From Parapedobacter defluvii (GTDB lineage: Bacteria > Bacteroidota > Bacteroidia > Sphingobacteriales > Sphingobacteriaceae): a stretch of 64,000 bases of DNA. The translations under genes were made by a program, and so were the position numbers. Shown piece by piece: positions 1 to 64,000 of the stretch (within the stretch, counting starts at the first letter, position 1; each line of letters begins with the position of its first letter). The stretch covers positions 62,001 through 126,000 of the forward strand of contig NZ_BMIK01000002.1 in assembly GCF_014642075.1 (NCBI RefSeq), read 5' to 3'. The notes below the pieces were generated by a model. The model was not told where the DNA came from. It ran no database searches and was given only the letters and a program-made list of their open reading frames with translations.

Positions 1-42
1 AGGAACTGGAATACATGGTGACCGACTGAACCGATTGGATTT

Positions 43-462
43 TCAGATAAAAAGAAAGGATGCGATAATCACCCAGGCACCCACGGCGATGCCCAACATC
101 CCCAGCTTGCCCTGCTTGGGAGCAATACGTGCCCGTAGGCGTTCGGCTTTTTGCTGTGCGCCGGCGTTGCCCGAAAGCAGGTGTTTATTGAGTAGAGGAT
201 AACCCAGCAGGAACCCCAAGCCTGCCTGTACGATGTTTCCGGCCAGTAGGGTACCCCACCACACCGGTGCATTGGTAAGCCAGTCGAGGTGCAGGATGGC
301 TTGTACAAGGCCCCATACGCCCCAAAAACAAACAACGATGCCGATCCATCCCTGATAGGGTTCGATCTTCGCCAGCAATTCTTTCGCGTCCGGCTTTCTG
401 GACAAAATAAGGGAAGGGACAGCGAGGATACTTAAAAAAATGAGTGTAATTCCGTAAATCAT
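43..462 (-). CDS. small multi-pass membrane protein of unknown function
   Basis: The protein has 139 residues and is dominated by hydrophobic segments: one at the N-terminus ([17 protein letters not shown]), two in the middle and one at the extreme C-terminus, so about four membrane spans. A short basic loop rich in Lys and Arg lies before the last span. I start it at the ATG at 460-462; the longer frame to 516 would need a TTG start. It lies downstream of the response regulator on the same strand, separated by about 96 bases. I do not recognise a named family, and nothing in the sequence points to a specific function. Confidence 0.6.
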
Positions 463-558
463 GTTTTTATGAATTTGATACGGAACAAAGATGGCGCTTA
501 CCAGAAGGGCGGACAACCTGTTTTTCGGTGAAAACCATCCCCCTGTTTCCGGGGGTGA

Positions 559-1206
559 TCACTTCTCTTCCAAAAGTCCCAGTTTGATGGCATATTTGGT
601 GAGGCCCGCCAGGTTGCGGGCATTCAATTTATACAATAGGATTTTCCGGTAGCTTTCAATGGTATGTTTGCTGAGAAATAATTTGTCGGCGATTTCCTGC
701 GTGGTATGCTCTTCGGCGATAAGCCGCAGTACTTCTTTTTCCCGGGTGGTCAATGTTTCGAGCGTATTTTTTTCTTTGTGGAAAATTCCTTCCACGTAGG
801 CTTTTTTTACATTTTCGGAAAAAAATTTCCCGCCTTTCAGGATGGTCCGTATGGCTTGCAGCAATTCTGTCGAATCCGCATTTTTTGAGATAAAACCGTC
901 TACGTCATTTTTGACGAGGTTGTCGATTATCGAGGTATCGGTATGCATGCTCACGACCAGTGTCTTAATGCCCGGCCAGGTAGCTTTCACCTGGTTGTTC
1001 AGTGTGATGCCGTCCATGCCGGGCATACTGATATCCGTAATCAGCAGGTGCAACGGCTTCTGTTGGTTGCCCCGTATGTAAGCCAATGCCTTATCCCCAG
1101 AGTCGGTGGCCAGTAATACATGCAGGTCTTCTTCCGATTTGAGCAAGGTCAAGAGGCCTTCCAAAAAGAGGATATGGTCATCTGCAATTAGGATGTTATA
1201 CGACAT
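559..1206 (-). CDS. NarL/FixJ-family response regulator
   Basis: The protein has 215 residues. The N-terminal receiver carries the acidic pair at residues 9-10, the phosphoacceptor Asp58 in LLITDISMPGMDG, and the conserved Lys near residue 109. The C-terminal LuxR-type helix-turn-helix spans roughly residues 150-200, with TTREKEVLRLIAEEHTTQEI and the recognition helix SKHTIESYRK. The start codon overlaps the end of the kinase gene by 11 bases, so the two are translationally coupled and form a cognate pair. Targets cannot be read from the sequence. The family call is secure. Confidence 0.95.
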   Translation of the reverse strand: MSYNILIADDHILFLEGLLTLLKSEEDLHVLLATDSGDKALAYIRGNQQKPLHLLITDISMPGMDGITLNNQVKATWPGIKTLVVSMHTDTSIIDNLVKNDVDGFISKNADSTELLQAIRTILKGGKFFSENVKKAYVEGIFHKEKNTLETLTTREKEVLRLIAEEHTTQEIADKLFLSKHTIESYRKILLYKLNARNLAGLTKYAIKLGLLEEK

Positions 1207-3100
1207 GCTGTTGAGTTTTTATGGGTAGTGTTATATCAATTACCGTTCCTCTTCCCGGTGTTGTGTTCAATTCTAGGGTTCCTTGACATCGTTGCAGCCG
1301 ATCGTGCAGGTTACGCAGTCCGATGCCCGGTGTTGTTTCATCTGCCGAAAACCCTTTTCCATTGTCTTCGAAAATAAGTTGCAATTCGTTGTCCAATACC
1401 ATAATCTGGACCTCCACACGGCTTGCATCCGCATGTTTTGCGGTATTGGTCATCAATTCCTGGATGATTTTGTAAATTTCAACTTTCAGGTCACTGGGTA
1501 TGGTGTTCAGTGTATCTTTTTGGAAAGCCTGGAAAGAAACAGTGGTTTTTCCGGATATATCAAAATTTTTGAGGTATTGGGCAATCAGTTCGGTAAAATC
1601 GTCTTTGCTGAATTTAGGAGGGATCAAGTGATGTGCCAGGTCGCGTACCTGTTGATAGGTATCATCTACCTGCCTGACAATGTGGAGGGATCCGGATGAC
1701 GACAGCTGCAATTTAATAGCTGCAAGGTTACCGCCGATGCTATCGTGCAGCTCCCTGGCAATGCGTTCACGCTCGGCCTCCTGCCCATCCATGTTTGCCT
1801 TTAGCAGTTCCAGTTCGTTTTCTTTCATCAATGTAGTGATACGCTGCTTATTCAGTCGCTCCATACTTTGGTTAAGGGCACTCTGGGCCTGGAGTTTTTG
1901 ATAGTATACGTACATAAGCGCAATCAATGGAATCAATACGGCGAGGAAGCCAACCAGCAGAAAAACCTTGGCGCTTTTCTGTTTTTCGACTTCCTGCTGC
2001 TGCTTCAGCAGTTCCTTTTCTTTCTGTGCGGTTTGGTACTTCGCTTCCAGTTCATTTACTTCCCGCTGATTCTGCAATGCGGTGATTTCGTCGGAAACCA
2101 TCCGGTATTGGGTGCTGATTGCATAGGCGTTTTCGTAGTCCCTGATCTGGATATACAAAGATTGGAGACTGCGAAGGGCTTTTTGCTGGCTTTCGAGATC
2201 CTCCAGTTGGATGGCGTTGGTATAAGTCATGCCGAGCATCATCTGTGCCCCTTCGTAATCTTTTTTGTGCAGTAATAAGTCGCCGATCCGCTGTCCGGCC
2301 ATGACGTATAAATCGATGAATTGATGTTTATAGGCCTTGTCCTTTACGTCATTATACCTATCGAACGCCTCGTCTTCGCGGTTTTCCACCAAGGCAATAT
2401 CACCCAGATACAGTTGGCTTTCCAAAGTCTCTTTCGGCCGGGATTCCTTCAAGAAGTAGTGGTAGGCGGTGTCCAATTCGTTCTTGGCGGCTCCGGCTTT
2501 CTGTTGGGCCAGGTAAATCTTACCAAGCTCTTTCCGGATTTGGTGGACCAGGTAAGGATTGTTGGAGGTACGGACCAATGTTTGGTAGATATCGAGGGCG
2601 TTTGCTGTTTGTCCCCTCAGCGAATAGACATTGGCGAGTCCGAATTCCAGGCTATCTATAGCTGTGCGCTCCCTCGTTTTTTCCGCAAGTTGTATGGCGT
2701 TCAGGTAATTTCCCAGCGCTTCATAGTATAGCCCCTTTTTTTGGAAGGTTTCTGCTAAAATGTGGTTAATGTGCATGAGCTGATGATCGCGGTCAGGTGG
2801 GGGCGGGGTTATTTCAGAAAGCGCTGCTTCCATTGCTTTGGCATAATAGATAACAGAATCGGACGCACCATACGGTTGGTGGAACGTCACTAATTGTTCT
2901 GCTGCCCGTAACCTGTCTTGGGGGCGTTTTGCGTTTTGGTAAGTTGCCAGGAGCGTGTCTGGTGTTTTCACCGGATAGCTGCCGTAGGCCGTGTACAGGC
3001 CTTGCTGCCCGTTAACGTGGCTGGCTGGAACAAGGTACAGCAGCAGGTTTGCGGCAACCACCAGTAGTTTGCTGAAATGGGATGATACGATGCTGTTCAT
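1196..3100 (-). CDS. TPR-containing sensor histidine kinase (HisKA_3 type)
   Basis: The protein has 634 residues. It has an N-terminal signal sequence ending near VNGQQ, a long periplasmic helical region with tetratricopeptide-like repeats to about residue 350, a coiled stretch, and one membrane span (VFLLVGFLAVLIPLIALMYV). The cytoplasmic kinase has a HisKA_3 phosphoacceptor in ARELHDSIGGN (His near 452), an ATP-binding N box (ELMTNTAKHA), and glycine boxes DNGKGF and GIGLRNLHDR. I choose the ATG at 3098-3100. The longer frame would overlap the upstream acetyltransferase and bury the signal peptide. It overlaps the response regulator that it presumably phosphorylates. The signal sensed is unknown. 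Confidence 0.93.
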   Translation of the reverse strand: MNSIVSSHFSKLLVVAANLLLYLVPASHVNGQQGLYTAYGSYPVKTPDTLLATYQNAKRPQDRLRAAEQLVTFHQPYGASDSVIYYAKAMEAALSEITPPPPDRDHQLMHINHILAETFQKKGLYYEALGNYLNAIQLAEKTRERTAIDSLEFGLANVYSLRGQTANALDIYQTLVRTSNNPYLVHQIRKELGKIYLAQQKAGAAKNELDTAYHYFLKESRPKETLESQLYLGDIALVENREDEAFDRYNDVKDKAYKHQFIDLYVMAGQRIGDLLLHKKDYEGAQMMLGMTYTNAIQLEDLESQQKALRSLQSLYIQIRDYENAYAISTQYRMVSDEITALQNQREVNELEAKYQTAQKEKELLKQQQEVEKQKSAKVFLLVGFLAVLIPLIALMYVYYQKLQAQSALNQSMERLNKQRITTLMKENELELLKANMDGQEAERERIARELHDSIGGNLAAIKLQLSSSGSLHIVRQVDDTYQQVRDLAHHLIPPKFSKDDFTELIAQYLKNFDISGKTTVSFQAFQKDTLNTIPSDLKVEIYKIIQELMTNTAKHADASRVEVQIMVLDNELQLIFEDNGKGFSADETTPGIGLRNLHDRLQRCQGTLELNTTPGRGTVIDITLPIKTQQHVV

Positions 3101-3131
3101 ATCCTGCACCGCAAACTTAGCTAAAAATTTG

Positions 3132-3659
3132 CTACCGATTACCCTTTTGGATTTGGTAGCGCAAATTCCATTTTGGGGTGCCTTCCTGATATGCCACGCA
3201 TTCTTCGGCCACCTTTTGAGCACCCAGTTTTTCAACGGCTTTTTGGGAACGGAAGTTGGAAGCGCCTACATGGAGGTATACGGTATCCACGGATTGAAAT
3301 GCATAGTCCAGCATCAATTCTTTTACCGAAGCGTTAAGTCCGTTGCCCCAATAGCGTACTGCGTAGAAGGTATAGCCGATAAAGAGGCTCCGGTTTGGTG
3401 CATCGTAATCGTAAAATCGGGTGCTTCCGGCTACCGCTCCAGTATCTTTATCGATGACTTTAAAAGCACCCTGGCTTTGAAGAGCCCCTTCAAAGAATAG
3501 GCGGAAAACGTCTTCTTTCCATCGGTCTGGCTGCGGGTGCTGTTCCCAGATTTTCGGATCGGATGCTACGGCGTACAGCGTGCCGAAATCCGATTCCTGC
3601 AGTGGCAGCAGGAGGGTGCGGTCGTTTTCCAGTTGGATGGGGATCGTGAACGGTTTCAT
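3132..3659 (-). CDS. GNAT family N-acetyltransferase (RimJ/RimL-like)
   Basis: The protein has 175 residues, the usual size for the Acetyltransf_3 branch of GNAT enzymes. Typical segments are LLPLQESDFGTLYAVASDP at the start, GSTRFYDYD in the central strand, an acetyl-CoA-binding region around IGYTFYAVRYWGNGLNASVK, and LHVGASNFRSQKAVEKLGA near the end. The last motif is the family's NxxSxxxxEKxG helix. It would transfer acetyl from acetyl-CoA to a protein N-terminus or small amine; the substrate cannot be told. It lies 31 bases upstream of the histidine kinase start on the same strand and may be co-transcribed by chance. Confidence 0.9.
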   Translation of the reverse strand: MKPFTIPIQLENDRTLLLPLQESDFGTLYAVASDPKIWEQHPQPDRWKEDVFRLFFEGALQSQGAFKVIDKDTGAVAGSTRFYDYDAPNRSLFIGYTFYAVRYWGNGLNASVKELMLDYAFQSVDTVYLHVGASNFRSQKAVEKLGAQKVAEECVAYQEGTPKWNLRYQIQKGNR

Positions 3660-3689
3660 GAGTTTTAAATGGGATAATTGAATGAATCG

Positions 3690-4301
3690 TTATTTCAATG
3701 TGTTTTGGATATACTTAGCGAGATCCTGTTCTATACCGACCGGACTTTCTTCCAGTTGCCGGATAATGCGTGTGCGTTCAGTGATGGTTTTATTTTGGCT
3801 GAGTTTCCGTTGGCCCTGAAGTTCAGTCACTTCGAGGGTAAATGCTGTTAAACCACTCAGCATACCCATCCGGAAGCGATGGGATAGGGAGGTCCATTGT
3901 TGCAGGTAATTTGGTTCATAAAAGCGGATCATCTTTTCCAGCAGTATCAGTTTGGCATCGGCATCTTGTTCAATCCGGCATTTGCCGTATGCATGGACAG
4001 CGATATAATCCCAGGTGGGTACACTTTCCTGCTTGTCGTAATGGCGTGGCGAAATGTAGGCGTGCGGTTCGCTGAAAATGACAAGGGAGGAACCCGTTTC
4101 GACGTATTGCGTCTGACTATTGCCAGCAGCAAAATGCGAACTCAGTATAACTTTTCCATCTTTCTCTTCCACCGCGAAAGGCAGGTGCGTTGCCAAAGGA
4201 AGGCCATGGGCTACCGTAACCAGTGTGGCGAATGGATAGCGTTGCATGAATGCGATTTTTTCGGCCGGATTGTCAAACTGGAAACTCTTGGGTACATACA
4301 T
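3690..4301 (-). CDS. PaiB-like FMN-binding split-barrel protein
   Basis: The protein has 203 residues from the ATG at 4299-4301, matching the PaiB/FMN_bind_2 family length. Recognisable segments are MYVPKSFQFDNP at the N-terminus, ATLVTVAHGLPLATHLPF, VIFSEPHAYISPRHY and VPTWDYIAVHAYG. Members bind FMN or act as negative regulators linked to sporulation and polyamine genes in Bacillus; outside that group the role is unclear. It is divergent from a MocR-type regulator, with only about 60 bases between the start codons. A shared operator suggests that regulator controls it. Confidence 0.9.
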   Translation of the reverse strand: MYVPKSFQFDNPAEKIAFMQRYPFATLVTVAHGLPLATHLPFAVEEKDGKVILSSHFAAGNSQTQYVETGSSLVIFSEPHAYISPRHYDKQESVPTWDYIAVHAYGKCRIEQDADAKLILLEKMIRFYEPNYLQQWTSLSHRFRMGMLSGLTAFTLEVTELQGQRKLSQNKTITERTRIIRQLEESPVGIEQDLAKYIQNTLK

Positions 4302-4325
4302 GGCATTCAATTTTTTCGTTCCTTG

Positions 4326-4333
4326 CAAAATTA
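4326..4333 (-). promoter_or_regulatory. -7 promoter box of the paiB-like gene
   Basis: On the minus strand these bases read TAATTTTG, a perfect match to the Bacteroidota -7 consensus TAnnTTTG. They lie about 25 bases upstream of the paiB-like start codon. No clear -33 TTTG is seen at the usual spacing, so confidence is moderate. Confidence 0.45.
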
Positions 4334-4341
4334 CCGACTGA

Positions 4342-4386
4342 TTGGACTATCTTTATCGTCCAATATGGATAAAGTGGATAGTCCAA
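4342..4386. promoter_or_regulatory. palindromic operator between paiB-like and mocR genes
   Basis: TTGGACTATC (4342-4351) and its exact reverse complement GATAGTCCAA (4377-4386) flank the mocR start codon at 4365. A third half-site, GTCCAA, lies at 4358-4363. A -7-like TATCTTTA (4348-4355) sits inside the left arm. MocR-family regulators are known to bind combined direct and inverted repeats in divergent promoters, and this fits an autoregulatory site that would also reach paiB. Binding itself is inferred. Confidence 0.6.
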
Positions 4387-5867
4387 TTTTGCATTCCCTG
4401 TTTGCGGGGATTACGTTGAGGCCGCAGTGTGGGAAGGCGGTGTACCTGCAATTGGCAGAGGCCATGGTTACTCTCATTCAACAGGGCCGCATACCGGCCG
4501 GTGGGCGACTGCCCGGTTCCAGGGAATTGGCAGGTATTCTCCGGTTGAATCGGCTGACGGTTACCAAGGCGTTTCAGGAATTGGAGATGCAGGGGTGGCT
4601 GGAAAGCCACATCGGCAGGGGTACGTTTGTCGCTGTCAGCCTTCCCCAGCCCAAACCATGGGCATTGGGTGAAGGAACCGCAGAACGGGATAGCCTACGC
4701 CGGGCGGGTTTTGAACTACGGGGTGCGGAGTACCTGCAGCACGGAGTCGATCCGGTGACCACGAGACTGCATTTGGACGATGGCTTTCCGGATCCATCGC
4801 TGGCACCTCTGAAAGAGCTTTATCGGGCTTACCGGGCACAACTGGATCGGGGCGATTTATATGGAAGATTCGGTAGTTACGGTCTCGCCAATGGATCTGG
4901 ACGTTTCCTTGATTCGCTGACCCGATACCTCAATTTGACACGCGGACTAAATATCACGGAGCGGAATGTGCTTTCCGTACGTGGTACGGTCATGGGGCTC
5001 AACCTGGTGTGCAACGGGCTTATCCAGCCGGGAGACATGGTCGTAGCAGGTATACCCGGTTGGCGGCGGGCAGAGGCGAACTTCCAGCATGCGGGTGCAC
5101 AGCTTTTAGGGATTCCGGTAGACGGCGGGGGAATACAGGTGGATGCGCTGGAACAGCTTTGCCAAGCTACGAAGGTGCGCTTGGTGTATGTGACACCACA
5201 CCACCACTACCCAACTACGGTATCCCTGCCCATGGATCGGCGGTTGCGCCTGCTGGATTTGGCGCATCGATATGGATTCGTCATTTTCGAAGATGATTAC
5301 GATTTCGATTACCATTACAAACATCGGCCCATACTCCCGTTGGCCAGTGCCGATGAAGCGGGGATGGTAATCTATTGCGGTTCGTTCAGCAAGACTTTTT
5401 CCCCTGCCTTCCGCCTGGGATATTTGGTCGCTTCGGAAAACGTGATTGCGCACCTGGCGAAGGTGAGGACCCTATTGGATCGGCAAGGGGACCATATCCT
5501 CGAACGGGCAATGGCCGAACTGCTGGACGATGGAACCATCCAGCGCAGTCAACGTAAAGCGCTATCGGTATACCGCGAACGCAGGGATTATTTCTGTGAT
5601 TTGCTGACTACTGAGTTGGCCGGACAGGTGGAGTTCGATGTCCCGGAAGGTGGTCTGACAGTGTGGACGCGGTTCGACAGGCATATCGATCTTATCCAGC
5701 TTGCAGCCGAGGTCCGTAAAAAAGGATTGTATATTTCGGATGGAATGCCACATCGGTATCCGACTTATGATGCACATGCCATCCGGCTAGGGTTTGCCTC
5801 ATCCACCAAAGACGCATTGGAAGAAAGTGTCGGGATATTGAAGCGTGCGATGGGTCTGGCGGGATAG
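4365..5867 (+). CDS. MocR/PdxR-type GntR regulator with aminotransferase domain
   Basis: The protein has 500 residues, normal for MocR regulators. The N-terminal GntR winged helix covers about residues 15-80, with PAGGRLPGSRELAGILRLNR and the recognition helix LTVTKAFQELE. The rest is a fold-type I aminotransferase domain. It contains the PLP-contacting Asp in FEDDYDFDYHY and the PLP Schiff-base Lys in YCGSFSKTFSPAFRLGY. I start at the ATG at 4365; the frame is open further upstream, but only across the divergent paiB-like gene. A palindrome spans this start codon. Family members commonly sense PLP or an amino acid. The effector and targets beyond the neighbouring gene are unknown. Confidence 0.92.
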   Translation: MDKVDSPILHSLFAGITLRPQCGKAVYLQLAEAMVTLIQQGRIPAGGRLPGSRELAGILRLNRLTVTKAFQELEMQGWLESHIGRGTFVAVSLPQPKPWALGEGTAERDSLRRAGFELRGAEYLQHGVDPVTTRLHLDDGFPDPSLAPLKELYRAYRAQLDRGDLYGRFGSYGLANGSGRFLDSLTRYLNLTRGLNITERNVLSVRGTVMGLNLVCNGLIQPGDMVVAGIPGWRRAEANFQHAGAQLLGIPVDGGGIQVDALEQLCQATKVRLVYVTPHHHYPTTVSLPMDRRLRLLDLAHRYGFVIFEDDYDFDYHYKHRPILPLASADEAGMVIYCGSFSKTFSPAFRLGYLVASENVIAHLAKVRTLLDRQGDHILERAMAELLDDGTIQRSQRKALSVYRERRDYFCDLLTTELAGQVEFDVPEGGLTVWTRFDRHIDLIQLAAEVRKKGLYISDGMPHRYPTYDAHAIRLGFASSTKDALEESVGILKRAMGLAG

Positions 5868-5904
5868 GCACGATTTTGGAGGTTTCCGCAAGTCAAAAAG
5901 CTAC

Positions 5905-7203
5905 ATGAAAGATCACATCAAGCACGTCATTGTCATCGGAGGAGGATTTGCGGGGATCAACTTTGTTAAACATCTTGGAAAAGATAAGCGGTTTTTGATC
6001 ACGTTGGTCGACCGGAACAATTACCATTTTTTTCCTCCGCTGATTTACCAGGTCGCTGCCGCATTCATCGAACCATCAAATATTTCTTATCCGTTCCGGC
6101 GGTTGTTTCAGGAGAAATCACACATCCGTTTCCATATGGGTGAGTTAAAACGTATTGACCCAAAGGAAAAAAAAGTAGAAACGACAACAGGTACCCTTTC
6201 GTACGACTACCTGGTGCTGGCTATGGGTACCGGAACCAATTATTTCGGTTTTGAAAACATCGCCGAGCATGCCATGCCGATGAAAACGCTTGACGACGCA
6301 ATGAACCTGCGGAATCACATATTGCTTCGTATGGAATGTGCTGTACGAACCAGGGATTCGTCTGAACGCGACAAAGCGTTGAATATCGTGATTGCCGGAG
6401 GAGGCCCCACCGGCGTAGAGTTGGCGGGAATCCTCACCGAGATGGGAAGGGAGATTGTGGCTAAAGAATATCCGGAATTAACCGATCTCAAGTCCCATTT
6501 GTATATTGTCAATTCTGCGCCTGTGCTATTGCCTCCAATGAGTGAGAAGGCACAGCACGAGGCGTACACCGTGTTGGACAAACTCGGAGCCAAGATTATC
6601 CTGAACGCCAAGGTGGTCGACTACGTTTCGGGCAACGTACAGCTAAGCACGGGCGAAACCATTGCCACGGATACACTGATCTGGACTTCCGGTGTAGTGG
6701 CAGTCCACGTGGAAGGGCTTCCCGGGGATGCTGTTGCCCGTGGTGGGCGCATTCATGTGGACGCCTTCAACCGGGTCCTGCATACCGAATCCATCTTTGC
6801 ATTAGGTGATCAATGCCTGCTGACAGCTGATAAAAATTACCCCGAAGGCCATCCCCAGGTGGCGCAGGTGGCCATTCAGCAGGGAAGGTTATTGGGCAAG
6901 AACTTATCGCGTTTGGTTGATGGGAAGCCGATGAAGCCATTTGCTTATCGCAATAAAGGCACAATGGCCATCATTTCCAAATACCGGGCGGTTGCCGATT
7001 TGCCCAAGGGTTTTCTACGTGGATCGATTGCCTGGGTAAGCTGGTTGTTTGTACACATCATCCCGTTGATCAGCTTCCGTAATAAATTGGTTCTTGCCAC
7101 GAATTGGGCATGGTCGTTTGTCACCAATGATCCGACCTTGCGGTTGATTCTCCGCCCGAATAAGGAAGAAGAAGTATCGTCAGTGAAGGACTGCGAGCAA
7201 TAA
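5905..7203 (+). CDS. ndh: type II NADH dehydrogenase (NDH-2)
   Basis: The protein has 432 residues from the ATG at 5905. It has an FAD-binding GxGxxG (VIVIGGGFAGINF) at the N-terminus and a second Rossmann motif for NADH (IVIAGGGPTGVELAG) near residue 165. A third, FAD-related motif (FALGDQCL) comes later. The C-terminal hydrophobic segments around GSIAWVSWLFVHIIPLI probably anchor it to the membrane. The expected reaction is non-proton-pumping oxidation of NADH with quinone. It starts about 37 bases after the mocR-type gene but on its own it does not suggest a shared pathway. Confidence 0.92.
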   Translation: MKDHIKHVIVIGGGFAGINFVKHLGKDKRFLITLVDRNNYHFFPPLIYQVAAAFIEPSNISYPFRRLFQEKSHIRFHMGELKRIDPKEKKVETTTGTLSYDYLVLAMGTGTNYFGFENIAEHAMPMKTLDDAMNLRNHILLRMECAVRTRDSSERDKALNIVIAGGGPTGVELAGILTEMGREIVAKEYPELTDLKSHLYIVNSAPVLLPPMSEKAQHEAYTVLDKLGAKIILNAKVVDYVSGNVQLSTGETIATDTLIWTSGVVAVHVEGLPGDAVARGGRIHVDAFNRVLHTESIFALGDQCLLTADKNYPEGHPQVAQVAIQQGRLLGKNLSRLVDGKPMKPFAYRNKGTMAIISKYRAVADLPKGFLRGSIAWVSWLFVHIIPLISFRNKLVLATNWAWSFVTNDPTLRLILRPNKEEEVSSVKDCEQ

Positions 7204-7304
7204 GGATAGCCATCCTGCTGGAATTTCTTAAATAACTGAATATTTACTACCTTTGGAATAGGAGTCAGATGCTGTAAATGCATATCGTATAAAACTAACT
7301 CTCT

Positions 7305-7597
7305 ATGGTGTATACCAAAGAATATATTATCAATCGGCTTAAGAAATTGAAACCTTCGTTGCAAAAGCGTTATCCAATTAGTGAATTGGGTTTATTCGGC
7401 TCTGTGGCAAGAGGGGAGCATTCTGAAACAAGTGATATCGATGTCTTGGTAGATTTCAGTGATTCGATTGGATGGGTTTTTTTAGGCTTGCAAATGAATT
7501 AGAAGATGAGTTTCAGACAAAAGTAGATGTTGTATCCAGAAAGGGGATAAAACCTCATTATCTTCCGTATATTGAAAAAAGTCTGATTCGAATATGA
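7305..7597 (+). pseudogene. mntA: frameshifted MntA-type nucleotidyltransferase antitoxin
   Basis: The open frame gives 65 residues with the nucleotidyltransferase signature GS-x10-DxD (from GSVARG to DIDVLVDF), then stops at 7500-7502. Inserting one T in the seven-T run at 7477-7483 restores a continuous protein through ANELEDEFQTKVDVVSRKG to a TGA at 7595-7597. That stop overlaps the next gene's ATG by four bases, the expected arrangement for this pair. Intact MntA AMPylates and silences the HepT toxin. The frameshift may be decay, slippage-based phase variation or a sequencing error in the homopolymer. Confidence 0.82.
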
Positions 7598-7938
7598 GTG
7601 AGCGGGACATAAAACTTTGGTTGATTGATATCGATGACGCGATTAAAAATATCTTGGAATTCACAAAAGATCTTGACTTTGATTTGTTTGAGAGTAATTT
7701 ACAAGTAAAGCATGCTGTATTGCACAATTTTGCGGTGATAGGGGAGGCCGTTTCTAAATTGCCTGAAATATTTAAAGCGGCTTATCCGAAAATAACTTGG
7801 CGGGAAATTAAAGGGTTCAGGAATTATGTTGTCCATGAATAGTTCGGATTGGACGGAAGTATTATTTGGGAGATTATACGAACGGATTTATTGCCACTGA
7901 AAGATGACATAAGTCAAATATTGGAAGGCTTTAAATAA
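7594..7938 (+). pseudogene. hepT: HepT-type HEPN ribonuclease toxin with in-frame stop
   Basis: Read through one TAG, the frame encodes about 114 residues, the normal HepT length. The HEPN catalytic motif R-x4-H is present as RNYVVH, followed by Glu and then the TAG at 7840-7842. In active HepT the motif is R-x4-H-x-Y, so the stop replaces exactly the conserved Tyr that MntA modifies. After it the same frame continues FGLDGSIIWEIIRTDLLPLK to a TAA at 7936-7938. The truncated 82-residue product would lack the C-terminal helices. With the partner gene also broken, the module is probably dead. Confidence 0.85.
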
Positions 7939-7968
7939 ACAGGTGAAATATCGATCTAAATCCCCTTT

Positions 7969-8343
7969 TTAAGTAGTTAATATCTCACTCAATAACGAGA
8001 GCCATCCCGCTACCAGCAGCAAACCGCCCAAAGGTGTTACCGGTCCCAAAAAACGCCACTTAGTACCAAAGGCGCCACTGAGGCACAAACCGTAGATGCT
8101 GAACGAAAACAACACCGTACCACTGATAAATAGCCAGGTGTAGGCCCCTGGTTCGATTAACCCGGCGGTCTGCGCAAAACCAGCGATCAGCAATACCAAT
8201 GCATGGTAAAACTGATACCGTACACCCGTTTCAAAACTGTCCTGTTGGTCTTCCGTAAATTTCTTCTTGAGGGCATGGGCGCCGAAAGCGCCGAGTATAA
8301 CAGCCGTGAGTCCGAAAATGACTCCAAATAGTTGAGCGAGCAT
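7969..8343 (-). CDS. DUF423 (YgdD-like) membrane protein
   Basis: The protein has 124 residues with four hydrophobic segments. It carries the family hallmark near the N-terminus, GLTAVILGAFGAHALKKKF, followed by FETGVRYQFYHALVLL. The C-terminal half contains GTVLFSFSIYGLCL and TPLGGLLLVAGWLSL. DUF423 proteins are small inner-membrane proteins of unknown function found widely in bacteria. The start is the ATG at 8341-8343. It lies downstream of the patatin gene on the same strand, about 45 bases away, and could be co-transcribed with it. Confidence 0.92.
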   Translation of the reverse strand: MLAQLFGVIFGLTAVILGAFGAHALKKKFTEDQQDSFETGVRYQFYHALVLLIAGFAQTAGLIEPGAYTWLFISGTVLFSFSIYGLCLSGAFGTKWRFLGPVTPLGGLLLVAGWLSLLSEILTT

Positions 8344-8388
8344 GCTAGTGATCGTTTCATGAAAAGATACCCTTCAAAGATATGCTTT

Positions 8389-9210
8389 TCAATTGAGCGT
8401 TGAAAATGGATGTCTTTTGTGTGTTTTTTGTCGTTTTGATAATTGCTCGGAAGCGTAGGCATACACATATTCATAGATGTGTGTCAATTCTTTCTTGCCA
8501 AACATGCTGAATTGCAGCATATCGGGGGGCTCAATAAAAAGGTCACATTTTTTTGCGTTGTCCGCCACGGATTGGCCGATAGCCAGGTGAATGATGCGGT
8601 CGAGCGTTTTCATGGGGGTCAATTGATCCGGTGTGAGGTTATCCGGAGAGTTAACATGGACACCGATCAGGAAATTACATTGCCCGAGTAGGGGCTGGAC
8701 AGGGAGATTATCCAATACGCCTCCGTCGTAATAGGCAGTGCTCCCGTGTTTTACCGCGGGGAATAGTAACGGTATGCTGGCCGATGCCAGCAGTGCTTCG
8801 TCTAACGGTCCGGCATGGAGATATTCGGTTTTTCCGGAGCGGATGTTGGTCGTAGCCACATACAATGGTTTTTTAAGCGATTCGAACGAGTTGTCAGGCA
8901 TATGTGTCCGGAAAAGGCGCGTGAGGAAATGGGTGTTCACAAATCCCGAAGTTCGCAGGCGGAGGCTTGTAGTCGGAAACAGATCGTTTTCCTGTACAAT
9001 GTGCAGCATATCGTCCACTGTATAGCCGGCTGCATAGAAGGCACCGATAATAGCCCCTGCGCTGCAACCCGAGATGAGGGTTGGGTGGAAACCATGCTCT
9101 TCCAGCGCCTTAATCGCTCCCAAATGGCCAATACCCCGCAAACCACCTCCTGAAAGAACCAAGCCTACTTTGCGGGGCTTAGTCCACCGTTTTATCCAGT
9201 TGAAAGCCAT
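8389..9210 (-). CDS. patatin-like phospholipase (RssA/YchK type)
   Basis: The protein has 273 residues. It shows the oxyanion-hole motif LSGGGLRGIGHLG near residue 20, the nucleophile Ser50 in GCSAG, and the catalytic Asp in DGGVLDN near residue 172. Together these form the Ser-Asp dyad of patatin-like hydrolases. The length matches the short bacterial cytoplasmic RssA/YchK group rather than secreted or barrel-linked patatins, and no signal peptide is seen. It would cleave acyl esters of phospholipids, with an unknown natural substrate. It is divergent from the ABC binding protein, with only 38 bases between starts. Confidence 0.92.
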   Translation of the reverse strand: MAFNWIKRWTKPRKVGLVLSGGGLRGIGHLGAIKALEEHGFHPTLISGCSAGAIIGAFYAAGYTVDDMLHIVQENDLFPTTSLRLRTSGFVNTHFLTRLFRTHMPDNSFESLKKPLYVATTNIRSGKTEYLHAGPLDEALLASASIPLLFPAVKHGSTAYYDGGVLDNLPVQPLLGQCNFLIGVHVNSPDNLTPDQLTPMKTLDRIIHLAIGQSVADNAKKCDLFIEPPDMLQFSMFGKKELTHIYEYVYAYASEQLSKRQKTHKRHPFSTLN

Positions 9211-9235
9211 GGTGTAAGGTTACGAATTTTTTAGC

Positions 9236-9243
9236 TAAGTTTG
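9236..9243 (+). promoter_or_regulatory. -7 box before the orphan ABC binding protein
   Basis: TAAGTTTG matches the Bacteroidota -7 consensus TAnnTTTG. It ends only five bases before the ATG at 9249, so transcription from it would give an almost leaderless message. No good -33 element is seen. The match may be fortuitous. Confidence 0.35.
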
Positions 9244-9248
9244 CTTTT

Positions 9249-10235
9249 ATGACTAAAATACGCAATGCCTGGATGGCAATATGGTTGATGGGTTTGGTAT
9301 TTTCCTGCCAATCGCCGCAAAAAAAGGAAGGTATTCCAGTCGTGGGTTTCGTGGAAGCATTTGAAGACGCCACCATTGCCCAGGCATATCAAGGTTTTAT
9401 GGATGCGTTGCGTGACAGCGGGTATAGCGAACAGGATGGAACAATTAAGGTTCTCCATCGCAATGCACAGGGTGATGCAGCAACGCTGAACCAGATCATC
9501 AGCTATTTTAACAGTCAGCAAGTCAATCTTATCGGCACCAGTACCACCTTGGCAACCGTTGCCACTGTACAACGCAGTAAAGGCATCCCGATTTTTCAGA
9601 CGGTAACAGCCATGCCCGATATCTTGGGATTGTTGGACGCTAATGGAAAGCCACCGGTAAACCTATTCGGCACGGGGGAAAATCTGAATTACATCGACAC
9701 CTCTTTTGCCCTGATTACGGAAATGGTAAAACCCCGGGGTGATCAGTTGACGGTGGGAATGATATACAATCAGTCCGAGCCTCAGTCGGTAGAGGCGTAT
9801 GAGCATATCGCTGCGCTTGCAGACAGCATGAATACCCTCCTTGTCGCACTGCCCCTCAATTCATCTGCGGAAGCACAATTGGTGGTCCGCTCGTTATTAA
9901 CCAAGCACATCGATGCCTTCTTTGCAAACCCCGACAACACGGTGTTTGCTGCATTCGAGACCATCCTCAAAAACTGTAACGATAAAGAGGTACCGGTATT
10001 CACGAGTGAATCGGGTTTGGTAGCCCGTGGTGCCGTGGCCGCCTTTGGTGCCGATATTTATCAATGGGGGCATCAAAGCGGAGCCCAGGCAGCACATTAT
10101 CTCAAAAGCGGTTCAACCGATGGTTTGCAAGTGGAGATGCTTAACGTCCGGAAACGAGTATATAACCCCAGGACAGCCAAACAATTCGGATTTAGCTTTC
10201 CGGAAACCTATGAACGCGTAACGTCCAATGAATGA
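9249..10235 (+). CDS. ABC transporter substrate-binding lipoprotein (PF04392 type)
   Basis: The protein has 328 residues with a lipoprotein signal (WLMGLVFSC; lipid Cys near residue 20). The mature part follows the TrpX/ABC_sub_bind pattern. It opens with VVGFVEAFEDATIAQAYQGF, continues with LIGTSTTLATVATVQRSKGIPIF, and has the hinge-region VGMIYNQSEPQSVEAYEHI. Members bind small aromatic or amino-acid-like ligands for import. No permease or ATPase gene lies next to it here, because the neighbours are a divergent patatin and a convergent flavoprotein. Its partners, if any, must be encoded elsewhere. The family is well supported; the ligand is unknown. Confidence 0.85.
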   Translation: MTKIRNAWMAIWLMGLVFSCQSPQKKEGIPVVGFVEAFEDATIAQAYQGFMDALRDSGYSEQDGTIKVLHRNAQGDAATLNQIISYFNSQQVNLIGTSTTLATVATVQRSKGIPIFQTVTAMPDILGLLDANGKPPVNLFGTGENLNYIDTSFALITEMVKPRGDQLTVGMIYNQSEPQSVEAYEHIAALADSMNTLLVALPLNSSAEAQLVVRSLLTKHIDAFFANPDNTVFAAFETILKNCNDKEVPVFTSESGLVARGAVAAFGADIYQWGHQSGAQAAHYLKSGSTDGLQVEMLNVRKRVYNPRTAKQFGFSFPETYERVTSNE

Positions 10236-10248
10236 GGTTTATTTCCAA

Positions 10249-11283
10249 CTAACTGCCAATTGACGCCTTTACTTGAGGAGCGATTTTGGTACCGTAAATT
10301 TCAATGGATTTCAGCATCATGGCGTGGGAGGGAGCTCCTACATCCATGTGCGCCGCAAAACGGGTAAGGCCGAACAGTTCGTGCATGTAGAGAATTTTAT
10401 CAACCATCGCATTGGGTTCGCCGATGAACAACGCCCCGTGCTTGGACTTGCCGAAATCGAACTGCGTACGCTGATAAGGAGGCCAGCCACGCGATTTGCC
10501 GACCCGATCCATCTGTGCGGCATACAAGGGATAGTAGGCCTTGCTCAGTTCTGCATCGTTGTCGCCAAATAGAGCATGGGAATGGATGCCGACCTGAAAC
10601 CGGGCAGGGTCATGGCCGTTTTCGAGGTAGGTTTTTTTATAGAGGTCAAAAAGCGGCTGGAATTGTGCGGGAGAACCGCCGATGATGGCAATCATCAAGG
10701 GCAGCCCAAGTTTTCCGGCGCGAACCACGGATGCTGCGGTTCCGCCCACGGCGATCCAGATGGAGAGGTTGTTGCCTACTGCACGCGGCAAGATTTGCTG
10801 GTCATTCAGCGGTGCCCTGAATTTGCCCTGCCAGGTGAGCCGTTCGTTTTTATTGATAGCTAAAAGTAAATCCAGCTTTTCGGAAAATAATGCATCATAG
10901 TCGTGCAGGTTGTACCCAAAAAGCGGAAACGATTCGATGAAGCTCCCCCTGCCGGCCATCAGTTCCGCGCGGCCGCCGGACAATTGATCGATCATTGCGA
11001 AATTCTGATAGAGTTTCACGGGATCGGATGAGCTTAACACGGAGACGGCACTTCCCAGCTTAATTTTTTTTGTTACGGTAGCGGCAGCCGCTAAAACAAT
11101 CTCGGGAGTGGGTACGGCATAGTCCGGCCGATGATGTTCGCCGATGCCAAAATAATCCAGCCCTACCTCGTCCATCAGTTTGATTTCCTCCATGATTTCG
11201 CGTAACCGCTGTCCAGCAGGCTGAAATTTTCCCGTTGCTTTATCTACCTGCAGATCTCCGAATATGCTAATGCCCAATTCCAT
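10249..11283 (-). CDS. LLM-class (luciferase-like) flavin-dependent oxidoreductase
   Basis: The protein has 344 residues from the ATG at 11281-11283. Family segments are MELGISIFGDLQVD, LDYFGIGEHHRPDYAVPTPE, IKLGSAVSVLSSSDPVKLYQ and QLSGGRAELMAGRGSF, the last characteristic of the alkanal-monooxygenase-like group. A C-terminal LTRFAAHMDVGAPSH is also typical. Such enzymes use reduced FMN and oxygen, or F420 in other lineages; FMN is the likelier cofactor in this phylum. It is convergent with the binding-protein gene with 13 bases between stops. The substrate is unknown. Confidence 0.9.
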   Translation of the reverse strand: MELGISIFGDLQVDKATGKFQPAGQRLREIMEEIKLMDEVGLDYFGIGEHHRPDYAVPTPEIVLAAAATVTKKIKLGSAVSVLSSSDPVKLYQNFAMIDQLSGGRAELMAGRGSFIESFPLFGYNLHDYDALFSEKLDLLLAINKNERLTWQGKFRAPLNDQQILPRAVGNNLSIWIAVGGTAASVVRAGKLGLPLMIAIIGGSPAQFQPLFDLYKKTYLENGHDPARFQVGIHSHALFGDNDAELSKAYYPLYAAQMDRVGKSRGWPPYQRTQFDFGKSKHGALFIGEPNAMVDKILYMHELFGLTRFAAHMDVGAPSHAMMLKSIEIYGTKIAPQVKASIGS

Positions 11284-11385
11284 TTTCTTCTCTTTATTGT
11301 TTAAACACAAATGTACGAATGATACTTGAATGTTCACATTGAAATAGGTTAAGAAAGCGCAAGGTGAGGGACAATTTTTTATTTT

Positions 11386-11393
11386 TACCTTTG
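11386..11393 (+). promoter_or_regulatory. -7 box upstream of the FAD oxidoreductase and dgo region
   Basis: TACCTTTG is a perfect TAnnTTTG match about 54 bases before the ATG at 11447. It is the best promoter candidate for the plus-strand run beginning there. A -33 TTTG at standard distance is not evident. Confidence 0.42.
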
Positions 11394-11446
11394 AGACGTT
11401 TGGAAAGCCAAACGGTGGCCCTTACGTATTAATCAATTACTTAATT

Positions 11447-13096
11447 ATGATTAGAGTTGTTTTATTCCTGTTGTTGTGTTGCCACTTGGCTTGTAGTACC
11501 TCCGATCCCAACACATACGAGGCAGACTTGATCATCTACGGAGGCACGTCTGCAGCGGTCACCGCCGCCGTACAAGCCAAGAAGTCGGGAAAATCCGTCA
11601 TTGTTGTCTCTCCGGATATTCACTTGGGAGGGCTGTCATCGGGTGGTTTGGGGTTTACCGATACAGGCGATAAGTCGGTCATCGGTGGACTGAGCCGTGA
11701 TTTCTATCACCGTGTTTACCTCCACTACGAAGACAGTTCCGCGTGGCGCTGGCAGAAACATTCGGAATACGGTAATAAGGGGCAGGGAACACCGGCCATG
11801 GATGGGGATGCCCGGACCATGTGGATTTTCGAACCCCATGTCGCTGAAAAAGTATTCGGAGATTATGTGAAGGAATTTGAACTGGATGTTCGGAAGGACG
11901 AATGGCTTGACCGTGAAAAAGGTGTTGCCAAAGAAGGAGACCGGATTGTGGCAATAACTACGCTCAGCGGTAAGACGTACCGGGGTAAGGTATTCATTGA
12001 TGCGACGTATGAAGGTGATCTGATGGCCGCAGCTGGGGTAAGCTATCATGTGGGGCGCGAGGCCAACAGCGTTTATGACGAGCAGTGGAACGGTGTGCAA
12101 ACGGGTGTATTGCACCATGGGCATTGGTTCAAAAGCGATATTAGCCCCTATAAAGTAGCAGGCGATAGCATGAGTGGTTTGCTATATGGCGTGTCTGCAG
12201 AAGATCCCGGCGTGTATGGAATGGGCGATCACCGCCTGCAGGCCTATTGCTTCCGCATGTGTCTGAGTAATCACCCCGAAAACCGGGTGGCATTTCCCAA
12301 ACCCGACAATTACAACCCGGAAAACTATGAACTACTGGCCCGTGTATTTGCCTCGGGTTGGCGGGAGACCTTCGAGAAATTCGATCCGATTCCAAACCGG
12401 AAAACAGATACCAATAGCCATGGGCCTTTCAGTACGGATTTCATCGGGATGAACTACGATTACCCGGAGGCAAGCTATGAACGGCGCCGGGAAATGATCC
12501 GGGAACATGAAGACTATCAAAAGGGATTGATGTACTTCCTGGCCAACGATCCGGGGGTACCGGAAGATGTACGGAACGAGATGGCCCAATGGGGCCTGGC
12601 GGCCGACGAGTTCACAGACAATGGGAACTGGCCGCATCAGCTATACATCCGGGAGGCCCGGCGGATGATTGGGCAATACGTGATGACAGAGCATGATACG
12701 TTCAGCGATCGGGAAATCGCGGACCCCGTAGGAATGGGATCCTATACACTGGATTCACACAATGTGCAGCGCTACGTGAAGCCGGATGGTTTCGTGCAGA
12801 ACGAAGGAGACATCGGCGTACATCCGAAGAAAGGTCCCTATCAGATTTCCTATGGGTCGTTGATTCCAAAAAAGGGAGAATGCGCGAACCTGTTGGTGCC
12901 GGTATGCGTGTCAAGTTCCCACATCGCTTTTGGTAGCATCCGGATGGAGCCGGTGTTTATGATACTGGGTCAAAGCGCGGCTTTGGCGGCTGTACTCGCC
13001 ATTGACCGGCATGTATCGGTACAGGATGTGCCCTACGCCGCATTGGAAGAGCAATTGCTCGCAGAAAAGCAAGTGCTTGCCAACCCGACTTTATAA
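11447..13096 (+). CDS. exported FAD-dependent oxidoreductase lipoprotein (PF12831)
   Basis: The protein has 549 residues. It opens with a lipoprotein-type signal (FLLLCCHLACS) and then a dinucleotide-binding strand ADLIIYGGTSAAVTAAVQA. The next segment, IHLGGLSSGGLGFTD, is typical of the FAD_oxidored family common in Planctomycetes and Bacteroidota. Later family segments include FIDATYEGDLMAAAGVSY and FGSIRMEPVFMILGQSAALAA, the C-terminal FAD contact. The likely role is oxidation of a sugar or sugar acid outside the cytoplasm, passing electrons to a cytochrome. It is the first gene of a run that includes a cytochrome c dehydrogenase and the galactonate pathway. The substrate is not known. Confidence 0.88.
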   Translation: MIRVVLFLLLCCHLACSTSDPNTYEADLIIYGGTSAAVTAAVQAKKSGKSVIVVSPDIHLGGLSSGGLGFTDTGDKSVIGGLSRDFYHRVYLHYEDSSAWRWQKHSEYGNKGQGTPAMDGDARTMWIFEPHVAEKVFGDYVKEFELDVRKDEWLDREKGVAKEGDRIVAITTLSGKTYRGKVFIDATYEGDLMAAAGVSYHVGREANSVYDEQWNGVQTGVLHHGHWFKSDISPYKVAGDSMSGLLYGVSAEDPGVYGMGDHRLQAYCFRMCLSNHPENRVAFPKPDNYNPENYELLARVFASGWRETFEKFDPIPNRKTDTNSHGPFSTDFIGMNYDYPEASYERRREMIREHEDYQKGLMYFLANDPGVPEDVRNEMAQWGLAADEFTDNGNWPHQLYIREARRMIGQYVMTEHDTFSDREIADPVGMGSYTLDSHNVQRYVKPDGFVQNEGDIGVHPKKGPYQISYGSLIPKKGECANLLVPVCVSSSHIAFGSIRMEPVFMILGQSAALAAVLAIDRHVSVQDVPYAALEEQLLAEKQVLANPTL

Positions 13097-13144
13097 TGTT
13101 AATTGTATCTAATTTGCTATTTATCTTGATTTTTCCCCAAATTC

Positions 13145-15469
13145 ATGCAGATTTGTAACGTGAAAACAATTCATATAAACAGATACAAAACATCCGATCA
13201 TCTAAAACCCGTGTTTAACCGTTTCATTTTTTTCTGTAGCTTTTTCCTCATCGTGACCACCTTGGTGAGGTGCGGCAATACTGAAAAAGACGGAGTTCTC
13301 AGTCCCCAGGAATCCATAAAGGCGATGGAAGTGGAAGAGGGCTTTCAGGTAGCATTGGTCGCATCAGAACCCTTGGTAATCGCCCCGGTGGCAATGACTT
13401 TTGATAATGCAGGCCGCATATGGCTGGCGGAGATGGAGGGCTACATGCCCGACACGTTGGGAACAGGTGAAGATGCGCCGGTTGGCCGGATTGTCATCTT
13501 AACGGATCAGGATGGGGATGGGCAGATGGATGACCGGAAGATTTTTTTGGACTCCCTCGTGATGCCCCGTGCGCTTTGTCTTGTAGGGGGCGGGCTGCTG
13601 GTCGCTGAACCACCGAACTTGTGGTTTTATGAAATGAAAGGCGATACACCCACCAACCGGATACTGGTGGATAGCGCCTATGCGGAAGGTGGCAATGTGG
13701 AACATCAGCCGAACGGCCTTTTGCGGGGGCTGGACAACTGGATTTACAGTGCTAAATACGATTGGCGGTATAGAAGGCGTCCCGATGGCAAATGGCTCAA
13801 GGAGAAAACCCATTTTCGTGGACAGTGGGGAATCAGTCACGACGATTGGGGCAGACTGTATTACAACGACAACTCCAGTAACCTTTCAGGCGATTATTTC
13901 CCGCCGGGTCTCGGTGCCGGTAACCCAAACCAGCGTAGGGTGGCCGGATACGGTGAAACCATTGTAGCCGATAAACGAGTCTATCCCATACATCCCACAC
14001 CGGGAGTCAACCGTGGTTACATGGAGGGGATATTGGACAGCACGGGGCGATTGGTAAATTTCACGGCGGCATGCGGGCCTCTCCTATACCGGGGCGGACT
14101 AATCGACGGTATGAATGCTTTCGTTGCGGAGCCTTCGGCTAACCTGATCAAGCGCAACGTGTTGGATACAGAAGGCTTTCGCGTAACCGGGAAGCAAGCG
14201 TACCAGGGCAAAGAATTTCTGGCAAGTGATGACGAACGGTTTAGACCGGTGAACTTGTATGACGGGCCCGATGGCTCCCTGTATATGCTGGATATGTACC
14301 GGGGTATCATCCAGCACAATACCTACTTAACCCCTTATCTGAAAAATGAAATTGCCAAACGTAATTTGACGTTGCCGTTAAGTATGGGCCGGATTTACCG
14401 GATATTTCCAACCGATGTCAAACGTACGGCGGTTGCCATCCCCCGGAATACAGATTCACTGATTTTGCTATTGGGGCATCCCAATGGATGGGTACGTGAT
14501 CAGGCACAGCGTACGCTGATCGACCAACGTGCCAATGACGGGGCTGATAAGCTGCGTGATTTGCTGCGAAAAGACAGCGAACCGTTACGTATGATCCATG
14601 CATTGTGGACATTGGAAGGATTGGGGCAGCTGACGTCGGACGATATTCTTATTGCGATGAACCACCCCCGGTGGGAGGTACGTGCCCAAGCATTGGCGGC
14701 GTTATCCTCGTTGAAAAACACATTGTCGGCGGATCAATTGGTGGACTTTCTAAAAATTACTGTTTCTCAGGGCGATACGTTACTCGCTCCGTATGCGATG
14801 CTGACCATGGCAGCATTGAGTGCTGAGGGGATTTCCGAAGTAACGCCTTTGTACGAACAATGGGCGAAGACCTATGCAAACGACCGGTATGTAACGGATG
14901 CTTTTATAAGTGGTATCGGCGGGCACGAGAAAAGTTTTTTGCATGAGTTGGAACGCGGAAAATCCGATACATCCACGGCGCTGTATCGCCATCTTGCTTC
15001 GGTGGTAGACGCGATTGACGAAAAAAGTAAGGGCGAAGACCAGGCGCTGTTAGCCAAGCGATATCCAAAGGGAGCCATACTCTTTCAAACGGCATGCCAG
15101 CCCTGTCACGGAGAAGACGGAAGGGGGGTATCACCCATTGCGCCGCCCTTGGCGGGTTCGGAATGGGTCAAAGGAAAAAAAGAACGGCTGATGGCGTTGG
15201 TATTATACGGACTGACCGGTCCCGTTGAAGTTGCTGGTCATACCTATGAAACTCCCGAGGTGAGTGGTGAAATGCCTGGAATCGTGCACAACCCCGCAAT
15301 TGAAGATGCGGAATTGGCTGAACTGTTAAGTTATATCCGCAACGCATGGGGCAACAATGTGGACGATCAGATCCTGCCGGAAGATTTGGGAGCGATCCGA
15401 TCCCGGTTTGGTGACCGTGCAGAGCCGTTTGTACAGAGCGAATTGCACGAATTATTTGGTAAAGATTAA
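13145..15469 (+). CDS. TIGR02604-type dehydrogenase with C-terminal cytochrome c
   Basis: The protein has about 774 residues. It has an N-terminal hydrophobic export segment (FIFFCSFFLIVTTLVRC) with a possible lipid Cys. A GSDH/TIGR02604-like beta-propeller follows, with FDNAGRIWLAEMEGY and the calcium-like loop DQDGDGQMDD, then HEAT-like helices from about residue 430. At the end is a single cytochrome c domain with heme motif CQPCH (Cys at residue 651) and a candidate axial Met in GEMPG. It could oxidise an aldose or alcohol and pass electrons to the heme. A shorter start (GTG at 13211) is possible. It lies 14 bases before dgoA, suggesting joint expression with galactonate breakdown. Confidence 0.85.
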   Translation: MQICNVKTIHINRYKTSDHLKPVFNRFIFFCSFFLIVTTLVRCGNTEKDGVLSPQESIKAMEVEEGFQVALVASEPLVIAPVAMTFDNAGRIWLAEMEGYMPDTLGTGEDAPVGRIVILTDQDGDGQMDDRKIFLDSLVMPRALCLVGGGLLVAEPPNLWFYEMKGDTPTNRILVDSAYAEGGNVEHQPNGLLRGLDNWIYSAKYDWRYRRRPDGKWLKEKTHFRGQWGISHDDWGRLYYNDNSSNLSGDYFPPGLGAGNPNQRRVAGYGETIVADKRVYPIHPTPGVNRGYMEGILDSTGRLVNFTAACGPLLYRGGLIDGMNAFVAEPSANLIKRNVLDTEGFRVTGKQAYQGKEFLASDDERFRPVNLYDGPDGSLYMLDMYRGIIQHNTYLTPYLKNEIAKRNLTLPLSMGRIYRIFPTDVKRTAVAIPRNTDSLILLLGHPNGWVRDQAQRTLIDQRANDGADKLRDLLRKDSEPLRMIHALWTLEGLGQLTSDDILIAMNHPRWEVRAQALAALSSLKNTLSADQLVDFLKITVSQGDTLLAPYAMLTMAALSAEGISEVTPLYEQWAKTYANDRYVTDAFISGIGGHEKSFLHELERGKSDTSTALYRHLASVVDAIDEKSKGEDQALLAKRYPKGAILFQTACQPCHGEDGRGVSPIAPPLAGSEWVKGKKERLMALVLYGLTGPVEVAGHTYETPEVSGEMPGIVHNPAIEDAELAELLSYIRNAWGNNVDDQILPEDLGAIRSRFGDRAEPFVQSELHELFGKD

Positions 15470-15483
15470 TTACTTTTACCCGT

Positions 15484-16110
15484 ATGTCTACATTAACCAA
15501 AATTACGGAGAACAGGGTCATTGCAATTGTTAGAGGGCTACCACCCGCCCATGTATTGGACGTAGCCCATGCATTGTATGCCGGGGGAATCCGTGTGCTG
15601 GAAATTACGATGAATTCCGACGATCCTCTGACAGCCATTCGTAAAGTGGCCGAAACCTTTGGCGACCGAATGGTAGTGGGAGCAGGAACTGTACTCGATG
15701 CGAAGATGGCAGAAGCTGCAATAGCTGCGGGAGCAACATTTGTACTTTCACCGATTGTTGACCGCGATGTGATTAGGACCACGAAAGACCTTGGGATGGT
15801 AAGCATCCCGGGTGCCTATACGCCTACGGAGATATATACGGCTTTCAAATGGGGAGCAGATCTCATCAAGGTATTTCCTGCCACGTCGCCCGGCTATATC
15901 CGGGAGCTCGCGGGACCCCTGCCGCAAATACCTTTGCTGCCTACCGGTGGTATCACACCTCAGAATATTAACGATTATAAAAAAGCGGGTGCCGTGGGAT
16001 TTGGAGTCGGCAGCGCCTTGGTCAACACGAAACAACCCGTTACAGCCCGATCCCTGGAAATAATTACCGATAAGGCACGCCAGTTTGTTGCTGCACTTGC
16101 AGATGAATAA
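15484..16110 (+). CDS. dgoA: KDPG/KDPGal aldolase
   Basis: The protein has 208 residues, the normal length of class I 2-keto-3-deoxy-6-phosphosugar aldolases. Glu40 (RVLEITMNS) is the general acid/base position and Lys129 (ADLIKVFPA) forms the Schiff base. The phosphate-binding loops VGAGTVLD and [10 protein letters not shown] are intact. The reaction splits 2-keto-3-deoxy-6-phosphogalactonate into pyruvate and glyceraldehyde 3-phosphate. Sequence alone does not separate the gluconate (eda) from the galactonate (dgoA) enzyme. I prefer dgoA because dehydratase and kinase of the galactonate route follow directly, 26 and 3 bases apart. Confidence 0.88.
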
Positions 16111-16136
16111 TAACAGGTCATCAATACGAGTTTAAA

Positions 16137-17285
16137 ATGAAGATTACGTCCTATGAATTATTTTTGGTGCCCCCGCGGTGGCTGTTCCTGAAAATTGAAA
16201 CAGACGATGGCCTCGTGGGCTGGGGCGAGCCGGTAATTGAGGGAAAGGCAGCTACAGTGAAGGCTGCTGTCGATGAATTGATGACTTACCTCATCGGGAA
16301 AGATCCGTTACCCATTGAAGATCATTGGAATGTATTATACAGGGCCGGCTTTTACCGGGGTGGCCCCATTTTGATGAGCGCAATCGCCGGTATCGATCAG
16401 GCATTGTGGGATATCAAAGGCAAATACTACGGAGCCCCGATCCACCAGTTACTGGGAGGAAAGGCAAGGGATAAGATGAAAGTATATTCGTGGATCGGAG
16501 GCGACAGACCGGCCGATGTGGGTATGGCAGCCAAAAAAATGGCTGACAGCGGCTTTTTGGCGGTTAAAATGAATGCGACCGAGGAGTTGCAATACGTAGA
16601 TAGCTATGCCAAGATCGACGAGGCAGTAAGCCGTATTGCGGCCATACGTGATGCCGTTGGGCGAGATTTCGGGGTAGGGATCGATTTCCATGGACGGGTG
16701 CATAAGCCCATGGCAAAAATACTGGCAAAAGAGCTGGAACCTTACCGGCCCATGTTTATTGAAGAGCCGGTCTTGCCCGAGAACAATGAAGATCTGAGAG
16801 AAATTGCCAATCATGTATCCATTCCCATTGCGACCGGTGAGCGGATGTTTTCGAAATGGCAATTTAAAACGTTATTGGCCGAAGGTTATGCGGATATCAT
16901 CCAGCCTGACCTTTCGCATGCAGGTGGAATTACGGAATGCAAGAAAATCATTTCCATGGCAGAAGCCTTTGATGTGGCGGCTGCTCCGCATTGTCCGCTA
17001 GGCCCCATTGCCTTGGCGGCCTGTCTGCAGGTAGACGCCACGTGTCACAACGCGTTTATCCAGGAGCAGAGTTTAGGCATTCATTACAACCGGGGGAGTG
17101 ACCTCCTGGATTATTTAGAAGACAAATCGGTATTCCAGTATAAGGAGGGGTATGTGAATATCCCGGAAGGTCCGGGATTGGGCGTCGTCATTGACGAAGC
17201 ACACGTCCGGAAAATGGCGGCCGTAGGCCATCAGTGGCAGAATCCCGTTTGGCGCCATCGGGATGGCAGTGTGGCGGAATGGTAA
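16137..17285 (+). CDS. dgoD: D-galactonate dehydratase
   Basis: The protein has 382 residues, the same as E. coli DgoD. It begins [20 protein letters not shown] and carries the enolase-superfamily metal ligands in GIDFHGR (Asp), FIEEPV (Glu) and TGERMF (Glu). The second catalytic His is in [16 protein letters not shown]. The enzyme removes water from D-galactonate to give 2-keto-3-deoxygalactonate in the cytoplasm. It sits between the aldolase and kinase of the same pathway, which makes this assignment stronger than for an isolated enolase-superfamily gene. Confidence 0.95.
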
Positions 17286-17288
17286 GCG

Positions 17289-18242
17289 ATGGAAGCGATG
17301 TTCTTAAGTTGTGATTGGGGAACCAGCACCTTCCGGCTTCGGCTGGTCCGGGCAGCGGATCTCCGTATCCTCGCTGAGATAACGGAGGGGCAAGGCATCG
17401 CTGAGACTTACAGCCGTTGGAAAAAACAAGAAAATACACCGGGGAGACAGGCATTTTACGCATCCATATTGCGAGACTGCATCCTGGAATTAGGCCGTCA
17501 ATCCGGTCAGCTGTTAACGGGAATCCCCGTAATCCTTTCGGGAATGGCTTCATCGTCCATCGGGATGAAGGAACTTCCTTATCAAAAGTTGCCCATTTCC
17601 CTGGATGGTGCCAATTTATGGGTTGAAAGGTTCGAATCCGATGAAGAGATGAATCCGCTTGTTATCATTTCCGGGGTACAAACGGATACTGATGTCATGC
17701 GCGGAGAAGAAACCAAAATGGTCGGCTGCTCGTCGATGCTCGCAGATGAGGATGGAGAACAACTGATTATACTGCCCGGTACCCATTCCAAACATGTGAC
17801 CGTGAAGCAACGAAAGGTAATCGCTTTTCAAACCCATATGACCGGCGAATTTTTTAAGCTGCTTTCAACGCATAGCATACTCGCCGCGTCTATCGAAGAA
17901 GGGACAGATCTCAATGAACCAGCCAATCAAGTGTGTTTTCGTGAAGGAGTAGAAGCAGGCAGCGCATCGGGGCTGTTGCATGCCGCATTTAGGGTAAGAA
18001 CCAATCAACTGCTCAAGAATATTTCAAAAACGGAGAATTTCCATTATTTGAGCGGACTGTTGATGGGTGCTGAACTGAAATGCATACCGGCAGGTATGCC
18101 GGTTTATTTGGTTACGGGATCCGTGCACGACATTCTATATAGAACGGCGCTAGATGAGCTTGGTGTATCCGTAAGGGGAGCTATGGATGCAGATTTAGCG
18201 CTGATTGCAGGACAGTACATGACACTTTGCAGGGACTATTAA
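17289..18242 (+). CDS. dgoK: 2-dehydro-3-deoxygalactonokinase
   Basis: The protein has 317 residues, slightly longer than typical DgoK. N-terminal FLSCDWGTSTFRLRLV is the ATP/phosphate-binding ASKHA-type strand. Further family segments are VILSGMASSSIGMKELPY, IISGVQTDTDVMRGEETK and ILPGTHSKHVTVK. The enzyme phosphorylates 2-keto-3-deoxygalactonate at the 6-position, producing the substrate of the aldolase encoded two genes upstream. The start follows the dgoD stop by three bases, so the three genes are clearly an operon. Confidence 0.93.
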   Translation: MEAMFLSCDWGTSTFRLRLVRAADLRILAEITEGQGIAETYSRWKKQENTPGRQAFYASILRDCILELGRQSGQLLTGIPVILSGMASSSIGMKELPYQKLPISLDGANLWVERFESDEEMNPLVIISGVQTDTDVMRGEETKMVGCSSMLADEDGEQLIILPGTHSKHVTVKQRKVIAFQTHMTGEFFKLLSTHSILAASIEEGTDLNEPANQVCFREGVEAGSASGLLHAAFRVRTNQLLKNISKTENFHYLSGLLMGAELKCIPAGMPVYLVTGSVHDILYRTALDELGVSVRGAMDADLALIAGQYMTLCRDY

Positions 18243-18324
18243 TTGGATTTTTTTACTATTGTAAGAATTTCCAGTTATACCGAAGTTATATTGAATGTCT
18301 CGTGCGCATACCAAGCTTATCCCG

Positions 18325-21300
18325 ATGAATAAGAAACTACCTTTCAGCCTGCTATTGGGCGTATTTTTGCTTTTCTACTCTTGCAGGCAGCAAGACATCG
18401 TTGCCCCGCTGCGTCCGGAACCCAACAGTCATATTGTCGTTGTAGGCAATTCATTCGGCGTAGGGCTTCAAGAGCACAACTATTTTGAGACGTTATTGCA
18501 TATGAGTTTCCCGGAACAACACCTCCGGATGCGGAATTTGGCGTGGAGTGCCGACGAGGTGAATCTCCGCCCCAGGCCTCTGAATTTCGGAACGTTGGAT
18601 GAGCATCTGCAACAGCAGGAAGCCGATATTATTTTCGTATGTTTCGGGCTCAACGAAGCGTTCAAGGGGCTGGACAGCCTGGAGGGTTTCAAGCGCGACC
18701 TTCAGAATTTCCTTACCCATTTGCAGCAACAACAATACAACGGCGAAAAAGCGCCGCAAATCATTCTCGTGTCACCGATCGCCCATGAGAAACTGGGAGG
18801 TTTATTGCCGGATCCAACCGCGCACAACAAAAGCCTGAAAGCGTATACACGGGGCATGCGGGAAGTGGCCCATGAATTGGGGATTTCATTTATCGATCTG
18901 TATGAGCCCACCAGGAAGCTGATGAACCGTGCCGATGAACCGTTAACAACCAACGGAATCTATCTCAATGACCGCGGATACCGCGAGGTAAGTGAAATGA
19001 TGGCATCCGCCTTGGACTTTCCTGTAGCCAGCTGGGAGCGTACGCCTCACTCGGAGCAATTAAAGGAAGTGGTGAAAAAGAAAAACCAGCATTTTTTTTA
19101 TCGGTATAAAGCACAAAATGGCGAATATATCTATGGCAGACGGAAAGACTGGGCAGGCGGAGAAGCACTTCCTGCCGAATTGCAGGAAATTGACCGTATT
19201 GTGGTGCGGTTAGACAGCCTTGTCTGGGCGGGTAGTAATCCGCAGGGAACGGTCGATTTAGAAAAAGCAATCGCTATCACCAGCTTCAGGCAACGATCTG
19301 AAGAACATAAACACGTCCCGACCGACCCGAAAGACCTTGAAAAGGCTCAATCGCAATTTATACTGCAGGATGGTTATGAAATCAATCTGTTTGCCTCCGA
19401 ATTGGATTTTCCGATCGCCAATCCGGTATCGTTGACATTCGACCCGCAGGGAAGACTATGGGTGGCTACGATGCCCGCCTATCCGCACTACTTCCCCGGT
19501 AATCCGCCGGATGATCGCATCGTGGTGTTGGAAGATACCGACCACGACGGAAAGGCGGATAAACATACGGTATTTGCTGACAGCCTGTATCTTCCGTTGG
19601 GATTTGAGCTGGGCGATGGGGGGGTATATGTAACCCAGGCACCGGATATGATTTTTTTGCGGGATACCGATGGTGATGGCCGGGCAGACGACCGGAAGAC
19701 GCTTCTCAGTGGATTCGGAACGGAGGATTCGCATCATACACTCAATACGTACACGTGGGGTCCCGATGGAGCGCTGTATATGCATATGGGTACTTTTTTG
19801 CATTCCCAGATTGAAACGCCTTATGGGCCGAGGCGGGGAGCCTATGGCAATACTTGGCGGTTTGAGCCGCGGACGATGAAGCTGGATGAATACATTTCGT
19901 ATCCCTATGCCAACCCTTGGGGAAGTGTATTCACGCGGGATGGTACGCATCTGATTGCGGACGTATCTACGGGTATGAACTATTTCGCCCCGCCACTTAC
20001 GGTAGCCATCGACTACCCAAAAAAACACATGGGCATGAAGGATTTCCTGACTTCTTCGGCCAAACCTAAAACCTGCGGGATGGCTGTCGTATCCAGCCGG
20101 GCTTTCCCCGAAAATGCGCAGGGAAATGTACTTTTTAACACATTTATCGGATTCCAGGGAATTCGCCAGCATACGGTAACAGAGGAGGGAAGTGGCATCG
20201 TAGGGCATGAAATTGAACCACTTCTGCAGTCTACTGATCCGAATTTCCGTCCGGTGGGCCTTAAATTCGGTCCCGATGGTGCGCTTTATGTACTCGATTG
20301 GTACGATCCGATTATTCAGCACGGCGAGCAGAATTTCAGGGATTCGCTACGGGACCATTCCCGCGGGCGGATCTGGAGGATAACGTATAAGGGCAAAGAT
20401 GTGCTGCCTGTGACTGACCTTAGCCGATTAACTGTCAGCGAATTACTCGAACAACTGAAGGTCTATGAAGACGGAGTGCGTTACCGTACCCGCATGCAGC
20501 TCCGGGAATTTACGGCTGATGAGGTCTTACCCGCTGTTGAAAAGTGGCTGGCCGGATTGGATGAGAATGACCCGGAAATCGACCAGCACCGCTTGGAGGG
20601 GCTTTGGGTGTACCAACAGTTTAACCATCCCAATAAGGAACTATTGGATAACCTATTGAAAAGCGAGACGCCATCAGTCCAGGCTGCGGCTGTCCGTGTA
20701 CTGCTTTATTGGGCGGATGCCCTAACAGATGCCCAGGAGCGGCTCATTGTCCTGTCAAAGGATCCTTCACCACGGGTAAGGCTGGAAGCGGTGGCGGCGC
20801 TGAGCCACTTTGCATCCGAAGAGACCATACACGCCTTGCTGGCTGTTACCGATCAGCCTGTGGATGATTACATTGGATATGCGTTGATCGAATCTTTCAA
20901 GCACCTCAAGCCGGTTTGGATGGAGATGTTTAAAAAGAATAAAGACTTTCTGGCCAACGAACCCAAAAAGGCCGACGCATTGCTCCGGCCCTTGGCCTCA
21001 GCAGCCGAATTACAGGTGCCTGGTTTCATTATGGACGATCCTGACTATGCTCAATATGGAGTGGCTCCGTTATCCGCTGCGGATTTCGAAGCGTTGTCGG
21101 GTGTAGCCGCAGTCGAGCAGTTCCGTGAACGGCACCGGGAGCTGTTGAATCCGCAAACCGAGAAACGGGAAACTTCCCCCGATCTGCAGCCAAAGGACCT
21201 AGGAGAGATTGTCGTTCACCTATCGGCATTGCCCGGGAAAATGGCCTTTGATAAAGAAATTCTCACGGTAGTAGCGGGAAAATCAGTTTCGTTGATTTTC

Positions 21301-21582
21301 GAAAACCGCGACCAGATGGCACATAATATCGTCGTTGTAAAGCCCGGAAGCGAGGAGAAGGTCGGAACGGCCGCCGATGGTATGGCGGGTCTTCCGGATG
21401 GCTACGAAAAGCATTTCATCCCTCAGATGCCGGAAGTATTGTTTTCAACTCCGCTAGTCAACGCCGACGAAACATTTCAATTGAATTTTACCGCTCCGGC
21501 TAAGCCAGGAGATTATCCGTTTATCTGTACATTTCCGGGGCATTGGCGGGTGATGAAGGGAGTGATTAGGGTAACGGAGTAA
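18325..21582 (+). CDS. SGNH hydrolase - TIGR02604 dehydrogenase - cupredoxin fusion
   Basis: The protein has 1085 residues from the ATG at 18325, which gives a lipoprotein signal (LLLGVFLLFYSC). Residues to about 240 form an SGNH/GDSL-hydrolase-like domain with a first block VVVGNSFG (Asn in place of Asp), a third block FGLNEA, and a late Asp in YLNDRGYREV. The middle is a TIGR02604 dehydrogenase propeller (GRLWVATMPAYPHY, DTDHDGKADK) and HEAT-like repeats. The final 130 residues are a plastocyanin/azurin-like domain with type-1 copper ligands in MAHN, FICTFPGHW and the following RVMKG. No CxxCH heme motif is present, so copper replaces the usual cytochrome. It follows dgoK after about 80 bases. 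Confidence 0.85.
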   Translation: MNKKLPFSLLLGVFLLFYSCRQQDIVAPLRPEPNSHIVVVGNSFGVGLQEHNYFETLLHMSFPEQHLRMRNLAWSADEVNLRPRPLNFGTLDEHLQQQEADIIFVCFGLNEAFKGLDSLEGFKRDLQNFLTHLQQQQYNGEKAPQIILVSPIAHEKLGGLLPDPTAHNKSLKAYTRGMREVAHELGISFIDLYEPTRKLMNRADEPLTTNGIYLNDRGYREVSEMMASALDFPVASWERTPHSEQLKEVVKKKNQHFFYRYKAQNGEYIYGRRKDWAGGEALPAELQEIDRIVVRLDSLVWAGSNPQGTVDLEKAIAITSFRQRSEEHKHVPTDPKDLEKAQSQFILQDGYEINLFASELDFPIANPVSLTFDPQGRLWVATMPAYPHYFPGNPPDDRIVVLEDTDHDGKADKHTVFADSLYLPLGFELGDGGVYVTQAPDMIFLRDTDGDGRADDRKTLLSGFGTEDSHHTLNTYTWGPDGALYMHMGTFLHSQIETPYGPRRGAYGNTWRFEPRTMKLDEYISYPYANPWGSVFTRDGTHLIADVSTGMNYFAPPLTVAIDYPKKHMGMKDFLTSSAKPKTCGMAVVSSRAFPENAQGNVLFNTFIGFQGIRQHTVTEEGSGIVGHEIEPLLQSTDPNFRPVGLKFGPDGALYVLDWYDPIIQHGEQNFRDSLRDHSRGRIWRITYKGKDVLPVTDLSRLTVSELLEQLKVYEDGVRYRTRMQLREFTADEVLPAVEKWLAGLDENDPEIDQHRLEGLWVYQQFNHPNKELLDNLLKSETPSVQAAAVRVLLYWADALTDAQERLIVLSKDPSPRVRLEAVAALSHFASEETIHALLAVTDQPVDDYIGYALIESFKHLKPVWMEMFKKNKDFLANEPKKADALLRPLASAAELQVPGFIMDDPDYAQYGVAPLSAADFEALSGVAAVEQFRERHRELLNPQTEKRETSPDLQPKDLGEIVVHLSALPGKMAFDKEILTVVAGKSVSLIFENRDQMAHNIVVVKPGSEEKVGTAADGMAGLPDGYEKHFIPQMPEVLFSTPLVNADETFQLNFTAPAKPGDYPFICTFPGHWRVMKGVIRVTE

Positions 21583-21678
21583 ATTTAAAACCGGAAATTA
21601 GGGGTATAGCTGATTGATGAGCAATGGAAATAACGCGCCTATTCAAACAAAAAGCAAGGACAAATTGTCGATTTAGAG

Positions 21679-21718
21679 TTGGTTAGTTTCAGATTATTTC
21701 GCTAAATTTGATTTAGCG
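21679..21718 (+). promoter_or_regulatory. promoter with overlapping palindrome before the DUF1549 gene
   Basis: TTGG at 21679 and TAAATTTG at 21703-21710 fit the -33/-7 pattern with about 20 bases between. The -7 box lies inside a perfect inverted repeat, CGCTAAA (21700-21706), five bases, TTTAGCG (21712-21718). That would let a repressor block initiation. The ATG follows at 21738. The LacI-type regulator encoded at 27.9-28.9 kb is a possible but unproven ligand. Confidence 0.5.
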
Positions 21719-21737
21719 TACCCGTGTAAATTTAATT

Positions 21738-24086
21738 ATGAGGCATTTTCTTTCGTCAAAGTGGCTAATAGGCACGGCAATCGTCCTACTTATCGCGGCG
21801 TTGTCCGGATTTTTTTTCTCAGGACGGGGAGTCAGCGGTTTGGGCGGATCGATGCCGTTACCTGCGGTGGTTGATTACAATTTCCATATCCGGCCGGTCT
21901 TATCCGACAAATGTTTTGCCTGCCACGGGCCAGACAAGAATGCGCGTGAGGCAGATCTCAGATTGGATACCGAGGAAGGTGCTTATAAAGCATTGAAGGA
22001 AACCGCGGGCATGCATGCGATTGTTCCGGGCCATCCGGATCAAAGCGAGGCCTATCGCCGTATTACCAGTAACGACGAAACGATACGGATGCCGCCGGTG
22101 TCGTCAAACCTGACCTTGTCGGATTATGAAGTCCGGCTTATTGAACGATGGATCCGGCAGGGTGCGGAATATAAACCCCACTGGGCGTTCGTCCCACCCG
22201 AAAAGACGGAAATTCCAGAGGTCGATGACGACGAATGGCCGGTCAATGAGATCGATCACTTTGCATTGGCGAAGATGGAGATGATGGGATTTAAGCCTAA
22301 TCCAGAGGCCGATAAAGCCCATTTATTACGCCGATTGAGTTTGGATCTTACCGGATTACCTCCCACAGAGAAGCAATTGGAGCATTTTCTTGCCGATGAT
22401 TCGCGCGAGGCGTATGAACGTGTGGTGGATGAATTGATTGCCTCTAAGGCCTATGGTGAACGTATGGCTATGCATTGGCTGGATGTAGCCCGTTATGCGG
22501 ATTCTTACGGCTATCAGGATGATGATATACGCACACAATGGCCGTGGCGTGATTGGGTAATTCATGCTTTCAACCAAAACATGCCTTATGACCGGTTTGT
22601 AACCTGGCAGCTGGCAGGAGACATGTTACCGAATGCAACCAAAGAACAGTTGTTGGCTTCTGCATTTAACCGGAACCATAAGATCACGGAAGAAGGTGGT
22701 GTCATTGAAGAAGAGTACCGGGTAGCCTATGCAATAGATAAAACCAACACTTTCAGTAAAGGTATTTTGGGTATCACGATGGAGTGTGCTCAGTGCCACG
22801 ATCACAAGTACGATCCTTTCACGCAAAAAAATTATTTCCAGTTATACGCTTTTTTCAATAATTCCGCCGAAAAGGGACTGGAAGGGCTCGTCAACTCCGG
22901 CCCTTCTAAGACACCTCGATTAACCATCACGCAAGCGGATGTGGATAGCGTACTCCAGTTTATCAACAAAGCCGGTGACACGTCGGCGGTATCTGTATCG
23001 GTAATGGGCGAACTGGACGAGGTACGTCCTACCTACGTGCTTGACAGGGGTGTATACGATGCGCCTACCGAGCGGGTATACCCCGGTACGCCGGAGTCCA
23101 TTTTGACGTTTGACAGCACGCAGTATGCATCCAACCGGCTCGGGTTAGCCAACTGGGCATTCAGCAAAGAAAATCCGTTGACGGCAAGGGTGTTTGTCAA
23201 TCAGTTGTGGACAATGGTGTTTGGACGGGGGCTGGTAGCTACCGTGGCAGATTTCGGCAACCAGGGCGAACTGCCCAGTCACCCCGAATTACTGGATTGG
23301 CTGGCAGCTGATTTCCGAGATCAGGGCTGGGATGTGAAACGGTTAATGAAGCAACTGGTGATGAGTGCTACCTATCGGCAATCGTCCGTCGTGACGAAAA
23401 AACACTTGGCGGAAGATCCGGAAAATATCTACCTGGCACGGGCTAAACGGTTGCGCCTGCCGGCAGAATTTATACGGGATTTGGCATTGGCCAGCAGCGG
23501 ACTGCTTAATCCGGAAATCGGTGGTCCCAGCATAAAGCCTTATCAACCGGATGGAATATGGGAAGTAACCAGTTCGGGAAGAGGCGCGCTGTCCAATTAT
23601 GTGCAAGATCATGAAAATGCACTTTATAGGCGGGGCATGTATGTGTTTATCAAATTGACGGTGCCACCTCCCAATATGCTGATTTTTGATGCCAGCAACC
23701 GGGATATGTGCGAGGTAACCCGCCAACGTACCAACACCCCATTGCAGGCACTGGTGATGCTGAACGATCCCGTGATTTTGGAGGCATCGCGTGTGTTTTC
23801 CGGAAAATTGCTGCAGGAAGCACCGCAGGCGAAGCCCCGTGACCTGATCAACCACGCATTCCGGCGTATTTTAAGCCGGGACGCCAGTGAAAAGGAACTA
23901 AGTTCGTTGGAGTCCTATTATTCAGATGAACTGAAACGCTATCGTGAATCGCCAGCGGATGCAGAGGCGTTTGTAGCGGTGGGCGAAGCACCTCACGAGA
24001 AGACGGTGAATGTGGTTGAACAGGCGGCTTTGATGGCAGTCATTCACGGATTGTACAATTTAGAAGAAACGATTACACGGACATAA
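21738..24086 (+). CDS. PSD1/DUF1549-DUF1553 planctomycete-type cytochrome protein
   Basis: The protein has 782 residues. An N-terminal membrane anchor (WLIGTAIVLLIAALSGFFF) is followed by a planctomycete cytochrome C domain with CFACHGPDKN (first Cys at residue 59). Then come DUF1549, with DLTGLPPT, DVARYADSYGYQDDD and MECAQCHDHKYDPF (a second CxxCH), and DUF1553, with TARVFVNQLW and NTPLQALVMLND. These proteins are abundant in Planctomycetes beside sulfatases and DUF1501 proteins. Their chemistry is unproven. It is followed 42 bases later by a DUF1501 gene, the usual partner. Confidence 0.92.
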   Translation: MRHFLSSKWLIGTAIVLLIAALSGFFFSGRGVSGLGGSMPLPAVVDYNFHIRPVLSDKCFACHGPDKNAREADLRLDTEEGAYKALKETAGMHAIVPGHPDQSEAYRRITSNDETIRMPPVSSNLTLSDYEVRLIERWIRQGAEYKPHWAFVPPEKTEIPEVDDDEWPVNEIDHFALAKMEMMGFKPNPEADKAHLLRRLSLDLTGLPPTEKQLEHFLADDSREAYERVVDELIASKAYGERMAMHWLDVARYADSYGYQDDDIRTQWPWRDWVIHAFNQNMPYDRFVTWQLAGDMLPNATKEQLLASAFNRNHKITEEGGVIEEEYRVAYAIDKTNTFSKGILGITMECAQCHDHKYDPFTQKNYFQLYAFFNNSAEKGLEGLVNSGPSKTPRLTITQADVDSVLQFINKAGDTSAVSVSVMGELDEVRPTYVLDRGVYDAPTERVYPGTPESILTFDSTQYASNRLGLANWAFSKENPLTARVFVNQLWTMVFGRGLVATVADFGNQGELPSHPELLDWLAADFRDQGWDVKRLMKQLVMSATYRQSSVVTKKHLAEDPENIYLARAKRLRLPAEFIRDLALASSGLLNPEIGGPSIKPYQPDGIWEVTSSGRGALSNYVQDHENALYRRGMYVFIKLTVPPPNMLIFDASNRDMCEVTRQRTNTPLQALVMLNDPVILEASRVFSGKLLQEAPQAKPRDLINHAFRRILSRDASEKELSSLESYYSDELKRYRESPADAEAFVAVGEAPHEKTVNVVEQAALMAVIHGLYNLEETITRT

Positions 24087-24128
24087 CGGCAAGCTGATAG
24101 CCGACCGCAAACAGGAGAAATAAGTGGT

Positions 24129-25601
24129 ATGAAGAAAGACGGAATGTTAGAAAAAGAAGTTGAACAAGCCCGTTTATACGAAAACCGGAGGCAGTTCTTG
24201 TCGCGATTGAGTATCGGAATCGGTAGCGCCGCGTTGGGCTCATTGCTGATACCGGATTTATTTTCAGGTAAAGGAGGGGATAGCGATGGTCCCGCACCGG
24301 GAATTCCCCATTTTGCACCAAAGGCCAAACGGGTTATTTATCTTTTCCAGAGCGGAGGCGTGTCCCAATTGGAATCGTTTGACGGGAAACCTAAATTGCG
24401 TGAGATGATGGGACAGGATCTTCCTGAATCGGTGCGCGGCGGGCAACGGCTTACGGGGATGACAGCCGGTCAGGCAAGTTTCCCGCTGGTGGGATCTTAC
24501 TATGATTTTGCCCAGTATGGAAAAAGCGGTGCCTGGGTCAGCTCGGCGTTTCCGCACATGGCAAAAATCGTTGACGACCTTTGCATCATCCGATCGCTTC
24601 ATACCGATGCCATCAATCACGATCCGGCGATTACCTTTTTCCAAACGGGTGCCCAACAGGGGAACCGCCCGAGTATGGGTGCATGGCTGAGTTACGGGTT
24701 GGGTAGTGAAAATCAGAATCTTCCGGCTTTCTGTGTGTTGGTATCGAAAGGAAGGGGGAATGGACAGGGTGTTTATGCAAAACTGTGGACCAACGGGTTC
24801 CTGGATTCCGTGCACCAGGGGGTGCAACTTATGGGCGGACCAGATCCGGTGCTGTACCTGGGCAATCCGCCGGGAACGGATAAAGTGAGCCGCAGAAAGT
24901 TGTTCGATAAATTGGCCGAACTGAATCTTCTCCAGTTTGAGGCATTCGGGGATCCTGAAATTACGGCAAAGGTGCAGCAATACGAGATGGCTTACCGGAT
25001 GCAAACCTCTGTCCCTGAGGTTACGGACCTATCAAAAGAACCGGACCATATTGTTAAACTGTATGGTCCCGATTGCCTCGTTCCGGGTACCTATGCGGCG
25101 AACTGCTTGTTGGCAAGAAAATTATCTGAAAACGGTGTGCGTTTTGTGCAGCTCTATCATCAGGGATGGGATCAGCACGGCAATCTGCCCAACGAGATGG
25201 CCACACAGGCAAAAGATGTAGACCAGGCGTCGGCTGCTTTGGTAACTGATTTGAAACAACGCGGCTTACTGGACGAAACATTGGTCATATGGGGCGGCGA
25301 GTTCGGCCGGACCAGTTACTGCCAGGGAAGACTGGAGTTTAACAACTACGGAAGAGATCACCACCCCCGTTGCTTCAGCGTATGGATGGCTGGCGGCGGT
25401 ATAAAGCCTGGAATTGTATACGGCGAAACAGACGAGTTTAGTTACAACATTGTTAAAGATCCGGTGCATGTGCATGATTTTCATGCTACCATTCTTCATC
25501 AGCTCGGATTGAATCATGAGAAATTGACGTACCGGCACCTGGGGCGGCGTTATCGCCTTACCGACGTTGCCGGAACGGTGGTAAAAGACATCTTGGTGTA
25601 G
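24129..25601 (+). CDS. DUF1501 protein with Tat-type signal
   Basis: The protein has 490 residues. Near the N-terminus NRRQFLSRLSIGIGSAALG resembles a twin-arginine export signal, implying a folded, possibly metal-containing product. The mature part has the alkaline-phosphatase-fold DUF1501 pattern, with VIYLFQSGGVSQLESFDGK, TDAINHDPAITFFQTG, WDQHGNL and VIWGGEFGRTSYCQG. It also contains RDHHPRCFSVWMAGGG. Conserved His and Asp residues in these blocks suggest metal ligands. It always travels with DUF1549/DUF1553 proteins, as here. Function remains unknown. Confidence 0.93.
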   Translation: MKKDGMLEKEVEQARLYENRRQFLSRLSIGIGSAALGSLLIPDLFSGKGGDSDGPAPGIPHFAPKAKRVIYLFQSGGVSQLESFDGKPKLREMMGQDLPESVRGGQRLTGMTAGQASFPLVGSYYDFAQYGKSGAWVSSAFPHMAKIVDDLCIIRSLHTDAINHDPAITFFQTGAQQGNRPSMGAWLSYGLGSENQNLPAFCVLVSKGRGNGQGVYAKLWTNGFLDSVHQGVQLMGGPDPVLYLGNPPGTDKVSRRKLFDKLAELNLLQFEAFGDPEITAKVQQYEMAYRMQTSVPEVTDLSKEPDHIVKLYGPDCLVPGTYAANCLLARKLSENGVRFVQLYHQGWDQHGNLPNEMATQAKDVDQASAALVTDLKQRGLLDETLVIWGGEFGRTSYCQGRLEFNNYGRDHHPRCFSVWMAGGGIKPGIVYGETDEFSYNIVKDPVHVHDFHATILHQLGLNHEKLTYRHLGRRYRLTDVAGTVVKDILV

Positions 25602-25610
25602 CGCTTACCC

Positions 25611-27770
25611 ATGAAATCAATCCATACCGCCCTGCTTAACCTGCTGATTGCATTTCAGGTATTCATTGTTTTTTTCCTCCTTTTTGAGAGCAGGATTTAC
25701 GTGCCGGCATCGCTGCAGGTGCTGGGTCGGGCTCATCCTTTGTTGCTGCACTTCCCGATTGTGTTGTTGGTGCTTGCCTGGCTGCTCGGGTGTTTTGGAG
25801 AAAAGCTGGATATGGGGCAGGCGTTGGTCAAGCAGTTGGTATATACACTACTGCTGTTGACCGCCTGGAGTGCCGCGCTAACCGTCGTGGCAGGTTTATT
25901 CCTTTCCAAGGAAGGAGGGTATGAAGGCCCTGCTTTCCAATGGCATAAATGGACGGGGGTAGCACTGTGTTTTTTATCCGCCGGATTGCTGTGGTATCAC
26001 GAGCGGACAGCTGTTAAACGAACGAAATATCCCAATCTTTTCCGGATCGGATTGAGTGTTTTGTTGGTCGTATTAATGATGGCCGGTCATTTCGGTGCCG
26101 GGTTGACGCGCGGTGCAGATTACCTGTTTGAACCGGTACGCGGGAAAAAACAGAAAGCTTTGGATATCGAAATGGCGGTTGTGTTTCCCGATCTGGTCTA
26201 TCCGATCCTGGAAGCAAAATGCCTGAATTGTCACAGTCCGAATAAGGCAAAAGGAGGCTTGATACTCTCAGATACGACGTTGATGCGCCAAGGGGGAGAT
26301 AGTGGCCCGTTATGGGTAAGCAGCTCCACGGAAGAAAGCCTTCTTATTCAGCGCCTACTGCTGGATATCGGTCATGAGCATCATATGCCACCCAAGGGCA
26401 AACCGCAGTTGACCGATGAAGAGTTGGCATTGGTTCAAGCGTGGGTTGCATCCGGTGCAGATTTTGAGGTTCCCTTGTCATCCGTTCCTCCCGATGATCC
26501 GATTCATCGGTTGGCTGTAGCCGTTTATGGTGCTCCAAATACAGAAGCTTACGATTTTCCGGCTGCAGATGCCGGAACGGTAGCCGGATTGAACAGTCCG
26601 TATCGGGTTGTTAAACCGATCGCGTTGGGGATGCCTGCTTTGACCGTAGGCTTCTATGGAAAAACCGCTTTCACCGAGCAATCGCTGAGCGAATTAACGG
26701 CAGTTGGTCTACAGGTCGTATCTATGTCGCTGAGCGGAATGCCGTTATCCGAAAAGGATCGGCAAACACTCGGAAATTTCACCAACCTACAAGAATTGAT
26801 ATTGAATGACACCCCGGTGGATGACCGGTGGTGTGAGACACTGGCGGCACTCCCAAAATTGCGTACGATCAGCCTGAGTGGTACGAAAGTAACAGAAACC
26901 GGGCTCGCGACCCTGTTGGCCCTGCCAAAGCTGAAGCAGGTATACGTATGGAATACCCAGGTCGGCACGGATGTGCTGGAGCGGCTGCAGCAGGAGCATA
27001 AAAATGTGACCATCGAACAAGGATACCGGGATGATGGCCAGACGATCCTTCCGTTAAACGCTCCCCTGATTAAGCCGGCTAGCAGTTTTTTTGAGGAGAG
27101 GGCTACAGTCACGTTAAGCCATCCGGTAGCTGGTGTTGAATTGCGTTACACGCTGGATGGAAGTGAACCCGATAGTACCCATGCACGTCTTTACAAGGAG
27201 CCTTTTACCATCGATGCCGCAACCGTTGTGCGGGTAAAAGGCTATAAATCTGGCTGGTTTTCCAGTGCGGAGACGTTAAAAGCCTTTCACCCCTCGGCAA
27301 ACCGTCCCGACCGTCTATTCCTGCTGGGTCCACCCAATCCAGGCTACAAAGGACGGGGTGCTGTGACCTTAGTCGATTTGGTAAGCGGGGGAGACAATCA
27401 CGCGGATGGCAAATGGTTGGGATTCTATGGTGAGCCGATGAATGTATCGTTCCATTTCGACGAGGCGATTCACATAGATACCATCGGTATCAGCGTAAAG
27501 CAGCAGTATGGTAACTATATTTATCCGCCAAAGGTCATTCAGGTATGGGGTGGTGCCGACTCCATCGGTGCACGCTTGCTTACCCGGGTTCAGCCGATAC
27601 TGGAAAAGCCAGAAAAAGCACCGGCAAGTCAACTAGTCAGCATACCTGCGGTCGGCGACGCAATCCGGTACCTGCGGTTAGTGGTTGAGCCGTTTGTTCC
27701 CATACCCCCGGGATATCCTGCTGAGGGAAACCCTGCCTGGATTTTTGTCGATGAAATCACCATAAACTGA
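25611..27770 (+). CDS. mosaic membrane cytochrome c with LRR-like and beta-sandwich domains
   Basis: The protein has 719 residues. About four membrane spans occupy residues 10-165, with the segment HPLLLHFPIVLLVLAWLLG resembling DUF2231. A planctomycete-type cytochrome c follows with CLNCHSPNKAKGG (first Cys at residue 204) and PKGKPQLTDEELALVQAW. Next comes a short leucine-rich stretch (LQELILNDTPVDDRW, LRTISLSGTKVTETG), then a chitobiase-type/Fn3-associated segment (ELRYTLDGSEPDSTHA). The end looks like a carbohydrate-binding beta-sandwich. It begins nine bases after the DUF1501 gene. I infer an electron-accepting membrane partner of the upstream proteins. Confidence 0.82.
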   Translation: MKSIHTALLNLLIAFQVFIVFFLLFESRIYVPASLQVLGRAHPLLLHFPIVLLVLAWLLGCFGEKLDMGQALVKQLVYTLLLLTAWSAALTVVAGLFLSKEGGYEGPAFQWHKWTGVALCFLSAGLLWYHERTAVKRTKYPNLFRIGLSVLLVVLMMAGHFGAGLTRGADYLFEPVRGKKQKALDIEMAVVFPDLVYPILEAKCLNCHSPNKAKGGLILSDTTLMRQGGDSGPLWVSSSTEESLLIQRLLLDIGHEHHMPPKGKPQLTDEELALVQAWVASGADFEVPLSSVPPDDPIHRLAVAVYGAPNTEAYDFPAADAGTVAGLNSPYRVVKPIALGMPALTVGFYGKTAFTEQSLSELTAVGLQVVSMSLSGMPLSEKDRQTLGNFTNLQELILNDTPVDDRWCETLAALPKLRTISLSGTKVTETGLATLLALPKLKQVYVWNTQVGTDVLERLQQEHKNVTIEQGYRDDGQTILPLNAPLIKPASSFFEERATVTLSHPVAGVELRYTLDGSEPDSTHARLYKEPFTIDAATVVRVKGYKSGWFSSAETLKAFHPSANRPDRLFLLGPPNPGYKGRGAVTLVDLVSGGDNHADGKWLGFYGEPMNVSFHFDEAIHIDTIGISVKQQYGNYIYPPKVIQVWGGADSIGARLLTRVQPILEKPEKAPASQLVSIPAVGDAIRYLRLVVEPFVPIPPGYPAEGNPAWIFVDEITIN

Positions 27771-27898
27771 CCTGAGTAAATTAACCGCCAGAAATCAGGT
27801 ACACCGTTTGAAAAGGTTAAAAAAACACATTTTGAATTATTTTTCAAGGGTTGCTGCCGCGTTTTGCGTTTGTGCAAATGAATTGGAGGCGGCTTTGA

Positions 27899-28924
27899 CT
27901 ATCTTTGTTTATGCGAGGTGAATACGTGCAGGTTACAGGGAAATTTAACAAGTTGCGGCGCATATTCAGTTTGTGGATGATTAACCAGGTCCAAAAGCAA
28001 TAAACCTGATTTTTGCCCGATTTCATAGGGTTGTTCTTTGAGGGACGCAAGGGGGGGATGTTCTAAGTATTGAATCATGGGGTTGGCACCGTAGCCAATA
28101 AGCTCGACAGCGGGCGCTATGGAGGCAAATTCAAAGCGAAGGCAATTCAGTGCATCAAGCATCACCTGATCTTTGAAAGTCAAAACAGCGGTGGCCGGAT
28201 CGTCAAGTTGCATCAGCCGGCGTATGGCTTGGTAATTACTTTCCTGGCTGAAATCACTTTCCTGAACAAGCGATTTGTCAAAAGGGATGCCATGTTGAAT
28301 CAGCCCGTCTCGATAGCCTAAGAAGCGGTCGCGGCTGGTGGTCCAATAGGAAGAAGCATTGATAAAGCCGATCCGCTTATGACCCCGGGATACGAAGTAG
28401 CTGATTGCATCCACAGCACCGGTGTAGACATCGCTGCAAACGCAATGAAGTTCTTCGTTGATGGGTTTCCGTATAAAGTAAACGACAGGGATACCCGAAT
28501 AAACAACTTCGTTAATATGGGAAGTGTCGGTGGTTTCCCGGGATATGGCAATGACCAGACCATCCACACGGTTGCTTTGCATGGTTAGCAGCAACTCTTT
28601 TTCCCGTTGGAGGCTTTCATGGCTTTGGCCGATGAGTACCTGGTAACCATGGTCGTAAGCGAATTTTTCGAAACCTTCCACGGCGGCCACATAAAAATGG
28701 TCGAGCATGTTGGGAATGACGATACCAAGGGTATATGATTTCTGTTGTTTGAACCGGATTGCGGTTTGATTGGGAACGTAATGGAGTTCTTTAGCTAATT
28801 TCTTAACCCGTTCCCGTGTAACGATACCAATGTTAGGGTGGTCCCGCAGTGCTTTGGAAACGGTAGACGGAGACAGTTTAAGTGCAGAAGCAATGTCTCT
28901 AATCGTAGCTCGTTTGTGATCCAT
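27899..28924 (-). CDS. LacI-family transcriptional regulator
   Basis: The protein has 341 residues from the ATG at 28922-28924. The N-terminal helix-turn-helix is ATIRDIASALKLSPSTVSKA with the hinge-helix region VKKLAKELHYVPNQTA. The periplasmic-binding-protein-like effector domain starts at TLGIVIPNMLDHFYVAAVEG and ends with the usual PYEIGQKSGLLLLDL. It would repress sugar genes until a sugar or sugar-phosphate binds. It is divergent from the isomerase/oxidoreductase pair and lies at the centre of the sugar-acid region, so local control is likely. I found no classical CG-centred palindrome in the adjacent intergenic stretch. Confidence 0.94.
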   Translation of the reverse strand: MDHKRATIRDIASALKLSPSTVSKALRDHPNIGIVTRERVKKLAKELHYVPNQTAIRFKQQKSYTLGIVIPNMLDHFYVAAVEGFEKFAYDHGYQVLIGQSHESLQREKELLLTMQSNRVDGLVIAISRETTDTSHINEVVYSGIPVVYFIRKPINEELHCVCSDVYTGAVDAISYFVSRGHKRIGFINASSYWTTSRDRFLGYRDGLIQHGIPFDKSLVQESDFSQESNYQAIRRLMQLDDPATAVLTFKDQVMLDALNCLRFEFASIAPAVELIGYGANPMIQYLEHPPLASLKEQPYEIGQKSGLLLLDLVNHPQTEYAPQLVKFPCNLHVFTSHKQR

Positions 28925-29022
28925 CGGGCTAAGATAAGGAAAAACCTGCTTTGCACTCCGCATCTCAGCGCCTTTGCAGGAAAAACAAAATAAAAACCAA
29001 TATATTCAATAACTCATATTAC

Positions 29023-29880
29023 ATGGAAACAAGGAGAAAATTTGTTCAGAAGGGATTGTTAGGGATTGCAGCGACGGGCTTGGCCGGCCGGGCATTCGGG
29101 TCAACACAACCGAAGGGTGATGTACTTACCGGGTTGGCTAAGGATGTCAGTTTTGACCTTGCCATCGCCGGATTCAGTTTTGTTAAATTTGGACTGGATG
29201 ACGCGCTGGCTATGATGAAACGTATGGAGGTCCGTTATCTGTGTATCAAGGATTTTCATTTACCGCTTACTAGTACAGATGCTGAAATAGCCGCATTCCA
29301 TAAGAAGCTGGCCGACGCAGGCGTTACCGGATATGGTGTGGGGCCGATTTACATGACAAAATCCAAAGAAGAAATCGATAAGGGATTTGAATATGCCAAG
29401 CGGGTAGGCGTGAAGTTAATGGTAGGAATCCCCTCGCAGGACAATCTGCCGTACATTTCTGAAAAAGTAAAGGAATACGATATCCGGTATGCCATCCATA
29501 ACCATGGTCCCGAAGATAAGTTGTATCCAAACGCGACGACCGTTTTCGAGGCAGTGAAAAATCTGGATGAACGAATGGGGCTGTGTTTCGATATGGGACA
29601 TAATACGCGGGACGGCCAGGACTCCATCAAAGACCTGGAGCGCTACCAGCATCGGATATTTGATATCCATTTCAAGAATGTTACCGCGCCGACAAAGGAC
29701 GGTACGACCTGTGAATTGGGAAGAGGTGTGATCGACATTCCTCGATTTGTCAAAACGTTGCGTAAGATAGGCTATCGGGGAAAGTGTAGCCTGGAATTTG
29801 AAAAAGATATGTCAGATCCGTTGGCTGGACTGGCTGAATGCAAAGGCTATTTCCAGGGAGTGATCGATACATTGGCGTGA
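29023..29880 (+). CDS. exported sugar phosphate isomerase/epimerase-like TIM barrel
   Basis: The protein has 285 residues from the ATG at 29023. It starts with METRRKFVQKGLLGIAATG, a Tat-like signal, so it is probably exported although the family (AP_endonuc_2, xylose-isomerase-like) also has cytoplasmic members. Barrel segments include FSFVKFGLDDALAMMKRM, YAIHNHGPEDKLYPN, GLCFDMGHNTRDGQD and CSLEFEKDM. The His, Asp and Glu residues in these strands are the family's metal ligands. It precedes a Gfo/Idh/MocA oxidoreductase on the same strand. Similar pairs occur in loci for 3-keto-sugar or inositol-like metabolism. The substrate is unknown. Confidence 0.88.
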   Translation: METRRKFVQKGLLGIAATGLAGRAFGSTQPKGDVLTGLAKDVSFDLAIAGFSFVKFGLDDALAMMKRMEVRYLCIKDFHLPLTSTDAEIAAFHKKLADAGVTGYGVGPIYMTKSKEEIDKGFEYAKRVGVKLMVGIPSQDNLPYISEKVKEYDIRYAIHNHGPEDKLYPNATTVFEAVKNLDERMGLCFDMGHNTRDGQDSIKDLERYQHRIFDIHFKNVTAPTKDGTTCELGRGVIDIPRFVKTLRKIGYRGKCSLEFEKDMSDPLAGLAECKGYFQGVIDTLA

Positions 29881-29932
29881 TACATGCATCTGACTAGTTA
29901 TTAACTAACTAATATATTAAAATCAATTATAA

Positions 29933-31357
29933 ATGGATAAAAATTCGTATTCGAGAAGGGTATTTATCAAGCAGGCGATGTTGGCGTCGGCGGTAGCTGC
30001 GGTATCTCCCGGTTTGTTGACGGCCAGGCCCAAATTAGCGGCGGCGAATGAGCGGGTTAATCTAGCGTGTATCGGAATCGGTAACCGGGGGGGAGAGATC
30101 ATCCGCGATCTGTATGCAACGGGACTCGCCAATATTGTGGCGCTGTGCGACGTGGATATGGGTGCTCCGCATACATTGAAAACCATCGAACAGTTTCCGG
30201 ACGTGCCACGGTTCCAGGATTTCCGTCAGCTATTCGATAAAATGGACAATCAAATTGACGCGGTATCCATTGGGGTACCTGATTTTTCACATTTTCCCAT
30301 CACGATGCATGCGATGGGTCTGGGTAAGCACGTATACGTGGAAAAGCCCATGGCACGTACGTTTAACGAGGTGGAACTGATGATGAAGGCAGCCAGGAAA
30401 TATAAAAAGGTAGTCACCCAAATGGGGAACCAAGGGCACTCGGATGCCAACTACTTTCAGTTCAAAGCCTGGGTGGAAGCCGGTATCATCAAGGATGTAA
30501 CCGCTATTACCGCACATATGAATTCACCGCGTCGTTGGCATGGATGGGATCCCAATATCAAATCGTTTCCTCCTGCTGAACCGATCCCCGCTACGTTGGA
30601 CTGGGATCTGTGGCATTCCGCTGTTGCCAAGCAACACGATTACAACCACGACTATATCAACGGACAATGGCGTTGCTGGTATGATTTCGGTATGGGAGCC
30701 CTAGGAGACTGGGGTGCGCATATTATTGATACCGCGCATCAGTTTCTTGACCTGGGGTTGCCCTACGAAGTGGAATGTACAAAAGCCACCGGACATAACG
30801 AATTCTTTTTTCCCATGTCTTCGACCATCGTATTCCGCTTTCCTGAACGGAAGAAGATGCCGGCACTGGACATTACATGGTATGATGGGTTAGATAATTT
30901 ACCTCCTATTCCCGAGGGATATGGAGTATCCGGGCTGGATCCGAATATTCCACCACCCAGTACGGGTGCGCTTGAGCCCGTAAAACTGAATCCCGGTAAA
31001 ATCATTTATAGCAAAGAATTGACATTCAAGGGAGGGTCGCACGGAAGCACACTTTCCATCATCCCGGAAGAGAAGGCAAAAGAAATGGCTTCCCGGCTAC
31101 CGGAAGTACCGGTAAGTCCGTCCAATCACTTTGCCAATTTCCTGAAAGCTTGTAAAGGAGAAGAAGAAACACGGTCTCCATTTGAGATTGCTGGGCCGCT
31201 TAGCCAGGTATTTTGTTTGGGCGTTCTGTCTCAACAGTTGAAGACAAAACTTGAATTTGATAGAAAGAAAAAAGTCATCACCAACAACAAAATGGCGAAC
31301 GAGCTATTGGTAGGACCGCCACCGAAAAAAGGCTGGGAACAATACTATCAAGTTTAG
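29933..31357 (+). CDS. Tat-exported Gfo/Idh/MocA-family oxidoreductase
   Basis: The protein has 474 residues. The N-terminus has SRRVFIKQAMLASAVAA, a twin-arginine signal, then the Rossmann motif LACIGIGNRGGEIIRDLY. The catalytic segment VYVEKPMAR carries the family Lys in EKP, and MGNQGHSDANYFQFKAWVEAG follows. The C-terminal substrate-binding half includes GDWGAHIIDTAHQFLDLG. Exported members often keep NAD(P) tightly bound and interconvert hydroxyl and keto groups on sugars. It ends with a rho-independent terminator, closing the unit that begins with the isomerase gene. Confidence 0.92.
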   Translation: MDKNSYSRRVFIKQAMLASAVAAVSPGLLTARPKLAAANERVNLACIGIGNRGGEIIRDLYATGLANIVALCDVDMGAPHTLKTIEQFPDVPRFQDFRQLFDKMDNQIDAVSIGVPDFSHFPITMHAMGLGKHVYVEKPMARTFNEVELMMKAARKYKKVVTQMGNQGHSDANYFQFKAWVEAGIIKDVTAITAHMNSPRRWHGWDPNIKSFPPAEPIPATLDWDLWHSAVAKQHDYNHDYINGQWRCWYDFGMGALGDWGAHIIDTAHQFLDLGLPYEVECTKATGHNEFFFPMSSTIVFRFPERKKMPALDITWYDGLDNLPPIPEGYGVSGLDPNIPPPSTGALEPVKLNPGKIIYSKELTFKGGSHGSTLSIIPEEKAKEMASRLPEVPVSPSNHFANFLKACKGEEETRSPFEIAGPLSQVFCLGVLSQQLKTKLEFDRKKKVITNNKMANELLVGPPPKKGWEQYYQV

Positions 31358-31370
31358 GACAAACGGTTAG

Positions 31371-31407
31371 AAGGAACTGCCGTTGAGGTAGGGCAGTTCC
31401 TTTTTCC
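31371..31407 (+). terminator. rho-independent terminator after the Gfo/Idh/MocA gene
   Basis: AAGGAACTGCC (31371-31381) pairs with GGCAGTTCCTT (31392-31402) across a ten-base loop and runs into a T-rich stretch. It lies 14 bases after the stop codon at 31357 and separates this unit from the SusC/SusD genes. Confidence 0.85.
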
Positions 31408-31419
31408 AGTTGCCGAACA

Positions 31420-31540
31420 CACCTAATAAAACCACAATACAAACACATATATACACACATTATAGAACACACAATCGCATTAAAACACACCAATAAAACA
31501 CACCAACATTTAAAACAAACAAATACAAACCATAACATGA
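31420..31540. other. guanine-depleted A/C-rich tract in the susC upstream region
   Basis: The gap between the oxidoreductase gene and susC is 382 bases. After the terminator, about 120 bases contain almost no G on the plus strand and many ACACA and AAACA words. The remaining 200 bases up to susC hold no gene, no clear TAnnTTTG box and no recognised riboswitch. If transcribed with susC, the tract would be an unstructured leader. Its role is unknown. Confidence 0.5.
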
Positions 31541-31739
31541 TTGAAAGGGGATAAAACCCTTCGTTAACCAGTTGTTTCTTTTGCCAATGGGGATAATCTC
31601 CTTTGGACTTCATATACAATCTCCATATTGGATGCAGTGCCGTGAAGTACATTGACGGGGCCACTTGCTGTTGTATACGTTGTTTGATACGAGATTGAAA
31701 CCGTATTAACATTCTTTATAAACATAAATCAATTGTAGT

Positions 31740-34700
31740 ATGATGAACATGAACAAATGGGCTTATTCGCTACACTTGCGATGCAGGGTAGCGTTTGTGT
31801 TTCTGCTTGTCGGAATCGCTTTGGGGTTACCGGTCAGTGCACAACAGGGATCGACAATTACAGGTACCGTGCGTGACGTACAGGCCGAACCGATCGCCGG
31901 AGTGACGGTTGTACAAAAGGGCACTGCCACCCAGGTGACTACAGACGAGCTAGGCAGGTTTACCATTTCGGTGAATAATGCAGACGGAACATTGGTTTTC
32001 TCGTCGGTTGGCTACGAATCTCAGGAAGTTGGCTTACGCGGAGCCAATATGCCTTTGGATATCGTGCTGGAATCGGAGGTACAGGATCTGGATGAAGTGA
32101 TCGTTGTCGGTTATGGCACCATGAAGAAAAGTGACCTGACCGGATCGGTTACACGCGTAGCATTGGAAGACAAACCCGTGCCCAATGTAAACCTTACACA
32201 GGCATTGTCGGGTGCATCCGCAGGTGTCAACATCCAACAAAGCGGACTGGCCGGTGGGGATGCTTCGCTTTCCATCCGGGGCAAAACCTCGCTTTCCGCA
32301 AATGACAATCCCCTTATCGTACTGGACGGTATTATTTTCAATGGATCGCTTTCAGATATAAACGTGAATGACGTGGAATATATCGACATTCTCCGCGATG
32401 CGAGTGCCGCCGCTGTATACGGATCGCGTTCGGCGAACGGTGTCATCATTATCACGACCAAACGGGGCAAGACGGGGGCTCCCCGGATCAATGTGAATGC
32501 CAATTATGGATTTCAGGCGATGACCAACAATCCGATGAAAGTCATGAACGCCGAACAGTATGCGATCCGGATGGTGGATTATTTCTATCAACAGGAGCTC
32601 TACAATTGGTATCGGACCAATCCCACCAGTGAGGCTGGAAAGCCGGTAAGGCCTGATGTGACAAACCGCGAGACTGTCGCCGCGCGTTTGCGTACCGAAG
32701 AGGAGCGGCAGAACTACCTGGCGGGTAACGAAATCGATTGGGTGGATCAGGTTATGCGGGATCGGGCATCGATTGCGAACTACGATGCCAGCTTTTCCGG
32801 CGCTTCAGAACGAGTAAATTACTATGCCTCCGGATCGGTTGCCCGCGAAGAGGGAATTCTGAAAAACGACCAGTTCGAACGGTATACGTTCAATTCAAAG
32901 GTTGATGGGAAATTGACCGACTGGCTGTCACTTGGGCTGAATGTCAATTATTCCTATCGCGACTATTCGGGTGTAAATGCCAGCTTGGAAGACGCCAGGG
33001 TGGCCAGCCCTTTGGCTAACTACGATTTGGATTCGCCCGATGATTATGTGACGTTCCTGACCAATGAAGGATACATGCCCCATCCATTAGGGCAGACAAA
33101 AGCTACAAACGAGGATATCCGGAACAACCTGTTTTTTGTGGCGAACGCAAAAGTGGATGTTCCGTTCGTTGAGGGGTTAACCTATGATTTCAACTATTCA
33201 AATACATTTTATTACCGTAAGAATAACACATTTTGGCCGGTATCCATTGAAAACGGAAACACCAACAACGGACGTGCGGAGCGGCGGCCTGAAGAGACGC
33301 GCCAATGGATCTTCAATAATATCTTGTCTTATAACCGCACATTTGGTGATCACGATATTAACAGCACCTTACTTTATAGCCGGGAAAAATATTTCGGACA
33401 ATCCTATATCCTGCGGGTAGAGGGTTTTGAAAATCCGTTGCTGGGCTTCAACAACCTGAATATGGGAACGGTGGTAACGGTTGTGCCACCCGGAGACAGT
33501 GATCCGGCACGGGCGTGGGAGGAACAGGGTGTTTCCTACATGGCCCGGCTGAACTACCAGTACAAACGTCGGTACATGATTACCGGAACAGTGCGGCGGG
33601 ATGGATTTTCGGGCTTCGGGCCGGATTCGAAATTTGTCACATTGCCCTCCGTGTCTCTTGGGTGGGTTGTCTCCGAAGAACCGTTTTGGAAAGAAGGTTC
33701 ATCGATTTATACCAAGCTAAGGCTTTCATACGGCCAGAACGGTAACCAGGGGATAGGCCGTTACAGCAGTTTTGCACAGATGGGGACCGAATACTATGTT
33801 TACGATAGCAATACTTCAATTTCCCTGTTCCCCAATCGGATCGGGAACCCCAGCCTGCGTTGGGAAAAAACCTCATCCGTCAACCTTGGTGTCGACTTTG
33901 GATTTTGGAATAACCGGTTAGCGGGTTCCGTGGACGGCTACCTGGCCAAAACATCCGATGTGTTGGTAAAACGTAAACTACCTGGGTCTGCAGGGTATGC
34001 CGACATCTGGTCCAATATAGGAGCTCTTGACAACAAGGGGTTGGACATCGAGTTGAGGTCTGAGAATATCCAGACGACTGATCTGAACTGGAAAACAAAT
34101 GTGGTATTCTCCATCAATCGGAACAAGATTTCCAAATTGTACGGTGGCGAGAATGACGTTGACGTCGGCAATGAGTGGTTTGTCGGGGAGCCGATCTCGG
34201 CACTTTATGATTACGAGATGTTGGGGGGATTATGGACCGAGGACGACCTGTATGCCGGGCGGACGTACACCGGCTGGTATCCGGGACAGTATAAGTATGC
34301 TGACCTGAACGGGGATAACCGTATCGATCCGCAGAATGACCGGAAAATTGTAGGATATGCCGATCCCAATTACCGTTTCAGCATCGGAAATACGCTCACC
34401 TGGAAGAACTTTTCGCTTTACTTCCTGCTTAATTCCATCCAGGGAGGGAATGGGTATTACCTGCGCGACAACTATACTGTGGTGAATGTGAATAGTCGTT
34501 CGGACGATGTTTTGCGCATGAACCAATCGGCAGTACGGCCTTATTGGACACCGGATAACGGCGTTGACAATGCGACCGGCGTGTATAACTCCGCTGCAGT
34601 GACCAGCCGGATTTTTGAAAGCCGCAGCTTTGTGAGGATACAGGATGTGTCGTTGACCTACACCTTTGGCAACGATCTCCTGCAACGTATGGGCCGCATC

Positions 34701-34841
34701 AATAACCTACAGATATTCCTGTCTGGAAAGAACGTTTATACGTGGACAAAATGGTCCGGCTGGGATCCGGAGATCGCATCCGCCAATGCCAACTATCCGG
34801 CTATGCGGAACGTATCACTGGGACTGAGGCTGGGTTTATAG
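31740..34841 (+). CDS. SusC/RagA-family TonB-linked outer-membrane transporter
   Basis: The protein has 1033 residues. After a signal peptide ending near VSAQQ comes a carboxypeptidase-regulatory-like domain (ITGTVRDVQAEPIAGVTVVQ). Then follow the TonB-box/plug start VDEVI-type segment DLDEVIVVGYGTMKKSDLTG, the plug with LSIRGKTSLSANDNPLIVLDG, and a long beta-barrel ending in an aromatic-poor LGLRLGL. No FecR-interacting secretin-like (STN) domain is present, so regulation by an anti-sigma cascade is unlikely. With the SusD gene 25 bases downstream it forms a glycan or oligosaccharide uptake pair. No glycoside hydrolase is adjacent in this window. Confidence 0.95.
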   Translation: MMNMNKWAYSLHLRCRVAFVFLLVGIALGLPVSAQQGSTITGTVRDVQAEPIAGVTVVQKGTATQVTTDELGRFTISVNNADGTLVFSSVGYESQEVGLRGANMPLDIVLESEVQDLDEVIVVGYGTMKKSDLTGSVTRVALEDKPVPNVNLTQALSGASAGVNIQQSGLAGGDASLSIRGKTSLSANDNPLIVLDGIIFNGSLSDINVNDVEYIDILRDASAAAVYGSRSANGVIIITTKRGKTGAPRINVNANYGFQAMTNNPMKVMNAEQYAIRMVDYFYQQELYNWYRTNPTSEAGKPVRPDVTNRETVAARLRTEEERQNYLAGNEIDWVDQVMRDRASIANYDASFSGASERVNYYASGSVAREEGILKNDQFERYTFNSKVDGKLTDWLSLGLNVNYSYRDYSGVNASLEDARVASPLANYDLDSPDDYVTFLTNEGYMPHPLGQTKATNEDIRNNLFFVANAKVDVPFVEGLTYDFNYSNTFYYRKNNTFWPVSIENGNTNNGRAERRPEETRQWIFNNILSYNRTFGDHDINSTLLYSREKYFGQSYILRVEGFENPLLGFNNLNMGTVVTVVPPGDSDPARAWEEQGVSYMARLNYQYKRRYMITGTVRRDGFSGFGPDSKFVTLPSVSLGWVVSEEPFWKEGSSIYTKLRLSYGQNGNQGIGRYSSFAQMGTEYYVYDSNTSISLFPNRIGNPSLRWEKTSSVNLGVDFGFWNNRLAGSVDGYLAKTSDVLVKRKLPGSAGYADIWSNIGALDNKGLDIELRSENIQTTDLNWKTNVVFSINRNKISKLYGGENDVDVGNEWFVGEPISALYDYEMLGGLWTEDDLYAGRTYTGWYPGQYKYADLNGDNRIDPQNDRKIVGYADPNYRFSIGNTLTWKNFSLYFLLNSIQGGNGYYLRDNYTVVNVNSRSDDVLRMNQSAVRPYWTPDNGVDNATGVYNSAAVTSRIFESRSFVRIQDVSLTYTFGNDLLQRMGRINNLQIFLSGKNVYTWTKWSGWDPEIASANANYPAMRNVSLGLRLGL

Positions 34842-34866
34842 TAGAAAAATATCAAATACATAAAGC

Positions 34867-36588
34867 ATGACAACAATGAAATTTAACTATATAACAGCGA
34901 AGTGCGCAGCATGTCTGTTTTCGTTGACAATGGTGGTCTCCGCTTGCAATGATATGGATTTTTTGGAGGAGGTGCCGAAAGACTTTTTGGCGCCTCAAAA
35001 TGCCTACAATACCGTGGAGGGGATTAATCAAGGCATTACCGGTCTCCATTTCACCGTGCGGAACGACTGGTATTTTGGTGAGGAACTTCAAGACGTCGGA
35101 ACTATATACAAGGCACTGGGTACGGACATCGCTTTTCACGGCGAGGACCCGAACAGTACACGGTTCTTGTGTAATTACGTCAATTACCTGACTCCTTCGT
35201 CGGAGTACGTAAGGGAATACTGGAATAGACCCTACAGGCTCATACAACGGGTCAATCTGTTAGTCGAAGGGATTAACAATGCAGATGAGTCATTGCTTAC
35301 GCCGGAGGAGAGGAATGCCTATATCGCCGAGGCGTTGTTCTTCCGTGCATACGCCTATCGGCATTTGGTGTCTTTTTTCGGTGACGTGCCGGTGGTGACG
35401 GAAGCAATCGATTTCGCCAAAACGGATTTTGTGCGCGACCCTACTTCCGTTGCCTATCAACAGATGGAGGAAGACCTGTCTTTCGCCGTTGAGCATCTTC
35501 CCGATCCCGGCTCGGAAAAGGATCCCGGGCGAATTACAAAAGGTGCGGCCTATCATCTGCTCACCGAAGTGTATCTCATGCAACACAAATATACAGAGGC
35601 GGTAACCGCAGCAACGCATGTGATTAACGACTTCGGTTACCATTTGATGACCGAACGGTTTGGCTCAAACCCGGATGTGTTTGGCTCCGGAGATGTATAT
35701 TCCGATTTATTTGCATATGGTAACCAGAACTTAGGAGAGAACAAAGAGAGCATCTGGGTGCTCCAATTTGAGCCTTCTACCGTGATCGGTGGATCCAACA
35801 ATCGCTGGAACCGGGCCTTTGCACCCGCCTACTTCCGGATGGGCAATACACCCGATGGAAAGCCCGCTTTCCGGGGCGAATTAGTGAATGGGGCTTATAC
35901 AGGCTACTCGGATTCGTTGGGGCGGGGCGTCGCTTGGGTGCGTCCTACAAATTTCAGTGCTTACACGATATGGGAAGGCAACTGGAACAACGATATCCGT
36001 AACGCTAAGCACATGATCAAACGGGATTTTTACTACGACAGCCCTGAGTCGGCTTTCCACGGGCAAAAGATTGATTTCTCCAAATACCCAGCATCGGCAG
36101 GGAGAGATCCCATCCGCGATACCTGTCAATATATCTATCCGTATTTCATAAAATTTGCCGATCCCATGCATGTCTTGGACAACGAAGCCACCTCGGGAAA
36201 TGGTGCTTCGTATAAAGACGTCTATGCCATGCGACTGGCTGAAACGTATTTGTTCCGTGCCGAAGCGTACATTGGTCTCGGCGAATTGGATTTGGCAAAG
36301 GAAGATATCAATGCCGTCCGTACCCGTTCACATGCAAAGCCGGCTACCACGGCAGACATCGATATCGATTACTTGCTCGATGAACGGGCAAGGGAACTGT
36401 ACGGTGAAGATTGCCGTCATTTTGTGCTCCGCCGTACTGGGAAATTGGTTGAGCGTGTTCGCAAATACAATAATAATCCATTGAATCCGGGATTGAATAT
36501 CCAGGACTACCATGTCTTGTGGCCGATTCCGCAGGAACAGATGGACTTGAATATCGATCAACAATGGACACAAAACCCGGGTTATTGA
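34867..36588 (+). CDS. SusD/RagB-family substrate-binding lipoprotein
   Basis: The protein has 573 residues. The N-terminus has a lipoprotein signal with the lipid Cys in VVSACND, followed by DFLEEVPKDFLAPQNAY, the usual SusD start. TPR-like helices include AEALFFRAYAYRHLVSFFGD and ITKGAAYHLLTEVYL. The C-terminal RagB motif is represented by MRLAETYLFRAEAYIGLGEL and LDERARELYGEDCRHF. It caps the SusC barrel on the cell surface and binds the sugar ligand. Translation may start at the ATG at 34867 or the one at 34876. A strong terminator follows. Confidence 0.95.
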   Translation: MTTMKFNYITAKCAACLFSLTMVVSACNDMDFLEEVPKDFLAPQNAYNTVEGINQGITGLHFTVRNDWYFGEELQDVGTIYKALGTDIAFHGEDPNSTRFLCNYVNYLTPSSEYVREYWNRPYRLIQRVNLLVEGINNADESLLTPEERNAYIAEALFFRAYAYRHLVSFFGDVPVVTEAIDFAKTDFVRDPTSVAYQQMEEDLSFAVEHLPDPGSEKDPGRITKGAAYHLLTEVYLMQHKYTEAVTAATHVINDFGYHLMTERFGSNPDVFGSGDVYSDLFAYGNQNLGENKESIWVLQFEPSTVIGGSNNRWNRAFAPAYFRMGNTPDGKPAFRGELVNGAYTGYSDSLGRGVAWVRPTNFSAYTIWEGNWNNDIRNAKHMIKRDFYYDSPESAFHGQKIDFSKYPASAGRDPIRDTCQYIYPYFIKFADPMHVLDNEATSGNGASYKDVYAMRLAETYLFRAEAYIGLGELDLAKEDINAVRTRSHAKPATTADIDIDYLLDERARELYGEDCRHFVLRRTGKLVERVRKYNNNPLNPGLNIQDYHVLWPIPQEQMDLNIDQQWTQNPGY

Positions 36589-36614
36589 TCTGACAACCTA
36601 AGTACAGTTCAGGA

Positions 36615-36657
36615 AGCGTGTATCCGTTGGTAACGAATTGGATACACGCTTTTTTTG
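36615..36657 (+). terminator. rho-independent terminator after susD
   Basis: AGCGTGTATCC (36615-36625) pairs perfectly with GGATACACGCT (36640-36650) and is followed by seven T. It lies 27 bases after the SusD stop and ends the SusC/SusD unit. Confidence 0.9.
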
Positions 36658-36685
36658 ATTTAGAATTTTTTCTATTTTCACCTCT

Positions 36686-37480
36686 ATGATTGGAAGGTGT
36701 CTTTTACTCCTCCTGATCTCCTATGAAAGCCTCGCCCAAACCTACGTCGGCCCAACCTACCAAGCCATGGGGTCCACGGGCATCGCCCTCAAGGGGATTT
36801 ACAGCCTGACGGCCAATCCGGCGGGGCTGGTGGGAATGGAACGCCCTACCGCAGGGGTCAGTTACCAACAACATTTCATGTCGGCCGATATCACCACGCA
36901 GGTAGCACTGCTGGGGGTGCCAACCCGGTTAGGGGCCTTTGGCGTCGCCGTATCCCGCTATGGAATGAATAAGGCGTATGAAGATACGAAAGCCGGGTTT
37001 TCCTTTGCGAAACAATTCGGTTCCGAACTGGCCTTTGGCATGTCGGTCAATTATCACCAGTTTTACATTCCGGCGTATCTGCGCGTTTCTTCCTTATCCG
37101 TGGATATCGGCGTGCAGTACAGAACAGCACAGGGTGCCATTTTCGGATTGCAGTGCACGAACGTGGGCAGGACGGATTTGGGGTCGGATATCTCCGGGAA
37201 TCTTCCCGTATTTGTCGGTGTAGGAGCAAGTTATCCCTTAGCTGCGGTGTTGGTAACGGCAGATGTGCAATACCGATGGCAACAAGCGATTGGCGGGCAT
37301 TTTGGGGTCGAATACAACCTGATGGAACCGTTATATCTGCGGGGTGGAATATCGGTCAACCCCATGCTGCAGCATGCTGGATTTGGCATTCGTTTACGCA
37401 GTTTCAGCTTCGATACCGCGGCAACGTTCCATCCCCGCTTGGGTATGTCACCGCAAATAGGGATATGTTATGCATTTTAA
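36686..37480 (+). CDS. PorV/PorQ-like outer-membrane beta-barrel protein
   Basis: The protein has 264 residues with a signal peptide (CLLLLLISYESLAQ). The mature start YVGPTYQAMGSTGIALKG with SLTANPAGLVGMERP resembles the N-termini of PorV, PorQ and FadL-like small barrels (alternating strands after an NPAGL turn). The C-terminus ends in Phe (GICYAF), typical for outer-membrane insertion. Related proteins shuttle type IX secretion substrates or anchor surface proteins, but this one cannot be assigned to a specific role. The next gene overlaps it by 11 bases, indicating translational coupling. Confidence 0.75.
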   Translation: MIGRCLLLLLISYESLAQTYVGPTYQAMGSTGIALKGIYSLTANPAGLVGMERPTAGVSYQQHFMSADITTQVALLGVPTRLGAFGVAVSRYGMNKAYEDTKAGFSFAKQFGSELAFGMSVNYHQFYIPAYLRVSSLSVDIGVQYRTAQGAIFGLQCTNVGRTDLGSDISGNLPVFVGVGASYPLAAVLVTADVQYRWQQAIGGHFGVEYNLMEPLYLRGGISVNPMLQHAGFGIRLRSFSFDTAATFHPRLGMSPQIGICYAF

Positions 37481-39524
37481 TCGGTATATACTGTTGTTTC
37501 TGTTTTTAGACTTATGGGCCGCTTGCAGTTTATATGCACAAACTGAGGCTGATCTGTTGGTTGAGCGGCTGATGGAACAGTTGGCGGAGGAATTAACCGA
37601 GGATTTTGATTTTTCCGAATTGGCAGAACGATTGGAATTTTATAGGCAGCACCCTATTGATCTCAATCGTACAGACGGAAGCGAGTTGCGGGAGCTCGGA
37701 TTTGTTCCCCAACTGTTCATTGACCGTCTGTTGGAACATCGCTCCCGTTCGGGTAAATTTGTTGCTCCTTATGAGTTGCAGACACTTGAAGGGCTGGACA
37801 CCGGGTTACTCCGGTTCCTATTACCCTATGTTACGGTAGGGGCATCCCCTTCGCTGTCAGACGTACGTGCGGGTCAACTGTTGACGGAGGGTACGCATGA
37901 TTTGATGGTCCGGTATGGACGTACGTTGCAACGGCGGGAGGGATATAAGATTACGGATCCGGCGCGATCCCGTTATCTCGGATCTGCCGATCAAGTATTT
38001 ACCCGTTACCGGTTTCATTTTGGCCACGATTTGCAGGTTTCCCTGAATGCAAAGAAAGATGCCGGCGAAGCTTTCTTTACCGGTGCACAACGCGGTGGTT
38101 TTGATTTTTATTCAGGCAGTGTCTATGTAAAGAATCAGCGTTGGTTAAAGGGACTGGTTGTGGGTGATTATACGCTTCAGTTTGGTCAGGGATTAGCCCT
38201 GTGGACCGGTTTGGGTTTTGGTAAGGGTTCGATGGTACAGAGCGTGTCGAAGCAGGCTACTGGCTTACAGCCTTATACTTCATCCAATGAGGTACTCTTT
38301 TTAAGAGGCACTGCTGCGACCCTCGCATTTGGACATTTGCTGTTTACCCCGTTTGTCTCCCGACGCTGGCTTGACGGATCAATCGACTATGACGAGGAGG
38401 GCCAACGCATAGTGGGCGTCATCGGGCAAACCGGGCTTCACCGTACACCTACAGAAGTAGCCAATCGAGGTTCTGTATTGCAATGGACATATGGTGCAAA
38501 CGCACAATACGAATACCGGCGTCTCCGGATTGGCGCAACGGCGTATCGTATGCGTTTGGACGCAACGATCCAACCCCAGGGTCTGCTGCGAAACCAATAT
38601 GCATTTCACGGAAACAACCTTTGGAATGCCAGTGTTTACTACAATTACTCGTGGCGGGGAATCTACCTGTTTGGCGAAGCCGCCCATAGCCTCGGAAGCG
38701 GCACTGCCTTCGCCAATGGGCTCATTGCATCCCTGCACCCCCATCTTTCGCTGGCGTTGCACTACCGCAATTATGGACGTGATTACTATTCTTTTTTTAG
38801 CCAGGGAATCGCGGAGGGAAGCGGTGTGGTTAACGAGCGGGGTTTCTATTCCGGCTTGGTGTATCATCCGGGTAGGTCGGTGGAATGGGTATTGTATACT
38901 GACTTTTTTCGCTTTCCCTGGTTGCGGTATCGGGTTGATGCCCCCTCCCAAGGCGCTGATTTACTAACTCAATTCACCTATACCTGGTATAAAAAAGCCA
39001 ATGTATCCATCCGTTACCGCCACCGGCAGCGGGGAGAAAACGCTTCGGCTGAAGGGCCGCATCATGTCGTAGTGGACGTATTCCGTCAGCAATTGCGGGT
39101 AAATGGACAGTATAAACTGGGTGACGTATGGAGTATGCGGAACCGTGTGGAACTGACCCGCTACCGGAAAGAGGGAGATGCGACGGAAATCGGGTGGATG
39201 GTTTATCAGGATATTATTTTCAAACCGATGAACGGAAACCTAAGCGGCAATGCACGTATAGCCCTGTTTAGCACGCCCGGATATAATTCACGCATTTATG
39301 CGTTTGAAAACGATGTGCTTTATGCCTATTCCTTTCCACTTTATCATAACGATGGAGTCCGTGCGTATGTTAACCTTCGCTATCGATTTGGACGGAAGAT
39401 GGATGTGTGGCTGCGGTATGCAACATTTATCTATCGCGGCGTGGAAGAGGTGGGAAGCGGGTTGGATGCAATTGAGGGAAATCAGCGGTCGGATGTACGG
39501 GTGCAGTGGAGGTGGCAGTTTTAA
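37470..39524 (+). CDS. helix-hairpin-helix protein fused to an outer-membrane barrel
   Basis: The protein has 684 residues. A signal peptide (YILLFLFLDLWAACSLYAQ) is followed by an acidic helix and then two ComEA-like helix-hairpin-helix repeats at about residues 50-120. These include PIDLNRTDGSELRELGF and GKFVAPYELQTLEGLD. The remaining 550 residues are rich in alternating aromatic/glycine strands and end RVQWRWQF, a typical outer-membrane barrel C-terminus. HhH motifs bind DNA in ComEA, so surface DNA handling is conceivable but unproven. It is coupled to the upstream PorV-like gene by overlap. Confidence 0.8.
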   Translation: MHFNRYILLFLFLDLWAACSLYAQTEADLLVERLMEQLAEELTEDFDFSELAERLEFYRQHPIDLNRTDGSELRELGFVPQLFIDRLLEHRSRSGKFVAPYELQTLEGLDTGLLRFLLPYVTVGASPSLSDVRAGQLLTEGTHDLMVRYGRTLQRREGYKITDPARSRYLGSADQVFTRYRFHFGHDLQVSLNAKKDAGEAFFTGAQRGGFDFYSGSVYVKNQRWLKGLVVGDYTLQFGQGLALWTGLGFGKGSMVQSVSKQATGLQPYTSSNEVLFLRGTAATLAFGHLLFTPFVSRRWLDGSIDYDEEGQRIVGVIGQTGLHRTPTEVANRGSVLQWTYGANAQYEYRRLRIGATAYRMRLDATIQPQGLLRNQYAFHGNNLWNASVYYNYSWRGIYLFGEAAHSLGSGTAFANGLIASLHPHLSLALHYRNYGRDYYSFFSQGIAEGSGVVNERGFYSGLVYHPGRSVEWVLYTDFFRFPWLRYRVDAPSQGADLLTQFTYTWYKKANVSIRYRHRQRGENASAEGPHHVVVDVFRQQLRVNGQYKLGDVWSMRNRVELTRYRKEGDATEIGWMVYQDIIFKPMNGNLSGNARIALFSTPGYNSRIYAFENDVLYAYSFPLYHNDGVRAYVNLRYRFGRKMDVWLRYATFIYRGVEEVGSGLDAIEGNQRSDVRVQWRWQF

Positions 39525-39562
39525 TATTAGATATATAAGCGTCGGAAAGGAAATTGCTTTAG

Positions 39563-39814
39563 TTGCCCAGAGCCGTATCGGACTTATATGGGAATCGCAT
39601 TATAAATCGTAGCTTTGAACCGGGGTTTAGACTTAAATTACATCGCAAAGATATGAACATTGTCTTGCAGACCGGAAAAGAACTGGCCGTGCCGTTGTAT
39701 GGGGCGTCATTGATTGCTGCGCAGATGGACGCAGCGATAGCCAATGGTAAAGGTGATTTGGATCACAGTGCGCTTGCTTTGCTTATAGAGAGGCTTGCAG
39801 GCATAACCGATTGA
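39563..39814 (+). pseudogene. C-terminal remnant of a tartronate semialdehyde reductase-like gene
   Basis: The frame from about 39588 reads IINRSFEPGFRLKLHRKDMN, then LGKE-type and LDHSALALLIERLAG segments. These match the last 75-80 residues of the 2-hydroxy-3-oxopropionate reductase/3-hydroxyisobutyrate dehydrogenase family (NAD_binding_11 domain). The N-terminal Rossmann domain and catalytic Lys are missing, and no ATG opens the frame (only a TTG at 39563). It ends 16 bases before glycerate kinase. That enzyme is the next step after the reductase, so a garR-garK operon appears to have lost most of its first gene. Confidence 0.75.
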
Positions 39815-39830
39815 TAGAAACAACAGAAAT

Positions 39831-40964
39831 ATGCATATCCTGATAGCCCCGAATGCTTTTAAGAATGCGCTCGATGCCCAAGAAGTAGCGGCATGCATCC
39901 GAAGTGGCCTGTTGGCAAGCAGCCTTCCCTGCACGTGCGAATGCTTTCCGGTCGGTGACGGAGGCAATGGGACAGGTGCATTGATTGTAGATCGACTGGG
40001 GGGCAAACGGATCGAATTGACGGTGAAGGATCCTTTGGGCCGCCCGGTTTCGGCTTTTTACGGCTGGATTGACAACGGCAGCGTCGCCGTAATCGAAATG
40101 GCCGATGCCTCGGGCCTGCACCTGTTGAAGCAGCATGAGCTGAATCCCCTTCGGACAAGTTCTTACGGAACAGGGCAGCTTATGGATGCGGCGCTGGATG
40201 CGGGCGCAAAGGAAATTATCCTCTGCATGGGCGGATCTGCCACGGTCGACGGGGGAACCGGGATATTGGCGGCGTTGGGTGTACGCTTCCTGGATAGGGC
40301 CGGCAGGGAAATCCTGGATTTACCGTCGGGGCTTGAGCGGCTGCATCACATTGATTGCTCATCGGTGGATAGACGGATAAACGACTGCAGGATTGTTGTT
40401 TTATGCGATGTCCTGAACCCGTTGCTGGGACCGGCCGGGGCGTCAGCTGTTTTCGGCCCCCAAAAGGGAGCTACACCGGATATGGTCGGACAGCTTGAGT
40501 CGATCCTGGAGCAGTTTGCAAAGGTAATCGAGTCGGAAACGGGCATAGCAATTTCCCATGTGGAGTCGGGCGGGGTAGCTGGAGGGGCAAGTGCGGGATT
40601 GAAGGGCGTATTGAATGCCGAATTGGTCAATGGTATCGATTACTTCCTCCAATTGACGCAGTTTCAGCAGGCGCTCGCCGAAAGCAATCTGGTCATCACG
40701 GGAGAGGGGAGTATCGATAATCAGACCCTTCAGGGCAAAGCCCCTTTTGGAGTGGCAAAAATGGCAAAGGAGCTTAACCTGCCGGTTATCGGTTTGGCGG
40801 GGATCGTACCCCTGAAACAGGATGTGGAGCTGGAGCACTATTTTGATATGCTGTTGGCGATAGGAAATGGTCCTGCAAGGTTGGATGAGGCCATCCCGGC
40901 TACCGCCACAAATCTTGAGCGTACAGCCAGACAACTTGGGAACCTGATTACTTCCTGTCGATAG
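39831..40964 (+). CDS. glycerate kinase (GarK/GlxK type)
   Basis: The protein has 377 residues, matching type I bacterial glycerate kinases. Signature segments are ILIAPNAFKNALDAQEVAAC at the N-terminus, PVGDGGNGTGALIVDRLGG, LCMGGSATVDGGTGILAALG and VITGEGSIDNQTLQGKAPFG. It phosphorylates D-glycerate, most often at the 2-position in this family, feeding lower glycolysis. Glycerate arises from tartronate semialdehyde in glucarate/galactarate breakdown, consistent with the reductase remnant directly upstream and the sugar-acid genes earlier in the window. Confidence 0.93.
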   Translation: MHILIAPNAFKNALDAQEVAACIRSGLLASSLPCTCECFPVGDGGNGTGALIVDRLGGKRIELTVKDPLGRPVSAFYGWIDNGSVAVIEMADASGLHLLKQHELNPLRTSSYGTGQLMDAALDAGAKEIILCMGGSATVDGGTGILAALGVRFLDRAGREILDLPSGLERLHHIDCSSVDRRINDCRIVVLCDVLNPLLGPAGASAVFGPQKGATPDMVGQLESILEQFAKVIESETGIAISHVESGGVAGGASAGLKGVLNAELVNGIDYFLQLTQFQQALAESNLVITGEGSIDNQTLQGKAPFGVAKMAKELNLPVIGLAGIVPLKQDVELEHYFDMLLAIGNGPARLDEAIPATATNLERTARQLGNLITSCR

Positions 40965-41216
40965 CATCGAACATGAAGAGAAGATAACATGGCTCGTTGC
41001 GAAACATCTCGAACAGGTCTTGGACAAGCTTGGACACCACCAAGCAAAACTGAGTGCTTATCATGCGTAGTTTGTGCCCGAAACTTTAAGCACGCATATA
41101 AATTAGAAGCTCCGAAATTTTTGTTGTAATTTTCGCCCTTGAAACCAATTAATAGCTTCAAGATAACGATAGGGCGACATCGCAGATTACAAACAATAAA
41201 CTGAACGATAACGAAA

Positions 41217-44200
41217 ATGCAGGCATTCAAACGAAAAGGGAGGGGCCTATTGCCTCCGGCAATGGCACTTTTGGTGGCCGCGGGCTGCCATACAGATCAT
41301 GCTGCCAGATTTGAGCAACTGACGGAAGACGAAAAGCGCCTTCCTGAAAATGCAACATTGGGCCTGGACATAAGGGATGGCCTGGAAGTGGGATTGATGG
41401 CTTCGGAGCCTATGCTGTTGAATCCGACCAACATCGATGTCGATGACCGGGGCCGGGTGTGGGTGAATGAGGCTTACAATTACCGGCCCACGCTTAACGG
41501 TAATCCTACTACCGACAAGGGCGACCGGATCCTTATTCTTGAAGATGCCGATCACGACGGTGTGTTGGATCAGCGAACCGTGTTTTACCAGGGGCCAGAA
41601 ATCAATGCACCGTTGGGTATCTGTGTACTGGGCAACCGGGTCATCGTGTCGCAGAGCCCCTATGTATGGGATTTTTACGACGATAACGGGGACGGAAAAG
41701 CGGACCGGAAAGAAATTCTTTTCCAGGGCATTGGCGGGGAGCAGCATGACCACGGTGTGCACGCTTTTGTCTTTGGTCCCGATGGAAAGCTCTATTTCAA
41801 CTTCGGGAACGAATGCCATACCCTACTGGACAGGGACGGAAACATCGTAACCGATCAGGACGGCGATGGAATAACCAATAAAAAATACCGGCAGGGCATG
41901 GTATTCCGCTGCGATATCGATGGTTCAAATGTGGAAGTACTGGGCCATAATTTCCGGAACAACTACGAGTTAGCAGTGGACAGCTACGGTACCATCTGGC
42001 AAAGTGACAACGATGACGATGGGAACCGGGCGGTGCGGATCAACTACGTCATGGAATACGGCAATTATGGGTACAGCGATGAGCTGACTGGTGCAGGTTG
42101 GCGGGAAAACCGGACAAACCTCGAAGATTCGATCCCCCTGCAGCATTGGCACCTCAATGATCCCGGGGTCGTTCCCAATTTACTGCAAACAGGCGCGGGA
42201 TCGCCAACCGGTATGTTGGTATATGAGGGGGACATGCTTCCCAAAGAATTCCGGAATCAGATCGTCCATTCGGATGCCGGCCCGAACATCATCCGGTCGT
42301 ATCCCGTAGAGCGGGATGGTGCCGGATACAGGGCAAGTATACTCAATCTGCTTAAGGGGAGAGACCAGTGGTTCCGGCCCTCCGATGTTTGCGTTGCGCC
42401 CGACGGCTCGTTGATCATAGCCGACTGGTACGATCCCGGCGTGGGCGGTCACCAAGCGGGCGACCAAACCCGGGGACGGATTTACCGCATTGCACGCTCC
42501 GTATCAAAATACCGAATTCCCAGTCCTGACTATTCGAGCGTGGAAGGTGCAATCCACGCGTTGCAAAGTCCCAACCTGTCTGTCCGGTACAACGCGTGGG
42601 TGAGTCTGTCTGATCAGGGCAGCAAAGCCGTTCCGCAGTTGGAGAAACTGTTTCATTCCAACGGCAATGATCGTATGCGGGCGCGGGCACTGTGGTTACT
42701 GACCAAGATAGACAAGGGCGATACGTACCTGTTAGAAGGATTGCAAGATTCCAATCCGGATATCCGGATAACGGCCATCCGAGCTGCTCAACAGACCCGG
42801 AAAAATATCATTCCGTACATTGCGCCGCTTAGTAAAGACAAAAATGTGCAAGTCAGACGGGCATGTGCAATCGCATTGAGGCACGTTAAAGACCCGCAGG
42901 CTGCGGAATTGTGGGCAACATTGGCCAGTCAGCACGATGGAAAAGACCGATGGTATCTGGAAGCATTGGGAATTGGGGCTGAAGGGCAGTGGGATTCATT
43001 TTTTACTGCATTTTTAGAGATAAACCGGGATGCCGTGAAAACGGATGCCGGCCGGGATATCATCTGGCGGGCACGAACCGAAACAGCGGTACCTCTGCTT
43101 GCCCAATTGGCGGGGGACAGTTCCGTGGGCCTGAAATCCAGGCTTAGGTATTTTAGGGCATTTGATTTCATTCCGGGCGAAGTGAAGGCTCAGGCTCTGC
43201 TGGCAATGATCCGGCCAGGAGACAGCGGCGACGATCTTCAATTGAACAGTATCATCCTAAGGGCGCTGGATACAAAAGTGGTCATGGAGTCCAAGTCTGC
43301 ATCGGATGTGTTGCATACCCTGTTGGATGCCGTATACGGCAAGCCCGAGTACATAGACCTGGTAACGCAGTATGAATTGAAATCAGAGGTGCCCAGATTG
43401 CTGGAACTGGTGGTTTCGCGGGCCAGTTCATCCATAGGGCATAGGGCTGCCGGGCTTCTCTTTCAACTTCAGGCTGAAAAGCAGGTGAAAGAAGCGCTGA
43501 AGCAGCAGCCAGACAGTATCATCACGGCAATCGGTCCGGTAGGTATGGAACGCTCGGTAGACATGCTGGAGAATCTCATGCTTTCACGGTCTTCAAATGA
43601 TGAAATCCGCAGGCTTTCTGCTGCCGTACTTGGCAAAAGCATGGCTGGGGAAGATCGGGTATTGTCTTTGTTGAAAACCCATGCGATTCCGGAGGAATTG
43701 ATTCCCGTTGCGGTGGAAGGACTGAAAAACACCTGGAGAAAAGCGATTTATGCCGAAGCCCGGTCGTACCTGCCCGGAACTGAAAACAACCCGGATGCAG
43801 CGGCAGAAGTGTTAACCGAAGCGGAATTGATGGCCTCCAAAGGAAATATCGAAAAGGGGAAAACAGTATTCCAGGCTAACTGTGCGACCTGCCACCAGGT
43901 GAACGGGCAAGGACAGGATTTCGGTCCAAAGCTTTCACAGATAGGTGCTAAATTGCCGAAGACGGCCTTGCTCGATGCAATCGTAAACCCTTCTGCGGGG
44001 ATCAGCTTCGGTTACGAAACGTCTGTCATAACGACGAAAAACGGGGCGACCCTGATGGGAATCGTCTCTAGCAGGACCGAATTGGAAGTAACAATCCGTT
44101 TCATGGGCGGGGTTTCCCAATCGTTCAAAATGGCGGAAATTGCTTCTGTGAAAGAAACAAAAGAGTCGATGATGCCACCCCTGCAACATACCATGTCCAA

Positions 44201-44246
44201 AGGGCAATTGGTCGATCTAATCGAATACCTTGCTTCATTGAAATGA
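41217..44246 (+). CDS. TIGR02604 dehydrogenase with HEAT repeats and TIGR02603 cytochrome c
   Basis: The protein has 1009 residues with a probable lipoprotein signal (ALLVAAGCHTDHA). A dehydrogenase propeller follows, with VDDRGRVWVNEAYNYRP, EDADHDGVLDQRT and PDGSLIIADWYDPGVGGHQ, then HEAT-like repeats from about residue 440 to 830. The C-terminal TIGR02603 heme domain has CATCHQ (first Cys at residue 889) and GPKLSQIGAK, ending in LVDLIEYLASLK. It likely oxidises a sugar derivative and reduces the attached heme. It stands alone after a 252-base gap behind glycerate kinase; that gap shows no gene. Confidence 0.88.
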   Translation: MQAFKRKGRGLLPPAMALLVAAGCHTDHAARFEQLTEDEKRLPENATLGLDIRDGLEVGLMASEPMLLNPTNIDVDDRGRVWVNEAYNYRPTLNGNPTTDKGDRILILEDADHDGVLDQRTVFYQGPEINAPLGICVLGNRVIVSQSPYVWDFYDDNGDGKADRKEILFQGIGGEQHDHGVHAFVFGPDGKLYFNFGNECHTLLDRDGNIVTDQDGDGITNKKYRQGMVFRCDIDGSNVEVLGHNFRNNYELAVDSYGTIWQSDNDDDGNRAVRINYVMEYGNYGYSDELTGAGWRENRTNLEDSIPLQHWHLNDPGVVPNLLQTGAGSPTGMLVYEGDMLPKEFRNQIVHSDAGPNIIRSYPVERDGAGYRASILNLLKGRDQWFRPSDVCVAPDGSLIIADWYDPGVGGHQAGDQTRGRIYRIARSVSKYRIPSPDYSSVEGAIHALQSPNLSVRYNAWVSLSDQGSKAVPQLEKLFHSNGNDRMRARALWLLTKIDKGDTYLLEGLQDSNPDIRITAIRAAQQTRKNIIPYIAPLSKDKNVQVRRACAIALRHVKDPQAAELWATLASQHDGKDRWYLEALGIGAEGQWDSFFTAFLEINRDAVKTDAGRDIIWRARTETAVPLLAQLAGDSSVGLKSRLRYFRAFDFIPGEVKAQALLAMIRPGDSGDDLQLNSIILRALDTKVVMESKSASDVLHTLLDAVYGKPEYIDLVTQYELKSEVPRLLELVVSRASSSIGHRAAGLLFQLQAEKQVKEALKQQPDSIITAIGPVGMERSVDMLENLMLSRSSNDEIRRLSAAVLGKSMAGEDRVLSLLKTHAIPEELIPVAVEGLKNTWRKAIYAEARSYLPGTENNPDAAAEVLTEAELMASKGNIEKGKTVFQANCATCHQVNGQGQDFGPKLSQIGAKLPKTALLDAIVNPSAGISFGYETSVITTKNGATLMGIVSSRTELEVTIRFMGGVSQSFKMAEIASVKETKESMMPPLQHTMSKGQLVDLIEYLASLK

Positions 44247-44317
44247 GGTAAGCAGATGGGCTGTCACAAGTTTTCAATGGAACGAAGTTACATGAAACAG
44301 CATTTGCCAAAAAAGCA

Positions 44318-44325
44318 TATCTTTG
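44318..44325 (+). promoter_or_regulatory. -7 box upstream of the porD-like gene
   Basis: TATCTTTG matches TAnnTTTG and lies 22 bases before the ATG at 44347. A TTTG occurs at 44303, but only 11 bases separate it from the box, too few for a standard -33. The assignment is tentative. Confidence 0.35.
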
Positions 44326-44346
44326 GAGATGATTCTAACGGATATC

Positions 44347-45249
44347 ATGGCTAAACGGTTGTCGCTTGTTTTTCTATTTCTATCGCTGGTTTGCTGTATC
44401 CAAGCCCAGGATCTGAATGCGCGTGTCCAAATTCTCTCACCGCAGGTCCAGAATACCAATAAGCGGGCACTTGAGGTATTGCAGAAAGCAGTTTCCGACT
44501 TTTTGAATAACCGGACATGGAGTGCCAACGTCCTGCAGCCCCAAGAGCGTATCGATTGCAGTTTTGTCATCACCATCAACGCATGGGACGGCTCGTCCAA
44601 CTTTACGGCACAGGCACAAATTATATCTACCCGGCCGGTTTTTAATACATCCTATAACAGCCCGGTCTTGAGTATCTCGGACAATAACTTCAATTTCAGT
44701 TATACCGAAGGGCAGTTGATGGATTATTCCGACCAGCAATACATGAGCAACTTAACCTCATTGCTTGCGTACTACGCATATATCATTGTCGGGTTGGATG
44801 CAGATACCTTTGAACCCAACGGAGGGACACCCTTCTATACCGCTGCCCAAAACATTGTGAATAATGCCCAAAATACAGGCTTCAGTGGCTGGCGTTCCAT
44901 GGAAGGAACCGACAATCGGTTCTGGCTGGTTAATAACCTGCTAGACCGGAGGTATCAGCCCATCCGGGATTTCCTGTACAGCTTTTATTTAAACGGCCTG
45001 GATAAGATGTCTGATAACCCCACCGACGCACGCAAGGCCATTCTGGAACTATTGCCATTGTTGCAAAAAGTGGATAGACTGGCACAGGGTGCCGTGTTTA
45101 ACCAGGTTTTTTTTACGGCCAAATCGGATGAATTGATCGGTGTGTTTGGGGGAATGGGCCCGCAGGAGCGGGTGCAGGCATACAATGTGCTTGCCGAGGT
45201 GGATCCCGCAAATGCAAACAAATATGAAAACCTCCGTACCAGTAGATGA
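44347..45249 (+). CDS. DUF4835 / PorD-like protein
   Basis: The protein has 300 residues from the ATG at 44347, which gives a good signal peptide (LSLVFLFLSLVCCIQAQ). Family segments are NARVQILSPQVQNTNKRALE, then IDCSFVITINAW, and YAYIIVGLDADTFEPNGGTP. The C-terminal part has PQERVQAYNVLAEVDPANA. This DUF4835 family is conserved across Bacteroidota directly upstream of recN, as here, and is reported as PorD in connection with type IX secretion. I place it in the periplasm or at the outer membrane. Its mechanism is unknown. Confidence 0.88.
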   Translation: MAKRLSLVFLFLSLVCCIQAQDLNARVQILSPQVQNTNKRALEVLQKAVSDFLNNRTWSANVLQPQERIDCSFVITINAWDGSSNFTAQAQIISTRPVFNTSYNSPVLSISDNNFNFSYTEGQLMDYSDQQYMSNLTSLLAYYAYIIVGLDADTFEPNGGTPFYTAAQNIVNNAQNTGFSGWRSMEGTDNRFWLVNNLLDRRYQPIRDFLYSFYLNGLDKMSDNPTDARKAILELLPLLQKVDRLAQGAVFNQVFFTAKSDELIGVFGGMGPQERVQAYNVLAEVDPANANKYENLRTSR

Positions 45250-45280
45250 CTTAATGCGAGTTGATTGATCCCTGAATACC

Positions 45281-46942
45281 ATGCTTACGCGTCTATCCAT
45301 CCAAAATTATGCCCTGATCGATTCCGTTGATATCCAATTCAACCGTGGATTGAATATCCTTACCGGAGAAACCGGAGCTGGCAAGTCAATCATCATGGGA
45401 GGGTTGTCGCTCATCCTGGGACAACGTATAGAGAGTCGCTATTTCTTCAACCAAGACCGGAAATGTGTCATCGAGGGATATTTCGACCTAGCGGATTATC
45501 AGCTGGAAGCGTTTTTCGAAGAACAGGATCTGGATTACGAGCGGGAAACCATCATGCGCCGGGAAGTCAGTGTAGATGGCAAGTCGAGGGCTTTCGTCAA
45601 CGATACACCCGTTACACTCAACGTACTGAAGGCACTGGCCGAACGGCTGATCGACATCCATTCCCAGCATGCGACACTTCAACTCGATACGGAGTCGTTT
45701 CAATTGCTGACGCTGGATAGCGTAGCGCAAAACCAATCGTTGAGAGCCCGGTATGAAGGTGCCTATCGCGGATACAAGGCCGTCTTATCACAGCTGAGTA
45801 CACTGCGGGAAGCCGCTCAAAAGGCAAATGCCGATGCTGACTACCACCAATTTCTATACGATGAATTGGCTGCGGCAAACCTCGAACCGGGCGAACAGGA
45901 AGAGTTGGAGGCCGAACAGCAGCAACTAGAACATGCCGAGGAAATCAAGCGGAGTTTGCTGGGCACCGTAAATGCACTGCAGGAACAGGAGATGAACGCA
46001 TTGGTGCTGCTGAGGGAGGCCCTGCACCAGCTTCAGCAAGCCGAGCGGTATAAACCGGACCTGGCACAGCAGACCGAACGGTTGCAGAGCAGTTTCATCG
46101 AATTGAAAGATTTAAGCGAAGAAATCAGCCGTGTTGAACAGGGAGTGATACTGGACGAAGCACGTTTGGTTGAAGTTAACGAACGACTAAGCCTGCTGTA
46201 TGCGTTGCAACAGAAACACCGGGTGGACGACATAAGTGCCTTAATTGCCCTACGCGAAGATCTGCGGGAGAAATTGGAAGCGATTTCGTCGAGCGAAGTG
46301 GAAATCGAACGGTTGGAAGCGGAAGTGAAACGCACCGAGGCGGAAGCTGTAAAGCTTGCCGGACAGCTGAGTGAAAGTCGTCAATCGGTTGTGGGGAATA
46401 TACAGGAAGAGGTTGCCCACATGCTGCACGAAGTGGGCATGCCGCATAGCCAATTGCAAATCGTATTAAGTAGATTCACCGGAAACGAGTTGAGAGCCAG
46501 TGGCCGGGATGAGGTCAGATTTCTGTTTACGGCCAACAAAGGACAGCCACCGCAGCCTGTGGGTAAAGTCGCATCGGGGGGCGAACTCTCGCGGCTGATG
46601 CTGGCGATCAAATCGTTGATTGCTAAAACATCGGCACTACCCACCATTATTTTTGACGAAATCGATACCGGAATATCCGGCGAAATCGCATTGAAAGTAG
46701 GTGAAATCATGGAACGATTGGCCGATCATATGCAGGTAATTGCCATCACACACTTACCGCAAATTGCTTCCAAAGGAGATACACATTTCAAGGTATATAA
46801 AATGGAGTCGGCAGGCAAGACCGCCACGGGCATTACGCAACTGGAAATAGCTGAGCGGATTCAGGAAATCGCCCAAATGCTGAGTGGCGCCAATCCGGGG
46901 GAAGCGGCTATACAACATGCCGCGGAGTTGTTGGGGAAATAA
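45281..46942 (+). CDS. recN: DNA repair protein RecN
   Basis: The protein has 553 residues, the normal RecN length. Walker A is GETGAGKS near residue 30 within LNILTGETGAGKSIIMGGLS. A long coiled coil spans about residues 160-380. The ABC signature region is KVASGGELSRLMLAIK and Walker B is TIIFDEIDTGISGE, followed by IAITHLPQIASKGD. RecN is an SMC-like ATPase that holds DNA ends together during recombinational double-strand-break repair. It lies 31 bases after the porD-like gene, a conserved pairing in the phylum. Confidence 0.97.
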   Translation: MLTRLSIQNYALIDSVDIQFNRGLNILTGETGAGKSIIMGGLSLILGQRIESRYFFNQDRKCVIEGYFDLADYQLEAFFEEQDLDYERETIMRREVSVDGKSRAFVNDTPVTLNVLKALAERLIDIHSQHATLQLDTESFQLLTLDSVAQNQSLRARYEGAYRGYKAVLSQLSTLREAAQKANADADYHQFLYDELAAANLEPGEQEELEAEQQQLEHAEEIKRSLLGTVNALQEQEMNALVLLREALHQLQQAERYKPDLAQQTERLQSSFIELKDLSEEISRVEQGVILDEARLVEVNERLSLLYALQQKHRVDDISALIALREDLREKLEAISSSEVEIERLEAEVKRTEAEAVKLAGQLSESRQSVVGNIQEEVAHMLHEVGMPHSQLQIVLSRFTGNELRASGRDEVRFLFTANKGQPPQPVGKVASGGELSRLMLAIKSLIAKTSALPTIIFDEIDTGISGEIALKVGEIMERLADHMQVIAITHLPQIASKGDTHFKVYKMESAGKTATGITQLEIAERIQEIAQMLSGANPGEAAIQHAAELLGK

Positions 46943-46971
46943 TAAAAAAGCATTACTTTTACCCAATTTTT

Positions 46972-46979
46972 TACGTTTG
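46972..46979 (+). promoter_or_regulatory. -7 box upstream of fabI
   Basis: TACGTTTG is a perfect TAnnTTTG match 16 bases before the fabI ATG at 46996. The -33 region is A/T-rich without a clear TTTG. Confidence 0.45.
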
Positions 46980-46995
46980 ACTAAATAAATAAACT

Positions 46996-47814
46996 ATGTC
47001 CCATAACCTACTGAAAGGAAAGAAAGGAATTATTTTCGGTGCGCTGGATGAGAAGTCCATCGCCTGGAAAACCGCCCAACGCTGTGTACAGGAAGGGGCC
47101 GAGATCGTGCTTACCAATGCACCGGTGGCATTGCGCATGGGCACCATTAGGCAACTGGCCGAGGAATGCAACAATGCACCTGTTATTCCGGCTGATGTGA
47201 CCAGTAGCGAAGATATCGAGGGCCTCTTTGACCAGACGTTGGAACATTTTGGAAGTGGTGTGGATTTTATTCTTCATTCGGTAGGCATGAGTATCAACGT
47301 GCGTAAGGGCATCCCTTATACAGAAAATAACTACGACTTCATGCACAAGGCGTTTGATATATCATCCATCAGCCTGCATCGTGTGCTGGCTACCGCCATG
47401 AAAAAAGATGCCATCAATGAATGGGGATCGGTTGTGGCCCTCACATACATTGCAGCCCAGCGTGTATTTCCCGATTACAACGATATGGCCGACGCGAAGG
47501 CATTGCTCGAAAGTATTACGCGCAACTTTGGTTACCAATATGGCATAAAAAAACACGTCCGTGTTAATACGATTAGCCAGTCGCCCACCCAAACGACAGC
47601 CGGTTCGGGTGTCAAGGGCTTTGGCGATTTCATTTCATATGCAGATAAAATGTCTCCGCTTGGCAATGCGACCGCAGACCAATGCGCAGATTATACCGTA
47701 ACACTGTTCTCTGACCTAACCAAAATGGTCACCATGCAGAACTTATTCCATGACGGTGGTTTTTCCTTCATGGGTGTAAGCGAAGCAGTGATCAACGGGA
47801 TGGGAGAGAAGTAG
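46996..47814 (+). CDS. fabI: enoyl-[acyl-carrier-protein] reductase, NADH-type
   Basis: The protein has 272 residues. It begins LLKGKKGIIFGALDEKSIAW, the FabI-type nucleotide-binding start. PADVTSSEDIEGLFDQ and DFILHSVGMS follow. The catalytic pair is the Tyr in the FPDYNDMADAKALLES block and the Lys six residues on (Y-x6-K). The substrate loop ISQSPTQTTAGSGVKGF is also present. It performs the last reduction of fatty-acid elongation. The start is preceded by a -7 box and the gene ends in a strong hairpin terminator, so it is probably a single-gene unit. The Tyr/Lys spacing marks it as FabI rather than FabL or FabV. Confidence 0.95.
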   Translation: MSHNLLKGKKGIIFGALDEKSIAWKTAQRCVQEGAEIVLTNAPVALRMGTIRQLAEECNNAPVIPADVTSSEDIEGLFDQTLEHFGSGVDFILHSVGMSINVRKGIPYTENNYDFMHKAFDISSISLHRVLATAMKKDAINEWGSVVALTYIAAQRVFPDYNDMADAKALLESITRNFGYQYGIKKHVRVNTISQSPTQTTAGSGVKGFGDFISYADKMSPLGNATADQCADYTVTLFSDLTKMVTMQNLFHDGGFSFMGVSEAVINGMGEK

Positions 47815-47839
47815 CTTCACCGCCCATTTTCAACTCATA

Positions 47840-47878
47840 AAAAAGGCGGCTTTTGGGTACTCCAAAAGCCGCCTTTTT
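47840..47878. terminator. bidirectional terminator between fabI and a convergent lipoprotein gene
   Basis: A perfect 17-base stem (AAAAAGGCGGCTTTTGG with its complement at 47862-47878) closes a five-base loop. A runs on the left and T runs on the right let it act on both strands. It sits 26 bases after fabI and 24 bases after the convergent lipoprotein gene. Confidence 0.93.
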
Positions 47879-47901
47879 ATAAACCGATAGCGGTTCTATG
47901 C

Positions 47902-48315
47902 TTAATAGTCCTCCGTGTCGAGCAAAATCACCTTGATGTCGGCACGCCCCGGTTGTGGAAGGTCGCCTCTCAGGCCATCTGCGAAGGATACGTCGATGAC
48001 CAAAGTGCCAACGGAGTAATCGTAGCGGTACGCTACGCCGTCATATACGGTTGTCAGCGGTTCGTATATGCCGTCGCCGAATGAAATGTCAACCAATACC
48101 GTTCCGTAGTCAACCACATATTGGTCTATTTCCGGAAAGTCCAATGTGGCAACCCAAAGATCCGGCCGACCTGCAACGGGTTTCCATTCATTTTGCGTAA
48201 TCGTATAGGGGATGATCTTATTATAGTTGATCTGTTGGATAATTTCCTCTTTTGTACAGGATGAGATACCGAGGATTACGAAGAATCCGACGATTAGGGT
48301 AAGGAGCTTTTTCAT
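47902..48315 (-). CDS. putative lipoprotein of unknown function
   Basis: The protein has 137 residues from the ATG at 48313-48315. The N-terminus is a clear lipoprotein signal (LLTLIVGFFVILGISSC, lipid Cys at about residue 20). The rest is a small, probably all-beta domain with repeated VDISFGDG- and VIDVSFADG-type strands. I do not recognise a family. It is convergent with fabI and divergent from the thioesterase gene. No functional hint comes from the neighbours. Confidence 0.75.
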   Translation of the reverse strand: MKKLLTLIVGFFVILGISSCTKEEIIQQINYNKIIPYTITQNEWKPVAGRPDLWVATLDFPEIDQYVVDYGTVLVDISFGDGIYEPLTTVYDGVAYRYDYSVGTLVIDVSFADGLRGDLPQPGRADIKVILLDTEDY

Positions 48316-48501
48316 ATAAGTTTGTTTTGGGTAAATAATTCCGTTGCTATGTCTGCGCGTCTGTTTACTATGACAACAAATCGTATGAAAAGGTTTAACG
48401 CAATAATTGCACCAATAATTTCGTCCATTTCCTTCGGCATCATGCAACTGTATGGAGCGATTTGCTCATTCGTGAAAAGAAATCTTGTAATTTTGCTTTC
48501 T

Positions 48502-48903
48502 ATGGGGATGAATATGGATATGCGTAAAAAGATCTATACAAAGCAGATTCAGGTAACCCGTGAACATTTGGATCAAAATAATCACGTCAATAACGTGCAA
48601 TTTGTGAGCTGGGTGGAACAGGCAGCTGCTGAACACTGGGAAATCCTGAGGCACAAAACCGATTATGTAAATGATTACTGGGTGCTTTTTGACCATCACA
48701 TCCAATATAAAAAGCAAGTGTATTTAGGTGAAATCCTAACGGTAAAAACATATCCTTTACCACCCGACGGAATCAAACAACCTAGAAAAGTGGAGTTTTA
48801 CCGCAACGACGAACTGGTCGTGGACTCACGTACACTTTGGGTTTTGTTTGACAAAGACAAACATAAAATAAAGCGGATTGCGCCCGATTGGTTGGGAAGA
48901 TGA
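48502..48903 (+). CDS. 4HBT-type acyl-CoA thioesterase
   Basis: The protein has about 133 residues, the usual hotdog-fold size. The motif HLDQNNHVNNVQFVSWVEQA is the YbgC/4-hydroxybenzoyl-CoA thioesterase active-site region (Asp, Asn and His), followed by HHIQYKKQVYLGEILTVKTY. Four in-frame ATG codons lie at 48502, 48508, 48514 and 48520. I give the first, but the third or fourth would equally preserve the domain. It would hydrolyse acyl-CoA or acyl-ACP thioesters; the chain length is unknown. Confidence 0.85.
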   Translation: MGMNMDMRKKIYTKQIQVTREHLDQNNHVNNVQFVSWVEQAAAEHWEILRHKTDYVNDYWVLFDHHIQYKKQVYLGEILTVKTYPLPPDGIKQPRKVEFYRNDELVVDSRTLWVLFDKDKHKIKRIAPDWLGR

Positions 48904-48936
48904 AACGAGAAAAGCAAGTAATGTATGCTAAAAAAA

Positions 48937-48967
48937 GCGTCACAGAACTTTGTCCTGTGACGCGCTT
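48937..48967. terminator. hairpin terminator between the thioesterase and clpC
   Basis: GCGTCACAG (48937-48945) pairs with CTGTGACGC (48955-48963), flanked by A runs on the left and T runs on the right. It serves the convergent thioesterase and clpC genes. Confidence 0.85.
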
Positions 48968-48988
48968 TTACCTAAAACAGTTTGTTCG

Positions 48989-51538
48989 CTATTCGTCTTT
49001 TTTCTCTTCGGCCATATCCGATGGTTTGGAAGAACCACCGTCTTCCGACTGTATATTGACTACGATTTCAGCTTTGTCTTTGTCATAATCAACTTCCAGC
49101 GTATTCCCTTCGCTGACCTCGCCTTTTAGAATTTCCTCGGCAATGGGATCTTCCAGGTATTTCTGGATAGCCCGTTTGAGCGGGCGCGCCCCGAAATTGC
49201 TGTCAAATCCTTTTTCTGCAACAAAGTCCTTTGCAGCATCTGTGAGCCGGATGTTGTATCCCAGTGCTTCGATCCGCACGAACAGTGATTTCAACTCGAT
49301 ATCGATAATTTTGAAGATGTGTTCCTTATCCAGTGAATTAAAGACAATCACGTCATCAATACGGTTGAGGAATTCCGGTGCGAAAGCACGTTTAAGTGCG
49401 TTTTCAATGACACCGCGGGAGTGGGCCTCGGCCTGTTCAGCTTTTGCCGACGTAGTGAAGCCGACTCCTTGTCCGAAGTCCTTTAACTGACGGGCGCCGA
49501 TATTGGAGGTCATGATCAGAATGGTGTTCCTGAAGTCCACCCGGCGGCCGAGGCTATCGGTCAGCTGTCCTTCATCCAGTACTTGCAGTAGCAAATTGAA
49601 TACATCGGGATGCGCTTTTTCGATTTCATCCAACAGGACTACCGAATAAGGCTTACGCCGTACCTTTTCTGTCAGTTGTCCCCCTTCTTCGTAGCCTACA
49701 TAGCCTGGAGGCGCGCCTACAAGACGTGAGATGGCGAATTTTTCCATGTATTCGCTCATGTCGATTTGGATGAGAGAATCCTCACTGTCAAACATGAATC
49801 GAGCCAGCTCTTTTGCCAATTCGGTTTTTCCGACGCCGGTAGGGCCTAAGAAAATAAAGGAACCAATCGGTTTTTTCGGATCTTTCAACCCGGCACGGGT
49901 ACGTTGGATGGCTTTGACAAGCTTCTTCACCGCTTCGTCCTGTCCGATGATACGGCCCTTCATCGATTCAGCCATGTTCAACAGCTTTTGGCTGTCGGAT
50001 TGGCCGACCCGCTGAACCGGGATACCCGTCATCATCGATACCACTTCCGCAACGTTATCTTCCGTTACGGTATACCGTTTGGTCTTTGTCTCCGCTTCCC
50101 ATGCCGTTTTTTCGTGCTCAAGTTCTTCCAGCAACCTTTTTTCCGTGTCGCGCAGCTTGGCTGCTTCCTCGTATTTCTGGCTGCGGACTACCTTGTTTTT
50201 CTCGATTTTGATTTCCTCGATTTTCTGTTCAATATCGATAATGCTCTGTGGCACATGGATATTGGTGAGGTGTACACGTGACCCCGCTTCGTCCATCGCA
50301 TCGATGGCTTTGTCAGGTAAAAAACGGTCGGTAATGTACCGCGTAGTCAACGTAACGCAAGCCTCTATGGCCTCGGGCGTGTAGTTGACATTGTGGTGTT
50401 CTTCGTATTTGTCCTTGATGCGGTTCAGGATTTCGACCGTCTCATCGTGTGTAGCCGGCTCGATCATTACCTTTTGGAACCTGCGGTCAAGCGCACCATC
50501 CTTTTCGATGTATTGACGGTATTCATCGAGCGTCGTGGCACCGATGCATTGGATTTCTCCACGGGCCAATGCCGGTTTGAACATGTTAGAGGCGTCCAAC
50601 GAACCCGATGCGCCACCCGCACCGACAATGGTGTGGATCTCATCAATAAATAAGATGACATCCGGCGATTTCTCTAATTCATTCATCACCGCTTTCATAC
50701 GTTCTTCGAACTGCCCACGGTATTTCGTGCCTGCCACCAACGAAGCGAGATCCAGTGTGACCACCCGCTTATTGAACAGTACGCGGGATACCTTTCGCTG
50801 GATGATGCGCAGGGCCAATCCTTCTGCGATGGCAGATTTACCCACGCCGGGTTCGCCGATCAGGATCGGGTTATTTTTCTTCCGTCTGGAAAGAATCTGT
50901 GATACCCGTTCAATTTCCTTTTCGCGACCCACGATCGGATCTAGTCTGCCTTCTTCCGCTGCCCGGGTCAAGTCCCGGCCAAAGTTATCAAGCACCGGTG
51001 TTTTCGATTTGATGTCCGATACCTTCTTCGGTTGGCTGAAATGATCATCCTCTTTGAAATCGTCATCCCCGGCTGTTGAACCGGAGGCTTGGTCGGTAAT
51101 ACCCGCTTTATGCTGCTCTACATCTGCTTTGAAGACATCGTAATTAATGTCGTATTGCTGCAGAATTTGCGAGGCGATGTTTTCCTCGTCGCGCAGAATG
51201 GATAAAAGCAGGTGTTCAGTGCCGATTACGTCACTTTTAAAGATTTTTGCTTCAAGATATGTGATTTTCAGTACTTTCTCCGCTTGCTTGGTGAGCGGCA
51301 TATTGCCGATCGGAGCGCGGGACATTGAAGAACCTTTTACGGCATCCTCGATAGATTTGCGTAGCTCAGTTGTGTCAATCCCTGCATGCTTCAATATCTT
51401 GATGGCCATACCGTCTCCTTCACGAATCAACCCCAACAATAAATGTTCTGTGCCGATGTAATCGTGTTTCAATCTGATAGCTTCTTCTCTGCTGTATGAA
51501 ATCACATCCTTTACGCGAGGCGAAAATTTTGCTTCCAT
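48989..51538 (-). CDS. clpC: ATP-dependent Clp protease ATPase subunit ClpC
   Basis: The protein has 849 residues. Two Clp N-terminal repeats (KFSPRVKDVISYSREEA, DYIGTEHLLLGLIREGDG) occupy about residues 1-150. The first AAA domain has Walker A GEPGVGKS and FIDEIHTIVGAGG. A UVR-like middle segment (YEEAAKLRDTEKRLLEEL) marks ClpC rather than ClpA or ClpB. The second AAA domain has GPTGVGKT and VVLLDEIEKAHPDVFNLLLQ. It unfolds substrates for ClpP. The C-terminal tail is acidic and Ser/Lys-rich (GGSSKPSDMAEEKKDE). It is a single gene with a terminator after it and a non-coding stretch upstream. Confidence 0.97.
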   Translation of the reverse strand: MEAKFSPRVKDVISYSREEAIRLKHDYIGTEHLLLGLIREGDGMAIKILKHAGIDTTELRKSIEDAVKGSSMSRAPIGNMPLTKQAEKVLKITYLEAKIFKSDVIGTEHLLLSILRDEENIASQILQQYDINYDVFKADVEQHKAGITDQASGSTAGDDDFKEDDHFSQPKKVSDIKSKTPVLDNFGRDLTRAAEEGRLDPIVGREKEIERVSQILSRRKKNNPILIGEPGVGKSAIAEGLALRIIQRKVSRVLFNKRVVTLDLASLVAGTKYRGQFEERMKAVMNELEKSPDVILFIDEIHTIVGAGGASGSLDASNMFKPALARGEIQCIGATTLDEYRQYIEKDGALDRRFQKVMIEPATHDETVEILNRIKDKYEEHHNVNYTPEAIEACVTLTTRYITDRFLPDKAIDAMDEAGSRVHLTNIHVPQSIIDIEQKIEEIKIEKNKVVRSQKYEEAAKLRDTEKRLLEELEHEKTAWEAETKTKRYTVTEDNVAEVVSMMTGIPVQRVGQSDSQKLLNMAESMKGRIIGQDEAVKKLVKAIQRTRAGLKDPKKPIGSFIFLGPTGVGKTELAKELARFMFDSEDSLIQIDMSEYMEKFAISRLVGAPPGYVGYEEGGQLTEKVRRKPYSVVLLDEIEKAHPDVFNLLLQVLDEGQLTDSLGRRVDFRNTILIMTSNIGARQLKDFGQGVGFTTSAKAEQAEAHSRGVIENALKRAFAPEFLNRIDDVIVFNSLDKEHIFKIIDIELKSLFVRIEALGYNIRLTDAAKDFVAEKGFDSNFGARPLKRAIQKYLEDPIAEEILKGEVSEGNTLEVDYDKDKAEIVVNIQSEDGGSSKPSDMAEEKKDE

Positions 51539-51704
51539 GAATGTTTACCTTTCTCTTTTGTATGCTAAGGATGCGATAAATGTATAAAAAAATATCGCTT
51601 GTGCCTTACTATTTGTGTAACATTTATCAACAATTAAGCCATAGACACAAATATAACATTTTGTCAGTTTTGATAAAAGTATTATTGCATCATTGTGACG
51701 ATAG

Positions 51705-51749
51705 CTGCTCAAGCCGCAGAGGCTCTTTCTGCTCAAGCCGCAGAGGCTC
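51705..51749. repeat. 21-base tandem direct repeat
   Basis: CTGCTCAAGCCGCAGAGGCTC occurs at 51705-51725 and again at 51729-51749, a period of 24 bases. Immediately after it a hairpin forms from CCTACTTTTTT and AAAAAAGTAGG (51749 to about 51775). The repeat is non-coding as far as I can tell and marks the left side of a repeat-like stretch. Confidence 0.8.
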
Positions 51750-52274
51750 CTACTTTTTTTCCGCAAAAAAGTAGGCAAAAAACTCGCCGCTGTATCCTGC
51801 CGCTACCACGGTAGTGCATCCCACTGCAAGCCGCGGCAGGATCAGGCGGCATTGGCGGGATACGGTGGGGAGGTGCTGAAAACGCACGGAACGGTCGTTT
51901 GGAGCAAAATGGTAATTTTCCCGCACGAAATCTCGGTTCGGAGGGCAATCGGCCTTGAAGAATCGGGAATCCGCCAGCTGGCGGAAAAGCATATGTAGAA
52001 ACAACCGTACTGGCAGCAAACAAGCGGATTGGGAAAGCGAAGCGGCTGCAATCCGCGCCGTAAATGCTTTGCAATCAACCTGCAACCGAGGCTTCACAGC
52101 CTTGATTTTTTTTGCTTCGTTTTTTTGATCAAGCAAAAAAATGAAGGCCTGCCCGGCCAGGGCAAAAGTAAAAGCCATGCCCGGCGAGGGCAAAAAGGAA
52201 CAAACCTTCGCGGCGATAGAGCGAACTTGCATATCAGGGGTAAGTTAACTATGTTTGCACGTAAAAAACTAAAG
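51750..52274. other. gene-poor, repeat-like stretch between clpC and ettA
   Basis: No convincing gene lies between the clpC start and the ettA ATG. Both strands are unusually free of stops: the plus strand is open at 51760-51997 and 52029-52274, and the minus strand across most of 51733-52232. The predicted peptides are rich in Lys, Cys, Phe and Arg and look like no protein family. Hairpins with A and T runs (around 51750-51775 and 52108-52141) and the doubled word GCCCGGCnAGGGCAAAA near 52155-52195 add to the picture. I infer a dispersed, non-coding repeat element, and not an operon leader. Confidence 0.5.
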
Positions 52275-53960
52275 ATGTCAGACGAAAAAATCATCTTTTC
52301 TATGGCAGGGGTAAATAAAATTTACCCGCCTCAGAAGCAGGTGCTCAAAAATATTTACCTTTCTTTTTTCTACGGAGCTAAAATCGGCGTGATCGGTCTT
52401 AACGGTTCAGGAAAATCGTCACTGCTTAAAATCATAGCCGGTTTAGACAAATCCTATCAGGGAGAAGTGGTGTTTTCGCCCGGCTATACCGTAGGTTATT
52501 TGGCCCAGGAGCCCGAATTGGACCCCGATAAAACGGTAAGGGAAGTGGTGGAAGAGGGAGTGGCCGAGATTACAGCCATTCTAAAAGAATACGAGGGAAT
52601 CAACGAGAAATTCGGTCTGCCGGAAGTGTATGAGAATGCGGATGAAATGGATAAACTGCTGGCTCGGCAAGGTGAATTGCAGGATAAAATTGATGCAGTG
52701 GGCGCATGGGAACTGGACACGAAACTGGAGCGTGCCATGGACGCATTGCGTTGTCCGGAGCCCGAACGAAAAGTAGACACATTGTCAGGAGGTGAACGTC
52801 GCCGGGTGGCATTATGTCGTTTACTGCTGCAGGAACCCGATGTGCTCCTGCTTGACGAGCCAACGAACCACCTTGATGCGGAATCGATCGATTGGCTTGA
52901 ACAGCATTTGCAACAGTACCAGGGTACAGTCATTGCTGTTACCCACGATCGTTATTTCCTGGATAACGTGGCAGGGTGGATCCTGGAACTCGACCGGGGG
53001 GAAGGTATTCCCTGGAAAGGAAACTACTCTTCGTGGCTGGATCAGAAGGCGAAACGCCTCGCTCAGGAGGAGAAATCGGAAAGTAAACGGCAAAAAACAC
53101 TGGAACGGGAGTTGGAGTGGGTACGCATGGCTCCCAAAGCCCGTCATGCCAAATCCAAAGCCCGCTTGCATAACTATGAAAAACTGGCTTCGGAAGAAAC
53201 GAGGGAGCGGGAAGACAAGCTGGAACTTTTTATCCCGCCCGGCCCCCGCTTGGGTAATGTCGTGATCGAAGCCCAACAGGTAAGTAAGGCCTATGGAGAC
53301 AAGATTCTCTTCGAAGGGTTGAGCTTCTCTTTGCCCCCCGCGGGTATCGTAGGCATCATCGGACCTAACGGAGCAGGCAAGACAACCCTTTTTCGGCTTA
53401 TCACCGGACAGGAACAGCCGGACAGCGGTACGTTCCGTGTTGGTGAAACCGTTGCATTGGGGTATGTGGATCAGCTGCATGACGACCTGGATCCCGAAAA
53501 GACGGTTTGGGAGAACATCACAGGCGGCAACGAAAATATACCCTTGGGCAACCGGCTCGTCAACTCTCGTGCGTATGTGTCCAAATTCAATTTCAACGGT
53601 GCCGACCAGCAGAAAAAAGTAGGGGTACTCTCGGGTGGGGAGCGTAACCGTGTTCACCTGGCCATCACCCTGAAAAAAAGCGCCAATGTACTGCTGCTCG
53701 ATGAGCCGACCAACGATATCGACGTAAACACCCTGCGGGCACTGGAAGAAGGCTTGGAAAATTTTGGCGGTTGTGCCGTGGTGATCTCACACGACCGCTG
53801 GTTTCTTGACCGGATTTGCACGCACATACTCGCATTTGAGGGCGATTCTCAGGTATATTTCTTTGAAGGGAATTATTCGGAATACGAAGAAAACCGCAAG
53901 AAACGTCTGGGCGATAGTACTCCCAAACGGATCAAATATAAAAAACTGGTGAAAGGATGA
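52275..53960 (+). CDS. ettA: ABC-F translation factor EttA
   Basis: The protein has 561 residues from the ATG at 52275; E. coli EttA has 555. Two ABC domains have Walker A GLNGSGKS and GPNGAGKT, signatures LSGGERRRVALCRLL and LSGGERNRVHLAITL, and Walker B LLLDEPTNHLD and LLLDEPTNDID. The linker contains RMAPKARHAKSKARL, the ribosome-contacting PtIM hallmark of EttA. It has no membrane domain and throttles the first step of elongation according to ATP. The frame is open upstream through the repeat-like region, but those codons are not family-like. The following kinase gene overlaps its stop by four bases. Confidence 0.95.
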   Translation: MSDEKIIFSMAGVNKIYPPQKQVLKNIYLSFFYGAKIGVIGLNGSGKSSLLKIIAGLDKSYQGEVVFSPGYTVGYLAQEPELDPDKTVREVVEEGVAEITAILKEYEGINEKFGLPEVYENADEMDKLLARQGELQDKIDAVGAWELDTKLERAMDALRCPEPERKVDTLSGGERRRVALCRLLLQEPDVLLLDEPTNHLDAESIDWLEQHLQQYQGTVIAVTHDRYFLDNVAGWILELDRGEGIPWKGNYSSWLDQKAKRLAQEEKSESKRQKTLERELEWVRMAPKARHAKSKARLHNYEKLASEETREREDKLELFIPPGPRLGNVVIEAQQVSKAYGDKILFEGLSFSLPPAGIVGIIGPNGAGKTTLFRLITGQEQPDSGTFRVGETVALGYVDQLHDDLDPEKTVWENITGGNENIPLGNRLVNSRAYVSKFNFNGADQQKKVGVLSGGERNRVHLAITLKKSANVLLLDEPTNDIDVNTLRALEEGLENFGGCAVVISHDRWFLDRICTHILAFEGDSQVYFFEGNYSEYEENRKKRLGDSTPKRIKYKKLVKG

Positions 53961-55171
53961 TGGATACCGCCAAGTTATTAAAAGCGATCATCGAAAATGC
54001 CATTGACGGTATCATTACGATAGACCGCTATGGCATCGTCGAATCGATCAACCCGGCGGCATTGAAGCTGTTTGGCTATGAACCCGGGGAAGTTATCGGC
54101 AACAATGTATCCATGTTGATGCCTGAACCGGATCACAGCAACCACGACCAGTACATCCAGAATTATCACCGGACCGGCGAGAAGAAAATCATCGGCATTG
54201 GCCGTGAGGTGAGGGGCCTGCGCAAGGATGGCAGTACATTCCCTTTCCGGTTGGCGGTAAGTGAGGTGCATTACGAAAATAAAACTGCTTTTACCGGCTT
54301 TGTGCACGATCTTTCCAAAGAAAAGGAGGCCGAAGAAAAGCTGCTTCAGCACATGGAAGAGCTTGAGGCAACCGTCAGCAACCGTACCAAGGATCTGATT
54401 AAGCTGGTGTCCGAACTGGAAAAAGCCAAATCGGAAGTAAGCCTATCCCTGGAGAAGGAGAAAGAGCTGAACCAGCTGAAATCCCGTTTTGTTTCCATGG
54501 CCTCACACGAATTCCGTACGCCTTTGAGTGCCGTGCAACTGTCGGCATCGCTCATCGAAAAGTACCTTGAGAAGACTGACTCCGCCAATGTGCTTAAGCA
54601 TACGGCCCGTATCAAAGGCTCCGTGCAACTGCTTACCAGCATTCTCAACGATTTCTTATCCCTTGAGCGCTTGGAGGCAGGTAATGTTTCGGCAAACCAA
54701 CAGGAAATCAATCTCGTGCGGCTTGCAGAAGAAATCACGGAAGAGATGCAGTTGATCTGCAAAACCAACCAGCATATTGTTTATCAGCATACCGGCTCCA
54801 GCGGAACATTTGTGCTGGATGCCAATCTCCTGAAAAACTGTATCATCAACCTGATTTCCAATGCGATCAAGTATTCCGGGGAAAATACGTTTATCGAATT
54901 TAACACAGAAATTAAGGGCGACGTCTGTACCATTGTGGTCAAAGACGATGGCATCGGCATCCCATTGGAAGATCAGAAAAACCTGTTCGAACCCTTCTTC
55001 CGGGCACACAATACCGGCAATATTCCCGGAACAGGTTTAGGGCTTAATATTGTGAAAAGATATGTATCTTTGATGGGCGGAATCGTGAGTTGCCAAAGCG
55101 CGCAGCACACGGGCACTATTTTTACACTTTCATTCGGCAACACGACACTACCGATACCCAATGGCAACTAA
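53957..55171 (+). CDS. FixL-type heme PAS sensor histidine kinase
   Basis: The protein has 404 residues, no membrane span. The N-terminal PAS domain closely resembles rhizobial FixL: NVSMLMPEPDHSNHDQYI, then KKIIGIGREVRGLRKDG and FTGFVHDLS. By alignment with my memory of Bradyrhizobium FixL numbering, the proximal heme ligand His200 is His63 and the distal Arg220 is Arg83; both are kept. Ile215 and Leu236 are also kept, and His214 is Lys77. The kinase has the phosphoacceptor His184 in FVSMASHEFRTPLS, an N box (LISNAIKYSG), and DDGIGIP and GTGLGLNIVKR. The start overlaps ettA by four bases and the end overlaps the regulator gene by 11. I infer an oxygen sensor. Confidence 0.9.
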   Translation: MMDTAKLLKAIIENAIDGIITIDRYGIVESINPAALKLFGYEPGEVIGNNVSMLMPEPDHSNHDQYIQNYHRTGEKKIIGIGREVRGLRKDGSTFPFRLAVSEVHYENKTAFTGFVHDLSKEKEAEEKLLQHMEELEATVSNRTKDLIKLVSELEKAKSEVSLSLEKEKELNQLKSRFVSMASHEFRTPLSAVQLSASLIEKYLEKTDSANVLKHTARIKGSVQLLTSILNDFLSLERLEAGNVSANQQEINLVRLAEEITEEMQLICKTNQHIVYQHTGSSGTFVLDANLLKNCIINLISNAIKYSGENTFIEFNTEIKGDVCTIVVKDDGIGIPLEDQKNLFEPFFRAHNTGNIPGTGLGLNIVKRYVSLMGGIVSCQSAQHTGTIFTLSFGNTTLPIPNGN

Positions 55172-56225
55172 ACAAACCTCTGTTCTAATCATTGAAGATA
55201 ACGACGACATCCGCGAAGGTACGAAAGAAATACTGGAACTTTCCGGTTACCAAGTGTATGCGGCCCCCGAAGGCAAGACAGGGGTGGATATGGCGCTGAA
55301 ATACCTGCCCGATATTATCTTATGCGACATTATGATGCCTGAACTGGATGGTTTTGGCGTACTGTATCTGCTCACCAAACATCCGGAAGCCGCTGGCATA
55401 CCTTTCATCTTCCTTACGGCAAAAGCAGAGCGGGCTGATATGCGCAAAGCAATGGAAATGGGAGCCGATGACTACCTGACCAAGCCTTTTGACGATATTG
55501 AGCTCCTGAATGCGCTGGAAACCCGGCTAAAAAAACGCAAGCAGTTGGAGGGAGAGAAGATGGATCGTAAAAGCTTGTACCTCAGCAATGAGGAGCAGGA
55601 AATGTTGTTGAAAGAATTGGTCACAGGATCCCGCGTAAAAAGTTACAAAAAAAAGCAGCAGGTTTATCAGGAAGGAGATTCGCCGCTGTATGTATATTAC
55701 ATCAAGAAAGGAAAAGTGCGTAGGTTCCTGTCTTACCTGGACGGACGTGAACTTTCCACGGACATTCACATAAGTGATTCCTTTTTCGGGTATGGAGCCA
55801 TTCTGCTACAGCAGCAATACACGGACAATGCCGAAACGCTGGAGGAGACCGAGTTGGCACTGATTGAGAAAGAAAACTTTCTGGAATTGCTGTACCGCAA
55901 GCCGGGTATCGCCAATAAATTTATCCAATGGCTCTCCGGAAACATCCGTGGCAAGGAAACCCAATTGCTCGCATTTGCCTACGATTCCGTCCGCAAACGC
56001 GTTGCCAATGCGTTGATCCGCGTGGCCGAAAAAAACCTAGACCGTCCGGATGCGGATGAATGCCTGGTCCGCATCTCGCGTGACGACCTGGCCTCTCTGG
56101 CCGGGACCGCCAATGAGACGATCAGCCGCATGCTGGCCGACTTCCGCGATGAAAAGCTGATTGCCAAAGAAGGAAATGCGATCCGTATCCTCTCCATTTA
56201 CAAACTGAAAAATATCAAACAATAG
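55161..56225 (+). CDS. receiver-Crp/Fnr fusion regulator (FixJ-FixK-like)
   Basis: The protein has 354 residues. Residues 1-125 are a receiver with Asp56 as phosphoacceptor (IILCDIMMPELDG) and Lys108 (DDYLTKPFDD). Residues 150-270 form a cyclic-nucleotide-binding-like beta-roll (QVYQEGDSPLYVYYIKKGKV). Residues 275-345 are a Crp-type winged helix with recognition residues in NETISRML (Glu319, Ser322, Arg323), the E-x2-S-R pattern of FNR. No FNR-type N-terminal iron-sulfur Cys cluster is seen, so input is presumably phosphorylation by the coupled FixL-type kinase. It precedes an LDH-like/hemN/ccoI/ccoS run with a matching binding site. Confidence 0.93.
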   Translation: MATKQTSVLIIEDNDDIREGTKEILELSGYQVYAAPEGKTGVDMALKYLPDIILCDIMMPELDGFGVLYLLTKHPEAAGIPFIFLTAKAERADMRKAMEMGADDYLTKPFDDIELLNALETRLKKRKQLEGEKMDRKSLYLSNEEQEMLLKELVTGSRVKSYKKKQQVYQEGDSPLYVYYIKKGKVRRFLSYLDGRELSTDIHISDSFFGYGAILLQQQYTDNAETLEETELALIEKENFLELLYRKPGIANKFIQWLSGNIRGKETQLLAFAYDSVRKRVANALIRVAEKNLDRPDADECLVRISRDDLASLAGTANETISRMLADFRDEKLIAKEGNAIRILSIYKLKNIKQ

Positions 56226-56248
56226 CATCCCGCCCTATTTTTTATCGG

Positions 56249-56272
56249 AAAAAGTGAGCACTGTCACTTTTT
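56249..56272. promoter_or_regulatory. Crp/Fnr-type operator before the LDH-like and hemN genes
   Basis: AAAAAGTGA (56249-56257), six bases, TCACTTTTT (56264-56272) is a perfect inverted repeat with the GTGA-N6-TCAC core used by Crp/Fnr-family proteins. It lies 24 bases after the fused regulator's stop codon and 58 bases (GTGA start to TA start) upstream of a perfect -7 box. It is the probable binding site of that regulator. Confidence 0.75.
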
Positions 56273-56311
56273 AGACTGACTCCCTGCATCTGCCACCGGG
56301 TATTACGGTTG

Positions 56312-56319
56312 TAACTTTG
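56312..56319 (+). promoter_or_regulatory. -7 box of the LDH-like/hemN/ccoI/ccoS unit
   Basis: TAACTTTG is a perfect TAnnTTTG match, 31 bases before the ATG at 56343. With transcription starting a few bases downstream, the operator would centre near -60 to -65, an activator position. Confidence 0.65.
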
Positions 56320-56342
56320 TGAAAAGAACGTAATATCCGTAA

Positions 56343-56771
56343 ATGAAAGCGATAGCCTACAGTATCAAGCCCCAGGAAAAGGAATGCCTTGCTGTTGCTA
56401 ATGGAAAGAAACATGATTTAACGTTGATTTCCAATGAGTTGAATAAATGGACGGTGTCTTATGCACAAGGTAAAGAGGTGGTTATCGTATCTTCATACGA
56501 TATCCTGGACCGTGAAATGCTGTGGGAGTTAAAAAATGCGGGGGTCAAGAATATCATTACCCGATGCAAGACGACCACCCACATTGATCTCAAGGAAGCC
56601 ACCCGCATGGGACTGAAAGTAGCCAATGCGCCCGATGACGATCAATCTGTTGCCGGCATTGCCAAGCAAACCATCCGGAACCTCAATGCTTGGGAAGCAG
56701 GTAAATGTGTGGGGCGTGCATGCTGCTGTCAATCCGACTGCTCCGTTGCCGCGGAGTCCAATAAATCATGA
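56343..56771 (+). CDS. stand-alone D-2-hydroxyacid dehydrogenase-like catalytic half with Cys-rich tail
   Basis: The protein has 142 residues. The first 110 resemble the N-terminal part of D-lactate dehydrogenase: VVIVSSYDILDREMLWELKN, then GVKNIITRCKTTTHIDLKEA and MGLKVANAPDDD. The NAD-binding Rossmann domain that normally follows is absent. The protein instead ends with a Cys-rich tail (GKCVGRACCCQSDC, five Cys in twelve residues) that could bind a metal. It cannot be a complete dehydrogenase. It sits between a Crp/Fnr-type site and hemN, separated from hemN by seven bases, so it is probably expressed under low oxygen. Function unknown. Confidence 0.82.
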   Translation: MKAIAYSIKPQEKECLAVANGKKHDLTLISNELNKWTVSYAQGKEVVIVSSYDILDREMLWELKNAGVKNIITRCKTTTHIDLKEATRMGLKVANAPDDDQSVAGIAKQTIRNLNAWEAGKCVGRACCCQSDCSVAAESNKS

Positions 56772-56778
56772 CATCGAT

Positions 56779-58149
56779 ATGGCGGAAATGACAAAGAAAC
56801 TGAATGACCTCATACAACGTTACAACGTAGCAGCTCCGCGCTATACAAGTTATCCGACGGTACCCTACTGGGATCAGCAAACGTGGAGCCCGGATACATG
56901 GGTAGAACATGTACGGGGGCAATTTAATGTGTCGTCCGAACAAGGTGTCAGTCTGTATGTCCACCTGCCGTTTTGTGAAAGTCTGTGTACGTATTGCGGT
57001 TGCAACACGCGGATCACCAGAAATCACCGTGTAGAAACACCCTATATCGATACGTTGCTGGCCGAGTGGAAGCTTTACCGGGATTTTCTCGGATCATCCG
57101 GAATACCCATCCGTGAGCTTCACCTGGGGGGTGGTACTCCTACGTTCTTTGCACCCCCGCAGCTGCAGCGGCTGGTCACAGGATTGCTGGAAGGCAACCG
57201 TGTGCTCCCGGATTCGGCCTTTTCTTTTGAGGCGCACCCTGCCAACACGACGGCCGAACATCTACAGGTTTTATACAATGGGGGATTCAGGCGGCTAAGT
57301 CTGGGCATACAGGATTTTGACATCCGCGTACAGCAGCTCATCAACCGCAAGCAAACCGAAGCCGATGTGTGGCGGGTAATGGAAGAAGCCCGCCACATCG
57401 GCTACACGTCAATCAATTTTGATTTGATCTACGGCTTGCCGCTGCAAACCCCTGAAAGTGTAACCGATACGGTGAAGAAAGCGCTGGCCATGCGGCCGGA
57501 ACGCATTTCGTTTTACAGTTATGCACATGTACCCTGGATGAAGCCGGGTCAACGTCGCTATACCGAAGCAGATCTGCCGAAAGGGGAAGATAAGCTGAAA
57601 CTTTATCAGTTGGGGAAGGAACACATCCTGCAAGCGGGTTACGTAGATGTAGGCATGGATCATTTTGCCCTTCCCAAAGATGCACTCTGCCAGGCTGCAG
57701 AAGCGGGGCAACTGCATCGGAATTTTATGGGATATACCGACCGGTACACACCTTTGCTGATCGGTCTGGGCGTATCATCCATCAGCGACTCGTGGACGGC
57801 GTTTGCCCAAAATGTAAAAACGGTTGAAGAATACCGGGATTTGGTGAACGCAGGCAAGTTGCCCGTTTTCAAAGGTCATGTTCTTTCACCGGCCGATCTG
57901 GTAATCAGGCGCTATATTCTCGATATCATGTGCCGGGGTACTACATTGTTGGATAGAGACACCCCGCAGTCGGCAGCGATCTTGCAGCGCTTGTCGCCGC
58001 TGCTCGACGACGGTCTGGTACAATGGGAGAACAATCGGGTTACCGTAACAACGCAAGGGGCAGCATTTCTCCGGAACATCTGCATGGCCTTTGACGAACG
58101 CCTTTACGAAAAGCAGTATGAACAACCCGTTTTCAGCAACGCCGTATGA
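56779..58149 (+). CDS. hemN: oxygen-independent coproporphyrinogen III oxidase
   Basis: The protein has 456 residues from the ATG at 56779; E. coli HemN has 457. The radical-SAM cluster motif is CESLCTYCGC (C-x3-C-x2-C) with the fourth Cys. Other family features are APRYTSYPTVPYWD at the start, ELHLGGGTPTFF, and RLSLGIQDFDIRVQQLINR. The enzyme makes protoporphyrinogen IX without oxygen, supporting heme supply for the cbb3 oxidase. The frame is open 51 codons further upstream, but that part overlaps the preceding gene. The next gene begins inside its stop codon region (four-base overlap). Confidence 0.96.
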   Translation: MAEMTKKLNDLIQRYNVAAPRYTSYPTVPYWDQQTWSPDTWVEHVRGQFNVSSEQGVSLYVHLPFCESLCTYCGCNTRITRNHRVETPYIDTLLAEWKLYRDFLGSSGIPIRELHLGGGTPTFFAPPQLQRLVTGLLEGNRVLPDSAFSFEAHPANTTAEHLQVLYNGGFRRLSLGIQDFDIRVQQLINRKQTEADVWRVMEEARHIGYTSINFDLIYGLPLQTPESVTDTVKKALAMRPERISFYSYAHVPWMKPGQRRYTEADLPKGEDKLKLYQLGKEHILQAGYVDVGMDHFALPKDALCQAAEAGQLHRNFMGYTDRYTPLLIGLGVSSISDSWTAFAQNVKTVEEYRDLVNAGKLPVFKGHVLSPADLVIRRYILDIMCRGTTLLDRDTPQSAAILQRLSPLLDDGLVQWENNRVTVTTQGAAFLRNICMAFDERLYEKQYEQPVFSNAV

Positions 58150-60536
58150 TTGTATCCAAAACTACCCAATGTTACCACTGCGGCGATGAGGTATCTCATA
58201 CGGCTTATGAAGCCGATGGGCATGCATTCTGTTGCCTGGGCTGCCAAAGCGTGTACCAAATCCTGAGCAGCAGCAACATGCAGCAGTACTACCGCTACAA
58301 CACCCATCCCGGAAAGAAGAAAACGGAAGCATCGGTGCGGTACGAATACCTCGACGAGGCAGCCATTGCCGATAAACTGATCGACTTCAAAAACGATGAA
58401 ATCTCCGTAGCAACCTTTTACATTCCGTCCATCCATTGCAGTTCGTGCATCTGGTTGCTTGAACACCTGTATAAGCTTCATCCGGCTATCGTGATGTCAC
58501 AGAGTGATTTCCTGAAAAAGCAGGTCAACATTAGGTTTAAGCATACGGAACTCACCCTGCGCGGGTTGGTTGAACTACTGGTAGATATCGGGTACGAGCC
58601 CAAGATTACGTTGCAGGATGTCATCAAGGAAGGGCGGAAATTTTCACAGAAGGGGCTGATTGCTAAGATAGCGGTAGCCGGATTTTGCTTCGGAAATTCC
58701 ATGATGTTGAGCTTTCCGGAGTATTTTGGCATGGGAGCTTTTGAAGCACGGTATTCCGAATTTTTCGGTTGGATGAACCTGGGCTTTGCGTTGCCTGTCT
58801 TACTTTACAGTGGCCGGGACTATTTCCGCTCAGCCTGGCAGAGCCTCCGCCGGAAGGAACTCAACCTGGATGTCCCCCTGGCGATCGGTATTGCCGTGCT
58901 GTTTGTGCGGACGGCGTGGGAGGTATTATCCACGTCGGGCCCGGGATTTGCCGACACACTTTGTGGATTGGTTTTCTTTCTGCTGGTAGGACGATGGATA
59001 CAAGAGCGTACCTACCACCATTTGTCCTTTGAGCGTGACTACCGTTCGTATTTCCCGATAGCCGTAACACGGCTGGGTGAGGGAGGAGCAAAACCGGTAC
59101 CACTTGCAGATATCCGTGTGGGCGACCGCCTGCTGATCCGCAACAACGAAATTGTACCGGCAGATGCCATTTTACTGAACGGGCAGGCAGCAATTGATTT
59201 CAGTTTCGTAACCGGAGAATCGGATCCTGTCCGGAAGGTGCTCGGTGAGATCATCTATGCCGGAGGGCGGCAAACCGGGGAAGCCATTGAGTTGGAAGTG
59301 GTCAAAGCGGTTTCGCAGAGCTATCTGACGCGGCTTTGGAACAATGAGGCGTTTAAGCCCTATGAACGTAATTTCCGTACATTTAGCAATACCGTGAGCC
59401 GCTATTTTACCGTTACCTTGCTGGGAATTGCCTGTTCTGTTTTGGCCTATTGGTTTTTGGCGGGCGATGGTGTACGCGCCTGGGGAGCATTTACTGCGGT
59501 ACTGATCATCGCATGTCCGTGCGCCCTGGCATTAAGTAGCCCGTTTACACTTTCCGCGGCACTCAGTATATTCGATAAAAACCGGTTATATATAAAGAAT
59601 ACCGCAGCGATCGAACAGCTGGCCACCATAGACTGTTTGGTGTTTGACAAGACCGGCACTATCTCGTCGCCATCTGCATCACGGATGCGCTTTGAAGGAA
59701 GCCTCTTACCCCATGAGTGGGAGATGGTCAGGGCGGTCTGCAAAAATTCCAGTCACCCACTCAGCCGCGAGTTGGTTAAATGGGCCGGGGAAGGGTCATC
59801 CGAATCTTTGTCCCTGAGCGAATACCGTGAAATAGCAGGTAAAGGCATCGAAGCCATCGTGTCAGATTACCGGATACGGGTTGGCAGCGCATCATATACG
59901 GGGGCACCCGGAAATGAGAAGGGAAGCCGGGTTTACGTATCGATAGACGGTGAAGTAAAAGGATGTTTTCTGGTAGCACAGCCCTGGCGGCAGAATTTGG
60001 GATTGGTGCTGGGTGAGTTGGCGAAAGAATGTCGGCTGCACCTGATTTCAGGAGATAACGACAAAGAAAAAGCCCAATTATGCAGCATATTCCCTCCACA
60101 AGCCGACTTGCTGTTTGGTAGATTGCCCATTGAGAAAATGGAATATATCCAATCGTTGCAGGCAAAGGGACATCGTGTATGTATGTTTGGCGATGGACTC
60201 AACGATGCGGGGGCATTGAAGCAGGCCAATTTAGGGGTTGCAGTAAGTGATGACATCAATAATTTTTCACCGGGCTGCGATGCCATTCTGGATGGACGTT
60301 CGTTTGTGAAGCTACCCCGTTTTTTCCGGTTTGCGAAAGACGTGGTCAAAGTTATTCACATGAGTTTTGGCATTTCGCTTGCATATAACCTGATAGGGCT
60401 GAGTTTTGCGGTGACGGGGACCATGTCGCCCTTATTTGCGGCGGTGCTGATGCCTCTGAGCACAGTCACCATCATCGGTTTTACCACCGTTGCCACCCAC
60501 CTGTATGCAAGAAAAAATCAATTAATAAAGAGCTAA
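58146..60536 (+). CDS. ccoI: copper-translocating P-type ATPase for cbb3 oxidase
   Basis: The protein has 796 residues. The N-terminal metal-binding part has CYHCGDEV and FCCLGCQSVYQIL (PF12156 type) and an HMA-like CxxC (IHCSSCIW). About eight membrane spans follow, with the CPC copper motif in ACPCALALSS. The phosphorylated Asp501 is in VFDKTGTIS, and the hinge is GDGLNDAGALKQA. This is the FixI/CcoI group, which delivers copper to the CuB site of cytochrome cbb3. It is sandwiched between hemN and ccoS, whose ATG overlaps its stop by one base. Confidence 0.95.
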   Translation: MIVSKTTQCYHCGDEVSHTAYEADGHAFCCLGCQSVYQILSSSNMQQYYRYNTHPGKKKTEASVRYEYLDEAAIADKLIDFKNDEISVATFYIPSIHCSSCIWLLEHLYKLHPAIVMSQSDFLKKQVNIRFKHTELTLRGLVELLVDIGYEPKITLQDVIKEGRKFSQKGLIAKIAVAGFCFGNSMMLSFPEYFGMGAFEARYSEFFGWMNLGFALPVLLYSGRDYFRSAWQSLRRKELNLDVPLAIGIAVLFVRTAWEVLSTSGPGFADTLCGLVFFLLVGRWIQERTYHHLSFERDYRSYFPIAVTRLGEGGAKPVPLADIRVGDRLLIRNNEIVPADAILLNGQAAIDFSFVTGESDPVRKVLGEIIYAGGRQTGEAIELEVVKAVSQSYLTRLWNNEAFKPYERNFRTFSNTVSRYFTVTLLGIACSVLAYWFLAGDGVRAWGAFTAVLIIACPCALALSSPFTLSAALSIFDKNRLYIKNTAAIEQLATIDCLVFDKTGTISSPSASRMRFEGSLLPHEWEMVRAVCKNSSHPLSRELVKWAGEGSSESLSLSEYREIAGKGIEAIVSDYRIRVGSASYTGAPGNEKGSRVYVSIDGEVKGCFLVAQPWRQNLGLVLGELAKECRLHLISGDNDKEKAQLCSIFPPQADLLFGRLPIEKMEYIQSLQAKGHRVCMFGDGLNDAGALKQANLGVAVSDDINNFSPGCDAILDGRSFVKLPRFFRFAKDVVKVIHMSFGISLAYNLIGLSFAVTGTMSPLFAAVLMPLSTVTIIGFTTVATHLYARKNQLIKS

Positions 60537-60721
60537 TGGGTGTAATTTTTTTTCTGATCGGTTGCAGCGTCTTCATCGCGCTTATTTTCCTCGCAGCTTT
60601 TTTCTGGGCGAATAAGACGGGACAGCACGACGATACGTATACACCTTCCGTGAGGATCCTGTTTGATGACGAAGTGGAGGAAGCCGGAAGTACACCGACA
60701 GAGCGTTCCGAAGCAAGCTGA
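60536..60721 (+). CDS. ccoS: cbb3-type oxidase assembly protein CcoS
   Basis: The protein has 61 residues, the usual CcoS size. A single membrane span at the N-terminus (VIFFLIGCSVFIALIFLAAF) is followed by FWANKTGQHDD and an acidic tail (DDEVEEAG). CcoS (FixS) is needed for inserting heme and copper into the catalytic subunit of cbb3 oxidase. The ATG overlaps the ccoI stop codon. Confidence 0.93.
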   Translation: MGVIFFLIGCSVFIALIFLAAFFWANKTGQHDDTYTPSVRILFDDEVEEAGSTPTERSEAS

Positions 60722-60809
60722 AAAAAACTATCTTTATAGTCAGAAACCGCCAAATCGCAGTCCGCAGGTGACGACAGAATGATGCGGTTATCAAAATGAC
60801 AAAGTTCAT

Positions 60810-62360
60810 ATGAGGCGGAAAATGAAGTATTATCGGTTGGTATGGCTCAAGCATGACCTACCCGCCGGTTTGTCGGTGTTTTTAGTGGCATTACCCCTTT
60901 GTCTTGGGATTGCACTGGCTTCAGGAGCACCGCTCTATGCCGGATTATTATCTGGAATCGTCGGTGGACTCGTCGTATCGCTGGTCAGCGGTTCGCAGCT
61001 TGCTGTATCCGGGCCGGCTGCGGGTTTGACCACCTTGGTAGCGGCATCCATCGTGTCATTGGGCGATTACCGCATTTTTCTATTGGCTGTCATCATCGCG
61101 GGTGTTTTTCAGTTGGTGCTTGGATTGCTGAAATTGGGTGTCATTGCCAATTATTTTCCTGCTGCGGTCATCAAAGGGATGCTGGCCGCCATCGGCATCA
61201 TTCTCATCTCCAAGCAGGTGCCGCTTGCCCTTGGATATGATCAACCTGATTTCTGGCGTAGCGGCTTTATAGAGATCTTTTCGAAGGAAGTCTTTTCGGG
61301 AGATTTTGATTTCTATCGGGAGCACATGACATTGGCCGCAGTGGCCGTCACGTTGGCATCCCTCATGGTCATGGCTATTTTCCAACGACCGTACTTTAAA
61401 CGGTTTTCTTATATCCCCGCCGCCTTGGCGGGGGTGTTGGCGGGGGTGCTGATCAACCTCATATTTACCGAAGTATCGGGTATATATCCGCTGAAGCGTA
61501 CCCAATTGGTAGACATTCCCCTGAATATCATGGAAAGTATCACTTTTCCGGATTTCAGTAAATTATTCACCTCGTTGCAGCTTTGGAAAGATGGGCTGTT
61601 CATTGGTCTGTTAGCCACGTTAGAAACATTGCTCTGTATCGAAGCCATTGACAAACTGGATCAACGACATCGCATCACTCCCGTAAACCGGGAATTATTT
61701 GCTCAGGGAGTGGGCAACATTGTATGCGGGTTATTGGGCGCTATCCCGATTACGGCCGTTGTGGTACGGGGTGCGGCCAATGTGCAAGCCGGCGGACGTA
61801 CCAAGTTATCGTCCTTTACCCACGGCATATTCATGCTGATTGCCGTTGCAGCGATACCGATGGTTATCAACTTCATTCCCTACGCTTCGTTGGCGGCAAT
61901 ACTGTTAGTTACCGGTTATAACCTTACGAAACCATCTCTCTACGTAAAGATGTGGCGATTGGGATGGACGCAGTTTTTCCCGTTTATCATCACCATTGTC
62001 ATTATTTTGGCAACCGATCTGTTGATTGGAGTAAGTATCGGGCTACTGATCTCCATGTACTATATTATCCAGCAGAATTTTAAAACCGAGTACAAAATCA
62101 CAAAATCCACGTTCCAGGGGATTGAACATTTTTACATCAAGCTGAATACCGATGTGACCTTCCTTAATAAGGTGAAGCTTCGCAAAACATTGGATGAAGT
62201 CCCCGAGTACAGTGTTCTGACCATAGACGGCAGTGAATCCGACTTTATTGACCACGATATCCTGGAGATCATCAGCGAGTTTGAGACAAAAGCCCGGTAC
62301 AAACACATCGAATTGCACCTCAGGGAAATTGAACGGGTGGAAGTGGTTTCGGGCCATTAA
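60810..62360 (+). CDS. SulP-family inorganic anion transporter
   Basis: The protein has 516 residues (M1 at 60810, or the in-frame ATG at 60822). The family start is DLPAGLSVFLVALPLCLGIA, followed by LVSGSQLAVSGPAAGLTTLV, about 10-12 membrane spans. LLATLETLLCIEAIDKLD and VVRGAANVQAGGRTKLSS are also present. A C-terminal STAS-like domain (LTIDGSESDFIDHDILEII) is short. SulP proteins carry sulfate or bicarbonate; the two are not distinguishable here. It lies between ccoS and ccoN but has no visible link to the oxidase. Confidence 0.93.
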   Translation: MRRKMKYYRLVWLKHDLPAGLSVFLVALPLCLGIALASGAPLYAGLLSGIVGGLVVSLVSGSQLAVSGPAAGLTTLVAASIVSLGDYRIFLLAVIIAGVFQLVLGLLKLGVIANYFPAAVIKGMLAAIGIILISKQVPLALGYDQPDFWRSGFIEIFSKEVFSGDFDFYREHMTLAAVAVTLASLMVMAIFQRPYFKRFSYIPAALAGVLAGVLINLIFTEVSGIYPLKRTQLVDIPLNIMESITFPDFSKLFTSLQLWKDGLFIGLLATLETLLCIEAIDKLDQRHRITPVNRELFAQGVGNIVCGLLGAIPITAVVVRGAANVQAGGRTKLSSFTHGIFMLIAVAAIPMVINFIPYASLAAILLVTGYNLTKPSLYVKMWRLGWTQFFPFIITIVIILATDLLIGVSIGLLISMYYIIQQNFKTEYKITKSTFQGIEHFYIKLNTDVTFLNKVKLRKTLDEVPEYSVLTIDGSESDFIDHDILEIISEFETKARYKHIELHLREIERVEVVSGH

Positions 62361-62482
62361 GGTAGCGATGCCATCGGCAAAACCGATGCGAAATTCAGAT
62401 TTGGTTTGGACAACGATCAATAGAAAATCGTGTTTGTAATACCTATAGAGAATCCCGTGACCTAATGGATAAAACGGAGCAT

Positions 62483-62770
62483 TCAGGACTCCAACAGCTT
62501 AACTAAATCCATCCATTCTTCTTCCAGCATTGTTGACGGACGTTGTCTGCCGGCACGCCGGTACCAATAGTCGGCGTTCCATAAATCGCCCTCTTTGCGA
62601 TGTAAATACGCATGTACATGGGCCGACTGTTTGTCCTCCAGGTCATTGATCAGGTCGTGCGCCTTTTCCCAATCGCCTTTTCCATCGTACCACAAGGCTT
62701 CCAGTTGGCGGGTAAGGCCAAGGGGAGGCGTGTGGTGTTTCAGGGATTCTGTGAAAGTGTCGATGTCCAT
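62483..62770 (-). CDS. conserved small protein of unknown function
   Basis: The protein has 95 residues, mostly helical. It has a conserved-looking core ALWYDGKGDWEKAHDLINDL followed by HVHAYLHRKEGDLWNADYW. I recall similar small proteins from many bacteria without an assigned role. The start is the ATG at 62768-62770. It is transcribed opposite to its neighbours, isolated between the anion transporter and ccoN. Confidence 0.75.
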   Translation of the reverse strand: MDIDTFTESLKHHTPPLGLTRQLEALWYDGKGDWEKAHDLINDLEDKQSAHVHAYLHRKEGDLWNADYWYRRAGRQRPSTMLEEEWMDLVKLLES

Positions 62771-63060
62771 ATCAAGTTAGCCGGATACAAAGATAACGGT
62801 TTCGGTGCGTTCACGCAACGTTGTAGATATGGAAGTTCTCCGAATTTGCTGGCCCCAAGGTTGCCCCCCGCTTCGGAGCTCCGTTTGAACAGAATCTGCA
62901 CTTGGTTCGTGCTTCGACTGGACTTGGTTTGGAATCGCCAATAGGAGTCCAAACTAAGCGCAGTAGTTGTCTAATACGATCACCCAAGCAGACCCGAAGC
63001 GGTCTCCAGTAGCGTCCCAATCCATGCCCCCTACGGAATGCTGCCCGACTCCCGCTCGCA
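62771..63060. other. GC-richer intergenic stretch without a recognised gene
   Basis: No gene on either strand is convincing. The minus strand has two overlapping open frames (62740-62952 and 62811-63071) with Arg/Gly-rich, low-complexity products that look unlike a real protein. The stretch appears more GC-rich than its surroundings. It may be a dispersed repeat or an RNA gene; I cannot tell which. Confidence 0.45.
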
Positions 63061-63062
63061 AA

Positions 63063-63083
63063 TTGTGACAACCATTACTTTTT
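63063..63083. promoter_or_regulatory. Crp/Fnr-type operator upstream of ccoN
   Basis: TTGTGA-N6-TTACTTTTT has the GTGA core (63065-63068) and six-base spacer of the site at 56249-56272, with one mismatch in the right half (TTAC for TCAC) and the same flanking T run. It lies 58 bases (GTGA start to TA start) upstream of the ccoN -7-like box, exactly the spacing seen at the other site. I infer the same regulator. Confidence 0.7.
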
Positions 63084-63094
63084 AATCCAATCGC

Positions 63095-63110
63095 TGTCAT
63101 TCAATTGACA
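63095..63110. promoter_or_regulatory. second inverted repeat in the ccoN promoter region
   Basis: TGTCA (63095-63099), six bases, TGACA (63106-63110) is a perfect inverted repeat with a six-base spacer. It resembles half-sites of some Crp-family proteins such as CooA but differs from the GTGA sites. It lies near the -33 region of the promoter, so a binding protein there might repress. Confidence 0.4.
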
Positions 63111-63122
63111 CTGCCATGACAG

Positions 63123-63130
63123 TAATTTTA
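63123..63130 (+). promoter_or_regulatory. -7-like box of ccoN
   Basis: TAATTTTA differs from TAnnTTTG by one base and lies 32 bases before the ATG at 63155. Its distance to the upstream GTGA site equals that at the LDH-like gene, which supports the assignment. Confidence 0.5.
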
Positions 63131-63154
63131 TCCCCGGAAAAACACTTATTGCAA

Positions 63155-64000
63155 ATGCAGCTAACTAAATTTAATTACGACAACAAAATTGTGCGGGATT
63201 TCGGCATTGCCACCATCATTTGGGGCATTGTCGGTATGTCGGTAGGCTTACTGGTTGCCATACAGCTCGTATGGCCCTTCATGAATTTCGAACTGCAATA
63301 CACCACGTTTGGGAGAGTACGGCCGCTGCATACGAATGCGGTAATCTTCGCGTTTGTAGGAAACGCCATTTTCATGGGGGTGTATTATTCCTTGCAGCGC
63401 CTACTGAAGGCGCGTATGTTCAGTGATTTTTTAAGCCGGCTGCATTTTTGGGGTTGGCAACTGATCATCCTTGCAGCCGCAATCACCTTGCCGCTGGGAT
63501 TGACCACATCCCACGAGTATGCGGAACTGGAGTGGCCCATTGATGTTGGGATTACGATCATCTGGGTCGTCTTCGGCATCAACATGTTTGGCACCATCAT
63601 CAAGCGGCGTGAGCGCCATATGTATGTGGCCATCTGGTTTTATATTGCCACGTTTGTTACCGTGGCGGTGCTGCATATCGTCAATTCGGTCCAGTTGCCG
63701 ATCTCAATGTGGAAAAGCTATTACCTCTATGCGGGGGTGCAGGATGCGCTGGTGCAGTGGTGGTATGGCCACAATGCCGTGGCATTTTTCCTGACGACTC
63801 CCTATTTGGGACTGATGTATTATTTCCTCCCCAAAATGGCAAACCGTCCCATTTATTCGTATAAGTTAAGTATCCTGCATTTCTGGTCGCTGATTTTTAT
63901 TTACATATGGGCCGGACCGCACCACTTGCTCTATACATCGTTGCCGGGCTGGGTGCAGTCGCTTGGCGTGGCTTTTTCCGTAATGCTGATCGCTCCCAGC
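63155..64000 (+). CDS. ccoN: cbb3-type cytochrome c oxidase subunit I, cut at the window edge
   Basis: The first 282 codons are present; the gene continues beyond the window. The frame begins [20 protein letters not shown], the typical Bacteroidota start. An in-frame ATG at 63116 would add 13 residues, but the chosen start fits the family better. Heme and copper ligands visible so far are the His in [10 protein letters not shown] (low-spin heme b), the CuB His in [11 protein letters not shown], and the two His in GPHHLLY. CcoN is the catalytic subunit of the high-affinity oxidase used at low oxygen. In many Bacteroidota it is fused to CcoO; that cannot be seen here. Confidence 0.95.

Follow-up and report, generated by a model that had tools for sequence, protein, structure and literature searches.

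A stretch of 64,000 nucleotides from Parapedobacter defluvii (the window) contains one open reading frame that joins an esterase-like domain, a sugar-dehydrogenase-like propeller, HEAT repeats and a blue-copper domain. The question is what such a chain does, and in particular whether it both oxidizes a sugar and opens the product. DUF7133 proteins, the family of the propeller, are abundant yet little characterized; the P. defluvii genome has 14 stretches that match, lying in 12 open frames. The best explanation, with a probability of about 0.5, is that the chain forms a sugar-dehydrogenase-like protein, anchored by a lipid and wired through copper, whose esterase domain has degenerated. The protein probably strips electrons from a sugar without also opening the product.

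Domain architecture of the fused gene

The frame is open from 18295 (or 18325) to 21582, and the start at 18325 agrees with most ortholog starts better than that at 18295. The ORFs of the relatives were called from the longest start, and some of their N-termini are thus too long. The features of the gene are as follows.

18325..21582, + strand: SGNH-DUF7133-HEAT-cupredoxin ORF, from the second in-frame ATG (further in-frame start at 18295)
18325..18384, + strand: leader with a lipobox-like cysteine, C20 (...LLFYSC)
18409..19023, + strand: SGNH/GDSL-hydrolase-fold domain, residues 29-233 (Lipase_GDSL_2, AF2 model, Foldseek)
18451..18453, + strand: Ser43, block I nucleophile (GNS), kept
18652..18654, + strand: Asn110, block III oxyanion residue (GLNE), kept
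18952..18963, + strand: block V NGIY, with Asn210 for Asp and Tyr213 (TAT) for the catalytic His, from alignments
19024..19338, + strand: linker/tail of the SGNH domain, residues 234-338, the least conserved stretch (50% to the ortholog L046)
19339..20391, + strand: TIGR02604/DUF7133 beta-propeller, residues 339-689 (profile matches, AF2 domain model)
19735..19737, + strand: His471, aligned to His144 of Acinetobacter sGDH
20398..21174, + strand: HEAT-repeat helical region, residues about 692-950 (HEAT_2 at 772-857; helices at 704-941 in the AF2 model)
21202..21573, + strand: auracyanin/azurin-like cupredoxin, residues 960-1083 (Copper-bind; auracyanin A)
21322..21324, + strand: His1000, copper ligand 1 (His of MAHNIVV), aligned with HN of auracyanin A
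21526..21555, + strand: Cys1068, His1073 and Met1077, copper ligands 2-4 (CTFPGHWRVM), from alignment to auracyanin A

The order SGNH, TIGR02604, HEAT, cupredoxin, which an earlier note had read from the sequence, was borne out by profile matches over cut-off. In a Pfam search with the 1085-aa form, Lipase_GDSL_2 matched residues 50-220 (2e-12, 48 bits versus a cut-off of 32.9), DUF7133 residues 339-689 (3.6e-75, 254 bits versus 27), HEAT_2 residues 772-857 (2.6e-12) and Copper-bind residues 966-1083 (2.9e-11), while the NCBIfam model TIGR02604 scored 250 bits versus 122. The propeller and HEAT region are shared with the TIGR02604/DUF7133 (PF23500) proteins entitled 'PVC-type heme-binding CxxCH'. 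In contrast to that title, the CxxCH heme motif is absent from the whole chain, and a cupredoxin stands where the cytochrome sits. Confidence in the full-length model is moderate (pLDDT 66.8, pTM 0.52), and its spatial arrangement of domains is unreliable.

C20 of the leader is aligned in all eight orthologs, the window copy counted. The preceding F-Y-S makes what we take to be a poor lipobox in the window copy. The protein is probably lipid-anchored, and it would then act as a periplasmic or outer-membrane oxidoreductase of the TIGR02604/DUF7133 family.

Relatives were sought in 296 genomes, P. defluvii included. A match in a frame of at least 900 aa was found in 30 genomes, and regions were taken from 18. 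Counts cover 19 of the 20 extracted regions, L133 (G231) with its matching 1082-aa frame being left out, and the triad counts leave out L047 (no ORF of at least 120 aa) as well as L048 and L050 (frame without the SGNH domain). The structure alignments A1 and A3 hold 11 sequences each, a part of the full set.

The copper domain and carrier exchange

Among solved structures, auracyanin A is closest in sequence; it matches the C-terminus at 5e-18 for the full chain and at 2.6e-19 for the domain alone. The ligands proposed earlier in FICTFPGHW and RVMKG are present, and MAHNIVV supplies the fourth with its His. The full set of four type 1 copper ligands is shared with auracyanins A and B and azurin, and it is intact in all 19 cupredoxin domains aligned for this family. 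Auracyanin and azurin are free carriers, whereas the cupredoxin here forms one part of a large, enzyme-like chain.

The earlier note had also suggested that the cupredoxin replaces the usual cytochrome c, and this swap is seen between orthologs. The ortholog of genome G006 (L064) ends in Cytochrom_C, shares 69% of propeller residues and 56% of SGNH-domain residues with the window protein, and nests among cupredoxin orthologs with support of 100/97 and 100/99. The 39-row tree requires at least three changes of carrier, and in a paralog from the same P. defluvii genome the cupredoxin-like stretch is N-terminal instead. That cupredoxin and cytochrome c have replaced each other repeatedly is good indirect evidence for an electron-transfer role of the carrier domain. 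Electrons would pass within the chain from the propeller to the auracyanin-like domain and then to the respiratory chain. Since the window protein and L046 share their core with L064 and carry a different carrier, the three form a natural experiment on the redox activity of the core.

A wider picture is more tentative and, on balance, doubtful: the Bacteroidota may hold a sugar-dehydrogenase family whose single core is linked to the respiratory chain by exchangeable carriers, a cupredoxin or a cytochrome c at either terminus, and in which a domain descended from an esterase has repeatedly become a non-catalytic module for handling substrate, to differing degrees.

The catalytic site of the SGNH domain

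The AF2 model of the SGNH domain has among its Foldseek neighbours the acetylxylan esterase Axe2, GDSL lipases and sialate O-acetyl esterases. With SGNH/GDSL esterases such as Axe2 and the Bacteroides acylhydrolases, it shares the fold and the Ser and Asn positions, but the block V Asp-His has become Asn-Tyr. Block V of the window copy aligns with the DxxH motif in GDSL-fold proteins of solved structure; the catalytic His of this block is kept in 7/7 aligned orthologs, in contrast to Tyr213 in the window copy. Beside Ser43, the changes A45G and E46V occur in the window copy alone among the eight orthologs. A sequencing error at Tyr213 was considered, as TAT is one base from the His codon CAT; A45G and E46V near Ser43 favour real relaxation of the site instead.

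The site is also altered elsewhere in the family. Thr stands at the Ser position in five of the seven orthologs, and both Ser and His are kept in L046 and L062. Among 36 fused proteins, the pair Ser and His is found in seven and Asn and Gln in 22, and the window protein has Ser and Tyr. The domain as a whole has not changed unusually: the window protein, L046 and L064 are all 61% identical to L052 in the SGNH domain, and they carry 8, 6 and 16 unique changes, respectively. Three of the eight window-only changes (His to Tyr, A45G and E46V) sit in catalytic blocks.

The working SGNH hydrolase of the earlier note thus does not hold up, because the catalytic His is lost and the Asp is Asn210, though the Ser is kept; loss of the Ser or His was the outcome that the note itself had named as refuting its reading. 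A functional SGNH lactonase in the window copy was rejected on this altered triad; with the changes beside Ser43, and with both Ser and His retained by just seven of the 36 fused proteins, such an activity is unlikely. Since Asp-His has become Asn-Tyr, the domain is more likely a degenerate esterase fold that would bind or position a substrate, or a relic, than a lactone hydrolase. The graded loss of the triad across the family offers a test between an esterase and a binding-module role.

The propeller, its reaction and the dgo neighbourhood

No other domain is conserved as well as the propeller (86% to L046 and 84% to L062, versus 50-77% elsewhere). Its AF2 domain model (pTM 0.80) was closest to PQQ sugar dehydrogenases, including AA12 pyranose dehydrogenases, at ranks 1-15 with VIA Z scores of 23.5-26.3; other propellers in that list reach at most 22.5, so the lead is just 1 to 4 Z, and in the Foldseek list lyases and a luciferin-regenerating enzyme are interspersed with the sugar dehydrogenases. 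The propeller profile also matches PQQ sGDH at 2.9e-10. The fold is common to Acinetobacter sGDH and the AA12 enzymes of Trichoderma reesei and Coprinopsis cinerea (Z 23.8-26.3), as are the His144 and Asn229 equivalents. The window protein differs from them in identity of at most 17%, in several missing PQQ-site residues, in its cupredoxin carrier and in the additional SGNH and HEAT modules. One fungal AA12 enzyme carries an electron carrier on its own chain.

His144 of Acinetobacter sGDH, which we take to be the catalytic base, has a His at its equivalent position in 28 of 32 aligned propellers, and the Asn229 equivalent is kept in 31 of 32. The PQQ and calcium site of sGDH is presumably made up of Arg228, Asn229, Gly247-Pro248, Lys377, Arg406 and Arg408. 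In a low-identity alignment to sGDH, the window propeller keeps the equivalents of Asn229 and Arg406, and those of Arg228, Gly247, Lys377 and Arg408 are absent. With the pqqE model, run without a positive control, none of 11 genomes gave a match at the cut-off; weaker matches occurred in 8 of these 11 and in all 14 control genomes, so that this search says little about PQQ supply. PQQ-type dehydrogenase homologs are found at four places in the P. defluvii genome. From its PQQ-type fold, the propeller probably oxidizes a carbohydrate or a close derivative.

Genes for galactonate use lie on the same strand, and a further group follows downstream.

13145..15469, + strand: second DUF7133 protein, with a cytochrome c end (profile match; beside dgoA/dgoD in 4/4 relatives)
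15484-16110, 16137-17285 and 17289-18242, + strand: dgoA-, dgoD- and dgoK-type genes (profile matches)
21738..27770, + strand: PSCyt1/PSCyt2/PSD1 protein, DUF1501 protein and DUF2231/PSCyt1/LRR protein (Pfam)

The earlier note had placed dgo genes just upstream, and they are there: a KDPG-aldolase family gene, a galactonate dehydratase (PRK14017, 695 bits) and DGOK. Its further proposal, that the protein supplies galactonate to them, is weak: the gene adjoins dgo here, but the linkage was not seen in the dgo stretches of four relatives or in the available ortholog flanks. In all four relatives read (L081-L084), the companion of dgoA and dgoD is the different DUF7133-cytochrome protein. The SGNH-copper gene was not seen beside dgo in these stretches, and the G006 contig stops just past dgoK. 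Within the limited flanks examined, no galactonate dehydratase accompanied the orthologs, and the only one of 36 fused genes with such a match over cut-off nearby was that of the window itself. A dehydratase near L134 was discarded as dgo evidence (219 bits versus the galactonate dehydratase cut-off of 311). Linkage to dgo as a general rule was likewise dropped, as the SGNH-copper gene was seen next to dgo in the P. defluvii genome only. In this P. defluvii strain the protein may feed the galactonate genes next to it; conserved linkage was not seen.

These observations bear on a bifunctional chain, in which the propeller, with the cupredoxin as electron acceptor, would turn an aldose into its aldonolactone and the SGNH domain would hydrolyse this to the aldonate that feeds dgo. 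Besides the adjacent dgoA, dgoD and dgoK and the kept Ser43 and Asn110, with Ser and His both in L046 and L062, it can draw on P. pyrenivorans (L084), where a PQQ dehydrogenase-cytochrome gene occupies the slot after dgoD, as though this were the place for an aldose oxidase; this protein is nearest to the glucose/quinate/shikimate family (468 of 833 bits, under the model cut-off). The Tyr and Asn in block V, the Thr in most orthologs and the missing dgo linkage make the bifunctional chain very improbable. The SGNH domain might instead be a slow esterase that uses Ser43 with another base, for example on acetyl groups, so that the protein de-esterifies and then oxidizes. The kept Ser43 and Asn110, an SGNH domain that is overall not evolving faster and the acetyl esterases among its structural neighbours agree with this, but His to Tyr, A45G and E46V fall precisely on the catalytic blocks, and we regard it as rather unlikely.

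Other alternatives concern the propeller. It could be a glycoside-cleaving enzyme, with the copper or heme domain serving a separate or regulatory redox step. In PMC5342196, purified Lac161_ORF7 from Verrucomicrobia (TIGR02604, HEAT_2, cytochrome c) is reported to hydrolyse lactose with a Km of 1.8 mM; by that description, it has the TIGR02604 and HEAT_2 core in common with the window protein and differs in its cytochrome c end and its lactose hydrolysis. Our literature search, which may miss hyphenated spellings, found no other reported activity for the TIGR02604/DUF7133 family. The neighbours also suggest sugars: counted without a background control, ThuA-type genes lie near 20 of the 36 fused genes (L062 counted twice) and sugar-isomerase-like TIM-barrel genes near several. 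However, lactose hydrolysis is ill-suited to attached electron carriers, whose steady association would be useless for simple hydrolysis, the nearest folds are dehydrogenases, and the reading rests on a single report of a single protein; glycoside cleavage is therefore unlikely. It is a little harder still to credit that neither the SGNH domain nor the propeller is catalytic and that the lipoprotein serves in binding or as an electron shuttle. The degenerate SGNH site and the partly kept PQQ-site residues point that way, against which stand the strongest conservation, in the propeller, and the His and Asn that most propellers keep where sGDH has its catalytic residues.

Downstream of the fused gene, the trio of PSCyt1/PSCyt2/PSD1, DUF1501 and DUF2231/PSCyt1/LRR genes follows dgo in P. 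pyrenivorans (L084) too.

Domain anatomy and the electron carrier

The domain set of the window protein is genuine and unusual. The protein is most likely a copper-wired oxidoreductase acting on sugars, with its esterase domain disarmed. The propeller would oxidise the sugar and the electrons would pass to the copper domain of the same chain, with the disarmed esterase domain alongside. The reading frame has two possible starts, and the second one (18325) gives a 1085-aa protein and agrees with the start sites in most orthologs. The features are as follows:

18295 or 18325 to 21582, + strand: ORF of the window protein, two in-frame ATG starts
Residues 50–220 of the 1085-aa form: Lipase_GDSL_2 (Pfam, above cut-off)
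Residues 339–689 of the 1085-aa form: DUF7133 (Pfam, above cut-off)
Residues 772–857 of the 1085-aa form: HEAT_2 (Pfam, above cut-off)
Residues 966–1083 of the 1085-aa form: Copper-bind (Pfam, above cut-off)
L056:5900–8692, own genome, contig C24: DUF7133 paralog with an N-terminal cupredoxin-like stretch

The propeller is called as TIGR02604 by NCBIfam, and the SGNH-propeller-HEAT-cupredoxin order described in the earlier note is correct. Among solved proteins the cupredoxin is closest to auracyanin A (2.6e-19 when the domain is searched by itself, 5e-18 with the full chain), and His1000, Cys1068, His1073 and Met1077 line up with its copper ligands. All four ligands are present in 19/19 aligned cupredoxin domains of the family (domains of more than 90 residues from the loci fetched up to then). 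By its ligand set, the window cupredoxin is a predicted type 1 copper domain. No CxxCH motif was found anywhere in the chain by motif search.

The cupredoxin was also rightly proposed to occupy the position of a cytochrome. L064, the best match in the relative G006 (identity 69% in the propeller, 56% in the SGNH and 49% in the HEAT part), ends in a Cytochrom_C domain, and a domain search of this protein found no cupredoxin. L064 is nested within the cupredoxin orthologs (support 100/97 and 100/99) on a 39-row tree of the SGNH-propeller part only, in which three outgroup rows are propeller alone. The carrier label needs 4 changes on this tree, versus a mean of 10.4 for shuffled labels, and well-supported branches force no fewer than 3 of the 4. 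The tree program gave long-branch warnings for L127, for all three outgroups and where the two deep groups join; the carrier swap of L064 is independent of these parts. Since cupredoxin and cytochrome c share electron transfer and are recurrently exchanged, the rest of the chain probably delivers electrons.

Carrier or carrier-like domains are also found in own-genome paralogs. The N-terminal stretch of L056 has His, Cys, His and Met (Pfam 20.0 bits versus a 21.2 cut-off), and the proteins of L089–L093 share its layout. L053 and L054 combine ThuA, DUF7133 and a C-terminal cupredoxin, the ThuA match of L054 being partial. A literature search found no publication on a cupredoxin form of TIGR02604/DUF7133 proteins, which does not prove that none exists.

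Propeller ancestry and cofactor

Acinetobacter soluble PQQ glucose dehydrogenase (sGDH) is the best solved relative of the 32-propeller profile (2.9e-10). The propeller-only model (mean pLDDT 72.6, pTM 0.80, 11 sequences in the alignment) is closest to AA12 pyranose dehydrogenases and PQQ sugar dehydrogenases (Z 23.5–26.3, ranks 1–15), followed at Z 22.5 and below by Cj1041c, Diels-Alderases, lactonases, DFPase, NHL and HHIP propellers. Foldseek placed fungal pyranose dehydrogenase and sGDH at the top, with streptogramin lyase and luciferin-regenerating enzyme close after. Descent from a sugar dehydrogenase is thus narrowly favoured. The third DUF7133-cytochrome protein of the window (41217–44246) also matches GSDH (glucose/sorbosone dehydrogenase, PF07995) at 26.6 versus a 25-bit cut-off, which links DUF7133 to the GSDH family at the sequence level.

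The sGDH residues compared here are catalytic or PQQ-binding ones. In the alignment, His471, Asn530 and Arg642 stand at the positions of His144 (His in 28/32 propellers), Asn229 (31/32) and Arg406 (Arg in 23/32). Arg228, Arg408 and Gly247 are replaced by Ala529, Val644 and Ser548, and Lys377 has no equivalent in the profile-search alignment. Because these residues are only partly kept, PQQ is only a candidate cofactor. For pqqE, 0/11 genomes were above cut-off; weaker matches occurred in 8/11 and in 14/14 controls, so the search has no positive control. The own genome has homologs of a PQQ-type dehydrogenase at four loci.

The literature search found a single paper naming TIGR02604; there, purified Lac161_ORF7 (TIGR02604, HEAT_2, cytochrome c) is reported to hydrolyse lactose with a Km of 1.8 mM (PMC5342196). 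As background on periplasmic sugar oxidation, passages of PMC9007349 describe lactose use via 3-keto intermediates by LacABC with DUF1080 proteins; the TIGR02604/DUF7133 family is unmentioned in these passages.

Loss of the catalytic residues in the SGNH domain

The SGNH fold is backed by Pfam, by the full-length model (block pLDDT over residues 31–260 mostly 66–92, and 45–51 at 71–90, block II) and by Foldseek matches to Axe2 and Bacteroides acylhydrolases. The earlier note proposed a working hydrolase that opens a lactone, and named loss of the catalytic Ser or His as evidence against it. Such a loss was found. Block V, aligned by profile search with DxxH of solved GDSL-fold proteins, reads NGIY in the window copy, with Asn for Asp and Tyr213 for His, and by the note's own test the proposal was wrong. 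The block is NGIH in 7/7 orthologs aligned with the window protein. The Tyr213 codon TAT (18961–18963) is a single base from the His codon CAT, a difference that a sequencing error could also produce.

Among 36 SGNH-DUF7133 fusions, the Ser/His positions are Ser+His in 7, Thr+His in 5, Ala+His in 1, Asn+Gln in 22 and Ser+Tyr in 1, the window protein. These counts show a loss by degrees of the triad across the family, and the window copy has lost its His independently. Eight SGNH changes are found only in the window copy, including A45G, E46V and H213Y within the catalytic blocks. Decay of the whole domain is argued against by its 61% SGNH identity to L052, a value shared by L046 and L064, and by the 16 unique changes of L064.

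In L057:7388–12162 (own genome, C15), two neighbouring separate genes encode an SGNH protein (about 410 aa) and a DUF7133-cytochrome protein, and L071 and L072 have the same arrangement. Here the fusion exists in split form, and the separate SGNH of the L057 type retains Ser and His.

Distribution and gene neighbourhood

Searching the whole protein in 60 relatives (own genome included) gave some match in 26, and near full-length orthologs with at least 57% identity were listed for G004, G014 and G006. The SGNH-linker part was matched in 36/296 Bacteroidota genomes; by our own count, the open frame with the match reaches at least 900 aa in 30 of these, and 20 regions from 18 genomes yielded 19 fused proteins (4 with cupredoxin, 15 with cytochrome c). 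The architecture is thus uncommon, yet shared beyond this genome.

Orthologs have an alpha/beta-hydrolase gene, a ThuA gene or SusC/SusD-like genes (called by eye without family search) as neighbours. ThuA-type genes lie near 20/36 fused genes, and several fused genes have TIM-barrel isomerase-like genes nearby, counted over flanks of differing length, with some loci short and no background control. When five ThuA calls were checked with Pfam, four were over cut-off and L126 had no match; further ThuA genes over cut-off are in L051 and L062. No ThuA-like gene was found within the window.

The proposed supply of acid to the upstream dgo genes stands on thin ground. In this strain dgoK adjoins, with 52 bases from its end to the earlier of the two starts of the window protein gene, so co-transcription is plausible here. 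However, no SGNH-copper gene was found near dgo in the stretches read of four relatives (L081–L084; the G006 contig stops after dgoK), whose galactonate dehydratase is 89–95% identical (G003, G004, G005 and G006). The gene staying with dgoA and dgoD in all four encodes a DUF7133-cytochrome c protein, the counterpart of window 13145–15469, which is a stronger candidate for an enzyme linked to galactose or galactonate. A homolog of the window PF12831 FAD oxidoreductase (11447–13096) is near dgoA/dgoD in 3/4 relatives. In Parapedobacter pyrenivorans (G004), a PQQ dehydrogenase (PF01011) with cytochrome c (L084:10468–12594) lies between dgoD and a PSCyt gene, where the window has dgoK and the SGNH-copper gene.
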